Position numbers and translations under genes: made by a program. The notes beneath the pieces are model-generated. The model did not search any database and was not told where the DNA came from. It saw only the letters and a program-made list of their open reading frames with translations. Shown in pieces: positions 1 through 43,368 of a stretch of 43,368 nt of DNA. Source of the stretch: an uncultured Erysipelotrichaceae bacterium (GTDB lineage: Bacteria; Bacillota_I; Bacilli_A; RFN20; CAG-826); assembly GCA_902800645.1 (NCBI GenBank), contig CADCFC010000012.1:1-43368 (forward strand). The letters are read 5' to 3'. How positions within the stretch are numbered: the first letter of the stretch is position 1; each line of letters opens with the position of its first letter.

Positions 1-735
1 ATAGAGTCTCACGTCAGCAGTTGGATTTATGTGTTTAAGGTACGAATATGCAGTAGAAAGCATACCACCAGTACCACAAGCTTGGTCACAAACGGTAATA
101 ACTTTATGGTCTTGATAAATATCTTCACACCCTTCTGAAATAAGGACAGAAACCAATGTTTTAATAATGTCTCTACCAGTATAAAATTGACCAGCATCAA
201 CGTTCTGGAAGAAACGGCCTATTAAGTTTTCAAATATATACCCCATCTTAATTGAATCGTATGTTTTAGGATTTAAATCTAATTCCGAAAAAGCTTTAAC
301 GACAGTATAAAGGCAACCGCCTTCATCCATAGTTTCTATATGATCAATTAATTTAAGTTGTTTAAGAATATCTTGAACATTATCAGAAAAGCCGTTGACA
401 TAGTCTTTAAAATTTGCTGCTAAATTATCAGGATCGTTAGTTAATTCTTTGAGATTAAAATTACTAACATTGTAGAATTGATACCCTGTAATCTTTTCAA
501 AAGCCTTAGCAGGATAATCAGGATTTTTATCGTATAGTTCGACCACCTGATCCTTTGTATTTGAAAGAGCACATTCAAATCTACGAATAATAGTCATTGG
601 AATGATTACATCACCATATTTATCTGGCATATAGGTGCCGCGAAGCTTGTTAGCTATGCTCCAAATAAAGTTAGCTTCTGCAGTTACATCTACTGGGTTA
701 TCATCCCATAAAACATCAAATCTATCGTTTGCCAT
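1..735 (-). CDS. hsdM: Type I restriction-modification DNA methyltransferase subunit M, partial
   Basis: This is the N-terminal 245 codons of an HsdM adenine methyltransferase; the gene continues beyond base 1, so the window holds neither its 3' end nor the S and R subunits. The start ATG at 735 follows a strong GGAGG site (744-748). The protein opens MANDRFDVLWDD and has the helical HsdM N-terminal domain (about residues 15-160), followed by the beginning of the N6-methyltransferase domain. SAM-binding motif I is visible near the cut end as DQACGTGGML, preceded by the typical FYTGRDIIKTLV segment. HsdM with HsdS methylates adenines in a bipartite target, and with HsdR forms the restriction complex. 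The promoter just upstream carries a palindrome and repeats, suggesting tight control. Identification of the family is firm; the rest of the operon cannot be seen. Confidence 0.93.
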   Translation of the reverse strand, partial: MANDRFDVLWDDNPVDVTAEANFIWSIANKLRGTYMPDKYGDVIIPMTIIRRFECALSNTKDQVVELYDKNPDYPAKAFEKITGYQFYNVSNFNLKELTNDPDNLAANFKDYVNGFSDNVQDILKQLKLIDHIETMDEGGCLYTVVKAFSELDLNPKTYDSIKMGYIFENLIGRFFQNVDAGQFYTGRDIIKTLVSVLISEGCEDIYQDHKVITVCDQACGTGGMLSTAYSYLKHINPTADVRLY

Positions 736-761
736 TATTCCGTCCTCCACTATGTTAGACA

Positions 762-803
762 ATAATCAACATTGATTATACCGAAATATAGAGTTATTTT
801 CCA
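762..803 (-). promoter_or_regulatory. hsdM promoter with palindromic operator over the -10
   Basis: On the minus strand a -10 TATAAT (775-780) is preceded after 17 bp by TGGAAA (798-803). An 18 bp inverted repeat, ATAATCAA-CA-TTGATTAT (762-779), covers the -10 and the expected start site, the classic position for a repressor site. Seen in sequence; the binding protein is unknown. Confidence 0.6.
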
Positions 804-814
804 TAAATCCATTC

Positions 815-869
815 AAATAGAGCAAAGTAATTTCTAAATAGCGCAAAGTTGTTATAAATAGAGCAAGGT
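815..869. repeat. Three direct repeats (iterons) upstream of hsdM promoter
   Basis: The 14-mer AAATAGAGCAAAGT occurs three times with one mismatch each at most (815-828; 836-849 with a C; 856-869 with a G). The repeat starts are 21 and 20 bp apart, about two helical turns, so a protein would bind all three on one face. They lie 12-66 bp upstream of the hsdM -35. The rest of the 736-1005 gap shows only a short CACAC-AAT-GTGTG inverted repeat at 917-929 and the terminator listed below. Confidence 0.6.
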
Positions 870-960
870 TAATAGCATACCCTTAAAAATAGGCTAAAAT
901 ATGGGTCAATATCTAACACACAATGTGTGGTAATACCGCAAAAAGTATCGATGTAATCAA

Positions 961-993
961 ATAAAAAGGACTGATACGGTTTGTATCAATCCT
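961..993 (-). terminator. Rho-independent terminator after tRNA-Thr
   Basis: Minus-strand hairpin AGGATTGATAC-AAACC-GTATCAGTCCT (one mismatch) followed by TTTTTAT. It sits just downstream of tRNA-Thr and ends that transcript. Confidence 0.75.
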
Positions 994-1005
994 GTTCATG
1001 CTATA

Positions 1006-1079
1006 TGGTGCCTCCTGCCAGAATCGAACTAGCAATAGATCCTTACCATGGATCCGTTATACCACTTAACTAAGGAGGC
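1006..1079 (-). tRNA. tRNA-Thr (anticodon GGT)
   Basis: A 74 nt cloverleaf with acceptor stem GCCTCCT/AGGAGGC, D arm GTTA..TAAC, anticodon stem GATCC/GGATC and loop ATGGTAA giving anticodon GGT, T arm GCTAG-TTCGATT-CTGGC with one G-T pair, discriminator A and an encoded CCA end (1006-1008). It reads ACC and ACT codons. It has its own promoter upstream and a terminator downstream. Confidence 0.93.
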
Positions 1080-1091
1080 TTAACGCTAATG

Positions 1092-1121
1092 ATTATATAA
1101 TAAACACTTAAAATATAACAA
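1092..1121 (-). promoter_or_regulatory. Promoter of tRNA-Thr
   Basis: Minus-strand -35-like TTGTTA (1116-1121), 18 bp spacer and -10 TATAAT (1092-1097), placing the start about 6 nt before the mature tRNA. A weak CACTT/AAGTG hairpin in the spacer may also end the GH3 transcript that arrives from upstream. Confidence 0.6.
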
Positions 1122-1129
1122 GTGAATAA

Positions 1130-3559
1130 TTAATCATTTTTGATTGCGTTAACAAAGTTATAAACAATCGCGGCGTTATTCCTTAATTCTTCTAAAGTCA
1201 AATATCCTTTTTTAATAGCCTTTTTAATATCCTTTATATCCACTTTTGCACCAGGCATATTGATATTAGTGCCGTTTTTAATATTTCTACTAGCAAAGCT
1301 ATTTGGATATTTATTTCCTTTTTTATAATCCTGATTAGTCTTAATCCAGTCGGTCATAATAAGTCCTTTATAAGACCATTCGCTTCTTAAAATATCAGTT
1401 ACTAAAGCGTGGCTTTCAGAAGAGTGGATTCCATCAACTAAATTGTAGCTAGTCATAATAGAACGAGGATTAGACCATTTGATCGTCTTTTCGAACCCTC
1501 TTAAATATAGTTCTCTCAAAGCTTTTTCACTAACCATAGAGTTGTTATTGGTTCTATTAGTTTCCTGATTATTACAAGCGTAATGCTTGATAGTCACTAC
1601 TTTATGTTTATCTTCTTGAACCGAGTTAACAATATTAGAAGTACATACCGAAGATACGAATGGATCTTCTGAATAGTATTCAAAATTTCTTCCACATAAT
1701 ATTGAACGATGAATATTTAAAGCAGGTGCAAGCCAAATATCTACACCAAAGAGTGACATTTCTTCTTTAACAAGCTTTCCACATCCATAAATAAAGCCAG
1801 GGTTAAATGATTGCGCTAAAGCGGTTGCAATTGGTAAAGCGGTAGCGACTTGAAGTACACGACTTCCTTTTTTCTTCAAATTTCTTTCTGGAGAAATAAG
1901 TTTAGCAATTGGGCTAGGAATATATTTAGAAATGATTTCGTATATTGAATCACTAACAGTTGGGAAAGCCCCTTTAGAATTTAATATAAATTCTTGAGTA
2001 ACTCTAAGTCCTGCAGGGCCATCAACCATATTTAAAGCAGGAACATCTTTAACTCTTAAAGAAGTTTCTCCAGCCCCACCACTAACTAAAGAACAGGATT
2101 GACCAATCATTCCATCAATTCCACCTTTATAATCTCCACAAGATAATAAGGCGAGTTCTGTAACACTCATCTTCTTTACTTGCTCTGGAACTTTAACGTT
2201 ATAAGTGTCAACATACTCAACAGTGTCAGTAGAGCCAAATGCTTTCTTATCTAAATTGATATGCAATAGCCTTTTATCAATTTCAATAATCTCTTTAGAT
2301 AAATCTAAATCATCAAAATCTTGTTTAGAGAATAGATTCTTACACTTTTTAATAATGACATCATCTTTTAAGGCAATGGAGATAACATCAGTGAGATTAT
2401 CACTACTATTACCAATAGAAACAACATAGTTTCCTTTATAAAGCATATAAGCTTCTTTAGCTAAATCATAAACAGGGAAATCTCTTAAAGAGAATTTGAG
2501 TTCTAATTCTTCTTTTTCTTTAGGTTTTACGAGTTGAGTCTTATTAAAAGACACAAGTTCAATATTAGGACGACCTTTGCCGCCTTTCAGATAAAGTTGA
2601 AGAGTCTCTTTACCAACGTATTTAGAAACGTTTCTAACATTGAATTTGAGACTTATCGTGTCATTTACAAAATAATAACCGCTTAATTCATATTCAAAAG
2701 ATGAATAGCTCTTTCCGAATCCAAAAGGAAACATTGGTTTAATGCCTTTTGAAGAGAAATATCTATAACCTACGTATATCCCTTCAGTATAACGGCATTC
2801 ATCTTCATCGATTGCTGTATTAATATAAGGGTAGTCGTTTAAATACGCCCAAGTTGTAGAAAGTTTTCCACACGGATTCTTTTTCCCTAATACGATATCC
2901 ACTAAGATATCTCCAGTTAATGATCCGAGTTGAGATAAATAGAGAATATTTTTAACTTCCAAAACCGGTGATATATCAACGTAACCAGGGACATTAAGAA
3001 CAAGCATAAACTTTTTATATTTTTTGTTGAGTTCTAAGATTGATTTAATCTCGGTATCTGTTAAAAGAACATCACCTTTTCTTAAGGTTCTATCACTTCC
3101 TTCTCCAGCGTTTCTACTTAATACATAAATTGCAATATCACTATTAAAAGAAAGAGAGATATCATATTCGCTTTCTCTAATTTCTTTTCCAATCGCGAAA
3201 CTTGCCGCCATAACGTGACGACTCTTCGCTTCTTTTTTCACTTCATTATTGTGATCTATTTCATTTTGTTTTCTAACTAAATCATATTGATTTAACCATT
3301 CTTCGCTATCAACTTTAAATCCAGCATTAAGAAAAGCGTTTTCAACATTTTCCTTATATTTTACATTGACCGCTCCGCTTCCGGTTCCACCAATTACTGT
3401 ATAACGTACTCCGTTACCCACTAAATAAACCGAACATGGCTTTTTAATAGGAAAAGCTTCATTATCTCTTTTAAGAAATAAGGAGCATTCATAAGCATGC
3501 TCTTTTAAATAGAGAAGATGCTCTAATTCATGTGGAAGAAAGGTGTAATTCTTATTCAT
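1130..3559 (-). CDS. Glycoside hydrolase family 3 beta-glycosidase with permuted domain order
   Basis: An 809-residue GH3 enzyme whose domains are in the reverse of the usual order: the GH3 C-terminal alpha/beta-sandwich domain comes first (about residues 40-245, with AGEGSDRT and the LYLSQLGSLTGD segment), then a fibronectin III-like domain (about 260-400, FPFGFGKSYSSFEYE), then the catalytic TIM-barrel domain (about 460-790). The barrel carries IKHYACNNQETNR and the nucleophile motif MTDW (Asp737). This arrangement is known from rumen and gut Firmicutes beta-glucosidases. No signal peptide is present, so it should act in the cytoplasm on imported oligosaccharides, cleaving terminal beta-linked glucose or xylose; the exact sugar cannot be read from sequence. 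Its start overlaps the rimO stop by 8 nt, suggesting translational coupling in an ABC transporter-rimO-GH3 operon. Confidence 0.9.
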   Translation of the reverse strand: MNKNYTFLPHELEHLLYLKEHAYECSLFLKRDNEAFPIKKPCSVYLVGNGVRYTVIGGTGSGAVNVKYKENVENAFLNAGFKVDSEEWLNQYDLVRKQNEIDHNNEVKKEAKSRHVMAASFAIGKEIRESEYDISLSFNSDIAIYVLSRNAGEGSDRTLRKGDVLLTDTEIKSILELNKKYKKFMLVLNVPGYVDISPVLEVKNILYLSQLGSLTGDILVDIVLGKKNPCGKLSTTWAYLNDYPYINTAIDEDECRYTEGIYVGYRYFSSKGIKPMFPFGFGKSYSSFEYELSGYYFVNDTISLKFNVRNVSKYVGKETLQLYLKGGKGRPNIELVSFNKTQLVKPKEKEELELKFSLRDFPVYDLAKEAYMLYKGNYVVSIGNSSDNLTDVISIALKDDVIIKKCKNLFSKQDFDDLDLSKEIIEIDKRLLHINLDKKAFGSTDTVEYVDTYNVKVPEQVKKMSVTELALLSCGDYKGGIDGMIGQSCSLVSGGAGETSLRVKDVPALNMVDGPAGLRVTQEFILNSKGAFPTVSDSIYEIISKYIPSPIAKLISPERNLKKKGSRVLQVATALPIATALAQSFNPGFIYGCGKLVKEEMSLFGVDIWLAPALNIHRSILCGRNFEYYSEDPFVSSVCTSNIVNSVQEDKHKVVTIKHYACNNQETNRTNNNSMVSEKALRELYLRGFEKTIKWSNPRSIMTSYNLVDGIHSSESHALVTDILRSEWSYKGLIMTDWIKTNQDYKKGNKYPNSFASRNIKNGTNINMPGAKVDIKDIKKAIKKGYLTLEELRNNAAIVYNFVNAIKND

Positions 3560-4847
3560 CGATCAACACTCCCATCAAATCGTAAACAAAGGCGTTTTCG
3601 ATTTTCACTTTGACGATATCTCCGTTTTGGAGTTTTCTTTTTGAAGTAAAAAATATTTTGCCGTCAACATCATCAGGAGCGTTCCAATATGAGCGTAATA
3701 AATAGTTATCGTTTTCTTTGCCAACAACGATACCTTCCATTACTTCTCCGATATGTTTTTTCGCTAAAGAATATGAGACTTTTTGTTGAGCCTTCATCAC
3801 TTTGGCTAATCTTTTCTTTTTAACCTCTTCTTCGATTTGTCCATCAAAAGAAGCAGCGGGTGTTCCTTCTTCTTGAGAATAAGTAAAAGCGCCTAAGTGA
3901 TCAAATTTAACTTCTTGAATAAAAGCAATGAGATTATCAACATCTTCCTCTGTTTCTTTTGGGAAGCCCACCATCACTGTAGTTCTTAAAACAGCGTTAG
4001 GAACTTTTTCTCTGATTTTAGCAAACAAACTTAATAAGAATTCTTTATTTCCCCTACGATACATATCTTTTAAGATATGATCTTCACTATGTTGAATCGG
4101 AACATCAAAATAAGGAGTTAGTCTTTTTTCTTTTCCGATTAACTCAATTAATTCGTCAGTAATTTCATCTGGATATAAATAAAGTAAGCGGATATATTCT
4201 AATCCATTTATTTTTAATAGCTCTTTCAATAAGTCGACAATGTTGTGTTTTTCATCTTTAAAATCAATTCCGTATTTTGTCGTGTCTTGTTCAAGAACAA
4301 CGACTTCTTTTATTCCAGCTTCTGCTAGTTCTTTTGCTTCTTTAACTATGGAAGAGAAGTCTCTAGAAACAAAACCTCCTCTAATTAAAGGAATCGCACA
4401 ATAACTACATCGATTGTCGCATCCTTCCCCAATTTTAAGATAGGCACTAAAAGGACCAGTAGAAACGATACGATATTCATCATTCACTCCAAGTGATTTA
4501 TCAATATTCTTATCTAAAAGATATAATTTCTCATTAAAATGAGAATATTCTCTAATAGGAATATATAAATCGACTTCAGGAATCTCTTTTTTAAGGTCTT
4601 CTAAATATCGCTCCGCTAAGCAGCCTGTAACAATAACTTTCTTACCGCAATTAAGCATATCTAAAATGTTTTCAATACTCTCTTTTTTGCTTTTTTCAAT
4701 AAAGCCACAAGTATTGATAACAATGATATCCGCATCGCTCGGATCGTTAGTGATTTCATAGCCGTTATAATCAAATAGGCCAAGAATATTTTCGCTATCG
4801 ACGAGATTTTTTGCGCAGCCAAGAGAAATAATACCAACTTTTTTCAT
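3552..4847 (-). CDS. rimO: Ribosomal protein uS12 methylthiotransferase RimO
   Basis: RimO is a radical-SAM enzyme with two 4Fe-4S clusters that adds a methylthio group to an aspartate of ribosomal protein S12. From MKKVGIISLG the N-terminal methylthiotransferase domain has its three cluster cysteines (Cys11, Cys47, Cys76), the radical-SAM domain has CDNRCSYC (Cys143, 147, 150) and the C-terminal TRAM domain ends the protein, about 431 residues, normal for the family. The cysteine spacing and SLGCAKN start distinguish it from MiaB. I chose ATG 4847 because homologues begin MKKVG; a GTG at 4859 in frame would add four residues but overlaps the end of the ABC transporter gene. The gene starts 4 nt after that stop and overlaps the GH3 start downstream. 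Confidence 0.93.
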   Translation of the reverse strand: MKKVGIISLGCAKNLVDSENILGLFDYNGYEITNDPSDADIIVINTCGFIEKSKKESIENILDMLNCGKKVIVTGCLAERYLEDLKKEIPEVDLYIPIREYSHFNEKLYLLDKNIDKSLGVNDEYRIVSTGPFSAYLKIGEGCDNRCSYCAIPLIRGGFVSRDFSSIVKEAKELAEAGIKEVVVLEQDTTKYGIDFKDEKHNIVDLLKELLKINGLEYIRLLYLYPDEITDELIELIGKEKRLTPYFDVPIQHSEDHILKDMYRRGNKEFLLSLFAKIREKVPNAVLRTTVMVGFPKETEEDVDNLIAFIQEVKFDHLGAFTYSQEEGTPAASFDGQIEEEVKKKRLAKVMKAQQKVSYSLAKKHIGEVMEGIVVGKENDNYLLRSYWNAPDDVDGKIFFTSKRKLQNGDIVKVKIENAFVYDLMGVLIDE

Positions 4848-4851
4848 GTGT

Positions 4852-7800
4852 CTACTCACTTCTTAAAGCAATAACAGGGTCTTGTTTAGATGCACTGAAT
4901 GATGGAATAAGTCCACTTAGTACACTAAGCAAGATAGAAATACCAATCATCATTAAGGCGTAATACCAAGGTAAAGCGCAAATTCGAGCAATGCCAAATG
5001 GTTTAACGATCGCATTAATTATGATCTGTAATAAATATGTAACTGCAATACCAAGAACACCACTACTTAATCCAGTAATAAGGTTTTCGGCAATAAATAG
5101 ACGTGATACGTCTCTTTTTCTTCCTCCAAGAGAACGAATAACGCCGATCTCTTTAACTCTTTCCATAACAGAAATATAAGTTATAACTGCGATCATGAAG
5201 CAGGAAACAACAAGAGAAAGGGAAGTAAAGGCGATTAAAGCAATACTAATTGTAGTTACTAAAGTAGAGATAACCGTAACAATCATACTGATTGTGTCGG
5301 TGTAAGTTATTTCGCTTCTCATCTCTCTACTGATAGGCACTCCATTAATAATAATGGTCTCACTCGAGTTCCATCTATCTAAATAGGAAGTGACATTGTT
5401 CTTGTTTTGGAAGTTCTTTGGATAAATAGAGATTTTATTTGGAAGAGGAGCAATCTCGTGACCCGTAATTGTAGAAGTATCATCAGGATCGACAATATCT
5501 TTAACTTTAAGGCCGGATAAAGAGCGAAGGTGAAGTTTATCAGTTTTCAAGTTATCAGTACCACTACTTAAAAAAGAAGCAAAAATAGAGGTGATATTTG
5601 AAGATTGATCTCCATTGAGCGCACTAGCGTATCCGTATTTATTATCAGGTGTGAAGGTTTCACTGCCATCATCTTTAGAGTAATCATCGTAATAGAATTG
5701 AACATAAGCGTTAAAAGTAGACTCGGTATAGCGTTTATTTTTAATGTGATTTTCAAAGGCGAGATTAATCTCACTTTTTTTAGCGTCATCACGATAAAGT
5801 TCAGAGAATTGTTTACTAAAGTAAACACCACGAGAAAGTGTTCCGAAGTTTGTCGTTTCTTTTGGTTTTAGAATACCTACGACTTTGACTTTCATAATCT
5901 TATCGCTATAATCCGGATTAGTTGGATCGATTACTGCATCGTAATAATAATCAGGTGTTTCTGGATCAAGTTGAGAAACTCCGGCAAGTTTACTTAATGT
6001 TGCATAAGTGGTAATAAATGGAAAACCATTCTTAATTTTAGAAACAGTCGCATTCGCGTCATAAGTAACGGTTCTATCTTTGCCTAAAACAGGTTTAGGA
6101 TTACTCGTTACGAAATTAACGATAAAAATCTTTTGGAAGAATTCCTGATGCTCACTAATTAAAGGAAGAATTTCCAAGATTGATTTGTTTCTAAGTTCGG
6201 AGATGAACTCTAAATCATCTTTAGTGATTTCATCGGTATTAACCATAAACCAGCTGCCTTCGATTTCACTTTTAGTAGCGTCTTTATTACGGTCACCCAT
6301 TCTTGAGGCCATTACTGTATGCATAACAGCTTCATCACCGTTAATCTCAATCGCACTTCCACTCATCGTTTCGCTACCTGGTTCCATATTTAAAGAAAGG
6401 TAGTAATTTCCTCCACTAGTTTTAGTGCCGGTTAAATTAACAGAAATCTGTTTATGAGAAACAAGAGTAGGATCTTTTTCATATAGCGAAGCGTGTGGAA
6501 GATAATAAAATTCATGATTTAAAATATCATCAATATTAAATGATGAATCGTATTTATATTTATCGTCTAATGCTTTAAGCTCTGCTTCTTTAGCAGCAAT
6601 CTGCGCTTTGACTTCTTCAGTTTGACCTTGCCTTTTTAAATCAGCGATTTCTTTTTCAATCTTATTTCCTTCAACTGCTTTTTTAGCGATGTTAAGGAAT
6701 TGATCTTGAGGGTAATAGCCCATTTGTGCAAGGGTCAAATCGGTCATCGTTTGATTTTTATCAACAACTAAGACAAATTCATCTTTTTGAGTTGGGAACT
6801 TCGAATCACCAAGCATGTCATATTGAGAAAGGAGATATTCGCTTTCCGCTGGTAACTGTTTCATAAAGCTAGTGAATAAATCCACAAATTGAGCGTAGTT
6901 AGAGAATCCCTTAACCGTCATTAATGTCTTAATATATTGTTGAGTAAGACCGTTCATAGAAATGAATTCACTATCACCATCATTTTTCTTTTTAAAGGAA
7001 GTGAAAATGTTATTAGTTGGGTCAATACCATATTCATAATTAATTGCAGAATAATAAGATGTTGGCATCTGTTTAATGTAATTCACTAAAGTTTCAGTTA
7101 TTTCATTTGTTTTCACATTAGTGAAATCAGTGTATTTAGTTAAGAGATATTCGATCATCGAATCCATTCCCACTTGAGTGGAAGTATCAAAATTCGCTAA
7201 TGTGGCTTTCTCTTGATTTGATAAACCAGAAAGAAGAGATGTTAAATCTATTGCTTCTTCATTAATTTGAATTGGATAAGATGAAAGCATGTCATCTTGC
7301 ATGTAATAGATATAATCATTAACCCCACAAGAGACGCCTAAAATAGTAGAAACACCAATAATACCAATGCTTCCTGCAATAGCGACTAATAGAGTTCTTC
7401 TAAATTTAGAAAGAAGATTAGAAACTGATAACGCTCCAGCAGTAAAGAAAGACATCGAAGATTGTTTCTTGCCTTTGGTTTTACGGTATTGGCTTCTACT
7501 AGCAATATCTTTTTGCCTAGAAATATAATCTCTAAGTTTCTTCCTTGATTCAGGAGTGGTAATAGATTCGTCTTTATAGTTGATAAATGGACGTTTGACT
7601 TCTTTGAGCACTAAAGCGTCGTTAACTTTTTCTTTTAATAGGTAATATGAAGTGTTGTGTTCAATTGGTTCATCAACATAGTTGATATTGCTATCATCAG
7701 TGATAAGACCGTCCTTCATCTTTACGATACGAGTCGCGTATTCATTAGCTAAGTCAGGGTTATGTGTAACCATGATAACGAGATGGTTTTTGCTAACTTC

Positions 7801-8358
7801 TTTAAGTAAGTCCATGATTTGGACAGAAGTTTCACTATCGAGAGCACCAGTAGGTTCATCCGCTAAAACGATTTCTGGATTATTGACAAGAGCACGAGCG
7901 ATTGCCACTCTTTGCATTTGTCCTCCAGAGAGTTGGTTTGGTTTTTTCTTATATAAGCCTTTTAATCCAACTCTATCTAAGGCTTCTTTACTCCTTTGAA
8001 TTCTCTCTTCTTTTTTAATACCAGAGATTGTTAATGCGAGTTCGACATTTTTTAAAATAGTTTGGTGAGGAATGAGGTTGTAGGATTGGAAAACAAAACC
8101 GATTGAGTGATTACGATAAGTATCCCAATCGTTATCTTTAAATTCTTTTGTGGATCGACCTTTAATGATCAAATCACCACTATCGTAATGATCTAATCCT
8201 CCAACAATGTTTAATAAGGTCGTTTTTCCACATCCGGAAGGTCCTAAAATCGCGACGAATTCATTAGCTCTAAAAGTTAAAGAAATACCTTTAAGAGCGT
8301 GAACTGGTTCTTGATCTTTTAACGCATAATCTTTTTTGATTTCACGTAGCTCTAACAT
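4852..8358 (-). CDS. MacB/FtsX-like ABC transporter, ATPase fused to permease with very large external domain
   Basis: A single 1168-residue polypeptide with an ATP-binding domain (about 1-225; Walker A GPSGCGKTT at 39-47, signature LSGGQMQR, Walker B LADEPTGALD), a linker (about 230-300), one membrane helix (about 315-340), an extracytoplasmic domain of some 650 residues including a coiled coil (about 555-600), and a C-terminal FtsX-type block of three membrane helices with EIGVIRSLGGRKRDV. This is the topology of MacB-type mechanotransmitters, which move peptides, toxins or lipoproteins, or signal cell-wall enzymes, rather than pumping through the membrane. The substrate is unknown. The linker at residues 234-280 contains EVKRPF (253-258) and closely resembles the N-terminus of the ABC ATPase at 35705-36844. 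Start ATG 8358 follows GGAGGAAAAGGT. It heads the operon with rimO and GH3. Confidence 0.88.
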   Translation of the reverse strand: MLELREIKKDYALKDQEPVHALKGISLTFRANEFVAILGPSGCGKTTLLNIVGGLDHYDSGDLIIKGRSTKEFKDNDWDTYRNHSIGFVFQSYNLIPHQTILKNVELALTISGIKKEERIQRSKEALDRVGLKGLYKKKPNQLSGGQMQRVAIARALVNNPEIVLADEPTGALDSETSVQIMDLLKEVSKNHLVIMVTHNPDLANEYATRIVKMKDGLITDDSNINYVDEPIEHNTSYYLLKEKVNDALVLKEVKRPFINYKDESITTPESRKKLRDYISRQKDIASRSQYRKTKGKKQSSMSFFTAGALSVSNLLSKFRRTLLVAIAGSIGIIGVSTILGVSCGVNDYIYYMQDDMLSSYPIQINEEAIDLTSLLSGLSNQEKATLANFDTSTQVGMDSMIEYLLTKYTDFTNVKTNEITETLVNYIKQMPTSYYSAINYEYGIDPTNNIFTSFKKKNDGDSEFISMNGLTQQYIKTLMTVKGFSNYAQFVDLFTSFMKQLPAESEYLLSQYDMLGDSKFPTQKDEFVLVVDKNQTMTDLTLAQMGYYPQDQFLNIAKKAVEGNKIEKEIADLKRQGQTEEVKAQIAAKEAELKALDDKYKYDSSFNIDDILNHEFYYLPHASLYEKDPTLVSHKQISVNLTGTKTSGGNYYLSLNMEPGSETMSGSAIEINGDEAVMHTVMASRMGDRNKDATKSEIEGSWFMVNTDEITKDDLEFISELRNKSILEILPLISEHQEFFQKIFIVNFVTSNPKPVLGKDRTVTYDANATVSKIKNGFPFITTYATLSKLAGVSQLDPETPDYYYDAVIDPTNPDYSDKIMKVKVVGILKPKETTNFGTLSRGVYFSKQFSELYRDDAKKSEINLAFENHIKNKRYTESTFNAYVQFYYDDYSKDDGSETFTPDNKYGYASALNGDQSSNITSIFASFLSSGTDNLKTDKLHLRSLSGLKVKDIVDPDDTSTITGHEIAPLPNKISIYPKNFQNKNNVTSYLDRWNSSETIIINGVPISREMRSEITYTDTISMIVTVISTLVTTISIALIAFTSLSLVVSCFMIAVITYISVMERVKEIGVIRSLGGRKRDVSRLFIAENLITGLSSGVLGIAVTYLLQIIINAIVKPFGIARICALPWYYALMMIGISILLSVLSGLIPSFSASKQDPVIALRSE

Positions 8359-8410
8359 ACCTTTTCCTCCTTTATCTCGTAGATAATATTACTTAATCTG
8401 TGCGTGTAAG

Positions 8411-8444
8411 TAAAATAAAACGATTAGCAAAAATTACTAATCGT
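8411..8444 (-). terminator. Rho-independent terminator after the lipid/envelope operon
   Basis: Minus-strand perfect 8 bp stem ACGATTAG/CTAATCGT with a 9 nt loop, then TTTATTTTA. It separates the 8468-16241 gene string from the downstream ABC transporter gene. Confidence 0.7.
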
Positions 8445-8467
8445 ATTTACTCAGATAACAAACTTCT

Positions 8468-8917
8468 CTATTCTTTAATCTTTTTGATACACTCAAGGAT
8501 TTCATCCTTATTTGGATGCCCTCTTTCAATTATTTTACGATTGAGTTGGAAATAGAAATAAGAGTAGATGACATCAGCCAAAAGTATCAAAAATGATGGA
8601 AGAAGGAAAGCGAGAGAATTACTCACTAAATCAAATCTACTTCTCTCTTGCGCTAAAAGAATTACGAACACGCTAAGTAAGGTAAAAGATATAGCGACAA
8701 GAATAATGATTGGAACAAAAGGCGGTCCTTTTTTAAATAAGCTTCTTTCAAATCTCATAAGTTCAGCATAATGAGGTTCGTTTTCATCAATTTCCATCGT
8801 AATAGAAGCGTCAATTCCTTTTTCAAGATAAGCGACTTCCTTATATCCTAATTCAGTGAAAATTTCTTTTCTTTCACGGTATTGAGGAATAGTCATTTTC
8901 TTTTTCACTCTAATCAT
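8468..8917 (-). CDS. Small two-helix membrane protein, function unknown
   Basis: A 149-residue protein that I cannot place in a family. It has a charged N-terminal cytoplasmic part (about 1-68, with YRERKEIFTELGYKEV), two strongly hydrophobic helices (about 69-90 and 102-125) and a charged C-terminal tail ending KDEILECIKKIKE. Its start overlaps the stop of the acyltransferase gene upstream by 8 nt, so it is translationally coupled to it and probably works with the lipid enzymes of this operon. A terminator follows at 8411-8444. The tight overlap and normal codon use support it as a real gene. Confidence 0.75.
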   Translation of the reverse strand: MIRVKKKMTIPQYRERKEIFTELGYKEVAYLEKGIDASITMEIDENEPHYAELMRFERSLFKKGPPFVPIIILVAISFTLLSVFVILLAQERSRFDLVSNSLAFLLPSFLILLADVIYSYFYFQLNRKIIERGHPNKDEILECIKKIKE

Positions 8918-9725
8918 GTTCTTTTTCCTCTTCCACTTTTACATACTTAATATATTCATATTGATTCACACTATTGGCGAAATTTTGCATCGCCTTAAGC
9001 GTCTCTTCATGTAGGTAATTTTTGTTCTCGTTTATATCCATATCTTTATTTGGGAAAATAGGTTCCAAAATGTTAACTGTTTGACGTGGAGTTTTACCAA
9101 TGAGTGGCTTTCTCCAAGTCGTCACCACTGGAATAACTGGAGCGTTACAATGAGCAGGGTAAGCAAAGCTTCCATTTCTAAATGGTCTAACACCAGTGTA
9201 ATAAGGCCAAATATGTGCTTCTGGATAGATTAAAATATATTGTTTCTTACGAATATAATACTCAAAAGCTTCCCCGAGTCTAAGCGCGTTTTTTACATCC
9301 CCTTTAAGTGGGAGAGGAAGATAGCCAAGCGCTCTAGTAAGGTTTCTAACAAAAGGCATACTTAAGCTATCAGAATATCCTAAGATATTCACTCTTCTGC
9401 CAAAGAAGAAAACTTTAGCCTGGAATTTAAAGACATCACTAATTGAAACGTGATTGGAATAAATAAAAGCGCCTTCACCTTTAACCGCTCTAAGATTCTT
9501 TCTACCTTTCACTCTAATTCCGTGACAAGTACAAAAAATCCAAAAAACTGGTTTAGCAATTCCATGATATAAAATTGCAGAAAAGAAGGTATTAATTGGG
9601 TTGGTTCTCTTATATTTATAATTTTCAGGAACCGGAGGACGAGAAAGACCGATTTCATTAAAATCGTCTCTTAATTCGTCGTGATAATACGCTACTTTTG
9701 TTTTCTTAACTTCCTTAAAATTCAT
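8910..9725 (-). CDS. PlsC-like lysophospholipid/glycerolipid acyltransferase
   Basis: A 271-residue member of the PlsC acyltransferase superfamily. The catalytic HX4D motif is NHVSISD (His92, Asp97) and the glycerolipid-binding block III reads IYPEAHIWPYYTGVRPF, in place of the more usual FPEGTRS, which is seen in divergent members. A hydrophobic stretch near residues 48-68 would anchor it at the inner face of the membrane. PlsC enzymes transfer an acyl chain to lysophosphatidic acid; divergent copies acylate other lipids or glycolipids, and the neighbouring GT2 and PAP2 genes make a glycolipid or modified lipid plausible here. It lies 6 nt downstream of the GT2 gene and overlaps the next gene by 8 nt. 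Family is confident, acceptor unknown. Confidence 0.85.
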   Translation of the reverse strand: MNFKEVKKTKVAYYHDELRDDFNEIGLSRPPVPENYKYKRTNPINTFFSAILYHGIAKPVFWIFCTCHGIRVKGRKNLRAVKGEGAFIYSNHVSISDVFKFQAKVFFFGRRVNILGYSDSLSMPFVRNLTRALGYLPLPLKGDVKNALRLGEAFEYYIRKKQYILIYPEAHIWPYYTGVRPFRNGSFAYPAHCNAPVIPVVTTWRKPLIGKTPRQTVNILEPIFPNKDMDINENKNYLHEETLKAMQNFANSVNQYEYIKYVKVEEEKEHD

Positions 9726-9731
9726 AATTAC

Positions 9732-10961
9732 CTATTTAATCGCACTATTAGTGACTTCTCCGGTGTGTTTTACTCTCTTCCAGTTAGTTTTCTTATTCGG
9801 ATGGAAAAATCCGTCTAAAAAGGCCAAAGCAAAATCGTAGAAGAAGAACATATATGTAAGCATTCCGATGATTTTGTTTTTAGTTGTTAAATTCATTCTT
9901 TCATTATCTCTGATTATTGTAATAATCGCTGGAGTAACAAAAGACATATAAACGAGAAGGAATTGGAATCCACTTAAACCGAATAATAAACCGATTTGAG
10001 CGGGATTGCCTCCATGGAATATAGAGATAATTCCAAACACTAAATCGATAACTGCGGAAATAGAAATCACAACATTAAAGATAACAAATGGAATAAGACC
10101 ACAGTTGAATTCAAAATTCATAAATGAAAGAAGGTTTTTAGGATGGTAATCATATTGAACACCAGCCTTCTTTAAAAACTTTCTTCTTTGCATATATCCC
10201 GCAAGCCAACGAAGGTGTTGATTATGAACAGTCTTAAAATCAGTGGATTGTTCATCATAGAAACAAACTTCAGGATAATAACGCATGTAAACATCGTGGT
10301 AATAACAGTATGATGTGAGTTGAATATCTTCGGTCATACCAGTAAAGATCCATCCGCCTGCGTCAGCGACAATCTTTTCATCAACAAAATATCCGGTTCC
10401 CATTAAAGTTGCTTTATGGAATAAGATGCTTCTTCCTTTGGAAGTAACTTGATTCATATACGCAAACATCAAGGACGAGCCAATAGTTAGCCAGTTAGAA
10501 TTCGCATTAGTGAAATTACGGTAGCCTAAACCCACCATTACACCAGTCTGACGAAGGTCATTCATCACTTCTAAATAATTGTCATCTAGTATGTTATCTG
10601 CGTCAAAAATCATGTACGCATCATAATGGATATTATTCCTCCATAAATTATCGATGCATTCTTGAAGTGCGAAACCTTTGGTTCTTCTTCCGTCCATCAA
10701 GCGATCTCTAACAAAATATTGAAATCCAAATTCTTTAACGATATTAATAGTTGGATCGCTTTCCTTTTCAACAATTACATATACTTCAAAGCTATTACGG
10801 GGATATGTTTGTTTCTTTAAGGAAGATAGCAGATGCGAAATAACTTCGCTTTCATTTCTCGCAGCGATTAATACGGCGAATTTTGAAAGTTTATCACTAT
10901 GAGGCACTTTAACTTCTTTTCTCGCAGATAAGCTCCAGAATAAAAGATAATAAAGCGACAT
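9732..10961 (-). CDS. Processive-type family 2 glycosyltransferase, probably frameshifted at the N-terminus
   Basis: A GT-A fold glycosyltransferase of 409 residues as written. Visible motifs are VLIAARNESEV (nucleotide binding), FDADN (Asp120/Asp122, metal-sugar binding), GMTEDIQ (TED, catalytic base) and NQHLRWLAG (the QxxRW motif of processive synthases such as cellulose, hyaluronan or diglucosyl-diacylglycerol synthases), followed by three or more membrane helices. Both flanking genes handle lipids, so glycolipid synthesis is the best guess. The start MSLYYLLFW has no ribosome binding site; the 41 bases upstream encode, in another frame, a hydrophobic start MDYNALIIVVSLF beginning 5 nt after the PAP2 stop. 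One extra T in the TTTT run would join them into a normal N-terminal membrane helix. Confidence 0.85.
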   Translation of the reverse strand: MSLYYLLFWSLSARKEVKVPHSDKLSKFAVLIAARNESEVISHLLSSLKKQTYPRNSFEVYVIVEKESDPTINIVKEFGFQYFVRDRLMDGRRTKGFALQECIDNLWRNNIHYDAYMIFDADNILDDNYLEVMNDLRQTGVMVGLGYRNFTNANSNWLTIGSSLMFAYMNQVTSKGRSILFHKATLMGTGYFVDEKIVADAGGWIFTGMTEDIQLTSYCYYHDVYMRYYPEVCFYDEQSTDFKTVHNQHLRWLAGYMQRRKFLKKAGVQYDYHPKNLLSFMNFEFNCGLIPFVIFNVVISISAVIDLVFGIISIFHGGNPAQIGLLFGLSGFQFLLVYMSFVTPAIITIIRDNERMNLTTKNKIIGMLTYMFFFYDFALAFLDGFFHPNKKTNWKRVKHTGEVTNSAIK

Positions 10962-11002
10962 GAAAATAACGAGACAACGATAATCAAAGCATTATAATCC
11001 AT
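10962..11002 (-). other. Displaced N-terminal coding segment of the GT2 gene
   Basis: ATG at 11002 opens MDYNALIIVVSLFS in the frame one base away from the GT2 gene. It is hydrophobic, fills the whole gap between PAP2 and GT2, and would be continuous with the glycosyltransferase if the T run at about 10963-10966 had one more T. Inference from sequence; assembly error and real mutation are both possible. Confidence 0.5.
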
Positions 11003-11007
11003 AAAAA

Positions 11008-11691
11008 TTATTCTTCGGTTTTTGTTTCGCTTTCTTTATTAAAGAAATAATGATAAAAATGCACAAAGGCAAAATAGATAGAAATAACAAGCAATACACT
11101 AGCGATAATATCAGTCAACCAGTGTTTAGCGCTAAGCGCTCTAGAGAATGTTAATAACACACAAATGAGTAAGGTTGCGCCAAAAGCGAGATAATTAATC
11201 CATTTCTTCTCGCTATTGAGTAGTTTTAGACAAACATAAGTATTGAGCAAATAGAATGAACAGCCAATGAATACATGGCTACTTGGATAGCTCGCCTTAA
11301 TTCCTTCAGAAACATCTGGAGAATAATTAACTTTAACGAGTTCAAAGATGAAATAGAATATAACAACTACTACGTAGCCCGCTAAAAGGAGCCACAATCT
11401 TTTATCGACTGCTTTAAGGGATTTGTTCTTGATAAGTTGATATAGACCAATTCCCGCTAAGATAGCGACATAGCCAAAGGAAATATAGAAGAAAATATCA
11501 CTAATCTTTTTCATGCTGTCATATTTTTGAAGTGACATCACCCAATTACCAAAATCCATGTTGATTTTAGTAAACCCAAGATATGTGTTGCTATAAATAT
11601 ATGTGACGTCAACAGTTTTCACCAAAACAGTGAATAAGATGAATAAACTGAAGATCGCTCCTGAAACAATTAAATATAGGTATTTTTTCAT
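11008..11691 (-). CDS. PAP2-family membrane phosphatase
   Basis: A 227-residue integral membrane phosphatase of the type 2 phosphatidic acid phosphatase family. The second and third catalytic blocks are PSSH (136-139) and SRALSAKHWLTD (Ser183-Arg184, His190, Asp194), matching SRX5HX3D; the first block KX6RP is not recognisable in full, only a lysine at 132 in front of the PSSH. About six membrane helices surround the active site, which in this family lies at the outer membrane face. Members dephosphorylate phosphatidic acid, phosphatidylglycerophosphate or undecaprenyl pyrophosphate. Next to an acyltransferase and a glycosyltransferase, making diacylglycerol or recycling a lipid carrier would fit. 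A 12 bp hairpin overlaps its ribosome binding site. Confidence 0.85.
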   Translation of the reverse strand: MKKYLYLIVSGAIFSLFILFTVLVKTVDVTYIYSNTYLGFTKINMDFGNWVMSLQKYDSMKKISDIFFYISFGYVAILAGIGLYQLIKNKSLKAVDKRLWLLLAGYVVVVIFYFIFELVKVNYSPDVSEGIKASYPSSHVFIGCSFYLLNTYVCLKLLNSEKKWINYLAFGATLLICVLLTFSRALSAKHWLTDIIASVLLVISIYFAFVHFYHYFFNKESETKTEE

Positions 11692-11696
11692 AAAGA

Positions 11697-11751
11697 AACC
11701 CTAATATATTAACTCACATTTCGCGTGAACGTGCAAGTGTATATTAGGGTT
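11697..11751 (-). promoter_or_regulatory. Long-range hairpin covering the PAP2 ribosome binding site
   Basis: Perfect 12 bp inverted repeat, AACCCTAATATA (11697-11708) and TATATTAGGGTT (11740-11751), with a 31 nt loop. In the minus-strand transcript the 3' arm contains AGGG, the only Shine-Dalgarno candidate of the PAP2 gene (7 nt before ATG 11691). It could sequester that site, or act as a partial terminator after the 1179 aa gene (TTTCTTT follows). Confidence 0.55.
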
Positions 11752-11771
11752 AGTTATTTTATAACTAGCTA

Positions 11772-14700
11772 CTACTTGTAAATTTTAGCAGTAGTTTTGT
11801 ATGGATTATCAGGATTATTGAAGTAGCTATTTGAGATATTAACAGCTTGTAATCCACTTAATCCGCTTTGTCCTTTATTGTTCCAGCTATTAAGAGCGTC
11901 AGCTTTGGTGAGTTGAGCTTCTTCAACTGAAGCGGCAAAGGAAACATCAATACTAACAACCTTAACGATTTCAATATGTAAGGAAGCATTTAAGCTAGAT
12001 AAGATATCAATACCTTTGGTATTTCCTTCATAGGTAATACGCTTACTTGTGATTGTGGCTTCGAGTTGTTTTAAGACATCAATACCGGTTAATTCGTTGA
12101 GATTTAATCCGAGTTTGATGGTGTTCTTAGTGGATAATCCACTACCAGAAACAGTTGCCTTAAAGCCGGTGCTTGTAAAGGTATTAGTGAAATTACCTGC
12201 TGGTTTTTCATCGCTAGAAGAACTACTACCAATTTCATCGAGTTTAAAGAGATTATAAGCAGTATCACTTAATCCCATAACACCTTTGACTAAATATTTA
12301 GCAATGTTATCCATGAAGTTCGCGCTATCAGTGCGGTAATGATAAGTAGTCACATCATCGTAATATTTACGTGTTGGTAACCATCCTTCCCAGACGAGTT
12401 CGCTGCTTGGATCGGTAAGTTTACGTCTGATATCGAATGTACCGCCAACTTTGTTGTCTGTATCGTCATCATAGGTTTGGAAACCAAATTCACAAGACAT
12501 GACTTTGTCGCCTTCAATGACACAGTCAGTGGTGAAAACAGGAAGAATTTTGATTTTATCAATTGTTCCGTAAACCTTAACGTGTACTCCATCAACATAA
12601 ATATAGAAGTTAATTCCATTAATTGGGACGGTAATACCAACGTTACTATCAACATTTAAATCAGCACTTAAGTGATAGAAGTTGAGTTTTGTGGTATTGA
12701 TTCCAAGATCAAGAAGAGTCTTAATGCCATCTAAATCCATGTAATCATTTGTCATAGAGACAACATTAGCATAGCTATCATCGTAATCTTGTAACTCGAA
12801 TGTTAAGTTGAGTTTCTTTGCGTCATCTTTATTGCTTAAGGCGAGATTATTGATGACTAATGATTTTAATGTTTGATTGCCGATTTCATTATCGCCATTA
12901 AAATTAATGGTGAGTTCGATATCGCTTGGCAAACCAATTAAATCTTTGGCGATAACAATACGGATTGCACCACCATTATTGATGACGCTGATTTCTTTAA
13001 GTAATTCATTACTTGCAAAGTGTAAGTAATCTCTACTTTCGATGATGTCTCCAATCGCAGACATTCCAAGTAATTTGGTAATAGGAGCTAAGAACTTATT
13101 GTATTTTGGATCACTACCGAAATCGCCAATAAATGTCTTAACAATATCAAAGATATCAACAAAGGATTGTAATTTCATTTTACCCTTAACATTATCACTT
13201 GATGGATCACCATAAATGAATCTTGCTAAGTTGTTATTTTGTTTGATTGTTTTTCCGGTTTCTGGATCAGTAACACTACTGACGTTTTCAGCTAAGTTAG
13301 TAACATCAACTGCGAGTAGGTGTTGAGCCCACATCTCATTACCGTGATATTTATATTCATTAATGGTCATTGTGCCATATCCTTCTTTAACGAGGTCGTT
13401 ATTGTCTAATTGACCACGTCCATCAAAGGAGATACCAAGACCTTCGCTATTTTTCATATCACCATAGATACGGAAACCAGTTTTCTTTGTTTGTGCTAAA
13501 TTAGAAACTTGGTCAACGACATCTGGTAAGAATTGAATGGATTGATAATCAGTTTTATTTCCAAGATCAACTGAAGAGAATTCAGTGCTCTTTAAGCTAG
13601 CGTCTAATTCAAAATTACCAAATGCGAGATCGGTAACATCAATATTTAATGTGTTAGCGTCAACTGCATCAAGAATAGATAAATCAATTCTTGCGTTTTC
13701 ACCAATGCCTAAGGAAGAAATGTCTAAACCAAGTCTAATACCTTCTGCATCATTTTCTAAGGTTTCAATCATTTCTAAAATGAATGAATAGTCGCCGTTA
13801 TCAATTGCTTCAACAACTTCATCACTTAAGAAACCTTTTAACGTATCTAAAGTATTGTTATTTTCATCACCGCTTAAGCCAGTTAATAATTCTGGGACTT
13901 TAGCGACAATCCAGTTCATGGTTTCAGTTGGAACGTTGAGTTTCATGACAGATTTCTTTTGTCCTAAAACTTCTTGCTCGTTGAATCTTAAGAAACCTTC
14001 GCCATCCGCAAAGACTAATGCAAGATTAGCGTATTCAACATTATTTTGACCGATTAAATCTAATTGTAAGTTGAATCCAACTTTCTTAATGGTGTCATAT
14101 AAAGTTGTATCTTCATTATTTCTCTTTAAGGCACTTGCAGGAACAAATCCTTCTGGGTGCTTTGTGTATTGTGATAAATCAAGTAATTCATCAAAGTCAA
14201 CATTGATAGAACCTTTGACGTGAGCGATATCAACAACTTTGTTGACATCTTGATCGGTTTCTTCATCTTTAACTGTGTATTTGTTATCTAAATCTAAAGC
14301 GAATTCAAAACCTAATCTTTGTTTGTTTTGATCTTCTGCAACTAATGTTGCGAGTTTAGAAATTAAACCAGTGTAGTTAAACATTTCAACATACTCTGGA
14401 TCGCTTGCTGGAGAAACGAATTCATCATATGGTTTTAATTCGATGTTAATCGCACCACTAATGGTGATGTTACCAAAGGTGATAGTGCCTAAATCAACTT
14501 TCTTTAATGTGTAATCATCATCCGCTACAAGTTTAATGCACAAATCGCTTCCTTCTTCACCTAAAGTGAATGTCCAAGAATTGTTAGCAAAACTTTCTTT
14601 TGGTCCTTCCGCGAGTAATTTAGAAATATCGAATGAACTTCCACTTTCTTCAGTGCTTTCTGTAGATTCTGGTTTAGGTGCTTCTTGCTTATTCAATAAG

Positions 14701-15311
14701 CCATCAACTAATGCAAAAACCTTCTCAGTAAGTAATTGGTCTAAGCCTTTATAAAGTTGAGCGAAGTCTAAATGAGCATTCATCGCAAATGTGTACCACA
14801 TATTGTCGATAATATTTTCTTCAGAGAAATCTGTAATCTTAAGTTTCATATCCTTAAGACCGAAATATAAGGTGTTATTGAAGTGTCCTAAAGTAATTGG
14901 TAATACTTGACCATTGTAATTCGCAACAGCGTCAACGTTTAATTCGATACCATTTAAAGAGAGATCACTGATTCTTAAGTCAACTCCACCATCAACGGAA
15001 ATGTTGTTTACATATGAAGAATTTTCAACACTGTATTGAACTTTAAAGTTCTCGAATCGAGCGCTTAAATAATTAGCTTCTTTTTCAGGAACTGAGGTTT
15101 CTTCCTCATCTTCAGATAAACCAACATCTCTTGTCAATTTCTCGACAAACTTCTCAAATGGAGTCTTTTCAGCTTCCTTAATAGAAACATCAATAAAATG
15201 GGTTCTATTAGGTGTTAAAACATATGCTCCAAAGAGAGTTCCTGCAAAAGCCACAAAACCTGTTGCGACTTTTCCTGTTGTTTTTAATACTTTCTTGAAT
15301 TTTTGATTCAT
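11772..15311 (-). CDS. Very large membrane-anchored extracytoplasmic protein, function unknown
   Basis: A 1179-residue protein that I do not recognise. It starts with a basic stretch and one membrane helix (about 13-33, TGFVAFAGTLFGAYVLT) with no lipobox or LPXTG signal, so the remaining 1140 residues are probably anchored outside the cell. The ectodomain is rich in Asp, Asn, Thr and alternating hydrophobic residues typical of long beta-sheets, and several parts look alike: repeated phrases of the type 'D-L-S-L-N-G-I-E-L', 'NLALSNKDDAKKLNLTF' and 'GINFYIYVDGV'. It has few cysteines and an acidic low-complexity patch around residues 205-225. The gene follows a 308 aa anchored partner by 3 nt, with its GGAGG inside the partner's last codons, and precedes PAP2 and other lipid enzymes. 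A scaffold or lipid-carrying role is only a guess. Confidence 0.85.
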   Translation of the reverse strand: MNQKFKKVLKTTGKVATGFVAFAGTLFGAYVLTPNRTHFIDVSIKEAEKTPFEKFVEKLTRDVGLSEDEEETSVPEKEANYLSARFENFKVQYSVENSSYVNNISVDGGVDLRISDLSLNGIELNVDAVANYNGQVLPITLGHFNNTLYFGLKDMKLKITDFSEENIIDNMWYTFAMNAHLDFAQLYKGLDQLLTEKVFALVDGLLNKQEAPKPESTESTEESGSSFDISKLLAEGPKESFANNSWTFTLGEEGSDLCIKLVADDDYTLKKVDLGTITFGNITISGAINIELKPYDEFVSPASDPEYVEMFNYTGLISKLATLVAEDQNKQRLGFEFALDLDNKYTVKDEETDQDVNKVVDIAHVKGSINVDFDELLDLSQYTKHPEGFVPASALKRNNEDTTLYDTIKKVGFNLQLDLIGQNNVEYANLALVFADGEGFLRFNEQEVLGQKKSVMKLNVPTETMNWIVAKVPELLTGLSGDENNNTLDTLKGFLSDEVVEAIDNGDYSFILEMIETLENDAEGIRLGLDISSLGIGENARIDLSILDAVDANTLNIDVTDLAFGNFELDASLKSTEFSSVDLGNKTDYQSIQFLPDVVDQVSNLAQTKKTGFRIYGDMKNSEGLGISFDGRGQLDNNDLVKEGYGTMTINEYKYHGNEMWAQHLLAVDVTNLAENVSSVTDPETGKTIKQNNNLARFIYGDPSSDNVKGKMKLQSFVDIFDIVKTFIGDFGSDPKYNKFLAPITKLLGMSAIGDIIESRDYLHFASNELLKEISVINNGGAIRIVIAKDLIGLPSDIELTINFNGDNEIGNQTLKSLVINNLALSNKDDAKKLNLTFELQDYDDSYANVVSMTNDYMDLDGIKTLLDLGINTTKLNFYHLSADLNVDSNVGITVPINGINFYIYVDGVHVKVYGTIDKIKILPVFTTDCVIEGDKVMSCEFGFQTYDDDTDNKVGGTFDIRRKLTDPSSELVWEGWLPTRKYYDDVTTYHYRTDSANFMDNIAKYLVKGVMGLSDTAYNLFKLDEIGSSSSSDEKPAGNFTNTFTSTGFKATVSGSGLSTKNTIKLGLNLNELTGIDVLKQLEATITSKRITYEGNTKGIDILSSLNASLHIEIVKVVSIDVSFAASVEEAQLTKADALNSWNNKGQSGLSGLQAVNISNSYFNNPDNPYKTTAKIYK

Positions 15312-15314
15312 TTT

Positions 15315-16241
15315 TTATGCCTCCTGGCTGTAGTTAATTGCTTCGTTAGATTTAGGGATATCTCGTGAAGCGTCGTTTGAATAATAGTAGTATTCGATTA
15401 AGTTGTGTGTTTTGGCGGGGTAAGGAATACCAGACTTAGTCGCCACATATGTTTCATCCACGTGTAGATGTTTGAGTTCAAGGTCTTTACTAAACGTATA
15501 AGTTAACTTGACTTCACTAAACGGTGGAAGATTAGCTAATCCTGAGATGTTCTGCATTTGAATTTTGTAATTAAATGTAGAAATGTTTGGATTTAACTCT
15601 AGATAAAGTTCAACATCATCACCCTTCTTAGATACCGAACTTTTTGTTGTAGTCTTATCGGAGATTATATAGATGAACATTTCATCAAGGGATTTACCTA
15701 AGTAGCTCTTATATCCTGCTCTGTCAAACTTTTGAGTTGGGCCTTCAGGATAACTTGCCGTTTCAGGACCGCTAGCAGAGCCGCCATATAGGTCAACGCC
15801 GCCATCTTTTCCTTCCTGGATGGATCGATTAGCAACCGACACCATGCTTGAGTAAGAAATTTGTTCCTCGAAATAGGTATTACCTCTCTTTATTTGTGCG
15901 CTACGTATGGTTTGCGCAACAATACCAGCATCCGCAACCCCGATACCTAATGAATAATTATTTTCATTTCTTCTATAATTCTCTAACACGATATTTGCGA
16001 TATCTGAATTTGAGAATTTTGGGTTAACAGAGTTTGCAACTCCATCATATGTTTTGTTGCTAAGAGTCTCATACTTACCATAGATTTCTTCAATGTTAAC
16101 TGAGAACTCAGAAGGATCAAATCCTGGTGGATACATTTCGTCAATAGGACCAAGTGTTCTCTTTAGGATTACACCTGAGCCAACGCCAGCAACTCCACAT
16201 ATTCCGATTATTAGCAAATAGCTTAGTAGGGTTTTGTTCAT
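15315..16241 (-). CDS. Membrane-anchored extracytoplasmic protein, function unknown
   Basis: A 308-residue protein with an N-terminal membrane anchor (about 5-26, LLSYLLIIGICGVAGVGSGV) and an external domain. No lipobox is convincing. The ectodomain begins with PPGFDPSEFSVNIEEIYGKYE, has a helical middle (residues 70-145) and a Gly/Ser-rich loop DGGVDLYGGSASG near 148, then an Ig- or beta-sandwich-looking C-terminal half. I do not recognise the family. Its stop codon TAA lies 3 nt before the start of the 1179 aa gene and its last codons supply that gene's ribosome binding site, so the two are surely coupled and likely partners. It is the first gene of the probable lipid/envelope operon and diverges from the XRE regulator at 16418. 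Confidence 0.82.
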   Translation of the reverse strand: MNKTLLSYLLIIGICGVAGVGSGVILKRTLGPIDEMYPPGFDPSEFSVNIEEIYGKYETLSNKTYDGVANSVNPKFSNSDIANIVLENYRRNENNYSLGIGVADAGIVAQTIRSAQIKRGNTYFEEQISYSSMVSVANRSIQEGKDGGVDLYGGSASGPETASYPEGPTQKFDRAGYKSYLGKSLDEMFIYIISDKTTTKSSVSKKGDDVELYLELNPNISTFNYKIQMQNISGLANLPPFSEVKLTYTFSKDLELKHLHVDETYVATKSGIPYPAKTHNLIEYYYYSNDASRDIPKSNEAINYSQEA

Positions 16242-16297
16242 TTTTTCTCCCGGCGAAAATTATATATACGTGTAAACACATATGCGCTCTAAAGATT

Positions 16298-16343
16298 CTC
16301 TCCTAAATGTGAGAGTCTCTAATTTTCTCTCTAAATTTGAGAA
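16298..16343. promoter_or_regulatory. Paired operator-like sites between the envelope operon and the XRE regulator
   Basis: The 12-mer CTAAAT[GT]TGAGA occurs twice, at 16303-16314 and 16331-16342, 28 bp apart. Each copy is the core of an imperfect palindrome (CTCTC-N8-GAGAG at 16298-16315; CTCTC-N7-GAGAA at 16327-16343). Position between divergent genes fits a site for the XRE protein encoded next to it. Binding is inferred. Confidence 0.55.
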
Positions 16344-16402
16344 TATAGTAAAAACGCTATATTTAATTTTCGAAAATTTTAACTATCAATTTATTTTAAA
16401 AA

Positions 16403-16411
16403 TGTTATAAT
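16403..16411 (+). promoter_or_regulatory. Extended -10 promoter of the XRE gene, leaderless
   Basis: TG-T-TATAAT (16403-16411) ends 6 nt before the ATG at 16418, so transcription should begin at or within a base of the start codon. There is no Shine-Dalgarno sequence and no good -35, as expected for an extended -10 promoter. Confidence 0.6.
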
Positions 16412-16417
16412 TATTCC

Positions 16418-17023
16418 ATGAAAAGTTTAGGAATTATTATTGGAGAGAACCTTATTTATCTCCGAAAAAAGGCCGGATTAACACAATATGAATTCGGTGA
16501 AAAGTTCAATTATTCCGATAGAACTGTATCAAAATGGGAACTCGGTGATGTGATCCCAAACACTGAAACAATCAAAGAAATAGCAGACTTTTATGGCGTT
16601 AGCGTTGACTTTATTTTAACTGAACATACAAGCCAAGAAGACTTCTTTAAGATTGTTAAAAATGCCCCTAACGCAGGCAATAAAATTTCTTTAATATCTT
16701 TAATTGTCACTATTATTCTTTCTATTGCTGTAACTATTTATATTGCTGGCGTTTATAATCACGGGACAACTAATCCACAAGTAAATAAGAACTGGCTTGC
16801 TTTTGTATGGTCTGTGCCTGTTAGTGCCCTTGTTATAGCTATATTAGTTAAAAGACTATTTGGTTCACGTAAACACGCTCTAGTATGGTTAAGCGTATTC
16901 GTTTGGACAATTTTACTAGCAGCCTTCTTTACGTTCTTATATAAAGATGTATATTGGTATCTATTCTTTATTGGAATACCAGTTCAAGCCTGTTTAATTA
17001 TCCTAATGTATATGAAGAAATAA
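16418..17023 (+). CDS. XRE-family transcriptional regulator with C-terminal membrane domain
   Basis: A 201-residue fusion of a Cro/CI-type helix-turn-helix (about residues 6-66; IGENLIYLRKKAGLTQYEFG followed by RTVSKWELGDVIPNTETIKE) to four predicted membrane helices (about 90-112, 125-146, 152-172, 178-198). Such membrane-tethered XRE proteins are common in Firmicutes and are often divergent from membrane or envelope genes, sensing a membrane signal; the signal here is unknown. Its only close promoter is an extended -10 directly at the start codon with no ribosome binding site, so it is probably translated from a leaderless mRNA. Two palindromic sites in the gap toward the envelope operon are candidate operators for autoregulation and control of that operon. 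A terminator follows immediately. Confidence 0.9.
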   Translation: MKSLGIIIGENLIYLRKKAGLTQYEFGEKFNYSDRTVSKWELGDVIPNTETIKEIADFYGVSVDFILTEHTSQEDFFKIVKNAPNAGNKISLISLIVTIILSIAVTIYIAGVYNHGTTNPQVNKNWLAFVWSVPVSALVIAILVKRLFGSRKHALVWLSVFVWTILLAAFFTFLYKDVYWYLFFIGIPVQACLIILMYMKK

Positions 17024-17044
17024 GGAGCGTTGCTCCTTTTTCTT
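17023..17044 (+). terminator. Terminator of the XRE gene
   Basis: Plus-strand hairpin AGGAGC-GTT-GCTCCT directly after the stop codon (its first A is the last base of TAA), followed by TTTTTCTT. Confidence 0.85.
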
Positions 17045-17045
17045 A

Positions 17046-17069
17046 TAAAAAAAGAATCATCAAGATTCT
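17046..17069 (-). terminator. Terminator of the metalloprotease gene
   Basis: Minus-strand hairpin AGAATC-TTGAT-GATTCT followed by seven T. A T-run on the other side (17071-17075) would let it work in both directions. Confidence 0.8.
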
Positions 17070-17093
17070 CTTTTTCAAATATTTAATTATAGT

Positions 17094-18671
17094 CTAAGCG
17101 GTTTTGGTACAAGTTATAGTCATTGAACCGGTTGTAACCTTGTCAAAGTTAACAGTCCAACCTAACGATTGCTTGTTGTTCAGCTTAGAGCCATTCGTAA
17201 ATTGAGAACTATAATCAGAAATGCTAAATGAGCTTCCAGTCTTAAATAGCATTGAAACATTTAAAGTAGTCGCGTCGTTATATGGATTCTTTTTATTGTT
17301 TCTAATTAAATGATTAATATTGTATGCTTCGTTTCCGGCATAATTAATTGCACGTACACCGCTAGAGGTATTGTTAGTTGCGTTAATATAAAAACTTCCT
17401 TGTTCAATTACATTAGTGACTTCACCAATAGGTTTGTTTCCAATGTAACCAGTAATTTTATATAATCTAGCGTCAACATGCCAAACTCTAACACCCACAT
17501 CATTAACTCCTTGGGCATAGCCACCATAACGAAATAATGTATCTTTTTGATTCAATCCTTGAGGAGAATATAATTCAAGAATTATATATTCATCAAATGG
17601 AGATCCAGTATAGTTAGGAGAAAGAACAACGAGTTCTCCGCTACTTTCCATAGTGTTAACTTGGAATGTGCATGTCTTATCTGGCACAAATGGTTCAACC
17701 CATCCTAAAGCAAGTCTAGAGAATGGATCGTGCCCACCAACGTTATTATCTTGCATAGAAAATCCTGCGGCAGGAGAATACTGATAAGTATAATCGTAAT
17801 AATCGTCTAAGCCAAAAACATGTCCCATTTCATGAATATATGTGTGTGCGTCGATTACAGAACCATTACTAGTAATTCCACTTCCATATGTAGATTTACC
17901 GGTTCTAGAAAGCGCATTTGTTTTTGAATACATAAAGTCATAACTAGCCCAAAAGAACGCATTAGCGTTTGGACTAGCCACTGAGCCTTTATTAGTTTGA
18001 GTCCAATAACAATAGGCCCACAAATTATTTTCGCTTTGTCCAGCAGCGTTATAATCTGGAGCACCATAAATAAGCATAACTCCATCTAAATATCCATCTT
18101 TATCGGCGTCAAATTCAGATAATGATGTGCTTTGTCCACTTGTCTTATACCAACTAACCGCAGAAGACACTAAAGCAGACGTTCTAGTCGCATAATCATC
18201 ATCATCTCTATAATAGCTACTAGCTTTGCCACATGAAAACCAAGTAGATACTTTTCCAGAAATAGTTAATTTATTAAACGAATCTTTTTTGTAATATGAT
18301 GAAACGCTTTCCCAACCAGTTTCACTGCTAGTTCCAAAATAAGCGGTTTGTATATCTTGCCTCACTGATTCTTTTTTAGCGTCACTAATATAAGTTGAAG
18401 AATCAGTAAACCACACTGGAATAACTAATAGGTGTGATTCTCCAATTGAAGGAGAAACGCTTTTATTTCCAGCATAATTATCAATATATGTTTTATATGT
18501 GTACTTAGTTTTGACAATATTTACACCTCTTTCGGTAGGCACAATAATTGTAGGATCTCCCTCAGGTGTTTTACCGTCTCCAGAAAAAGCAGAATAAAAA
18601 TCCGCAAATGAGCAACTTGCTAACGCGAGTGTTAGACCAGATAAAGCAAATATCTTTCTATAAAGCTTCAT
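17094..18671 (-). CDS. M6-like secreted metalloprotease lipoprotein
   Basis: A 525-residue exported zinc protease resembling the immune inhibitor A / M6 family. From ATG 18671 the protein has a lipoprotein signal peptide ending in the lipobox LASC (Cys20), a domain with HLLVIPVWFTD and SYYKKDSF, a calcium-loop-like DADKDGYLDG, the zinc motif HEMGH (His280, Glu281, His284) within HEMGHVFGLDDYYD, and a further MQDNNVGGHDPFSRLALGW segment characteristic of M6 enzymes; a beta-rich C-terminal domain follows. It would be tethered to the outer face of the membrane and digest extracellular protein. A TTG at 18710 in frame would add 13 residues but spoils the signal peptide. It lies 42 nt after the nuclease gene and both probably form an operon of extracellular degradative enzymes. 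Confidence 0.88.
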   Translation of the reverse strand: MKLYRKIFALSGLTLALASCSFADFYSAFSGDGKTPEGDPTIIVPTERGVNIVKTKYTYKTYIDNYAGNKSVSPSIGESHLLVIPVWFTDSSTYISDAKKESVRQDIQTAYFGTSSETGWESVSSYYKKDSFNKLTISGKVSTWFSCGKASSYYRDDDDYATRTSALVSSAVSWYKTSGQSTSLSEFDADKDGYLDGVMLIYGAPDYNAAGQSENNLWAYCYWTQTNKGSVASPNANAFFWASYDFMYSKTNALSRTGKSTYGSGITSNGSVIDAHTYIHEMGHVFGLDDYYDYTYQYSPAAGFSMQDNNVGGHDPFSRLALGWVEPFVPDKTCTFQVNTMESSGELVVLSPNYTGSPFDEYIILELYSPQGLNQKDTLFRYGGYAQGVNDVGVRVWHVDARLYKITGYIGNKPIGEVTNVIEQGSFYINATNNTSSGVRAINYAGNEAYNINHLIRNNKKNPYNDATTLNVSMLFKTGSSFSISDYSSQFTNGSKLNNKQSLGWTVNFDKVTTGSMTITCTKTA

Positions 18672-18713
18672 TTTATTCTTTTGTCCTTTTGTTATTGCCA
18701 CAATATTCAAGTT

Positions 18714-21700
18714 CTATAATTTGCTATTTTTCTTTTTTCTAATGATTAGATATGAACCTAATAAAGAAATTGCTAAAGAAGAAACGATAATATTAATAAT
18801 AATTAATTCATTATTTTCACTAAGAGTAAATAGTTTTGGAGCACTAATGACATAGTCGCCATCAATATGAGTAATAACTTTTCCTAACGCTTTTGCCCAA
18901 GCTTCAAATCTAGTTCTCGCAGTAGAAATAACGTAATCAGTACTTGCCATAAAGACATTTCTTTGAGACAAGGAAAGTCCTTCAAAATATCCTTTCGCAA
19001 CACTAAATTTTGTATTACATTGTCCGTTAGTGTCTTCATACATTATGTAATTTGCTACATTTGTAGCAGTGTCTTCAGAACCATAAGTTACTTCAACTTT
19101 ACTTATATAGACAGCTCCACTTGATGAACGAATGCCAACATACTCGTAAGAGGTAGTGAAATTAATTGTGCCTGTTGAAGAAAGAGAACCGACAAGATTA
19201 CCTTGACTTGAAGTAGAGTATAAATCGCTCGCACTACTATATGCTGTGTTTTTTCCATATACATTGATCGTGTTTGTGCCAGTTCCAACAGTAATTTTAA
19301 CGGAAGTAACTTTACCCCCAGATGAGGTAGAAACAATTCCACTATCACTGTTTTTTGAGCGAAGTTGAATGCGCCCAGAACTATCTTTTGCAGAATTGCC
19401 AGCATAAAGAGCGTCCGATTTATCTTCCACTCCATCAAAATCTACATAACTAGTATCGGTTGCCGCTAAAGCATTAGCAGTAATTTCATCAGTGACAGAA
19501 CTAATCGCTTGTCTAGCCACTCTTTGAACTTTTGCGGTCACAGAACAAGTGAAAGTACTATAAGTAATGGAGTTTGTAAACGTCTTATTTGTTTCCGCTC
19601 CTCCACTAGCAGCATCACTATATTTAAACGAGTAAGATATTTTGCTTTCGTAAGAGAATGTGAAATCAGTAATTACATTATTTAAATCATCTTTTACTTC
19701 GATATCATCTTTAGTAATTGTTTCTCCAGGATGGAAAACTTTGCTGTCTTTAATAGAAGCTGTGATTCCGGTAGGGACAGCATTAACTGTAATTGTATAT
19801 GTTGCTGTCTTAGTCACTCCGCCTTCGATATATGTAACAGTAACGGTTTTTTCTCCACTAGTAGACATATTTGGAGAAGAAACACTAGTTGGTGTAACAG
19901 TAGCGTCATCTTTACCTTGAGTATAATGAGCAGTAACAACTAATCCAGAATATGTAAATTCATCTCCAACGTTATATGTTTTCTTTACATTATCAGTATT
20001 CAAAGTAATAGAAGATAATTCAGGATCTGAAGATGGAGTTGACTCATATGTAACTGAAATTGCTGCTATTCTTCTATGGTTGGATGAACCGCCAATCGTA
20101 AACGTGACTGATGACGCACTGCCAGTCCAGGTCGGACTACTAAATCCTGATGGATTAGAAGTGATTTCGTTTGTAGAATCGCCGGAGCCATAGGTAAAAG
20201 TAATTCCAACAATTGTTTTTGTGGTCGAAGAAACGGTGAATGTATTTCCGGGATAAAGTCTAACAGCCGTTCCAGTATCATAATATTTTGGTGGATTATT
20301 TCCGGTGTTTTGATCGAAACTTATTTTGCAATTTGTTCCGTTAACAAGAGTTGCTTCTTCTCCATTATCAAATAATTCACTCATTGTAATAGTTTCACTA
20401 TCACCAGGAGTTGGAGTAGGTGTTGGAGTCGATGAATCACTAACGGTTACAGTACAACTACCAGACTTATCAGAATCAGCGGTTGATGTTGCAGTAACAG
20501 TATATGTTCCAGTTGTTGCATTACTTGCAGCGGTAACAACACAAGCGTTGTTATTTACATTAATACTGACACCTTGATTCTTTGGAGAGTAGTCCCAAGA
20601 AACAGTAGATGCAATATCACCAGTAACACTGACGGTCGCAGTTATACTTCCGCTTTTAGTGCCGTTTAAATCTAATTCTAATGACGATGGAGAGACTGAG
20701 ACTGAATTGACTTTTGGAGTGTCTCCACCGCCACCGCCACTTCTTCCCCATGTATATTCGGTTCCACCCCAAATCTTATACGCCCAGTTTGGGTGGTCAA
20801 TAAACACGTTTCTATTAACATTACTTTTACTAGAATAATTCCAAATAGCATTATTGCGATCAATTTCTTTTTGCGAAACAGGGTCTTCGGCGGACCATTT
20901 TGTTAAAAGCTTGATGTAATAAGACGAAAGGATATTGTGATTATTATTATCTCGGGTAAAACAAGAATTCGAGAGAGCAAATGATTGACTAAAATCATAA
21001 TATGATGCTGCCATATAAAGTATGCCACGAGCAATATCACCTTTATACGCATCTTCAGGTTCAAAAACAGTTGACGATCCGCAGTCCCCATATGTATTAA
21101 CTGGACTTCCAATGCCACCAAATGCCTTTGGATCAATTTTGGTTGTTGAACCACTAATTTCTCCGAAAGGATAATTAGAACGTTGCTGATTTACTTTTCC
21201 GTCAGTAGCAAAAATATGATGCGGATCTCCTTTAGGAGTAGCGCTTTCATTAAACCAAGATTGAGGAACAGTATGTTCACGGTTATATTTGTCACCAAAT
21301 TTCTGATATGTTCCAGCTTGATCGGTTCCTGGAGTGAATTGAGTGTCTCCGTACATATCCCAAATTTTTCCTCTATATCCAGAAGCGGTTTTGCTTGTCG
21401 GGTAAGGATTATTTGTTAATGGATCGGTACCATCATAATCATTTGGATATACATCACTCGTATAATATAGAGCCCAAAGGTCAGCGTAGGCAAAATGTGT
21501 TGATTTTGGTTGAACTAGTGAACATACTTTTTCGAGTAAAGTAGTACCACCGGTGCTTAAATCAGAATCGGTGATATTACTATTCGTATAATAGCTGCCA
21601 TTGTAATAAACATATTCGCCTTCATCATATCCATAATTAGACATTGCAGCGTTAACTTCTACGACGTCTTTTTTATGGTAGGTAAAAGATAACGCTCCAA

Positions 21701-21755
21701 CAATTAAAGGAAGGGCGGCTAAAGGTATAATAATTCCTTTTTTAAATCTATTCAT
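18714..21755 (-). CDS. Cell-surface endonuclease I family nuclease with Ig-like domains and membrane anchor
   Basis: A 1013-residue exported protein. It has a signal peptide (about 1-36), an endonuclease I (EndA/NucM-type) domain at about 80-335 with REHTVPQSWF (catalytic His161), DPHH (177-180), QQRSNYPFGE and NVFIDHPNWAYKIWG, then a bacterial Ig-like domain group 2 (about 350-440), a Pro-Thr spacer TPTPTPTPGD, beta-sandwich modules, another Ig-like region (about 575-660, YNVGDEFTYSGLVVTAHYTQG), and a C-terminal membrane helix followed by a basic tail RKKKNSKL. This is a surface-anchored non-specific nuclease that probably degrades environmental DNA for nucleotides. It forms a unit with the metalloprotease downstream. 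The central sandwich modules (about 440-570 and 760-900) share the DNA-repeat-like Ser/Thr/Gly-rich composition of sugar- or cell-wall-binding domains but I cannot name them. Confidence 0.9.
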   Translation of the reverse strand: MNRFKKGIIIPLAALPLIVGALSFTYHKKDVVEVNAAMSNYGYDEGEYVYYNGSYYTNSNITDSDLSTGGTTLLEKVCSLVQPKSTHFAYADLWALYYTSDVYPNDYDGTDPLTNNPYPTSKTASGYRGKIWDMYGDTQFTPGTDQAGTYQKFGDKYNREHTVPQSWFNESATPKGDPHHIFATDGKVNQQRSNYPFGEISGSTTKIDPKAFGGIGSPVNTYGDCGSSTVFEPEDAYKGDIARGILYMAASYYDFSQSFALSNSCFTRDNNNHNILSSYYIKLLTKWSAEDPVSQKEIDRNNAIWNYSSKSNVNRNVFIDHPNWAYKIWGGTEYTWGRSGGGGGDTPKVNSVSVSPSSLELDLNGTKSGSITATVSVTGDIASTVSWDYSPKNQGVSINVNNNACVVTAASNATTGTYTVTATSTADSDKSGSCTVTVSDSSTPTPTPTPGDSETITMSELFDNGEEATLVNGTNCKISFDQNTGNNPPKYYDTGTAVRLYPGNTFTVSSTTKTIVGITFTYGSGDSTNEITSNPSGFSSPTWTGSASSVTFTIGGSSNHRRIAAISVTYESTPSSDPELSSITLNTDNVKKTYNVGDEFTYSGLVVTAHYTQGKDDATVTPTSVSSPNMSTSGEKTVTVTYIEGGVTKTATYTITVNAVPTGITASIKDSKVFHPGETITKDDIEVKDDLNNVITDFTFSYESKISYSFKYSDAASGGAETNKTFTNSITYSTFTCSVTAKVQRVARQAISSVTDEITANALAATDTSYVDFDGVEDKSDALYAGNSAKDSSGRIQLRSKNSDSGIVSTSSGGKVTSVKITVGTGTNTINVYGKNTAYSSASDLYSTSSQGNLVGSLSSTGTINFTTSYEYVGIRSSSGAVYISKVEVTYGSEDTATNVANYIMYEDTNGQCNTKFSVAKGYFEGLSLSQRNVFMASTDYVISTARTRFEAWAKALGKVITHIDGDYVISAPKLFTLSENNELIIINIIVSSLAISLLGSYLIIRKKKNSKL

Positions 21756-21816
21756 TTTAAGCGCTCTAATATTAAACCATTTTATTAAAATAAAAGCATG
21801 TGTTTTTTTGGAAAAG

Positions 21817-22149
21817 TTATCTAAAAGTAATAATAAATACTAAAGTGTTGTTGCTTTTATCGGTTTTAATAACTCCTTTATGAAGATCAATAATCTCCTG
21901 AGCGATTGATAAGCCAACTCCTGTACCTTCTTTTTTAGTTGAAGGAGAACGATAAAAACTTTCCATTATCTGTTTAGCGTCAGCTTCGTCACTCGGATCG
22001 ATTGTATTTGAGAATCTAAATTCAATATTTCCTTTTTTGTTCTCGCTTACTACAAAGTAGCTACTCTTATTGTCTCCACCTGTATATTTCAAGGAATTCT
22101 CAAGGAAGATATAAATCAGTTCTTCAATTGTGTGTTTGTTACCAAACAT
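21817..22149 (-). pseudogene. Sensor histidine kinase, C-terminal fragment
   Basis: About 110 residues of a two-component histidine kinase: the N box LENSLKYT, a short G1-like region and the G2 box GTGVGLSIAQEI, ending normally with LVFIITFR. The sensor, dimerisation/phospho-acceptor helix and most of the front of the ATPase domain are missing. Kinase-like coding (LQTNLTMFGNKH) starts at about 22166, where the ISL3 transposase fragment ends out of frame. It cannot autophosphorylate, and is best read as the remnant of a kinase gene cut by an insertion sequence. The ATG at 22149 is an internal methionine, not a real start. No response regulator gene is next to it. Confidence 0.85.
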
Positions 22150-22151
22150 TG

Positions 22152-22466
22152 TTAAGTTAGTTTGTAATTATGAGTATTAATAAATGGATTAGATTCCATA
22201 AATGATTTATTACATTCTGGACACCAATATCGACGATGTTTAAAGAATACCTTCAAATCATACCCATTGATATTCCTAAAGAAATAAGTCTTGTTTTGAT
22301 AATCTTTAATCTTGTTAGTTAACACTTCACAACATGGGCAAGATGAGAATGTTTTACGTTTTGATACAGATATAGATAACGCTCCTGGCTCATTATCCTC
22401 AACATGATAGTTTTCAAGTTCGTCTGTATTGATTCCAAAAAGTGCTAAAATACTAATGTCTTTCAT
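22152..22466 (-). mobile_element. ISL3-family transposase, 5' fragment
   Basis: The first about 104 codons of an ISL3-type transposase, keeping its promoter region, a good GGAGG site and the N-terminal zinc-finger domain (CPCC ... RRYWCPECNKSF), but lacking the helix-turn-helix and the whole DDE catalytic domain, which in this family take the protein to about 400 residues or more. The reading frame ends six codons after SNPFINTHNYK where the sequence turns into histidine kinase coding. The upstream region (22467-22560) holds -10 TATAAT (about 22499-22504) and an adjacent large hairpin. It is an inert remnant. I could not identify matching terminal inverted repeats on both sides. Confidence 0.8.
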
Positions 22467-22559
22467 AGACAGGTCCTCCTAATGTATTCGCAACTTCATT
22501 ATAAGAGGACTTTTTCTATATCTTCACTTTTTTCGTGTGGTGATTTGTCCACTAAAAAA

Positions 22560-22588
22560 GGGGTTCAATTACCTGAAACCCCATTTTT
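22560..22588. terminator. Bidirectional terminator-like hairpin near the IS remnant
   Basis: GGGGTT ... AACCCC arms (22560-22582) with an inner pair of CA/TG and a T bulge; TTTTTT follows on the minus strand and ATTTTTA on the plus strand. It may equally be part of the old IS end. Confidence 0.5.
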
Positions 22589-22611
22589 ACCCCATACAAA
22601 TACGTAGAGTC

Positions 22612-22663
22612 TAAAAAAAGAGGGCATAGCCCTCTAAAAGAAAAACACGCCCATATAAGCGTG
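22612..22663 (-). terminator. Tandem terminators after the tRNA pair
   Basis: On the minus strand, hairpin CACGC-N8-GCGTG (22646-22663) followed by TTTTTCTTTT, then hairpin AGAGGGC-TAT-GCCCTCT (22619-22635) followed by TTTTTTT. They end the tRNA-Asp/tRNA-Phe transcript. Confidence 0.85.
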
Positions 22664-22675
22664 AATTTTGTTTTG

Positions 22676-22751
<76 letters not shown>

Positions 22752-22770
22752 TTCTTTAAATAAAAAAGGG

Positions 22771-22846
22771 TGGCGGACCAGACGGGAATCGAACCCGCGA
22801 TCTTCTCCGTGACAGGGAGACATGTTAACCGCTACACCACTGGTCC
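22771..22846 (-). tRNA. tRNA-Asp (anticodon GTC)
   Basis: 76 nt cloverleaf with acceptor GGACCAG/CTGGTCC, anticodon stem TCTCC/GGAGA with loop CTGTCAC giving GTC, T arm GCGGG-TTCGATT-CCCGT, discriminator G typical of tRNA-Asp and encoded CCA. First of the two-tRNA unit. Confidence 0.96.
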
Positions 22847-22860
22847 TTTTTGCCTATATA

Positions 22861-22889
22861 TTATTACAAATAGTAAGCACTTAAATCAA
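22861..22889 (-). promoter_or_regulatory. Promoter of the tRNA-Asp/tRNA-Phe unit
   Basis: Minus strand: -35 TTGATT (22884-22889), 17 bp spacer, -10 TAATAA (22861-22866), start site expected about 10 nt before the mature tRNA-Asp. Confidence 0.65.
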
Positions 22890-22951
22890 GATATATTTTT
22901 AAAAAATGAGAAAATTGCTATTTTTCAATAATATATTTATATATTACTTTA

Positions 22952-22987
22952 TAAAAAAGATAGGAGCGAATTTCTCACCCCTATCTT
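22952..22987 (-). terminator. Terminator of the feo operon
   Basis: Minus-strand stem of about 12 bp with a few G-T pairs (GATAGGGGTGAG pairing with the TTCGCTCCTATC side), followed by TTTTTTAT. Lies just after the Cys-rich FeoB partner gene. Confidence 0.8.
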
Positions 22988-22999
22988 CAGTTACATTTT

Positions 23000-23179
23000 T
23001 TAGATTCTTTTTTTGACTTTATTTGAACTGCAATGGCAGCAGCAGCCACTAGAACAAGAAGCACAGTTTCCTGAACAGCATCCACTATTCTTTTTCTTAG
23101 GTTTATAGAAGTGTAGGAAAAACATACCAATAGTGAATAATAGTACTGCAATAATTGCTAATATTTCCCACCAAAGCAT
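23000..23179 (-). CDS. FeoB-associated Cys-rich membrane protein
   Basis: A 59-residue protein. One N-terminal membrane helix (about 3-24, WEILAIIAVLLFTIGMFFLH) is followed by a basic stretch KPKKK and a cysteine cluster in which 8 or so of the last 27 residues are Cys (GCCSGNCASCSSGCCCHC). This is the form of the small Cys-rich proteins found directly after feoB in Firmicutes, thought to help ferrous iron entry or FeoB assembly. The start ATG at 23179 is set by GGAG (6 nt away) that overlaps the feoB stop codon TAG, so translation is coupled to feoB. It is followed by the operon terminator. Its precise role in iron uptake is not established for the family. Confidence 0.88.
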   Translation of the reverse strand: MLWWEILAIIAVLLFTIGMFFLHFYKPKKKNSGCCSGNCASCSSGCCCHCSSNKVKKRI

Positions 23180-23188
23180 AATTAACTC

Positions 23189-25519
23189 CTAATAAGCATG
23201 CTCCATATTTGCTTTTTTCTGTCTATGGCTAACAATAAAGCCACTAGCAACTACTCCACCGATTAAAACGACTAAAAGTGGATAACCTAATCCTGGTAAA
23301 GTTCTACAGAAGTGCATTAACCAATAAGTGATAAAGGCTGCACCATAACTCATTAAGAACCACCATAAAAGGGTAAGCCAGAATTCTTTACCTTTTTGTT
23401 CACCGTGAGCCGCACCAATTGCAGCAAAGCAAGGAATGGTAAATAAGTTATATAAAGCAAAGGAGTAAACGCCTTCGACAGTTAAGAAGATTGTGCCTTC
23501 TTCTAAGCCGAGTTCAGCCATAGTTGCAACGACATCTTCTTTAGCGATCAAACCAGTGACAGTAGAAATGGAATACATCCATCCTTCTCCACCGCTCCAA
23601 CCGATTGTATGAGCCCATCCACCTTCAAGTGGTGCAATTGGATAGAAGATGTAGGCAAATACTCTACCGATATCAGCGAGCATAGATTGAGTGATATCAA
23701 CCATACCTAGAGATAAATTCCAGTTGAATGATTTAAGAAACCAAATAACAACTGTGCTAGCAGCGATAATTGTTCCAGCTTTAATGATGTAGTGTTTAAG
23801 TTTTTCCCAAAGATGCGCGCCTACATTTTTCGCTTGTGGTAAGTGATAAGCAGGTAACTCCATAATAAATGGAGAAACATATTGATCTTTAGAGAATAGC
23901 TTCATAAATAAAGCGAAGATGACTGCGCTAGCAATACCGATAAGATAGATTGAGAAAACAAAGATTCCTCCATCATATCCGCAGTAAACTCCAACTGCTG
24001 CAAGAAGTGCCCAAATAGGAGCTTTCGCGCCGCAAGAGAAGCAAGTCATTAATCTAATCGTGCGGTTCTTTTCTTTGGAGTCTTCTAAGGTTCTAGTTGC
24101 CATGATTGCAGGAACGGAACAACCAAAACCAGTGAGCATTGGAATAAATGCTTTTCCAGAAAGACCAAATTTACGGAACGCTCTATCTAAAATAAAGGCA
24201 ATACGCGCCATATATCCACTATCTTCAAGGATAGCGATAAATAAGAAGAGAATCATAATTTGAGGAATGAAGCTCATAACTGCGTCTAAACCAGTTAAAA
24301 TTCCATCACAAATAAGGGAGGTAAACCAATGGCTTTCCATTCCTAAACCAATAAAACCGCCACCAAAAGTTCCTCTTACTGCTTCAATTAAATTACCAGT
24401 ACAGAAACCAAAGTGATTCTGTAATATCACACCTATTGAAGGAACTCCGTTTATTGGGGCTAAATCCTCTATAGGAGTTAAATAATCCGCAGTTAAGAAT
24501 CTAATCCAACCCGGATCTTTAATTAATTCTAATTCATCGAATTTAACGCCTTGAATGGCAGCGGTAATTCTTCCGATGAATAAAATATCTTCTGAGAAAG
24601 TCACGTGGAAGATAATAAACATGATAAGAACAAAGATAGGGAGAGCCCAAATCTTATGAGTTAAAACTTTATCAATCTTGTCACTTCTTGTGAGTTTTTC
24701 TTCTTTAGAGTTTTCTTTTTCTTGTTTCGCCTTTGTTAAAGCAATTGAGTAATGCTTAGAAATATAAGAATATCTCGCATCAGCAACTAGCGCTTCAAAG
24801 TCATCACCAAAGACTTCGTCTTGATGGCTTTCTTTAAATTCTTTAACCATCTCGATTAAATCTGGGTGCATAGCGACTTCAAGCTCATCGAGTTCAGCGA
24901 GTTTGATCGCGTGGAATAGAGGATTTTCAACTCCTTTTCCTTTAAATGCAATTTTAATATCGTTCACTAAGTGAACAACTTCTTTATTTTCTACAACAGT
25001 CTTCCCTACTCTACTAGTTTGGCTAGCTTTAAAAGCTTCTGCCATTAAGAGATCGAGATTTTCTTCTTTTAAAGCAGAGATCTCAACAACGGGAACGCCA
25101 AGTTTATCACTTAAAAATTTGGAGTCGAGTTTATCTCCGTTTCTTTTGACAATGTCGCTCATATTTAACGCAACAACAACTGGAACATCAATTTCGAGTA
25201 ATTGGGTTGTTAAATATAAGTTTCTTTCTAAGTTAGTCGCATCAATAACGTTAATGACGCAGTCTGGTTTTTCATCCAAGATATAGTTTCTTGAAACTAC
25301 TTCTTCTGGGGTATAAGGAGAAAGTGAATAAATACCTGGAAGATCAATAATGTGAATTGGTCGACCAAGTTTTTTATAAGTTCCTTCTCTTTTATCAACA
25401 GTAACTCCTGGCCAGTTACCGACGTGAGCGGTACTACCGGTTAAAGAGTTAAATAAAGTGGTTTTGCCTGAGTTAGGGTTTCCCGCTAAAGCAACGGTAA
25501 TTTTCTCTTTTTCAGCCAT
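23189..25519 (-). CDS. feoB: Ferrous iron transport protein B
   Basis: FeoB imports Fe(II) across the cytoplasmic membrane. The 776-residue product has a cytosolic G domain at the start (G1 GNPNSGKTT at 13-21, G3 DLPG, G4 NMSD), a GDP-dissociation-inhibitor-like helical region (about 170-280), and a polytopic C-terminal half with the two gate regions and the conserved GFGCSVPAIMATRTLE and CFSCGAKAPIWALLAA cysteine motifs. Length and order are standard. I chose ATG 25519 (MAEKEKITVAL), preceded by GGAGG 11 nt upstream and 1 nt after the feoA stop; an upstream ATG at 25552 lies inside feoA. It is part of an operon feoA2-feoA-feoB-Cys-rich protein under a promoter with two palindromic metal-regulator-like sites. 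Confidence 0.96.
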   Translation of the reverse strand: MAEKEKITVALAGNPNSGKTTLFNSLTGSTAHVGNWPGVTVDKREGTYKKLGRPIHIIDLPGIYSLSPYTPEEVVSRNYILDEKPDCVINVIDATNLERNLYLTTQLLEIDVPVVVALNMSDIVKRNGDKLDSKFLSDKLGVPVVEISALKEENLDLLMAEAFKASQTSRVGKTVVENKEVVHLVNDIKIAFKGKGVENPLFHAIKLAELDELEVAMHPDLIEMVKEFKESHQDEVFGDDFEALVADARYSYISKHYSIALTKAKQEKENSKEEKLTRSDKIDKVLTHKIWALPIFVLIMFIIFHVTFSEDILFIGRITAAIQGVKFDELELIKDPGWIRFLTADYLTPIEDLAPINGVPSIGVILQNHFGFCTGNLIEAVRGTFGGGFIGLGMESHWFTSLICDGILTGLDAVMSFIPQIMILFLFIAILEDSGYMARIAFILDRAFRKFGLSGKAFIPMLTGFGCSVPAIMATRTLEDSKEKNRTIRLMTCFSCGAKAPIWALLAAVGVYCGYDGGIFVFSIYLIGIASAVIFALFMKLFSKDQYVSPFIMELPAYHLPQAKNVGAHLWEKLKHYIIKAGTIIAASTVVIWFLKSFNWNLSLGMVDITQSMLADIGRVFAYIFYPIAPLEGGWAHTIGWSGGEGWMYSISTVTGLIAKEDVVATMAELGLEEGTIFLTVEGVYSFALYNLFTIPCFAAIGAAHGEQKGKEFWLTLLWWFLMSYGAAFITYWLMHFCRTLPGLGYPLLVVLIGGVVASGFIVSHRQKKANMEHAY

Positions 25520-25520
25520 T

Positions 25521-25766
25521 TTATTTTTCGCCTCCGTTTGAGACTTCAACATAAATTAGGCTAGCTTCTACCTTTCTTAAAGAAAGTTCATAACCTCTAA
25601 TAGTGACTTCAATTGGATCACCTAGAGGGGCTTTTTTTCTTAAATATACAGTTGCTCCTGGAGTAACTCCCATATCTAATAAACGACGACGAAATTTACC
25701 TTCGCCTTCTACTTTTTTTATAAGGCCAGTCTCGCCTTTAACTAATTCATCTAGTTTTTTCAGCAT
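25521..25766 (-). CDS. feoA: Ferrous iron transport protein A
   Basis: An 81-residue FeoA with the SH3-like fold typical of the family: LDELVKGETGLIKKVEGEG, RRRLLDMGVTPGATVYLRKKAPLGDPIEVTIRGYELSLRK and an alanine-rich end strand. FeoA binds the cytoplasmic side of FeoB and is required for ferrous iron uptake. Start ATG 25766 has AAGGAAGGA upstream at good spacing. It is 1 nt upstream of feoB and 13 nt downstream of a second feoA-like gene. Of the two, this one keeps the canonical RRRLLDMG and GDPI motifs. Confidence 0.94.
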   Translation of the reverse strand: MLKKLDELVKGETGLIKKVEGEGKFRRRLLDMGVTPGATVYLRKKAPLGDPIEVTIRGYELSLRKVEASLIYVEVSNGGEK

Positions 25767-25779
25767 AATTCCTTCCTTT

Positions 25780-25992
25780 CTACGCTACTAGAATTTTCTT
25801 GGCAACATCACTATTGAGTCCAAGTCTTACACCTTTAACAATACAAATGACATTGCCGCCATGAACGGAAATAATAGTTATTTTTCCACCAGTAACCACT
25901 CCTAAAGATTCAAGATGTTTTTTAGTCTTATCATCTAGAAGAACTTTTTTTATAACTAATTCTCTATCTAAAGGGGCTATAACTAGTGGCAT
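25780..25992 (-). CDS. FeoA-like protein, second copy
   Basis: A 70-residue FeoA-domain protein from ATG 25992 (MPLVIAPLD), chosen because GGAG lies 7 nt upstream; an ATG at 26046 in frame would add 18 residues but falls inside the promoter/operator region and has no ribosome site. It shares the FeoA core with KKHLESLGVVTGGKITIISVHGGNVICIVKGVRLGLN, but lacks the GDP(I/L) loop in favour of HGGNVI. Tandem divergent feoA genes before feoB are common in Clostridia and Bacilli. It is the first gene of the feo operon. Confidence 0.9.
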   Translation of the reverse strand: MPLVIAPLDRELVIKKVLLDDKTKKHLESLGVVTGGKITIISVHGGNVICIVKGVRLGLNSDVAKKILVA

Positions 25993-26004
25993 ATATAATC
26001 TCCA

Positions 26005-26099
26005 TTGGTTAGTCTTATCTAACCTAAATTCATAAATAATAGTCATACCTTAGTTAGACATGACTAACTTATAATAGATAAAAAAGAAATACTAGTCAA
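26005..26099 (-). promoter_or_regulatory. feo promoter with two palindromic metalloregulator-like operators
   Basis: Minus-strand promoter: -35 TTGACT (26094-26099), 17 bp, -10 TATTAT (26071-26076). Two inverted repeats of the form RGTTAG-N6-CTAACY are present, at 26052-26069 (over the start site, abutting the -10) and 26007-26024 (in the leader); centres are 45 bp apart. The half-site GGTTAG resembles the half of the DtxR/IdeR box but with a longer spacer. Iron- or manganese-dependent repression is inferred. Confidence 0.75.
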
Positions 26100-26127
26100 G
26101 CAATAATATAAAATTATTAAGATTTAT

Positions 26128-27657
26128 TTAAAGTAGTTGAGCAAAAATATTCATGATGGCGCACATCAAAGAGCTCATCGCGGATAGCTTAGTTTTTCTT
26201 TCGTCGACTAGTTCACTATGTTCGTAGCAATCAATTAAATCGTTTTCGACTTCTTTAACGGCATTGTCATCCATAAATATCGCGCCGCATTCAAAGTGAT
26301 GAACTAAAGAACGATAGTCCATATTTATTGTGCCAATAAAGGCAAGTTTACCATCAACCACAACCGCCTTTTCGTGATTAAATCCTTCGTTATATGTATA
26401 AACCTTAATTCCGGCGTCTAATAATTCCTTAAAATAAGTAACCGCCATTTTATAAACTGCTTTTTTATCTGGTATACCAGGAACCAAGATACGAATATCA
26501 ATTCCACGATACCCCGCTCTTAAGATTGCGGATTTTAAACTTTCAGTTGGAATGAAATAAGGGGTGCAAATATATACCCTCTCTTTCGCGTTTTCAATCA
26601 TATTGATAAAGGTCGCTTCTCCACTATTTTGATTAATAAATGGTGCAGGCCCATCTCCAAAAGGAGTAACAAGTGCATCTTCTTTATATCTCTGATATGG
26701 ATAACCTAAGTATTTGCTATATTCAGATAAATGGTCAGAACAAAGATCATAAGTATTAAGGAACATATTGATAAAACCATCAATCGCTGGCCCTTCAACT
26801 TTAATCATCGCATCTTTCCAATAGCCAAAACGTACTATGTCATTAGCGTATTCATCAGCGAGATTCATCCCACCTGTATAGGCTTCTTGATGATCGATAA
26901 TTGCGATTTTACGGTGATCTCTATTATTAAATACACCTGAAAGAAGAGGGATGAATGGATTAAATCTAAAACATTTAATTCCTTCTTTTCTTAATTGATT
27001 AGGATATACAGAATGAAGTAAACCAGCGCATCCAATATCATCATAGATGAGTCTTACTTCAACACCTTCTTTGGCCTTTTTAGCGAGTACATCATGCATT
27101 TGTGTCCATTCCTTACCGCGATCAATAATAAAGAATTCTAAGAAAATAAACTCTTTTGCGGCTTTGAGTCGCTCAATAAAGTAAGGAAACCATTCTTCAC
27201 CACTTTTATAATAAGTGACGCGATTACCATAAGTTGATGTTTGATTTAATGCGTGCGCTAAAAAGAGAAACGGAGTGGAATATTCTCCCTTTTCTTTTTC
27301 TAATCGCTTCATATCATCAGTATCTAAAGGAAAATATTGTTTATTGCTATTATTTATTTGTCTAATAATACGACGATATCTCGGTTTTAATCCGTGATTA
27401 CCAAAGAAGACATATATAAGCATTCCAAAAATTGGAAGGATTAAAATAATTAAAACCCATGGAAGCTTTAAATCAGCGTTTCCTTTCCTATTAATTACAA
27501 TTAATAAGACGATGATATCAATAAGAATGAATTCAATAATAAAGGGAGGATATTGAATACATAAATAAATCGCTAATGCGGTAACTCCAACAACTTGAAT
27601 CAAGATGAGGAGAAGCATCAACGCCATTCTTGAAAATATCTTCTTTAAAATCTTCAT
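26128..27657 (-). CDS. cls: Cardiolipin synthase (phospholipase D superfamily)
   Basis: A 509-residue cardiolipin synthase. Two N-terminal membrane helices (about 10-58) are followed by a cytosolic-facing catalytic part with two HKD motifs, HRKIAIID (first) and HEKAVVVDGKLAFIGTINMD (second), the two halves forming one active site. The enzyme condenses two phosphatidylglycerol molecules to cardiolipin and glycerol. Length and motif spacing are standard. The gene starts 23 nt after the GH13 gene stop, so it may be the last gene of the GH36-GH13-cls transcript; functional connection to those sugar enzymes is not obvious. The feo promoter lies downstream in the 80 bp gap. Confidence 0.94.
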   Translation of the reverse strand: MKILKKIFSRMALMLLLILIQVVGVTALAIYLCIQYPPFIIEFILIDIIVLLIVINRKGNADLKLPWVLIILILPIFGMLIYVFFGNHGLKPRYRRIIRQINNSNKQYFPLDTDDMKRLEKEKGEYSTPFLFLAHALNQTSTYGNRVTYYKSGEEWFPYFIERLKAAKEFIFLEFFIIDRGKEWTQMHDVLAKKAKEGVEVRLIYDDIGCAGLLHSVYPNQLRKEGIKCFRFNPFIPLLSGVFNNRDHRKIAIIDHQEAYTGGMNLADEYANDIVRFGYWKDAMIKVEGPAIDGFINMFLNTYDLCSDHLSEYSKYLGYPYQRYKEDALVTPFGDGPAPFINQNSGEATFINMIENAKERVYICTPYFIPTESLKSAILRAGYRGIDIRILVPGIPDKKAVYKMAVTYFKELLDAGIKVYTYNEGFNHEKAVVVDGKLAFIGTINMDYRSLVHHFECGAIFMDDNAVKEVENDLIDCYEHSELVDERKTKLSAMSSLMCAIMNIFAQLL

Positions 27658-27680
27658 AACTTTCTAATTTTAAAACCAAA

Positions 27681-29339
27681 TCATTTAATATGATAGATTC
27701 TTACTTCAAATGGTTTAAATCTCTCTCCGTGATTCTCATAATTTGAAATCACGATATCATTACTATTTAGTTTATTTGAATAGGCAAATTTTCTTTCTTT
27801 TTTTGAGAAGGAAGCAACAACCACTACTTTTTCATTATTTAAAGTTCTTTCATATGCAAAGAAATATGGATTATTAATAGCAATCATTTTGAATTCGCCG
27901 TCTCTTATAACTTTGTTATTCTTTTTAAACTCAATCAATTTCTTATAGAAATAGAATAAAGAGTCTTTGTTACTTAATGCATTTTTAACATTAATGACGT
28001 CCTTAGATGGATTTACTCTAAGCCAAGGCTTAACGATAGAAAATCCAGCGTATTCACTATCATCCCAAAGCATAGGAGTTCTAGCGTTATCTCTACTAAC
28101 TTCATATAGAAGATTCATAAACTTCTTTTTAAATGGAAACTTACTAAGAATTTTAGCAATATTATGAGATTCAACATCATCAATCTCATCTAGAGACTTA
28201 AATTCAGCGTTTCTCATTCCGATTTCTTGTCCTTCATAAATGAAAGGCGTTCCTTGAAGTAAGAAATAAGAGGCTGCTAAAGCTTCAGAACTTTGAGTTT
28301 CATATTCTCCTAAAACACTACCAAAACGACCAACACTTCTTCTTTGATCGTGATTTTCAATAAATAAAGAATTCCATCCGCGACCCTTTAGATTCTCTTG
28401 CTGATTATTAAGCCTACGTTTAAATCTTGTTAATTTGAATTTTCTATAGAAATATTTAACCCCAAAGAAATTATCGCTATCCGTATGAGAGAAGTTGAAT
28501 ATCATATCAAGTTCTTCTCTTTTTGGATCAGTTAATAGAATGTTTTCTTTTTTAGTTGCAAGTACTGTTTCCCCAACAGTCATGCAGTCATAGTGAGATA
28601 AAACATCAACATTTAATTCGTGTAAAAATTCATGTAAACGAGGCCCGGTAATATAGGCGTCTTTGCCAGTTAAAGCAATCGCAGGGAAACGTGATTTAAA
28701 ATCTTGTTTTTTAGAAATGAGGTTAATAACATCACATCTAAATCCATCAACTCCCATATCAAGCCAATATCTTAAGATATCTTTGACTTCTTCTCTTACT
28801 TTTGGGTTCTCCCAATTTAAATCTGGCTGTCCTTTAGCGAATAATCTTAAATACCAATCTTCACTATCGCCAATTCTACTCCAGGCACCTTCTCCGAAGA
28901 AACCTTGCCAATTATTTGGCGGTTTCTTACCATTTTTCTTTCCTTTTCTGATTATATAGTAGTCACGATAAGGAGAATTCTTATCGCTTATCGCGCTTTT
29001 AAACCAAACGTGCTCACTAGAAGTATGATTGACAACCAAATCCATAATGAGGCGTATTCCTCTTTTATGCATTTCGCTTAGCATCTTTTTAAAATCATCA
29101 AGTGTTCCAAAAGGAGGATATATATCTCGATAGTTTGAAATATCATAACCATTATCACATTGAGGAGAATCATAAACTGGAGAGAGCCAAACACAATTGA
29201 CTCCAAGTTCTTTTAAATAATCTAGTTTTGAAATGATTCCAGGAATATCACCTAGTCCATCATTATTCCCGTCACAAAAAGAACGAGGATATATTTGATA
29301 TATAATAGCGTCTTTAAACCAATTGGTCTTTTTATTCAT
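27681..29339 (-). CDS. GH13 alpha-1,6-glucosidase (oligo-1,6-glucosidase / dextran glucosidase type)
   Basis: A 552-residue family GH13 enzyme with the N-terminal barrel, B-domain and C-terminal beta domain. Catalytic residues are Asp203 (GFRCDVINLI), Glu257 (MTVGETVL) and Asp331 (IENHDQ). The valine after the nucleophile (Val204) is the residue that marks alpha-1,6 specificity in this subfamily, whereas alpha-1,4 enzymes have Ala or Thr; the QPDLNWENP segment is also usual. No signal peptide, so it acts inside on imported isomalto- or panose-type oligosaccharides. Its start overlaps the end of the GH36 gene by 8 nt, so the two are coupled and presumably deal with alpha-1,6-linked sugars together. 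Confidence 0.93.
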   Translation of the reverse strand: MNKKTNWFKDAIIYQIYPRSFCDGNNDGLGDIPGIISKLDYLKELGVNCVWLSPVYDSPQCDNGYDISNYRDIYPPFGTLDDFKKMLSEMHKRGIRLIMDLVVNHTSSEHVWFKSAISDKNSPYRDYYIIRKGKKNGKKPPNNWQGFFGEGAWSRIGDSEDWYLRLFAKGQPDLNWENPKVREEVKDILRYWLDMGVDGFRCDVINLISKKQDFKSRFPAIALTGKDAYITGPRLHEFLHELNVDVLSHYDCMTVGETVLATKKENILLTDPKREELDMIFNFSHTDSDNFFGVKYFYRKFKLTRFKRRLNNQQENLKGRGWNSLFIENHDQRRSVGRFGSVLGEYETQSSEALAASYFLLQGTPFIYEGQEIGMRNAEFKSLDEIDDVESHNIAKILSKFPFKKKFMNLLYEVSRDNARTPMLWDDSEYAGFSIVKPWLRVNPSKDVINVKNALSNKDSLFYFYKKLIEFKKNNKVIRDGEFKMIAINNPYFFAYERTLNNEKVVVVASFSKKERKFAYSNKLNSNDIVISNYENHGERFKPFEVRIYHIK

Positions 29340-31665
29340 GAGTTTTTTCCTCGATGATATATAACCTACTGCCGAAATCTCTCATCACTCTTACTTGATC
29401 GTTAAATCCACTGGCAGACCATTCTGGAGTTAAGATAACTCCGTGGCTATTTAAAGTGGATCCTCTAACGACATAATCATCTTTTTCGCTCGGCATTGTG
29501 ATAAATTTTGAAGCGAGATCTACTAACTTGCCTCTAGGGTTAAGATGAATAGGAAGCATCATATTGACTAACTCACCAAATTCCTTAATGTTATGAGGAA
29601 CTTTAACGTTACTGACACAATATTCTTTTGTCTCATCCAAATTATGTGTCGATAAAATTGATTCACTAGGAATAATTGTTTGAAGAGTGTTAAATTCTCC
29701 AACAATGCATTTTGTTTTATCTTTGCTATTAACTTGCCAACGCATATTTCCATTAGTGCTACTTAATTCATAAAATTCACCATATTGGAAAACATCTCTG
29801 TATTTCTTATACACTTCAATTAGTTTCTTGCATTGTTGTTTTTCAAATTTGTTGAGTTCAGAAAACATCAACTCATAGCCAAGAACACCAAACATTGCAG
29901 TGTTATATCTCGTATCGATTGAGATATCTCTTAAAGACTGTTGATTAATAGAAGTTGAGACATGGTTAGATAATGTTGATTGAGGATAACCGTATAAATA
30001 ACCGTGTTGAATTCTTTGTCTTTCATGAGCGTCTGTATCATCACTTGCCCAAATTTGTGGACAATATGAAAGAATTCCTAAATCGAAGCGGTTACCACCA
30101 CTTGCGCATCCTTCAAAAAGAATCTTTGGGTATTTATTAGTAAGTTCTCTTAATACTCGATATAGTCCCAAAATATAGCGGTGATAAAATTCACCTACAT
30201 TTTCAATGTTAGGTAAGTCTGACATATGACGATTCATATCCCATTTAACATATTCAATTTGAGTAGAATCAAAGATTTTAGACATGTTATCAATGATATA
30301 GTCTTGAACTAAAACATTGCTTAAATCTAATAGATATTGATTACGAGATTGACTTGGAGTTACTTTTGAGCTTCTAATGACCCATTCAGGGTGTAATTTA
30401 AATAAATCACTTTCTTCGTTAATTGATTCTGGTTCAAACCATAGTCCAAAAATCATTCCAAGCTTATGGACTTTCTTAGAAAGTCTTTCTAGTCCACCAG
30501 GAAGCTTCTTTTTGTTAACCCAATAATCACCTAACCCATGACTATCATCGTTTCGATAGGAAAACCATCCGTCATCAAGGACGAAGAGTTCCGCTCCGAA
30601 TTCTTTTGCTTTTTTCGCGATTTTAATAACTTTAGATTCTGTAAACTTGAAATAAGTTGCTTCCCAGTTATTAATGACTACAGGCCGAAGAGCCTCCTTC
30701 CACCTACTTGCGATCACGTGTTCATTTACGAACTTGTGCATATTACTTCTCGCCCCATTAATTCCTAAAGGGGAATAAGTAAAGACCGCAAAAGGTGATT
30801 TGAACTCTTCATTCATTTTTAATTCATGGTCAAAACAAAATGGGGATATACCACTTTGTACACGGACATAATTGAAGGAGTTGAGTTCAACTTCAGATAT
30901 ATGATTGCCGCTATAGATGAGATTGAAGATGTAAACATCTCCATTATCTAAAGAAGCATCTTTGTTCTTAAGAACAAATAATGGATTAATTTTGTGAGAC
31001 GAGAAGCCTGTTCTTGATTCGTGGACATAATTTCCAACTTTAAGTAATTGACTGCCTTCATGCATTTCACTAGCCCAACTACCGGTGAAATTGATTAGTT
31101 CAAATTCACGATTGACCATATCGAGTTGCATACTAAGAGCTTTTAAAACATGGACATTATCATCGCTTCGATTTTTAATAACAATATTTCTAGCAATAAC
31201 ATCACTATCAAAGAAGATGACGTAATGTAATTCAATATCTACTCTATTACTTGAATCAGTTAATGTAACAACCAATTCTTCGTCGTGATCATGAGGGGCA
31301 GGTAATTCACTATTATCTAACTGGCTCTTTCTTAATTCATATTTTTCATAATTAAAGTCGAATGTATAACCGGCTTTATCACTTTTAAGTAAAACTGGAG
31401 TGCTTCGATAGTCTCCTTTATGTGGGAAAGAGAATTCTAGAAGTGTGTAATCCATTGATAAATCTGGATTAATTTCTTTCTTATAAATTACCGAAGTTCC
31501 TTTTTGAACCGCGACTTTTTGTTTGATTGCGTCGATATTAAAATCATTTATCTCGATTCTCGAACCAAAATAGTCATGCATTAATAAGCCTGTCTTATCG
31601 ACATGAAAAATATAAGTAAGATTTTTGGTATTTAAAACAAATACCTCTCCATTTGTAATTGTCAT
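29332..31665 (-). CDS. GH36 alpha-galactosidase
   Basis: A 777-residue cytoplasmic alpha-galactosidase. The N-terminal beta-supersandwich (about 1-300) precedes the barrel, where VLDDGWF, nucleophile Asp476 (YVKWDMNRH) and general acid/base Asp542 (IWASDDTDAHER) are visible with EGCASGGNRFDLG between them; the small C-terminal beta-domain ends the protein. Such enzymes release galactose from melibiose, raffinose and stachyose. With the overlapping GH13 alpha-1,6-glucosidase and the divergent GH2 gene it forms a small intracellular oligosaccharide-degrading cluster; no sugar transporter or LacI regulator is beside it. Start ATG 31665 follows GAGG at 9 nt; its promoter is shared with the GH2 gene. 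Confidence 0.94.
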   Translation of the reverse strand: MTITNGEVFVLNTKNLTYIFHVDKTGLLMHDYFGSRIEINDFNIDAIKQKVAVQKGTSVIYKKEINPDLSMDYTLLEFSFPHKGDYRSTPVLLKSDKAGYTFDFNYEKYELRKSQLDNSELPAPHDHDEELVVTLTDSSNRVDIELHYVIFFDSDVIARNIVIKNRSDDNVHVLKALSMQLDMVNREFELINFTGSWASEMHEGSQLLKVGNYVHESRTGFSSHKINPLFVLKNKDASLDNGDVYIFNLIYSGNHISEVELNSFNYVRVQSGISPFCFDHELKMNEEFKSPFAVFTYSPLGINGARSNMHKFVNEHVIASRWKEALRPVVINNWEATYFKFTESKVIKIAKKAKEFGAELFVLDDGWFSYRNDDSHGLGDYWVNKKKLPGGLERLSKKVHKLGMIFGLWFEPESINEESDLFKLHPEWVIRSSKVTPSQSRNQYLLDLSNVLVQDYIIDNMSKIFDSTQIEYVKWDMNRHMSDLPNIENVGEFYHRYILGLYRVLRELTNKYPKILFEGCASGGNRFDLGILSYCPQIWASDDTDAHERQRIQHGYLYGYPQSTLSNHVSTSINQQSLRDISIDTRYNTAMFGVLGYELMFSELNKFEKQQCKKLIEVYKKYRDVFQYGEFYELSSTNGNMRWQVNSKDKTKCIVGEFNTLQTIIPSESILSTHNLDETKEYCVSNVKVPHNIKEFGELVNMMLPIHLNPRGKLVDLASKFITMPSEKDDYVVRGSTLNSHGVILTPEWSASGFNDQVRVMRDFGSRLYIIEEKTHE

Positions 31666-31672
31666 AGTTTAA

Positions 31673-31710
31673 AACCTCGTTTTTTATTATATAATAATAA
31701 TCGCGAGGTT
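31673..31710. promoter_or_regulatory. Symmetric bidirectional promoter between GH36 and GH2
   Basis: The 55 bp gap between the divergent start codons holds a self-complementary ATTATATAAT (31686-31695), which offers a TATAAT -10 on both strands (31690-31695 plus, 31686-31691 minus). Inverted arms AACCTCG (31673-31679) and CGAGGTT (31704-31710) flank it and double as the Shine-Dalgarno region of each gene. Poor -35 candidates: TTGCTA at 31710-31715 for the minus side. Confidence 0.6.
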
Positions 31711-31720
31711 AGCAAAGCAA

Positions 31721-34033
31721 ATGAAAACATCATTGAATTACAGCTGGAAATTCGTAAATGATTTTAAAAACGAATATTTAACTAAACTTCCAAAAGAAGC
31801 AAAAGAAATTAACGTTCCTCATAATGCATTTGAAGTTCCATATAACTATTTTAAAGAAAAAAGCTATCAAGGAATTGTCACATATGAGAAAACGTTTGAA
31901 GTAAAAGAATTAAACAAAGATAGAAGATACTTCATTAAGTTTGAAGGCATCATGGTAAAGGCAAAAGTTTATTTCAATGATGTTGATTTAGGCGAACATA
32001 TCTCGACTTACTATCCATTTGAAATTGAAGTGACCGAATATATCAAAGATAAAGGTAATCGTTTAGTGGTCGTTGTCGATAGCAACGAAGACACCGACAT
32101 CCCTCCTTTTGGCTTTGCGCTAGATTACATGACTTTTTCGGGAATATATAGAGAAGTCTATTTAATCGATACCCCTAAAACATATCTTTCTAACATCTAC
32201 GTTCACGGGGATATGAAAGGACAAGTTAATGTCTTGTATGATATTAACGGAAGTGATGAGGTTAATGTCAAACATCAATTATTTGATGGAGATAAATTAA
32301 TAAAAGAAAGTAATGAAAATAGTTTTAAAGTCGATAACCCTACATTATGGGATTTAGATAATCCTCATCTATATACATTAAGAACCATTCTTAACGATAA
32401 AGAAATTTATGAAACTAGATTTGGTTTTAAAGACGCGTTATTCACTAATCACGGCTTCTTCCTTAACGGAAAGAAAATCAAATTAATTGGTCTAAATCGT
32501 CATCAAGGTTATCCATATATGGGCTACGCTACATCTAAATCGCTACAAGAAGAAGATGCAGATCTACTTAAAAATGAAGTCGGAGTTAACATCGTTAGAA
32601 CTTCACACTATTCACAAAGTGAACACTTCTTATCTCGATGTGATGAAATCGGTTTACTCGTATTAAACGAAATACCTGGTTGGCAGCACATTGGAAAAAG
32701 CGAAGAATGGAGAAATAACTGCATTTCTAACTGTAGACGTATGGTGTTAAAAGAAAGAAACCATACCGCTTTAGTTGCTCATGGAGTTAGAATCGACGAA
32801 TCAGTCGATGATCACGCTTTATACACCGAAACCAATAGAATTGCTCATGAATTAGATCCGTATAAGCAAACTATTGGAGTTAGAAACTTCACCAACAGTG
32901 AATTATTAGAAGATATCTATGGATATAATGATTTCTCATGTGATTCTTTAAGAATTGGATTATTAAATCCAAAAAAGGTCAAACATTTAGATAAGCCATT
33001 ATTAGTAACTGAATATATGGGGCATATGGATCCTGTTAAAGCGACTAGTGACGTCGCTATTCGCACTGAAGTTGCATTAAGACACGCCAAAGTCATTGAT
33101 GATAACTTTAAATATACCGATACATGTGGAGCAATTGGTTGGTGTTTCTTAGATTATCATTCTCACACCGACTTTGGTTCTGGTGATAAATTATGTACTC
33201 ATGGAGTGTTCGATTTATATCGTAATCCAAAATACACTTCATATATTTATGCTTCACAACAAGAAAAGAAGCCTGTTCTTGAGCTTTTAAGCAATTTAAA
33301 ACCAGGTGATGTCGCTGAAGGAATCTTCTCTGATGTATATGTCGCCACCAACTGTGATTATGTCGAACTTTATAAAAATGATGAATACGTCGCTAAATTC
33401 TATCCAAAACACGATCAATTCAAATATATGAAACACCCTCCAATTTTAATTGATGATATTGTTGGAGAAACTTTTAAAGAAGATAAATTCCCAAAAAGAA
33501 CGCATCTTAAAATTGCAAAGATGTTCTCTTATGCTGCTATGCACGGCTTTAATCACCTTCCACTTAAAAACAAAATCTATCTCGGTTACATGATGTTGAG
33601 ATATAAAGTGAGCTATACAGAGCTCGTCGGATATTGGAATAAATACGTGGGAGCGTGGGGCGGAAAGGCTAAAACGTATAAGTTTAAAGGATATATTAAT
33701 AACCAATTAGTAAAAGAAATTGAAGCTGGACCAAGCGATGATTTTGCGTTAGATGTTTCTCCTAGTAAAAATGAGTTAGTTAACGAAGACACTTACGACA
33801 CTTTAAGAATTAAAGTGAGACATGTTGATAGTCATAATTCAGTTATGCAATATTCTCAAAGAATATTAGATATTGAAACTTCTGGACCAATTGAATTAGT
33901 GGGTCCTACTCATCAAGCCCTATTAGGGGGACAATTATCAATATATATTAAGTCTAAAAATGAAAAAGGAATTGGTAAAGTCACAATCACCATGGATGAA
34001 TTTAAGAAGACTTTAGAAATTCCTGTTATTTAA
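31721..34033 (+). CDS. GH2 family beta-galactosidase-like glycosidase
   Basis: A 770-residue GH2 enzyme: sugar-binding jelly-roll domain (about 1-180), Ig-like domain (about 185-260), TIM barrel (about 265-530) and extra C-terminal beta domains. The barrel has LIGLNRHQGYPYMG and VRTSHYSQS. The acid/base is Glu360 within HGVRIDES, and the nucleophile Glu431 within LLVTEYMG. Unusually, the residue before the acid/base is Asp359, where GH2 enzymes nearly always have Asn. Without a signal peptide it works inside the cell; beta-galactoside is the likeliest substrate, beta-glucuronide less so. It has its own half of a symmetric promoter, and its last 8 bp overlap the tcdA stop in a tail-to-tail arrangement, with its terminator inside tcdA. 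Confidence 0.92.
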   Translation: MKTSLNYSWKFVNDFKNEYLTKLPKEAKEINVPHNAFEVPYNYFKEKSYQGIVTYEKTFEVKELNKDRRYFIKFEGIMVKAKVYFNDVDLGEHISTYYPFEIEVTEYIKDKGNRLVVVVDSNEDTDIPPFGFALDYMTFSGIYREVYLIDTPKTYLSNIYVHGDMKGQVNVLYDINGSDEVNVKHQLFDGDKLIKESNENSFKVDNPTLWDLDNPHLYTLRTILNDKEIYETRFGFKDALFTNHGFFLNGKKIKLIGLNRHQGYPYMGYATSKSLQEEDADLLKNEVGVNIVRTSHYSQSEHFLSRCDEIGLLVLNEIPGWQHIGKSEEWRNNCISNCRRMVLKERNHTALVAHGVRIDESVDDHALYTETNRIAHELDPYKQTIGVRNFTNSELLEDIYGYNDFSCDSLRIGLLNPKKVKHLDKPLLVTEYMGHMDPVKATSDVAIRTEVALRHAKVIDDNFKYTDTCGAIGWCFLDYHSHTDFGSGDKLCTHGVFDLYRNPKYTSYIYASQQEKKPVLELLSNLKPGDVAEGIFSDVYVATNCDYVELYKNDEYVAKFYPKHDQFKYMKHPPILIDDIVGETFKEDKFPKRTHLKIAKMFSYAAMHGFNHLPLKNKIYLGYMMLRYKVSYTELVGYWNKYVGAWGGKAKTYKFKGYINNQLVKEIEAGPSDDFALDVSPSKNELVNEDTYDTLRIKVRHVDSHNSVMQYSQRILDIETSGPIELVGPTHQALLGGQLSIYIKSKNEKGIGKVTITMDEFKKTLEIPVI

Positions 34034-34724
34034 TTAAATCTTTAATAACTTCACTTGCGATAATTAATCCCATTGAAGAAGGAACAAAAGAAGTTGAGCC
34101 AACACTGGCTCTTCTTTTTTTATCGAACTCTTCGTTGACTTTAATGGGTGTTTCTTTAGAGTAAACGACTTTTAAATCCTTTATGCCCATTTCTTTTAGT
34201 TCATGCCTTAATATCTTCGCTAATGGGTCAACACTTGTTTTATATATATCCGTAACTTCTAATTTAGTTGGATCAATCTTATTTCCCGCTCCTAAAGCAG
34301 AAATAATTGGACTTCCTACAAGTTTAGCGTTTCTAATGAGCTCTTTTTTAGCGCTCATCGTATCAATCGCATCAATAACATAATCGTATTTTTTTAAATC
34401 AAATTCATTAGAATTCTCAGGTAAATAAAATTTATCAATAGCGGTAACGATAGCATCAGGATTAATGTCTAAAATTCTTTCTTTCATGACATCAACCTTT
34501 TTTCTTCCAATTGTTTTAGTGGTCGCTATAATTTGTCGATTGATATTGCTTTCTTCTACCTTATCAAAATCAACAATAGTTATGTTACTAATACCATTTC
34601 TAACAAGTGCTTCAATAACGTAGCCTCCTACTCCACCGACGCCAAAAACAATAACTTTAGCGTTATTAATTCTTTTAAATTGTTCTTCAGAATATAAAGC
34701 TCTAGCTCTTTGGAAAATATCCAT
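34026..34724 (-). CDS. tcdA: tRNA threonylcarbamoyladenosine dehydratase TcdA
   Basis: A 232-residue E1-like (ThiF/MoeB superfamily) enzyme that uses ATP to cyclise t6A37 of tRNA into ct6A. The nucleotide-binding loop is GVGGVGG (28-34), followed by VDFDKVEESNINRQ, with Asp and Arg that hold ATP, DAIDT and the C-terminal RRASVGSTSFVPSSMG block (204-219) conserved in TcdA. It lacks the C-terminal domain and sulfur-carrier context of ThiF or MoeB, and the DTMSAKKELI segment fits TcdA. It starts 1 nt after the ABC permease stop, as the last gene of that operon. The DNA of the C-terminal block carries a terminator for the convergent GH2 gene on the other strand. Confidence 0.9.
   Translation of the reverse strand: MDIFQRARALYSEEQFKRINNAKVIVFGVGGVGGYVIEALVRNGISNITIVDFDKVEESNINRQIIATTKTIGRKKVDVMKERILDINPDAIVTAIDKFYLPENSNEFDLKKYDYVIDAIDTMSAKKELIRNAKLVGSPIISALGAGNKIDPTKLEVTDIYKTSVDPLAKILRHELKEMGIKDLKVVYSKETPIKVNEEFDKKRRASVGSTSFVPSSMGLIIASEVIKDLIK
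34089..34121 (+). terminator. Terminator of the GH2 gene, inside tcdA (antisense)
   Basis: Plus strand: GAGCCA-ACAC-TGGCTC stem (34096-34111), extended by AGAA/TTCT after a 3 nt bulge (34089-34092, 34112-34115), followed by TTTTTTTA. It lies 56 bp past the GH2 stop, wholly within the 3' coding region of tcdA on the opposite strand. Confidence 0.8.
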
Positions 34725-34725
34725 A

Positions 34726-35727
34726 TTAGAGTGGTAAATCTTTTTTCACAAATCTTCTAGCGCCGATATAGGCGAATACTGCTCCAATAGTAAATAATAT
34801 AGCGAGCTTCCAAATCCAATCATAGCTAGTAGTCATTGATATGCCTCTAACCGCTTTAGAGAATGTTGACATCGAAGTATTATCAACCAAAGTAAATAAG
34901 CTTAAGTAATTGAAGAAGCTCATCGCTTTAACACCAACACCAACAGCAACAAATACTTCGTTACCAAATAATCCTAAAATACAACAAAGGAAGGAAAGGA
35001 TACATGCTCCTCCACCAACGGTAATGCTATTACTGGATTTATTAAAGAAGCCAGATGCACCAAAGCAAATTCCTGCTAAAGCAAACATCGCTAAAAATGA
35101 ACCTAAACAGAAAATTAAAGTTGTAACTGGAGAATAAGGAATATCACTAGCGAGTTCAGGATTTGATTTCTGATGAATATCAAAGGCAATAGCTTCACTA
35201 GCAATCGCACTAGCGGTAATTACTAAGTACATAGTAAAGATTGTAAGAAGGAGGAAACAATATTGAGTTCTAACAACTGTTTTACGATTTGTTGGAGTAG
35301 ATAAGATATAGGCCATAGATCCGTCGCTAACTTGGCTAGCGATAAGTCTATTGGAGGCAATCATGACATAAATCATTGGTAAAAGAACACCAGCGATCTT
35401 ATAAATCAATTCATTAAGAATGCTATTTAAATCAATCTGAGACATGATTTGAATTCTGCTTAAAGAGAATCCCATCTTCTCAAGTAATCCGAGGATTTTA
35501 AGCCAATCTAAGCCTTCATCCTTAACGTAAGTGGAAACAGATTCCATATCAATATTAGTGAAGACGCCTTTTGCTCCGACAGCGATATTGATAACAACAA
35601 AAATAAATGCGGAACCAATCATTAATGCAAGCCATAATCCAAGTAATGATTTGAAGGATTGCTTAAATAAAGGTCCAGAAATATACTTTGATGGTTTATG
35701 TATATTATTTTTTAACGCCATTTCCAT
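34726..35727 (-). CDS. ABC-2 type transporter permease
   Basis: A 333-residue permease with six membrane helices (about 28-55, 115-132, 160-182, 200-225, 235-262, 300-322). The start ATG at 35727 (MEMALKNN) has GGAGG 8 nt upstream; a GTG at 35736 is the only earlier choice. The gene overlaps the end of the upstream ATPase gene by 23 nt. Both ATPases in this operon have the ABC-2 (NatA/BcrA-like) form and there is only one permease gene, so the exporter may be built from this permease as a dimer with a heterodimer of ATPases. Substrate unknown; lipid, peptide antibiotic or ion are all possible. A strand of small residues near 205-225 (FALAGICFGASGFF) is typical of ABC-2 permeases. Confidence 0.85.
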   Translation of the reverse strand: MEMALKNNIHKPSKYISGPLFKQSFKSLLGLWLALMIGSAFIFVVINIAVGAKGVFTNIDMESVSTYVKDEGLDWLKILGLLEKMGFSLSRIQIMSQIDLNSILNELIYKIAGVLLPMIYVMIASNRLIASQVSDGSMAYILSTPTNRKTVVRTQYCFLLLTIFTMYLVITASAIASEAIAFDIHQKSNPELASDIPYSPVTTLIFCLGSFLAMFALAGICFGASGFFNKSSNSITVGGGACILSFLCCILGLFGNEVFVAVGVGVKAMSFFNYLSLFTLVDNTSMSTFSKAVRGISMTTSYDWIWKLAILFTIGAVFAYIGARRFVKKDLPL

Positions 35728-36844
35728 TCTTATCACCTCCCATATCTTTCGTAAAGAACTCTTCTAATGTATGTTTCTTTTCTGTAAATGCTTTAATATC
35801 TCTTTTTCTTAATTCTTCGATTAAGAATGTTGTATTTTTTAAATCCACCCTTATCGTATATGTGTTATCTTCCTGATCAGTGCTTAATATTTCTAACTTA
35901 GAAACATCAAACGTTTGATATTCTTCGTGATTTGAGAAAGTCACGACATAATCTCGATAAGGCATATTTCTTATTTCATTCATATCCACTACATCAATTA
36001 AGTGACCGTCTTTAATAAAGCCTACATAATCACATGTCTCTTCAAGTTCATCAAACATATGATTAGACATAATGATTGTTGCTCCTCTAGCTTTTTCAGC
36101 CTTAATTAAATTAACAAAGACATCTCTCATTAATGGATCAAGTCCAGTAGTAGGTTCGTCTAATATGATAATTTCTGGGGAATGCATAAAAGCCGCTGCA
36201 ATAGCAGTTTTTTGTTTCATACCTTTAGACATTCTTTTTAAGTTCGCAGTTGGATCGAGTTGAAGCGCATTAATAATCGCTTCAGCTTTACTCATATCTT
36301 TTAAGCCAATTGTCTCGGCTTGAATTTTTAAGAATTCAGAACCGTTTTCTACTTGTGGGAAAGCAATTTCTCCTGGAAGATAGCCGACAAACTTTTTAAT
36401 TTCTTCCGCATCTTTCCAAGCATCTAAACCTTTAACTTTAACAGTTCCTTTATCTGGCTTAATAAAGCCCATAATATTTCTTAAAGTGGTAGTTTTTCCG
36501 CTTCCGTTAGTCCCACAATATCCAAAAACTGTTCCTTTATATACATCAAAAGATATGTCAAAGATTCCACGTCCTCGACCATAATCTTTTGTTAAATTTC
36601 TAACTGACACCACTACTTCTTTATCACTTTTATTAATAAAAGAATTACGTTCTTTCTTTTTGTGAGAAGTCATATAATCCATTAAACGTTTATGATCTTC
36701 TTCGTTAACTAAGGATTCTTCTTTGTAACCAACAAATGGTCTTTTAACTTCTTCCAATAGATAAGTATCTTCTTTGTGTCCGTTAACTATAGAAGTAGAT
36801 GATCCTTTAAGGATATAGAAAGAGGTCTTATGGTTATTTTCCAT
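35705..36844 (-). CDS. ABC transporter ATP-binding protein with EVKRPF-type N-terminal extension
   Basis: A 379-residue ATPase for an ABC-2 exporter. Residues about 76-300 are the ATP-binding domain: Walker A GTNGSGKTT (111-119), signature MSKGMKQK (degenerate LSGGQ), Walker B IIILDEPTTGLD, and H-loop SNHMFDE. The first about 70 residues are an extension not usual for this family: HKTSFYILK (5-13) and EVKRPFVGYKEES (32-44) up to MDYMTSHKKK. That extension matches the linker in the ABC transporter at 4852-8358. C-terminal residues 300-379 form the accessory region with TLEEFFTKDMG. The gene overlaps its upstream ATPase partner by 11 nt and the permease by 23 nt. Confidence 0.92.
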   Translation of the reverse strand: MENNHKTSFYILKGSSTSIVNGHKEDTYLLEEVKRPFVGYKEESLVNEEDHKRLMDYMTSHKKKERNSFINKSDKEVVVSVRNLTKDYGRGRGIFDISFDVYKGTVFGYCGTNGSGKTTTLRNIMGFIKPDKGTVKVKGLDAWKDAEEIKKFVGYLPGEIAFPQVENGSEFLKIQAETIGLKDMSKAEAIINALQLDPTANLKRMSKGMKQKTAIAAAFMHSPEIIILDEPTTGLDPLMRDVFVNLIKAEKARGATIIMSNHMFDELEETCDYVGFIKDGHLIDVVDMNEIRNMPYRDYVVTFSNHEEYQTFDVSKLEILSTDQEDNTYTIRVDLKNTTFLIEELRKRDIKAFTEKKHTLEEFFTKDMGGDKNGNGVKK

Positions 36845-37808
36845 TATTTTTTAAGCCCTCCTTTGTATTTCCTTTAACACCTTCAAGTCCACCAAAAGTG
36901 CGTTCTTCTTTATAGAAGGACATGAAGTAGTCTTGTAAAGTGAATGGTTTTTCTTCAAATTGAGTAATAACTATTCCTTCTAAGGAATCAAAGAACTCAT
37001 TATATTTATTAGCGGGGAAAGTCACAACCGCGAGAAGTATATCTTCATTAGAATAAGCAATTTCAAATTTATTCTTCTCTTTAATAAACCTATTAAGATT
37101 TTCTTTATTAAAGAAATGAAGAATAAAAGTACGATCTTGTTCTTTTTTAAGTTCTTTTGCATTAAATGTAGATACGTGATGGCCGTCTTTAATAATAGAA
37201 ATCGTATCGCAAGTCGCATCTACTTCAGAGAATATATGGCTTGAAAGAAGAATTGTCTTTCCTCTTTTCTTTTCTTCGATGATGAATTTGATGAACACTT
37301 TTTGCATGACAGGGTCAAGGCCACTAGTAGGTTCATCAAGAATTAAAACTTCGGGATCATTCATAAATGCCGCAATAACCGCTAATTTACGCTTTTCACC
37401 TAAAGACATTTCTTTAACAGAGCAATCAGGGTTAAATTTAAATAGATCTAAAAGATATTTAAGTCTTTCTTCATTTGCCTCTCCGCGCATTCCTTGCATC
37501 ATGCGGATAAATCCCCATCCGTCAAGTCCAGCGGGGATAGCGGGTTCTCCTGGAAGATAGCCAACCTGAGAAAGAATTTTATCAGTATTTCCAAAAGAAT
37601 CTTTTCCAAAGATTTGGACTTTTCCAATCGTTGGTTTTGCAAAACCCATAATGTGACGAATTGTGGTAGATTTTCCCGCTCCATTAGGTCCGAGATAGCC
37701 GTAACATTCGCCTTTATGGATTTTTATCGATATATCAAAAACTCCACGACCATAGCCGTAGTCTTTTGTTAATCCTTCGACATTGATGATAACTTCACGA
37801 TTATCCAT
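36834..37808 (-). CDS. ABC transporter ATP-binding protein
   Basis: A 324-residue ATPase of the ABC-2 exporter type: Walker A GPNGAGKST (40-48), signature MSLGEKRK in place of LSGGQ, Walker B VLILDEPTSGLD, and H-loop SSHIFSE, then a C-terminal accessory domain with FTLQDYFMSFYKEER. It differs from the next ATPase in lacking the N-terminal extension, while both share a YLPGE motif after Walker A; they are paralogues, presumably forming a pair. Its start ATG shares its A with the lipoprotein stop codon (TAATG), and it overlaps the next ATPase by 11 nt, so translation is coupled throughout the operon. No accessory regulator is visible. Confidence 0.92.
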   Translation of the reverse strand: MDNREVIINVEGLTKDYGYGRGVFDISIKIHKGECYGYLGPNGAGKSTTIRHIMGFAKPTIGKVQIFGKDSFGNTDKILSQVGYLPGEPAIPAGLDGWGFIRMMQGMRGEANEERLKYLLDLFKFNPDCSVKEMSLGEKRKLAVIAAFMNDPEVLILDEPTSGLDPVMQKVFIKFIIEEKKRGKTILLSSHIFSEVDATCDTISIIKDGHHVSTFNAKELKKEQDRTFILHFFNKENLNRFIKEKNKFEIAYSNEDILLAVVTFPANKYNEFFDSLEGIVITQFEEKPFTLQDYFMSFYKEERTFGGLEGVKGNTKEGLKNNGK

Positions 37809-38686
37809 TATTTCTTAATTAATCCCATTCCTAAAGCGTGATAATCTCTAAAAGTCTTAACAAGGTATTCCTTATGAGTATCTTCGAAGTCTTTTTTCGT
37901 TTGTTCGTAAGTATCAATATAAGCTTTGTCAGTAACGTGACTACCGAGTTCGTGCTTTCCTAGCCAAGGCATTTCTTCAACAACTATAAAGTCGTCAAAA
38001 GTTGGATCTCCGCCTTCGCCACTTTGTCCACCTTCGCCGCCTTCACCATCGCGAGTAGTTCTTAAAGGGTTTGGAGTGGTGTCATCAGTAAAAATACTTG
38101 GCAATGATTTGATCTTAACATCATATCCATACCAATATAATTGGTAATAGGCATCTTCAATAGAAACAGGAATATAAACATTAACTGTTTCAGTTGTGTA
38201 TGAAGCATATAATAGTTGACTAATAATGCCTTCTTTGAAAAGATTCACAAAAGATTCTTCATCAACAGGGAGTTCTTCTGTGTATGTCTTTTCGTATGCG
38301 CGATCGAGTTTCTCATATATTTCTTTAAAATCTAATCCGAAGGTAAGAATCTCTCCACCATTTTTATCTTTTCTTCCGCTTCTAGAATAATAACCATCTA
38401 AAGCGAGGTTTCCATTAACAGTAAATTCATCAAGAACGTTTTTAGCGAATGGGTCATCTGTATCAAATCCAAGCGCTGACATGTTATTTCCACCTAAATC
38501 AAAGGAGATGCTAAAAGTTTTGTTTGATGTTTGTTTAAATAGGTTATCTGTTAAATATAAAAAGATACCAAAATGGGTTCCACCGTCTCTTCCAAGTTGG
38601 AAAGCGTATGTACCGGCAATAGAAGAGTTTCCACAGCTCGCTAAAGCCATAGAAGCAACAATTAATGACAATCCTTTTTTCTTCAT
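37808..38686 (-). CDS. Lipoprotein of the ABC-2 exporter operon, function unknown
   Basis: A 292-residue lipoprotein. The signal peptide MKKKGLSLIVASMALASC has lipobox LASC with Cys18, so it is anchored on the outer face of the membrane. The body starts with IAGTYAFQLGRDGGTHFGIF, a stretch like lipocalin-type openings, and contains a Gly-rich acidic loop GEGGEGGQSGEGGD at about 219-232, likely unstructured. The end (KTFRDYHALGMGLIKK) is basic. I do not recognise the family. It is the first gene of the operon lipoprotein-ATPase-ATPase-permease-tcdA, has AGGTGA as ribosome site, and probably acts as the accessory or immunity/receptor partner of the exporter. Confidence 0.82.
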   Translation of the reverse strand: MKKKGLSLIVASMALASCGNSSIAGTYAFQLGRDGGTHFGIFLYLTDNLFKQTSNKTFSISFDLGGNNMSALGFDTDDPFAKNVLDEFTVNGNLALDGYYSRSGRKDKNGGEILTFGLDFKEIYEKLDRAYEKTYTEELPVDEESFVNLFKEGIISQLLYASYTTETVNVYIPVSIEDAYYQLYWYGYDVKIKSLPSIFTDDTTPNPLRTTRDGEGGEGGQSGEGGDPTFDDFIVVEEMPWLGKHELGSHVTDKAYIDTYEQTKKDFEDTHKEYLVKTFRDYHALGMGLIKK

Positions 38687-38749
38687 AACATCACCTCAAT
38701 TTTCTTTATTTTAAAGTAATCTTAAAATAATGAATAGATTTTTTTATCT

Positions 38750-39727
38750 CTATTTTAAAAACTGTAAAGATTTTCTATTTAGCAAAAATCTATATAAAAC
38801 GTAGAGCAACACAGAGAAAATAATAACAAAAACATGAACCAACACATTTTTTTGTTTGTAATAAATTACATAATTACTTACATCCATCGCCCCACACATG
38901 AAAACTTGATTAAATAAGAAAATAAAATATGATAACCCATCAGTGAATTCAAAAAATCTATTTTCTTTATTCCTATTTAAAAACTTAAATAACGATAAGA
39001 AGAAAAACAAGGATGAGATGCCGAATAATGAATATAAAAGATTTACTCCAATCTTATAAAACACATCGCTTCTCCAACCAAAGTTTTGCATGATAAATAA
39101 GGAAGGAATTAAAGCACTAATAAATAGTAATAACCATATAAGAAGTCGCTTAAATTCAATTTTTCCTTCGACATATTTATTAAAGGAAAATGAGCCGATA
39201 TAGTATCCGACTACATAGCTTGTTACGATAAATAATGGGTTAGTAATTAAAGCAGATGAACATTCTAAAACAAAGACTAAAAAGATGAAAATTATAGATA
39301 ACCAATTCTTCTTATAAAGAATGGGCGTTAATAAATAGCATCCAAGAATATATAAAATATAATAGAAATTTCCCATTTCAATTAATAAAGAATGAGAACT
39401 ATTTCTATATCCGATAAATGTAGAGCGGTAATCAATATTTTTATTCGCTAACATATAAATAAGATTCCATAAAAGAATAAAGATAGTAACAAGTAGTAAG
39501 GGGACAAATATTTTCTTAGCCCTAGATAGATAAAAATCTTTGACGCTCGTAATGATTTTTCTAGACATCAAAAAGCCGCTTAAGGCAGTAAGTCCTTGTA
39601 AAAATTTGGAAAGGATTAAGCTCATCCCTACATCATTTATTGATAAAATAAAAACGATATGAAACTCGAGCACTAATATAGTAGCTAGTAATCGATAAAT
39701 TGATAAATTTATGTATCGAGTTTTCAT
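38750..39727 (-). CDS. Membrane acyltransferase of the OafA/acyltransferase-3 family
   Basis: A 325-residue integral membrane protein with about ten helices and acyltransferase-3 features: YRLLATILVLEFH near the start (the catalytic-type His23 after a charged R12) and FYLSRAKKIFVPLLLV (residues about 65-80), the RxxKxxxP region typical of OafA/NolL O-acetyltransferases. The family transfers acetyl or other acyl groups to sugars of polysaccharides, peptidoglycan or glycolipids on the outer face. The substrate is unknown. It is followed by no terminator that I can recognise and lies 11 nt downstream of the DegV gene. Confidence 0.82.
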   Translation of the reverse strand: MKTRYINLSIYRLLATILVLEFHIVFILSINDVGMSLILSKFLQGLTALSGFLMSRKIITSVKDFYLSRAKKIFVPLLLVTIFILLWNLIYMLANKNIDYRSTFIGYRNSSHSLLIEMGNFYYILYILGCYLLTPILYKKNWLSIIFIFLVFVLECSSALITNPLFIVTSYVVGYYIGSFSFNKYVEGKIEFKRLLIWLLLFISALIPSLFIMQNFGWRSDVFYKIGVNLLYSLFGISSLFFFLSLFKFLNRNKENRFFEFTDGLSYFIFLFNQVFMCGAMDVSNYVIYYKQKNVLVHVFVIIFSVLLYVLYRFLLNRKSLQFLK

Positions 39728-39738
39728 ATCGATATTTA

Positions 39739-40620
39739 TTAATAAGCTTCTTTAGCAATATAAAAACAAGCAACACTTCCTGGCCCAATATGGGCGCCAC
39801 TGATGAGGTCGTAGAAATAAATTTCTATGTTTTTTACTCCACCATTAACTAAATATGCTTTTAAAGTTAATGCGTCTTCTAAACAATTACAGTGAGTGAT
39901 ATAAACTGTTTGTTCTTTTTCTAAATCGATTTTATCTAAGACGATTTTGCTTAATTGCTTAAGGGAATTCTTTTTTCCAATCGCACTACCAGCAAAAGCG
40001 ATCTTGCTTTCTTCGTTCCTCTTCAAAAGGATTTTAATGTTAAGTAGATGAATGAATCTTCCTAACGCTTTTGATACTCTTCCGGTCTTTAATAAAAATT
40101 TAATGTTATCAACAGTGAAGTCGCTTCTAACATAATGTTTAAATTCTTCACATTCTTTAACAATTTCTTCGAAGTCTTTTCCTTCTTTTACTAGTTCATA
40201 AGCGTGAATTGCCTGTAATCCTTCACCAAGTCCTGCAGTCATACAGTCGATGACTTCAACAACTTTTTCTTCTTTTTCTTTATTAACTTGATCACATGCT
40301 AAACAAGCGGAATTATATGTTCCACTAATCCCTTTAGCCATGGTAAAGCAAATTACTTTATTGCCTTTATTCACTTCTTCTAGGAATGCTTTCTCATAAT
40401 CTCCAGGAGAGACTAAAGAAGTTTGTGGCTCTTTCCCTTCTTTCATTAGCTCGTAATATGTTTTAGAAAAGTCTTCAATATCAATATCATCTTCATAGCA
40501 AAGATATTCTTTGTCATCAATACGAAGATGAAGACTCATTACTTTTATGTCTAGATTTTTTTCTTTAATAATATTTTTGAATAAGTTACTAACTGCGTCC
40601 GCAAAAATTTTTACTGCCAT
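39739..40620 (-). CDS. DegV-family fatty-acid-binding protein
   Basis: A 293-residue DegV protein. Family marks are LHLRIDDKEY, KEPQTSLVSPGDY, FTMAKGISGTYNSA, the helical DFTVDNIKFLLKTGRVSKALG and the C-terminal SGAHIGPGSVACFY with the HIGPG that contacts the fatty-acid head. In Firmicutes, DegV-type proteins (FakB) hand fatty acids to the FakA kinase for phospholipid synthesis; FakA is not in this window. The start ATG at 40620 is set by AAGGAG 7 nt before it; a TTG two codons earlier is unlikely. The next gene downstream is a membrane acyltransferase, and a FAD oxidoreductase gene diverges from it. Confidence 0.93.
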   Translation of the reverse strand: MAVKIFADAVSNLFKNIIKEKNLDIKVMSLHLRIDDKEYLCYEDDIDIEDFSKTYYELMKEGKEPQTSLVSPGDYEKAFLEEVNKGNKVICFTMAKGISGTYNSACLACDQVNKEKEEKVVEVIDCMTAGLGEGLQAIHAYELVKEGKDFEEIVKECEEFKHYVRSDFTVDNIKFLLKTGRVSKALGRFIHLLNIKILLKRNEESKIAFAGSAIGKKNSLKQLSKIVLDKIDLEKEQTVYITHCNCLEDALTLKAYLVNGGVKNIEIYFYDLISGAHIGPGSVACFYIAKEAY

Positions 40621-40723
40621 AGTCAATCTCCTTCTTCCAAATGCTATTATAAAGGAGTTTTTAAATATATTCTATATTTCAACATATTTTAGACTTTTTA
40701 ACTTCTTGTCTCACTTACTTCAA

Positions 40724-40729
40724 TATAAT
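40724..40729 (+). promoter_or_regulatory. -10 of the FAD oxidoreductase gene, near-leaderless
   Basis: TATAAT (40724-40729) ends 14 nt before the ATG at 40744, leaving a leader of only about 7 nt, and no Shine-Dalgarno is present. A clear -35 is missing (TTAACT at 40698 is 20 bp away). Confidence 0.5.
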
Positions 40730-40743
40730 AAGATATTTTCACA

Positions 40744-42216
40744 ATGAAAAAGGTAATTGTGATAGGAGGCGGCATATCAGGGCTCACTGCTTCAATTTGT
40801 CTCTCTTTAAAAGGATTTGAAGTACACCTATATGAAAAGAACGCTTTTGTTGGTGGACTTGCTAATGGCTTTTACATTAACGGTCAATATGTAGATACTT
40901 GTTTACATTGGCTAATGGGGACTTTAAAAGGGACCAAAATAAACGACATACACCGCTTAACTCACGCGATTACCGATGAAGTAGAAATCATAAAACTTCC
41001 TTCCTTAGGAACATTTTCACTTAATGGAATAGATGTCACCTTTTATCGCGATTTAGAAAAAGCAGAAAAAGAATGGATAAAAATATCTCCAGAAGATGAG
41101 GAACAAATTAAACAATTCTTTGAATACACAAAAGATTTATCCACTTTAGTGCTCGCTACTGAAAATGATGGGTTAATAAAAAATATTGAAGTTAAACCCG
41201 CACTTAAAAGACTTACGAAACAGAGAAAGGATTTAGCGATAATCTTTAAAGAAAGTAGAGAAGTCTACGCGAGAAGATTTAAAAATGAAGCGATTAGAAA
41301 TGCGATTATTAATTTTCAAAATGGCTATAATTCTATGGCGTTTGCCTTTATTGAATATGGATTATTTTCTAAGGGAGATACCGATTTACCTAAAGGTGGC
41401 GTTATTCCTTTAATAAATAGAATGAAAGAAAGATTTATTTCTTTAGGTGGTGTTTTACATTTATCTACTGAAGTTAATAGAATTGTAACTGAGAAAAAGA
41501 AGGCAATAGGTATTCTTGCTAATAACGAGCTAATTAAGGCAGATATTGTTCTATCATGTTGTGATCCACTATTTACTATAGAGAATCTACTAGAAAACAA
41601 ATATAAATATCCTTTATATCAAAAACTAAAAAATAATATTGATAAAAACCCTATATCAAGTTGTTATAGTTTATTCGTGTCCGTTAAAAAAGGCCTCTCA
41701 TATCTTGATGTACCTACTGGATTAAACATTGGTGAACTTAATATCAACGGCAAAATCATTAACACTGTTTTTATGCGGCCATATCACTATGACGATTCGT
41801 TTAAAAAAGAAGGAGAAACATTAATCTCGTTCCTATTTAACCAGGACCAAAACGATTTTGATTATTGGAAGAATCTTCATGATTTATCAAGCGAAGAATA
41901 TAAAAGAGAGAAAGAATATATTAACGAATTCATCATCACTAAAATGTGTGAAACGTATAACATAAATTATGATGATGTCACTTATCTCACTTCCTTTGGT
42001 CCATTAGAGCTTAATAAACTCACAAATAGTAGTTATGGAGCAATTCAATCGTTTTCCTTTTTAAACGGAATCATGAGAATTGCAAAAGGAAAAATTGAAG
42101 GCTTAAAAAACTTTTATATGGCAAGCCAATGGTCCCGTTCAATAGGCGGCACTCCTACCGCTACTATTTACGCTAAAAAAATTAGTGATTTAATCGCTAA
42201 AGAAAACAAAAAGTAA
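40744..42216 (+). CDS. Phytoene desaturase-like FAD-dependent oxidoreductase
   Basis: A 490-residue flavoprotein of the CrtI/phytoene dehydrogenase-like group. The N-terminal Rossmann motif is VIGGGISGL (Gly8-Gly9-Gly10-Gly13) with HLYEKNAFVGG downstream; the middle has KGGVIPLINRMKERFISLGG with ALSTEVNRIV, the position where desaturases have the substrate channel region, and the C-terminal FAD-binding block reads MASQWSRSIGGTPTA. No carotenoid synthesis genes are near, and this group in gut Firmicutes often has unknown substrates, so carotenoid desaturation is not implied. The gene appears to be transcribed with almost no leader and lacks a ribosome site. It diverges from degV. Confidence 0.88.
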   Translation: MKKVIVIGGGISGLTASICLSLKGFEVHLYEKNAFVGGLANGFYINGQYVDTCLHWLMGTLKGTKINDIHRLTHAITDEVEIIKLPSLGTFSLNGIDVTFYRDLEKAEKEWIKISPEDEEQIKQFFEYTKDLSTLVLATENDGLIKNIEVKPALKRLTKQRKDLAIIFKESREVYARRFKNEAIRNAIINFQNGYNSMAFAFIEYGLFSKGDTDLPKGGVIPLINRMKERFISLGGVLHLSTEVNRIVTEKKKAIGILANNELIKADIVLSCCDPLFTIENLLENKYKYPLYQKLKNNIDKNPISSCYSLFVSVKKGLSYLDVPTGLNIGELNINGKIINTVFMRPYHYDDSFKKEGETLISFLFNQDQNDFDYWKNLHDLSSEEYKREKEYINEFIITKMCETYNINYDDVTYLTSFGPLELNKLTNSSYGAIQSFSFLNGIMRIAKGKIEGLKNFYMASQWSRSIGGTPTATIYAKKISDLIAKENKK

Positions 42217-42238
42217 TATAACTTAATTATTAAAATAA

Positions 42239-42345
42239 TTAACGTTTGCCTTTGCTATACGGTTCTCCTAAAGATTTTGGACCGACATTTTTCTTACTTG
42301 TAAACACTAAGACAATTAAACAGACTACATAAGGCAACGCAAATC
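42239..42345 (-). pseudogene. ABC permease (nucleoside/sugar uptake), C-terminal fragment
   Basis: In the frame ending at the TAA at 42239-42241, the minus strand reads FALPYVVCLIVLVFTSKK and then NVGPKSLGEPYSKGKR. This ends as the last permease of BMP-dependent nucleoside or sugar ABC systems does (ALPYxxxLIVLxxxxxxxxPxxLGxPYxKG). Only some 35 codons remain. They follow directly, out of frame, on the BMP fragment, with no start codon. The rest of the permease, its sister permease and the ATPase are gone. Confidence 0.8.
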
Positions 42346-42705
42346 AGACTCAGTAATATCAATACCAAGAAATCTTACATCTAAATGTTTAGGAGCAACT
42401 TCGGCAATTGCTTCTCCTAAAGCAAATCCAGGACATAAAATTACATCATATCCTCTATCGATTGCTAATGTTAAAGCTTTGACGCGTTCAGCTAAAGAAA
42501 TTCCTGTAGGCTTATAATAATTAAATTTAATATTATATCTACCACACCACTCTTTAGCCCCTTCATAACAAGCCTGGTTAAAGGATTCATCATTCACATC
42601 AGAGAAATCAGTGACCATCGCAATTTTAAATTCACTATTATTTTGTCTAGACGATAATCCAATTGGTAAAACAATAGCAAAAAATATACTAATAGTAGGT
42701 GAACT
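42346..42705 (-). pseudogene. BMP-family substrate-binding lipoprotein, N-terminal fragment
   Basis: About 107 codons of a basic-membrane-protein (BmpA/Med) type nucleoside- or sugar-binding lipoprotein remain: a hydrophobic start SIFFAIVLPIGLSS, then EFKIAMVTDFSDVNDESFNQ, CYEGAKEWCGRYNIKF and RFLGIDITESDL, after which coding jumps to the permease tail. The initiating Met is missing where the tnpB C-terminus ends, and the lipobox cysteine expected after LPIGLSS is absent (Arg-Gln instead). In the BMP frame it stops at 42325. With the permease fragment this looks like the two ends of a BMP-ATPase-permease-permease operon joined by one deletion. Confidence 0.8.
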
Positions 42706-43368
42706 TACTCGGCAATTGAATAACCGAGCATCTGGGTTATGGATTGATTAATTAAATTAACCAGCTCATATCCTGTTGGGTAGTTCCTACCCGATATCCC
42801 TACATTCCCAGCTTTACCATTCCAATTAATGTAATCTTCATTTAAAAACTGGTCTGTTACAGGAATATATTCTCTAGTTGGATTTGAGAGACCTTTAAGT
42901 GGAGTTTCGAATTGATTTCCACTTATTTGTCTATAGACTCTCATAATGTTATAAGCTCCAACTGAATCTGAGTTAAAGATATAGTTATGACACTTCATTA
43001 AGCCTCTTCGTTTAGTTGAAGCTTATAAAAGAGCAAACTATAAATCTTATTAAAACAAACTACACGAATGTTTTGGTTGTAGCGGTGTTTCTCATCGTTA
43101 TTAACAAATTCTTTTTTAACATTGAGTAGTCCAGAAAGATCTCCAACAATAACTCTTGAAATATCATTAGATAAACAGTAATCAATAATCATTTTAGTCG
43201 CACGGTGAAGAATCAAATTTATTCTTCTATTTTTTAAGTTAAATAAATGTTTTATTTGTTTAGTTGCTTCTCCTTTCTTATGATTTGGATAACATTTATC
43301 AAACTTCGACTGATAATAAGCAATCTTTTTAGAAAAGTAATAATTAGTGTTTAACAAAGATTGACCTG
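42705..43368 (-). pseudogene. tnpB: tnpB (IS200/IS605 or IS607 type RNA-guided nuclease), broken and partial
   Basis: The C-terminal half of a TnpB protein, running off the right edge. One frame (43368-42998) has NTNYYFSKKIAYYQSKF, LHRATKMIIDYCL and SRVIVGDLSGLL, reaching LLFYKLQLNEEA and a stop; the second (42998-42705; in frame from STKRRGLMK before its ATG) has CHNYIFNSDSVGAYNIMR with the RuvC-III Asp and a long C-terminal tail. Between LFYKLQ and STKRRG the usual segment with YTS..CS.CG is missing, so about 25 codons plus a frame were lost. Position EDL, which holds the RuvC-II Glu in ISDra2-type TnpB, reads GDL. The encoded enzyme is very probably dead. No IS end or omegaRNA scaffold is evident. 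Confidence 0.8.

Follow-up and report, generated by a model that had tools for sequence, protein, structure and literature searches.

An uncultured Erysipelotrichaceae bacterium of the CAG-826 lineage encodes two adjacent membrane-anchored proteins, here B (308 aa) and A (1,179 aa). We consider it close to an even chance that together they form one extracytoplasmic machine capturing or relaying environmental lipids or fatty acids in a wall-less, FabF-lacking gut bacterium. According to its structure model, B has the fold of the LolA/LprG/LppX lipid carriers, an assignment made with high confidence, and A is predicted, with moderate confidence, to resemble about four more LolA/LprG-type domains. 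The pair lies within the 43,368 nucleotides of contig CADCFC010000012.1 that were analysed (the window), and has the following features:

15315-16241, minus strand: B gene (308 aa, membrane-anchored; from the ORF list), with one predicted LolA/LprG/LppX-fold domain
16164-16220, minus strand: N-terminal anchor helix of B, residues 8-26 (hydropathy)
15330-16064, minus strand: predicted LolA/LprG/LppX-fold domain of B, residues about 60-304 (structure model)
11772-15311, minus strand: A gene (1,179 aa, membrane-anchored); its internal repeats are interpreted as about four LolA/LprG-like domains in tandem
15213-15269, minus strand: N-terminal anchor helix of A, residues 15-33 (hydropathy)

The two genes follow each other on the same strand with a spacing of 3 nt. 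The original prediction, made from the letters of the window, had described two ORFs of these lengths and this spacing, each with one N-terminal helix and of unknown family, and both were found exactly where it had placed them, with the helices listed above. The models also contain these helices, spanning residues 2-30 in B and, with low confidence, 4-31 in A. In B or A of some members (L060, L086-L089) a lipobox-like N-terminal motif replaces the plain helix, which suggests that the domains lie outside the cytoplasm. B would thus be extracytoplasmic and membrane-anchored, given its single N-terminal helix, its lipobox-like relatives and the predicted topology. Both ORFs are genes and not chance products, since relatives at 16-62% protein identity (16-20% across the family) keep the two adjacent in 39 of 41 loci. 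The genome (1.3 Mb, 60 contigs) holds a single copy of A.

Neither protein matched a Pfam or NCBIfam family above the curated cut-off, and their relatives gave no convincing match in these databases either. The same searches found no known adhesin or enzyme domain in A or B, a fold of that kind being what the original prediction had named as evidence against itself. A sequence profile search of the PDB with B gave no match, and the chains returned with the A profile (cohesin, ubiquitin-like and toxin B-subunit, at E 0.04-1) were dismissed as noise.

The model of B (pLDDT 91.7, pTM 0.86) comprises 11 strands. When aligned with VIA-align, it matched LppX with a Z of 11.4 (rmsd 4.0, 169 residues aligned), followed by LprG (Z 10.9, and 10.5 and 10.4 for lipid-bound LprG), LprF (9.2) and LolA (8-10), and Foldseek concurred with VIA-align in assigning B to LolA/LprG/LppX. 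Members of the LolA superfamily have an 11-stranded core, and those characterised mostly bind lipid or lipoprotein; the RseB regulator and the VioE enzyme are exceptions to lipid carriage (PMC6363788). The modelled B has the 11-stranded open antiparallel sheet and the helical lid of this superfamily. The faces of its strands alternate in hydrophobicity, as in any beta sheet. The predicted fold agrees with the original expectation of a beta-rich structure connected with lipids.

RseB/MucB were also among the structural matches of B, which lends some weight to an unlikely, though not negligible, alternative in which the LolA-type domains bind protein or peptide, the pair being a receptor, an adhesin or an RseB-like envelope-stress sensor with the membrane HTH protein described below as its response arm. 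The dedicated, divergent and membrane-bound regulator with its conserved operator motif would suit such a role, and both the giant size of the proteins and their fast divergence (family-wide identity of 16-20%) are common traits of proteins exposed at the surface. On the other hand, the lipid carriers LppX and LprG match B best, 2-3 Z above RseB, no known adhesion domain was found in the Pfam/NCBIfam searches, and the length range of A in the loci compared below (950-1255 aa) is modest, unlike that of many adhesins.

The model of A has a pLDDT of 75.5 and a pTM of 0.57. Profile self-comparison aligned residues 104-600 with 363-868 (prob 99.6) and residues 56-560 with 602-1110 (prob 88). The repeats and their structural matches are as follows:

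14376-15170, minus strand: A repeat R1, residues about 48-312; LprF Z 9.9, LprG Z 9.9, E. coli LolA (6f3z) Z 9.2
13548-14396, minus strand: A repeat R2, residues about 306-588; related in sequence to R3, with no listed structural match for R2 alone
12726-13550, minus strand: A repeat R3, residues about 588-862; LprG (3mh8) Z 9.4 over about 588-849
11832-12740, minus strand: A repeat R4, residues about 858-1160; LppX Z 8.9 over 858-1148, LolA3 Z 8.3 over 862-1156

HHalign related R1 to R2 (prob 97.6), R2 to R3 (99.2, E 2.2e-19), R1 to R3 (66.8) and R1 to R4 (27.7), with reversed controls reaching 12.1 at most, R4 being the most divergent repeat by sequence. VIA-align also placed LolB in the R4 region, within 858-1156. 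A sequence relation between B and the A repeats was undetectable with HHalign. Three stretches of A match LprF, LprG, LolA or LppX at Z 8.9-9.9; because the OmpG and CymA barrels score as well, within 1 Z of LprG, the fold assignment of A is moderate and not firm, and that of R2 is drawn solely from its sequence relation to R3. The top Foldseek matches of full-length A (FimD, LptD and porins; probability ~0.1-0.5, TM ~0.1) were set aside as the noise of a long beta-rich model.

A shares with AsmA/TamB proteins its length, its richness in beta structure and its single N-terminal helix anchor, and the original prediction had proposed AsmA-like transport, with a long beta-groove to be sought by structure prediction. 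Instead, both the model (at the pLDDT given above) and the repeats suggest a series of separate LolA-type domains and not one continuous groove. The AsmA/TamB Pfam domain was absent from A and its 38 relatives, and membership of this family was rejected on the lack of a family match. The host lineage is not known to have an outer membrane.

The genomic neighbourhoods of the pair were compared at 41 loci, the window's own included, in genomes sampled one per species from partly incomplete assemblies, with E-values calculated for single genomes. The B profile matched 79 of the 116 genomes of the window's family. An A-like gene of 950-1255 aa directly followed B in 39/41 loci, separated by -20 to +32 nt, and a divergent gene coding for an HTH plus membrane domain stood upstream of B in 27/41. 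The core unit is, as judged from the sequence comparison, this divergent membrane-bound HTH regulator together with B and A. The regulator, which the original prediction had overlooked as a member of the unit, and its candidate site are located in the window at:

16418-17023, plus strand: divergent regulator with an XRE-type HTH and a membrane domain of about 4 predicted TM helices (domain search, hydropathy)
16328-16342, plus strand: putative operator TCTC-N7-GAGA in the HTH-B intergenic region (conserved inverted repeat)

This inverted repeat was present in 18 of the 27 HTH-B intergenic regions, against 0.12 expected from dinucleotide-preserving shuffles, and with other spacers (3 to 12) it was found in 0-3 loci each. 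The exact TCTC-N7-GAGA occurs once in the whole window, at the position listed, and since ~0.8 copies per window are expected by chance, the evidence for an operator is its conservation and not the single window match. The simplest reading would be that HTH, B and A are an autoregulated unit acting through this putative operator.

In three other families of the same class (f10, f17 and f21), the B and A profile matches fell on one ORF of 1710-2802 aa, with the B part N-terminal and several A-like repeats behind it. That some lineages encode B and A in neighbouring genes and others in a single ORF speaks for a common function, in line with the paired action originally suggested. The architecture is well supported. 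A contig profile search with relatives of B recovered 20 loci, mostly from MAGs of uncultured Bacilli or Erysipelotrichaceae, and one with A alone gave no match.

Some loci depart from this arrangement. Four from one genus (L065, L067, L068 and L070) have another large gene (1136-1234 aa) after A, and their HTH gene is co-directional and downstream of A, between or after the two large genes. In two others (L084 and L090) the B-type domain is found in proteins of 476-520 aa with an N-terminal insertion of ~200 aa, and the profile detected no A-like partner there.

Downstream of A, the window carries the lipid genes that the original prediction had joined to the pair as one six-gene system:

11008-11691, minus strand: PAP2-like membrane protein (PAP2 E 8.8e-6, just under the Pfam cut-off)
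9732-10961, minus strand: GT2 glycosyltransferase (domain match; local neighbour)
8910-9725, minus strand: PlsC-type acyltransferase (domain match; local neighbour)
8468-8917, minus strand: 149 aa protein with two TM helices, last gene before the hairpin (ORF list, hydropathy)
8444-8420, after the 149 aa gene: terminator-like hairpin (hairpin search)

All four genes are present on the minus strand as described, and PlsC and the 149 aa gene overlap by 8 nt; the gaps are 80 nt (A-PAP2), 46 nt (PAP2-GT2) and 6 nt (GT2-PlsC). Given these short gaps, and with no terminator-like hairpin found in the window between B and the 149 aa gene, the six genes may share one transcript in this genome. Such a transcript would favour the earlier model, in which A and B export, AsmA-like or LprG-like, a lipid or glycolipid made by PAP2, GT2 and PlsC. 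PAP2 is indeed retained in 9 loci, and LprG carries lipids outward in mycobacteria (PMC6363788). We nevertheless hold this model to be very improbable, as the GT2-PlsC pair is missing in 38/41 loci and genes such as those for thymidylate synthase, RNase Y and a HAD hydrolase adjoin elsewhere, and as no AsmA/TamB family match was obtained. The set of GT2, PlsC, the 149 aa gene and the ABC gene occurred in 3/41 loci (the window, L031 and L035), all from the window's genus, and PAP2 stood beside the pair in 9/41, restricted to that genus and two other genomes; PAP2 is probably outside the core system. Hence, the neighbourhood comparison over 41 loci identifies the lipid genes as local company of an HTH/B/A unit, and coupling to PAP2, GT2 and PlsC was rejected as a defining feature. 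Most relatives have the pair without lipid genes, an outcome that the original prediction had itself counted as evidence against it.

Downstream genes at the other loci were mostly housekeeping, nucleoside phosphorylase among them, and a different GT2 followed at L052; L037, L039 and L059 end at or just past A and are uninformative in this respect. No partner transporter, LolCDE-like or other, was conserved at the locus. The ABC gene of the window (4852-8358, minus strand) encodes a 1168 aa fusion of an ABC ATPase and an FtsX-like permease, with a long insert, and it comes after the PAP2-GT2-PlsC cluster in L031 and L035 too.

Elsewhere in the window, a GH3 protein (1130-3559, minus strand) has its domains swapped, with GH3_C at 29-265, Fn3-like at 318-386 and GH3_N at 568-799. 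The gene at 18714-21755 (minus strand) encodes a secreted endonuclease I of 1013 aa that has both a Big_3 Ig-like domain and a hydrophobic segment at its C-terminus; an M6-type metalloprotease gene (17094-18710) lies next to it.

Fatty-acid synthesis and cell wall were judged by one marker each, FASII by FabF (PF00109) and the wall by PF00905. FabF was missing in 111/116 genomes of the family, that of the window included. B was present in none of the five family genomes with FabF (2 genera) and in 79 of the 111 FabF-less ones, a distribution with a chance of 0.15 at genus level. In the class sample, where weak B matches (E above 1e-5) were left out, a ketoacyl synthase was found in 3/50 genomes with B vs 95/246 without; outside families f1 and f2 the association had p = 0.12 with all matches counted and 0.004 with the odd proteins of G189 and G306 left uncounted. 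The correlation between FabF and B is therefore weak once kinship counts. Of the three B-carrying genomes with a ketoacyl synthase, G189 (contig 82) and G306 (contig 18), both of f21, encode unusual proteins of ~800 aa with two weak ketoacyl-synthase domains, and G277 combines a normal-looking FabF with a fused B-A. The 32 of 111 FabF-less genomes that are without B indicate that other routes exist.

The window's genome encodes three DegV/FakB proteins and two PF02504 (PlsX-type) proteins, a set that a cell relying on external fatty acids would be expected to have. One of the three is located in the window:

39739-40626, minus strand: DegV-family protein of FakB type, PF02645

A gene for an acyltransferase-3 family membrane protein (38750-39727) adjoins it. 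The gene at 26128-27657 (minus strand) probably codes for a cardiolipin synthase; its product carries PLDc_N and two PLD domains.

The PF00905 transpeptidase was absent from the window's genome and from all 33 family genomes sampled, and it was present in 133/263 other genomes of the class. The wall-poor cell that had been conjectured is borne out by this marker, and the missing transpeptidases would fit the published prediction that some RFN20 families (CAG-288, CAG-826) are peptidoglycan-deficient (PMC10868615). The array would then face the environment directly. Fused B-A proteins also occur in genomes with transpeptidases (e.g. G330, G361 and G367), so the system is not confined to wall-less cells.

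A wall-less lineage would also be compatible with the array shielding the naked membrane, by sequestering or returning compounds such as bile acids and free fatty acids, which act as detergents or toxic lipids, or by extracting damaged lipids. The lipid-carrier fold would serve here too, a membrane-domain regulator could sense membrane stress, and record titles and literature on related orders suggest a gut or rumen origin for the relatives. We regard this explanation as improbable, however, as the locus has no conserved gene related to efflux or bile acids and the fused forms extend to transpeptidase-bearing lineages.

Lipid uptake by the pair, the explanation that we favour, can be set against known carriers. 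Its predicted likeness to LolA/LprG/LppX carriers comprises, for B, the N-terminal helix, the 11-stranded open sheet, the helical lid and the extracytoplasmic anchoring. Those carriers are small single domains (about 160-285 residues in the matched structures), whereas B and A have about five domains per pair, fusions of up to 2802 aa, no sequence similarity to solved chains and no conserved partner transporter at the locus. The closest structural matches of B, mycobacterial LprG and LppX, are lipid-carrying LolA-type lipoproteins, but of a single domain. LprG acts together with the exporter Rv1410, and its host cells have a mycomembrane.

If this explanation is right, the pair also recalls the lipid-extracting protein P116 (MPN_213) of Mycoplasma, which is likewise large and surface-located and belongs to a wall-less relative of Bacilli that depends on lipids. 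P116 is reportedly a homodimer of unique fold with one huge cavity, and its authors state that P116-like genes occur in Mycoplasma only, noting that similar undiscovered systems may exist (PMC10023570). In contrast, the fold of B and A would be LolA-like and serial instead of a unique single cavity, and a search of PDB chain sequences with the A profile, taken up to E 5, returned no P116 chain. We infer that the B/A array may be an unrelated functional counterpart of P116.

In the proposed mechanism, the one domain of B and the approximately four of A would form a chain on the outer face of the membrane and capture fatty acids, lysolipids or phospholipids from other membranes, micelles or lipoproteins in the gut. 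The lipids would pass from pocket to pocket, or be kept close to the membrane, before moving into the bilayer, and inside the cell their incorporation into phospholipid would fall to proteins of the DegV/FakB and PlsX types. The membrane-bound HTH protein, acting through TCTC-N7-GAGA, would tune expression to the state of the membrane or its lipids. Lipid binding, the direction of uptake, the hand-over between domains and this regulatory logic are what we infer from the architecture.

We found in the open-access literature no explanation of how uncultured, wall-less and apparently fatty-acid-auxotrophic gut Bacilli are supplied with membrane lipid, and no description of tandem LolA-type surface proteins. 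The B/A pair is a concrete candidate for the analogous systems foreseen by the P116 authors (PMC10023570), with B in 79/116 genomes of one family and fused forms in further families of Bacilli. We tentatively put forward, as a possibility below an even chance, that wall-less gut Bacilli evolved, independently of P116, a serial LolA-type lipid-uptake machine, made as a pair or a fused giant, with its own membrane-bound regulator and a pocket-to-pocket relay that feeds fatty-acid-deficient cells. Should the domains bind lipid, this would be a serial array of LolA-type carriers, and lipid scavenging by these bacteria could be tested with the purified proteins.

Follow-up and report, generated by a model that had tools for sequence, protein, structure and literature searches.

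Probable early decay of a BMP/PnrA-type ABC importer operon through an IS200/IS605 insertion and an apparently independent loss of about 4.3 kb

The window analyzed here, which is the whole of contig C12 (43,368 bases) in a draft genome of 1.306 Mb, 60 contigs and an estimated completeness of ~90%, very probably carries a dead four-gene operon for a BMP/PnrA-type ABC importer in early decay, brought about by an IS200/IS605 insertion and a separate deletion of ~4.3 kb. Only parts of the operon's first and last genes are retained. The first part, at 42341..42698 on the minus strand, is the remnant of a gene for a BMP/PnrA-type substrate-binding protein, which matches PF02608 (E = 1.4e-10; 41.1 bits against a cut-off of 24.1) and shares 62-75% identity with the genes of 17 relatives. 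By tblastn it corresponds to residues ~11-129 of ~371, or ~119 codons, more than the 107 codons counted in the first-pass annotation, and it contains no internal stop codons. The second part, at 42239..42340 on the same strand, comprises the last 33 codons (42340-42242) and the stop codon of the second permease gene. This tail is 86% identical to residues 284-318 of the relatives' second permease (E = 8.8e-14) and, in another comparison, 91% identical to residues 286-318; taken alone, the 34-residue tail has no Pfam match. Both pieces lie at the place, on the strand and in the order first described for them. The relatives are 17 loci in named genomes (L033-L049), retrieved by searching with the BMP remnant, all from uncultured Bacilli, Erysipelotrichaceae or Bacillales; the sources of three of them are goat omasum, water deer rumen and roe deer omasum.

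The intact operon sought as a check is present in the relatives, where the points equivalent to the two ends lie ~4.3 kb apart. In 14 of the 17 related contigs, both pieces are found on one strand, in order and at about this distance. The other three (L041, L042 and L045) yielded the BMP piece alone; L041 is a contig of 3.7 kb, and in L042 and L045 the piece is located near a contig end. Six loci with listed reading frames have the remainder of the binding-protein gene between the pieces, followed by the genes for a double ATPase and two permeases, and the order binding protein-ATPase-permease-permease, stated in the first-pass annotation, is indeed seen in the relatives that were read. As a side observation, the operon's second permease is found in two overlapping pieces in another genus member, at G010:C13:29208-30162 (L078, L080), possibly owing to a frame shift, decay or sequencing error.

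The length missing from the window was taken from the 12 relatives in which our script recognized both ends (that is, all except L039, L041, L042, L045 and L048). It ranges from 4313 to 4350 bp, and is 4331 bp in five of the 12. In nine of the 12 relatives the missing length leaves a remainder of two when divided by three, which fits the shifted frame in the window. It is a multiple of three in the remaining relatives (L043, L044 and L046), in which the BMP end is worded differently, and these three count against the reading. The join between the BMP remnant and the permease tail, placed at 42340..42341 on the minus strand, is where the frame breaks, close to position 42345 given earlier for the shift. 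Past the join, the remnant frame runs into a stop within a few codons.

We then compared the bases at the join with those of the relatives. On the binding-protein side, the relatives closest in wording read GATTT followed by TCC or CCC. TATTTA or TATTTG, followed by GC, is what relatives have on the permease side, and the window reads GATTT followed by GCG. In the relatives closest in wording, a shared ATTT adjoins both ends with an offset of one base, and the most that the sequences would allow is a microhomology of 0-4 bp. Short repeats, suggested earlier as something to look for near the join, do not occur in register beyond a few bases. A repeat-mediated deletion was considered and rejected, as the sequences within 60 bases of the two ends share, in the 12 relatives, no stretch longer than 6-9 bases, and this one lies out of register. 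The join is compatible with end-joining or slippage, and the deletion probably arose by illegitimate recombination, which would have taken the ATPase and the first permease in full, together with the remaining part of the binding protein and the bulk of the second permease. We infer that it happened in one step, which is the simplest, though not a proven, reading of the ~4.3 kb.

It could be argued that the cell does have the 4.3 kb and that the assembly skipped it. The genome is a draft of 60 contigs and 90% completeness, the join sits ~1 kb from the contig end, and that end lies inside a repeated element. Nonetheless, the shared stretches of 6-9 bases, out of register, are too little for an assembler collapse, and the window contains zero N. 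Furthermore, no other contig of the draft assembly gave an orthologue-like match to what is missing. The only BMP match in the genome is the window remnant, and all that is found of the second permease is a 35-residue tail. The genome's 34 matches to the operon's ATPase reach 33% identity at best, as other ABC ATPases would be expected to do. For the first permease, the search used PF02653 alone, and the single match, on C43, adjoins a TrpX-like gene that itself scores under its model's cut-off. An assembly artefact is therefore unlikely, and a real deletion remains our preferred reading.

The remnant starts without a start codon and is preceded by the right end of an IS200/IS605 element, which abuts it at 42699/42698, and as a consequence the first nine codons of the BMP gene are missing from the window. 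The 3′ part of the element (the end of tnpB and the right end) occupies 42699..43368 on the minus strand, as determined by comparison of copies; its last base is 42699, and the contig terminates within the element. Other copies, on C5 and C47 and in G008 and G013, share common sequence up to GTTCAC, after which their flanks diverge. G008 and G013 were examined as candidates for the same insertion; the element end and a short stretch past it matched, but the flanks proved different. The exact boundary of the element was deduced from the frame of the interrupted BMP gene. The window piece scores under the cut-off of OrfB_IS605 (26.8 versus 30.5 bits), and other pieces in the genome match the family's models: tnpA on C43 scores 153.8 bits with TnpA NF033573 (cut-off 55), and tnpB on C17 scores 132.8 bits with TnpB NF040570 (cut-off 100). 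Compared with the C17 copy in the same genome, the tnpB of the window has a 100-bp deletion with a shifted frame, whose join lies at 43008..43009 on the minus strand. C47 begins exactly at the base of this join and C5 five bases earlier, as would be expected from an assembly graph that held both versions of tnpB.

Three right ends (C12, C5 and C47) and three left ends (C17, C2 and C43) of the element are found in the genome, all near contig ends. Pieces of the element family thus stand at six contig ends, and pairing them by the genes that they interrupt could link contigs. TTTAG precedes the left end in all three cases, and no target duplication was seen. The IS200/IS605 family is defined by insertion on the 3′ side of a short fixed target, which is not duplicated. 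On C17 we also noticed six neighboring open frames of 91-104 codons (L096, G000:C17, 2717-4735), which have a common leader ending in GGG or similar and varied, zinc-ribbon-like cores with paired cysteines. A seventh such frame is found at 1462-1749 of L055 (G000:C5). These frames look like candidate precursor peptides.

The other side of the insertion can be found on C43. Its left flank consists of a promoter-like TATACAAT, followed by 28 bases from a GTG (4213-4240) that end in TTTAG, and then the element; the 28 bases amount to nine codons plus one base. Aligned with the BMP gene starts of 12 of the 17 relatives, this flank scores 24-45. None of 1000 shuffles reached the C43 score for six of the 12 relatives, and 1-17 shuffles did so for the other six. 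As controls, the flanks at the left ends on C17 and C2 score 11-26, and C43 scores higher for every one of the 12 relatives. With the relatives as a guide, the C43 and window parts join in frame at codon 10 and are therefore best taken as the two halves of a single insertion. The C43 genes lying further upstream have no match in the flanks, some of them short, of the 17 relatives. The -10-like box TATACAAT is also found in six of the 12 relatives compared, besides C43 (L094, about 4198-4212), and the others have a similar sequence. It is located only ~7-9 bases before the BMP start codon, which suggests a leaderless transcript.

These results are best explained if an IS200/IS605 element landed directly behind a TTTAG in the part of the binding-protein gene that encodes the signal anchor, thereby severing the promoter and the first nine codons from the rest of the gene. 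The first-pass annotation had one event removing about 4-5 kb. A loss of 4313-4350 bp within one operon agrees with it, but the picture of a single event is incomplete: because the element also split the BMP gene after nine codons, a single clean event does not account for the state of the gene. The earlier reading was thus right in substance as to a deletion within one operon and missed the split of the BMP gene. The insertion and the 4.3-kb deletion look like separate events, and the insertion may have come first. That the two lesions share a gene and are 358 bp from each other might suggest that the element itself caused the 4.3-kb deletion. However, those 358 bp of gene stand between the element end and the start of the deletion, and the bases at the join belong to the two genes, not to the element end. 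We regard a deletion caused by the element as extremely unlikely, and favor two separate events.

The genes around the scar are still in place. A DegV-family gene (PF02645; 39739..40626, minus strand) is the downstream anchor of the locus, and between it and the permease tail lies an FAD-dependent amine-oxidoreductase-like gene (PF01593; 40744..42216, plus strand), which is outside the operon and unmatched in the five neighborhoods compared. In G002 (the L035 contig) and G006, the intact operon is followed by DegV and acyltransferase genes that share its orientation, at distances of ~4.3 and 6.4 kb. Twelve genus members were searched, five of which have BMP (G002, G003, G006, G010 and G012), and a close DegV was found only in G002 and G006.

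The median pN/pS of the remnant against 15 of the 17 relatives (leaving out L039 and L048) is 0.204 (92 codons), and that of intact-gene pairs with pS over 0.3 is 0.207 (range 0.07-0.32). With this pN/pS, which matches that of intact genes, and no stop codon inside the remnant, the loss looks recent, and the remnant was under constraint until recently. Amino acid changes unique to the window outnumber those unique to the compared relative in all 18 comparisons (5-8 versus 0-4), which are six relatives by three outgroups and mutually non-independent, and the remnant may have begun to drift. The synonymous differences between the window and the relatives are large (pS 0.56-0.93), so that no date can be given for the loss.

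The same pN/pS, together with the 140-codon frame that is open from stop to stop over the remnant, could also point to a new functional small gene. Yet the promoter and start codon that belong to the gene are on the far side of the element, and past the join only a few codons precede a stop. The excess of window-unique changes in those 18 non-independent comparisons also speaks against it. Such a gene is barely conceivable, and decay of a dead operon is the reading that we retain.

Loss of the importer is not confined to the window. Among the 18 other genomes of the genus compared for BMP and the second permease, nine have a BMP match and ten a second-permease match (G007 has the permease only). 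Neither was matched in eight of the 18, five of which are at least 90% complete. Three of these eight (G011, G004 and G008) were read at the DegV locus. G011 (85% complete) has a worn permease tail of ~19 codons at 9513-9578 of L117 (G011:C54), adjoining a 116-codon gene of the kind located upstream of BMP in L036 and L047. This tail is supported by blastn (E = 1e-5) and by a local score of 48, where 1000 shuffles reached 34 at most. G011 has no BMP remnant, so its deletion ends differ from those of the window, most simply through an independent loss. In G004 and G008 no credible operon scar was found at the DegV locus. The G011 scar and the lack of operon matches in eight of the 18 genomes suggest that the importer is dispensable in this group.

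It is very unlikely that the importer was lost repeatedly in the genus because its loss helps, beyond plentiful substrate, for example by removing a binding protein on which a hypothetical phage or mobile element docks. If so, the window and G011 would represent two independent escapes. A nucleoside-binding surface lipoprotein is reported to be linked to the uptake of a conjugative element in mycoplasmas (PMC12892991). Our preferred reading is ordinary gene decay, well resolved and unsurprising. It offers a clean example of how a nutrient importer is lost, by a mobile-element hit and a deletion with the neighbors still in place, and leaves general views unchanged.

With regard to known systems, the BMP/PnrA-type ABC importer operon is recognized from the gene order in the relatives, from PF02608 and from matches of the L033 binding protein to solved structures (Lbp 7x0r, 4.6e-28; lipoproteins 6yab and 6y9u, ~5e-17; tmpC 2fqw, 4e-13), of which 2fqw is also named PnrA. 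The putative B6-transporter models of NCBIfam are the best for the ATPase and the permeases, yet these score far under the cut-off. Proteins of the Lbp, BMP and tmpC types are reported to bind nucleosides, and the substrate of the importer is probably a nucleoside, judging from family membership. The window differs from this system in having two fragments only, and the relatives differ in that their N-termini have no lipoprotein cysteine. The label of lipoprotein given at first is not supported: in the N-termini of 15 of the 17 relatives, read by eye, no lipoprotein-signal cysteine is found between the start and the mature part. An automatic flag for such a cysteine in four of the 15 (L033, L037, L038 and L045) was rejected as the product of wrong start assignment. 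The mobile element resembles IS200/IS605 insertion sequences in the TnpA and TnpB of the genome's other pieces, in TTTAG before the left end and in the absence of duplication, whereas the window copy differs in its 100-bp tnpB deletion. Deletion-scar pseudogenes are a known kind in reducing bacterial genomes. The window resembles them, with no essential difference, in that the two ends of one operon are fused and the rest is gone, and the sister species G011 shows another scar of the same operon.
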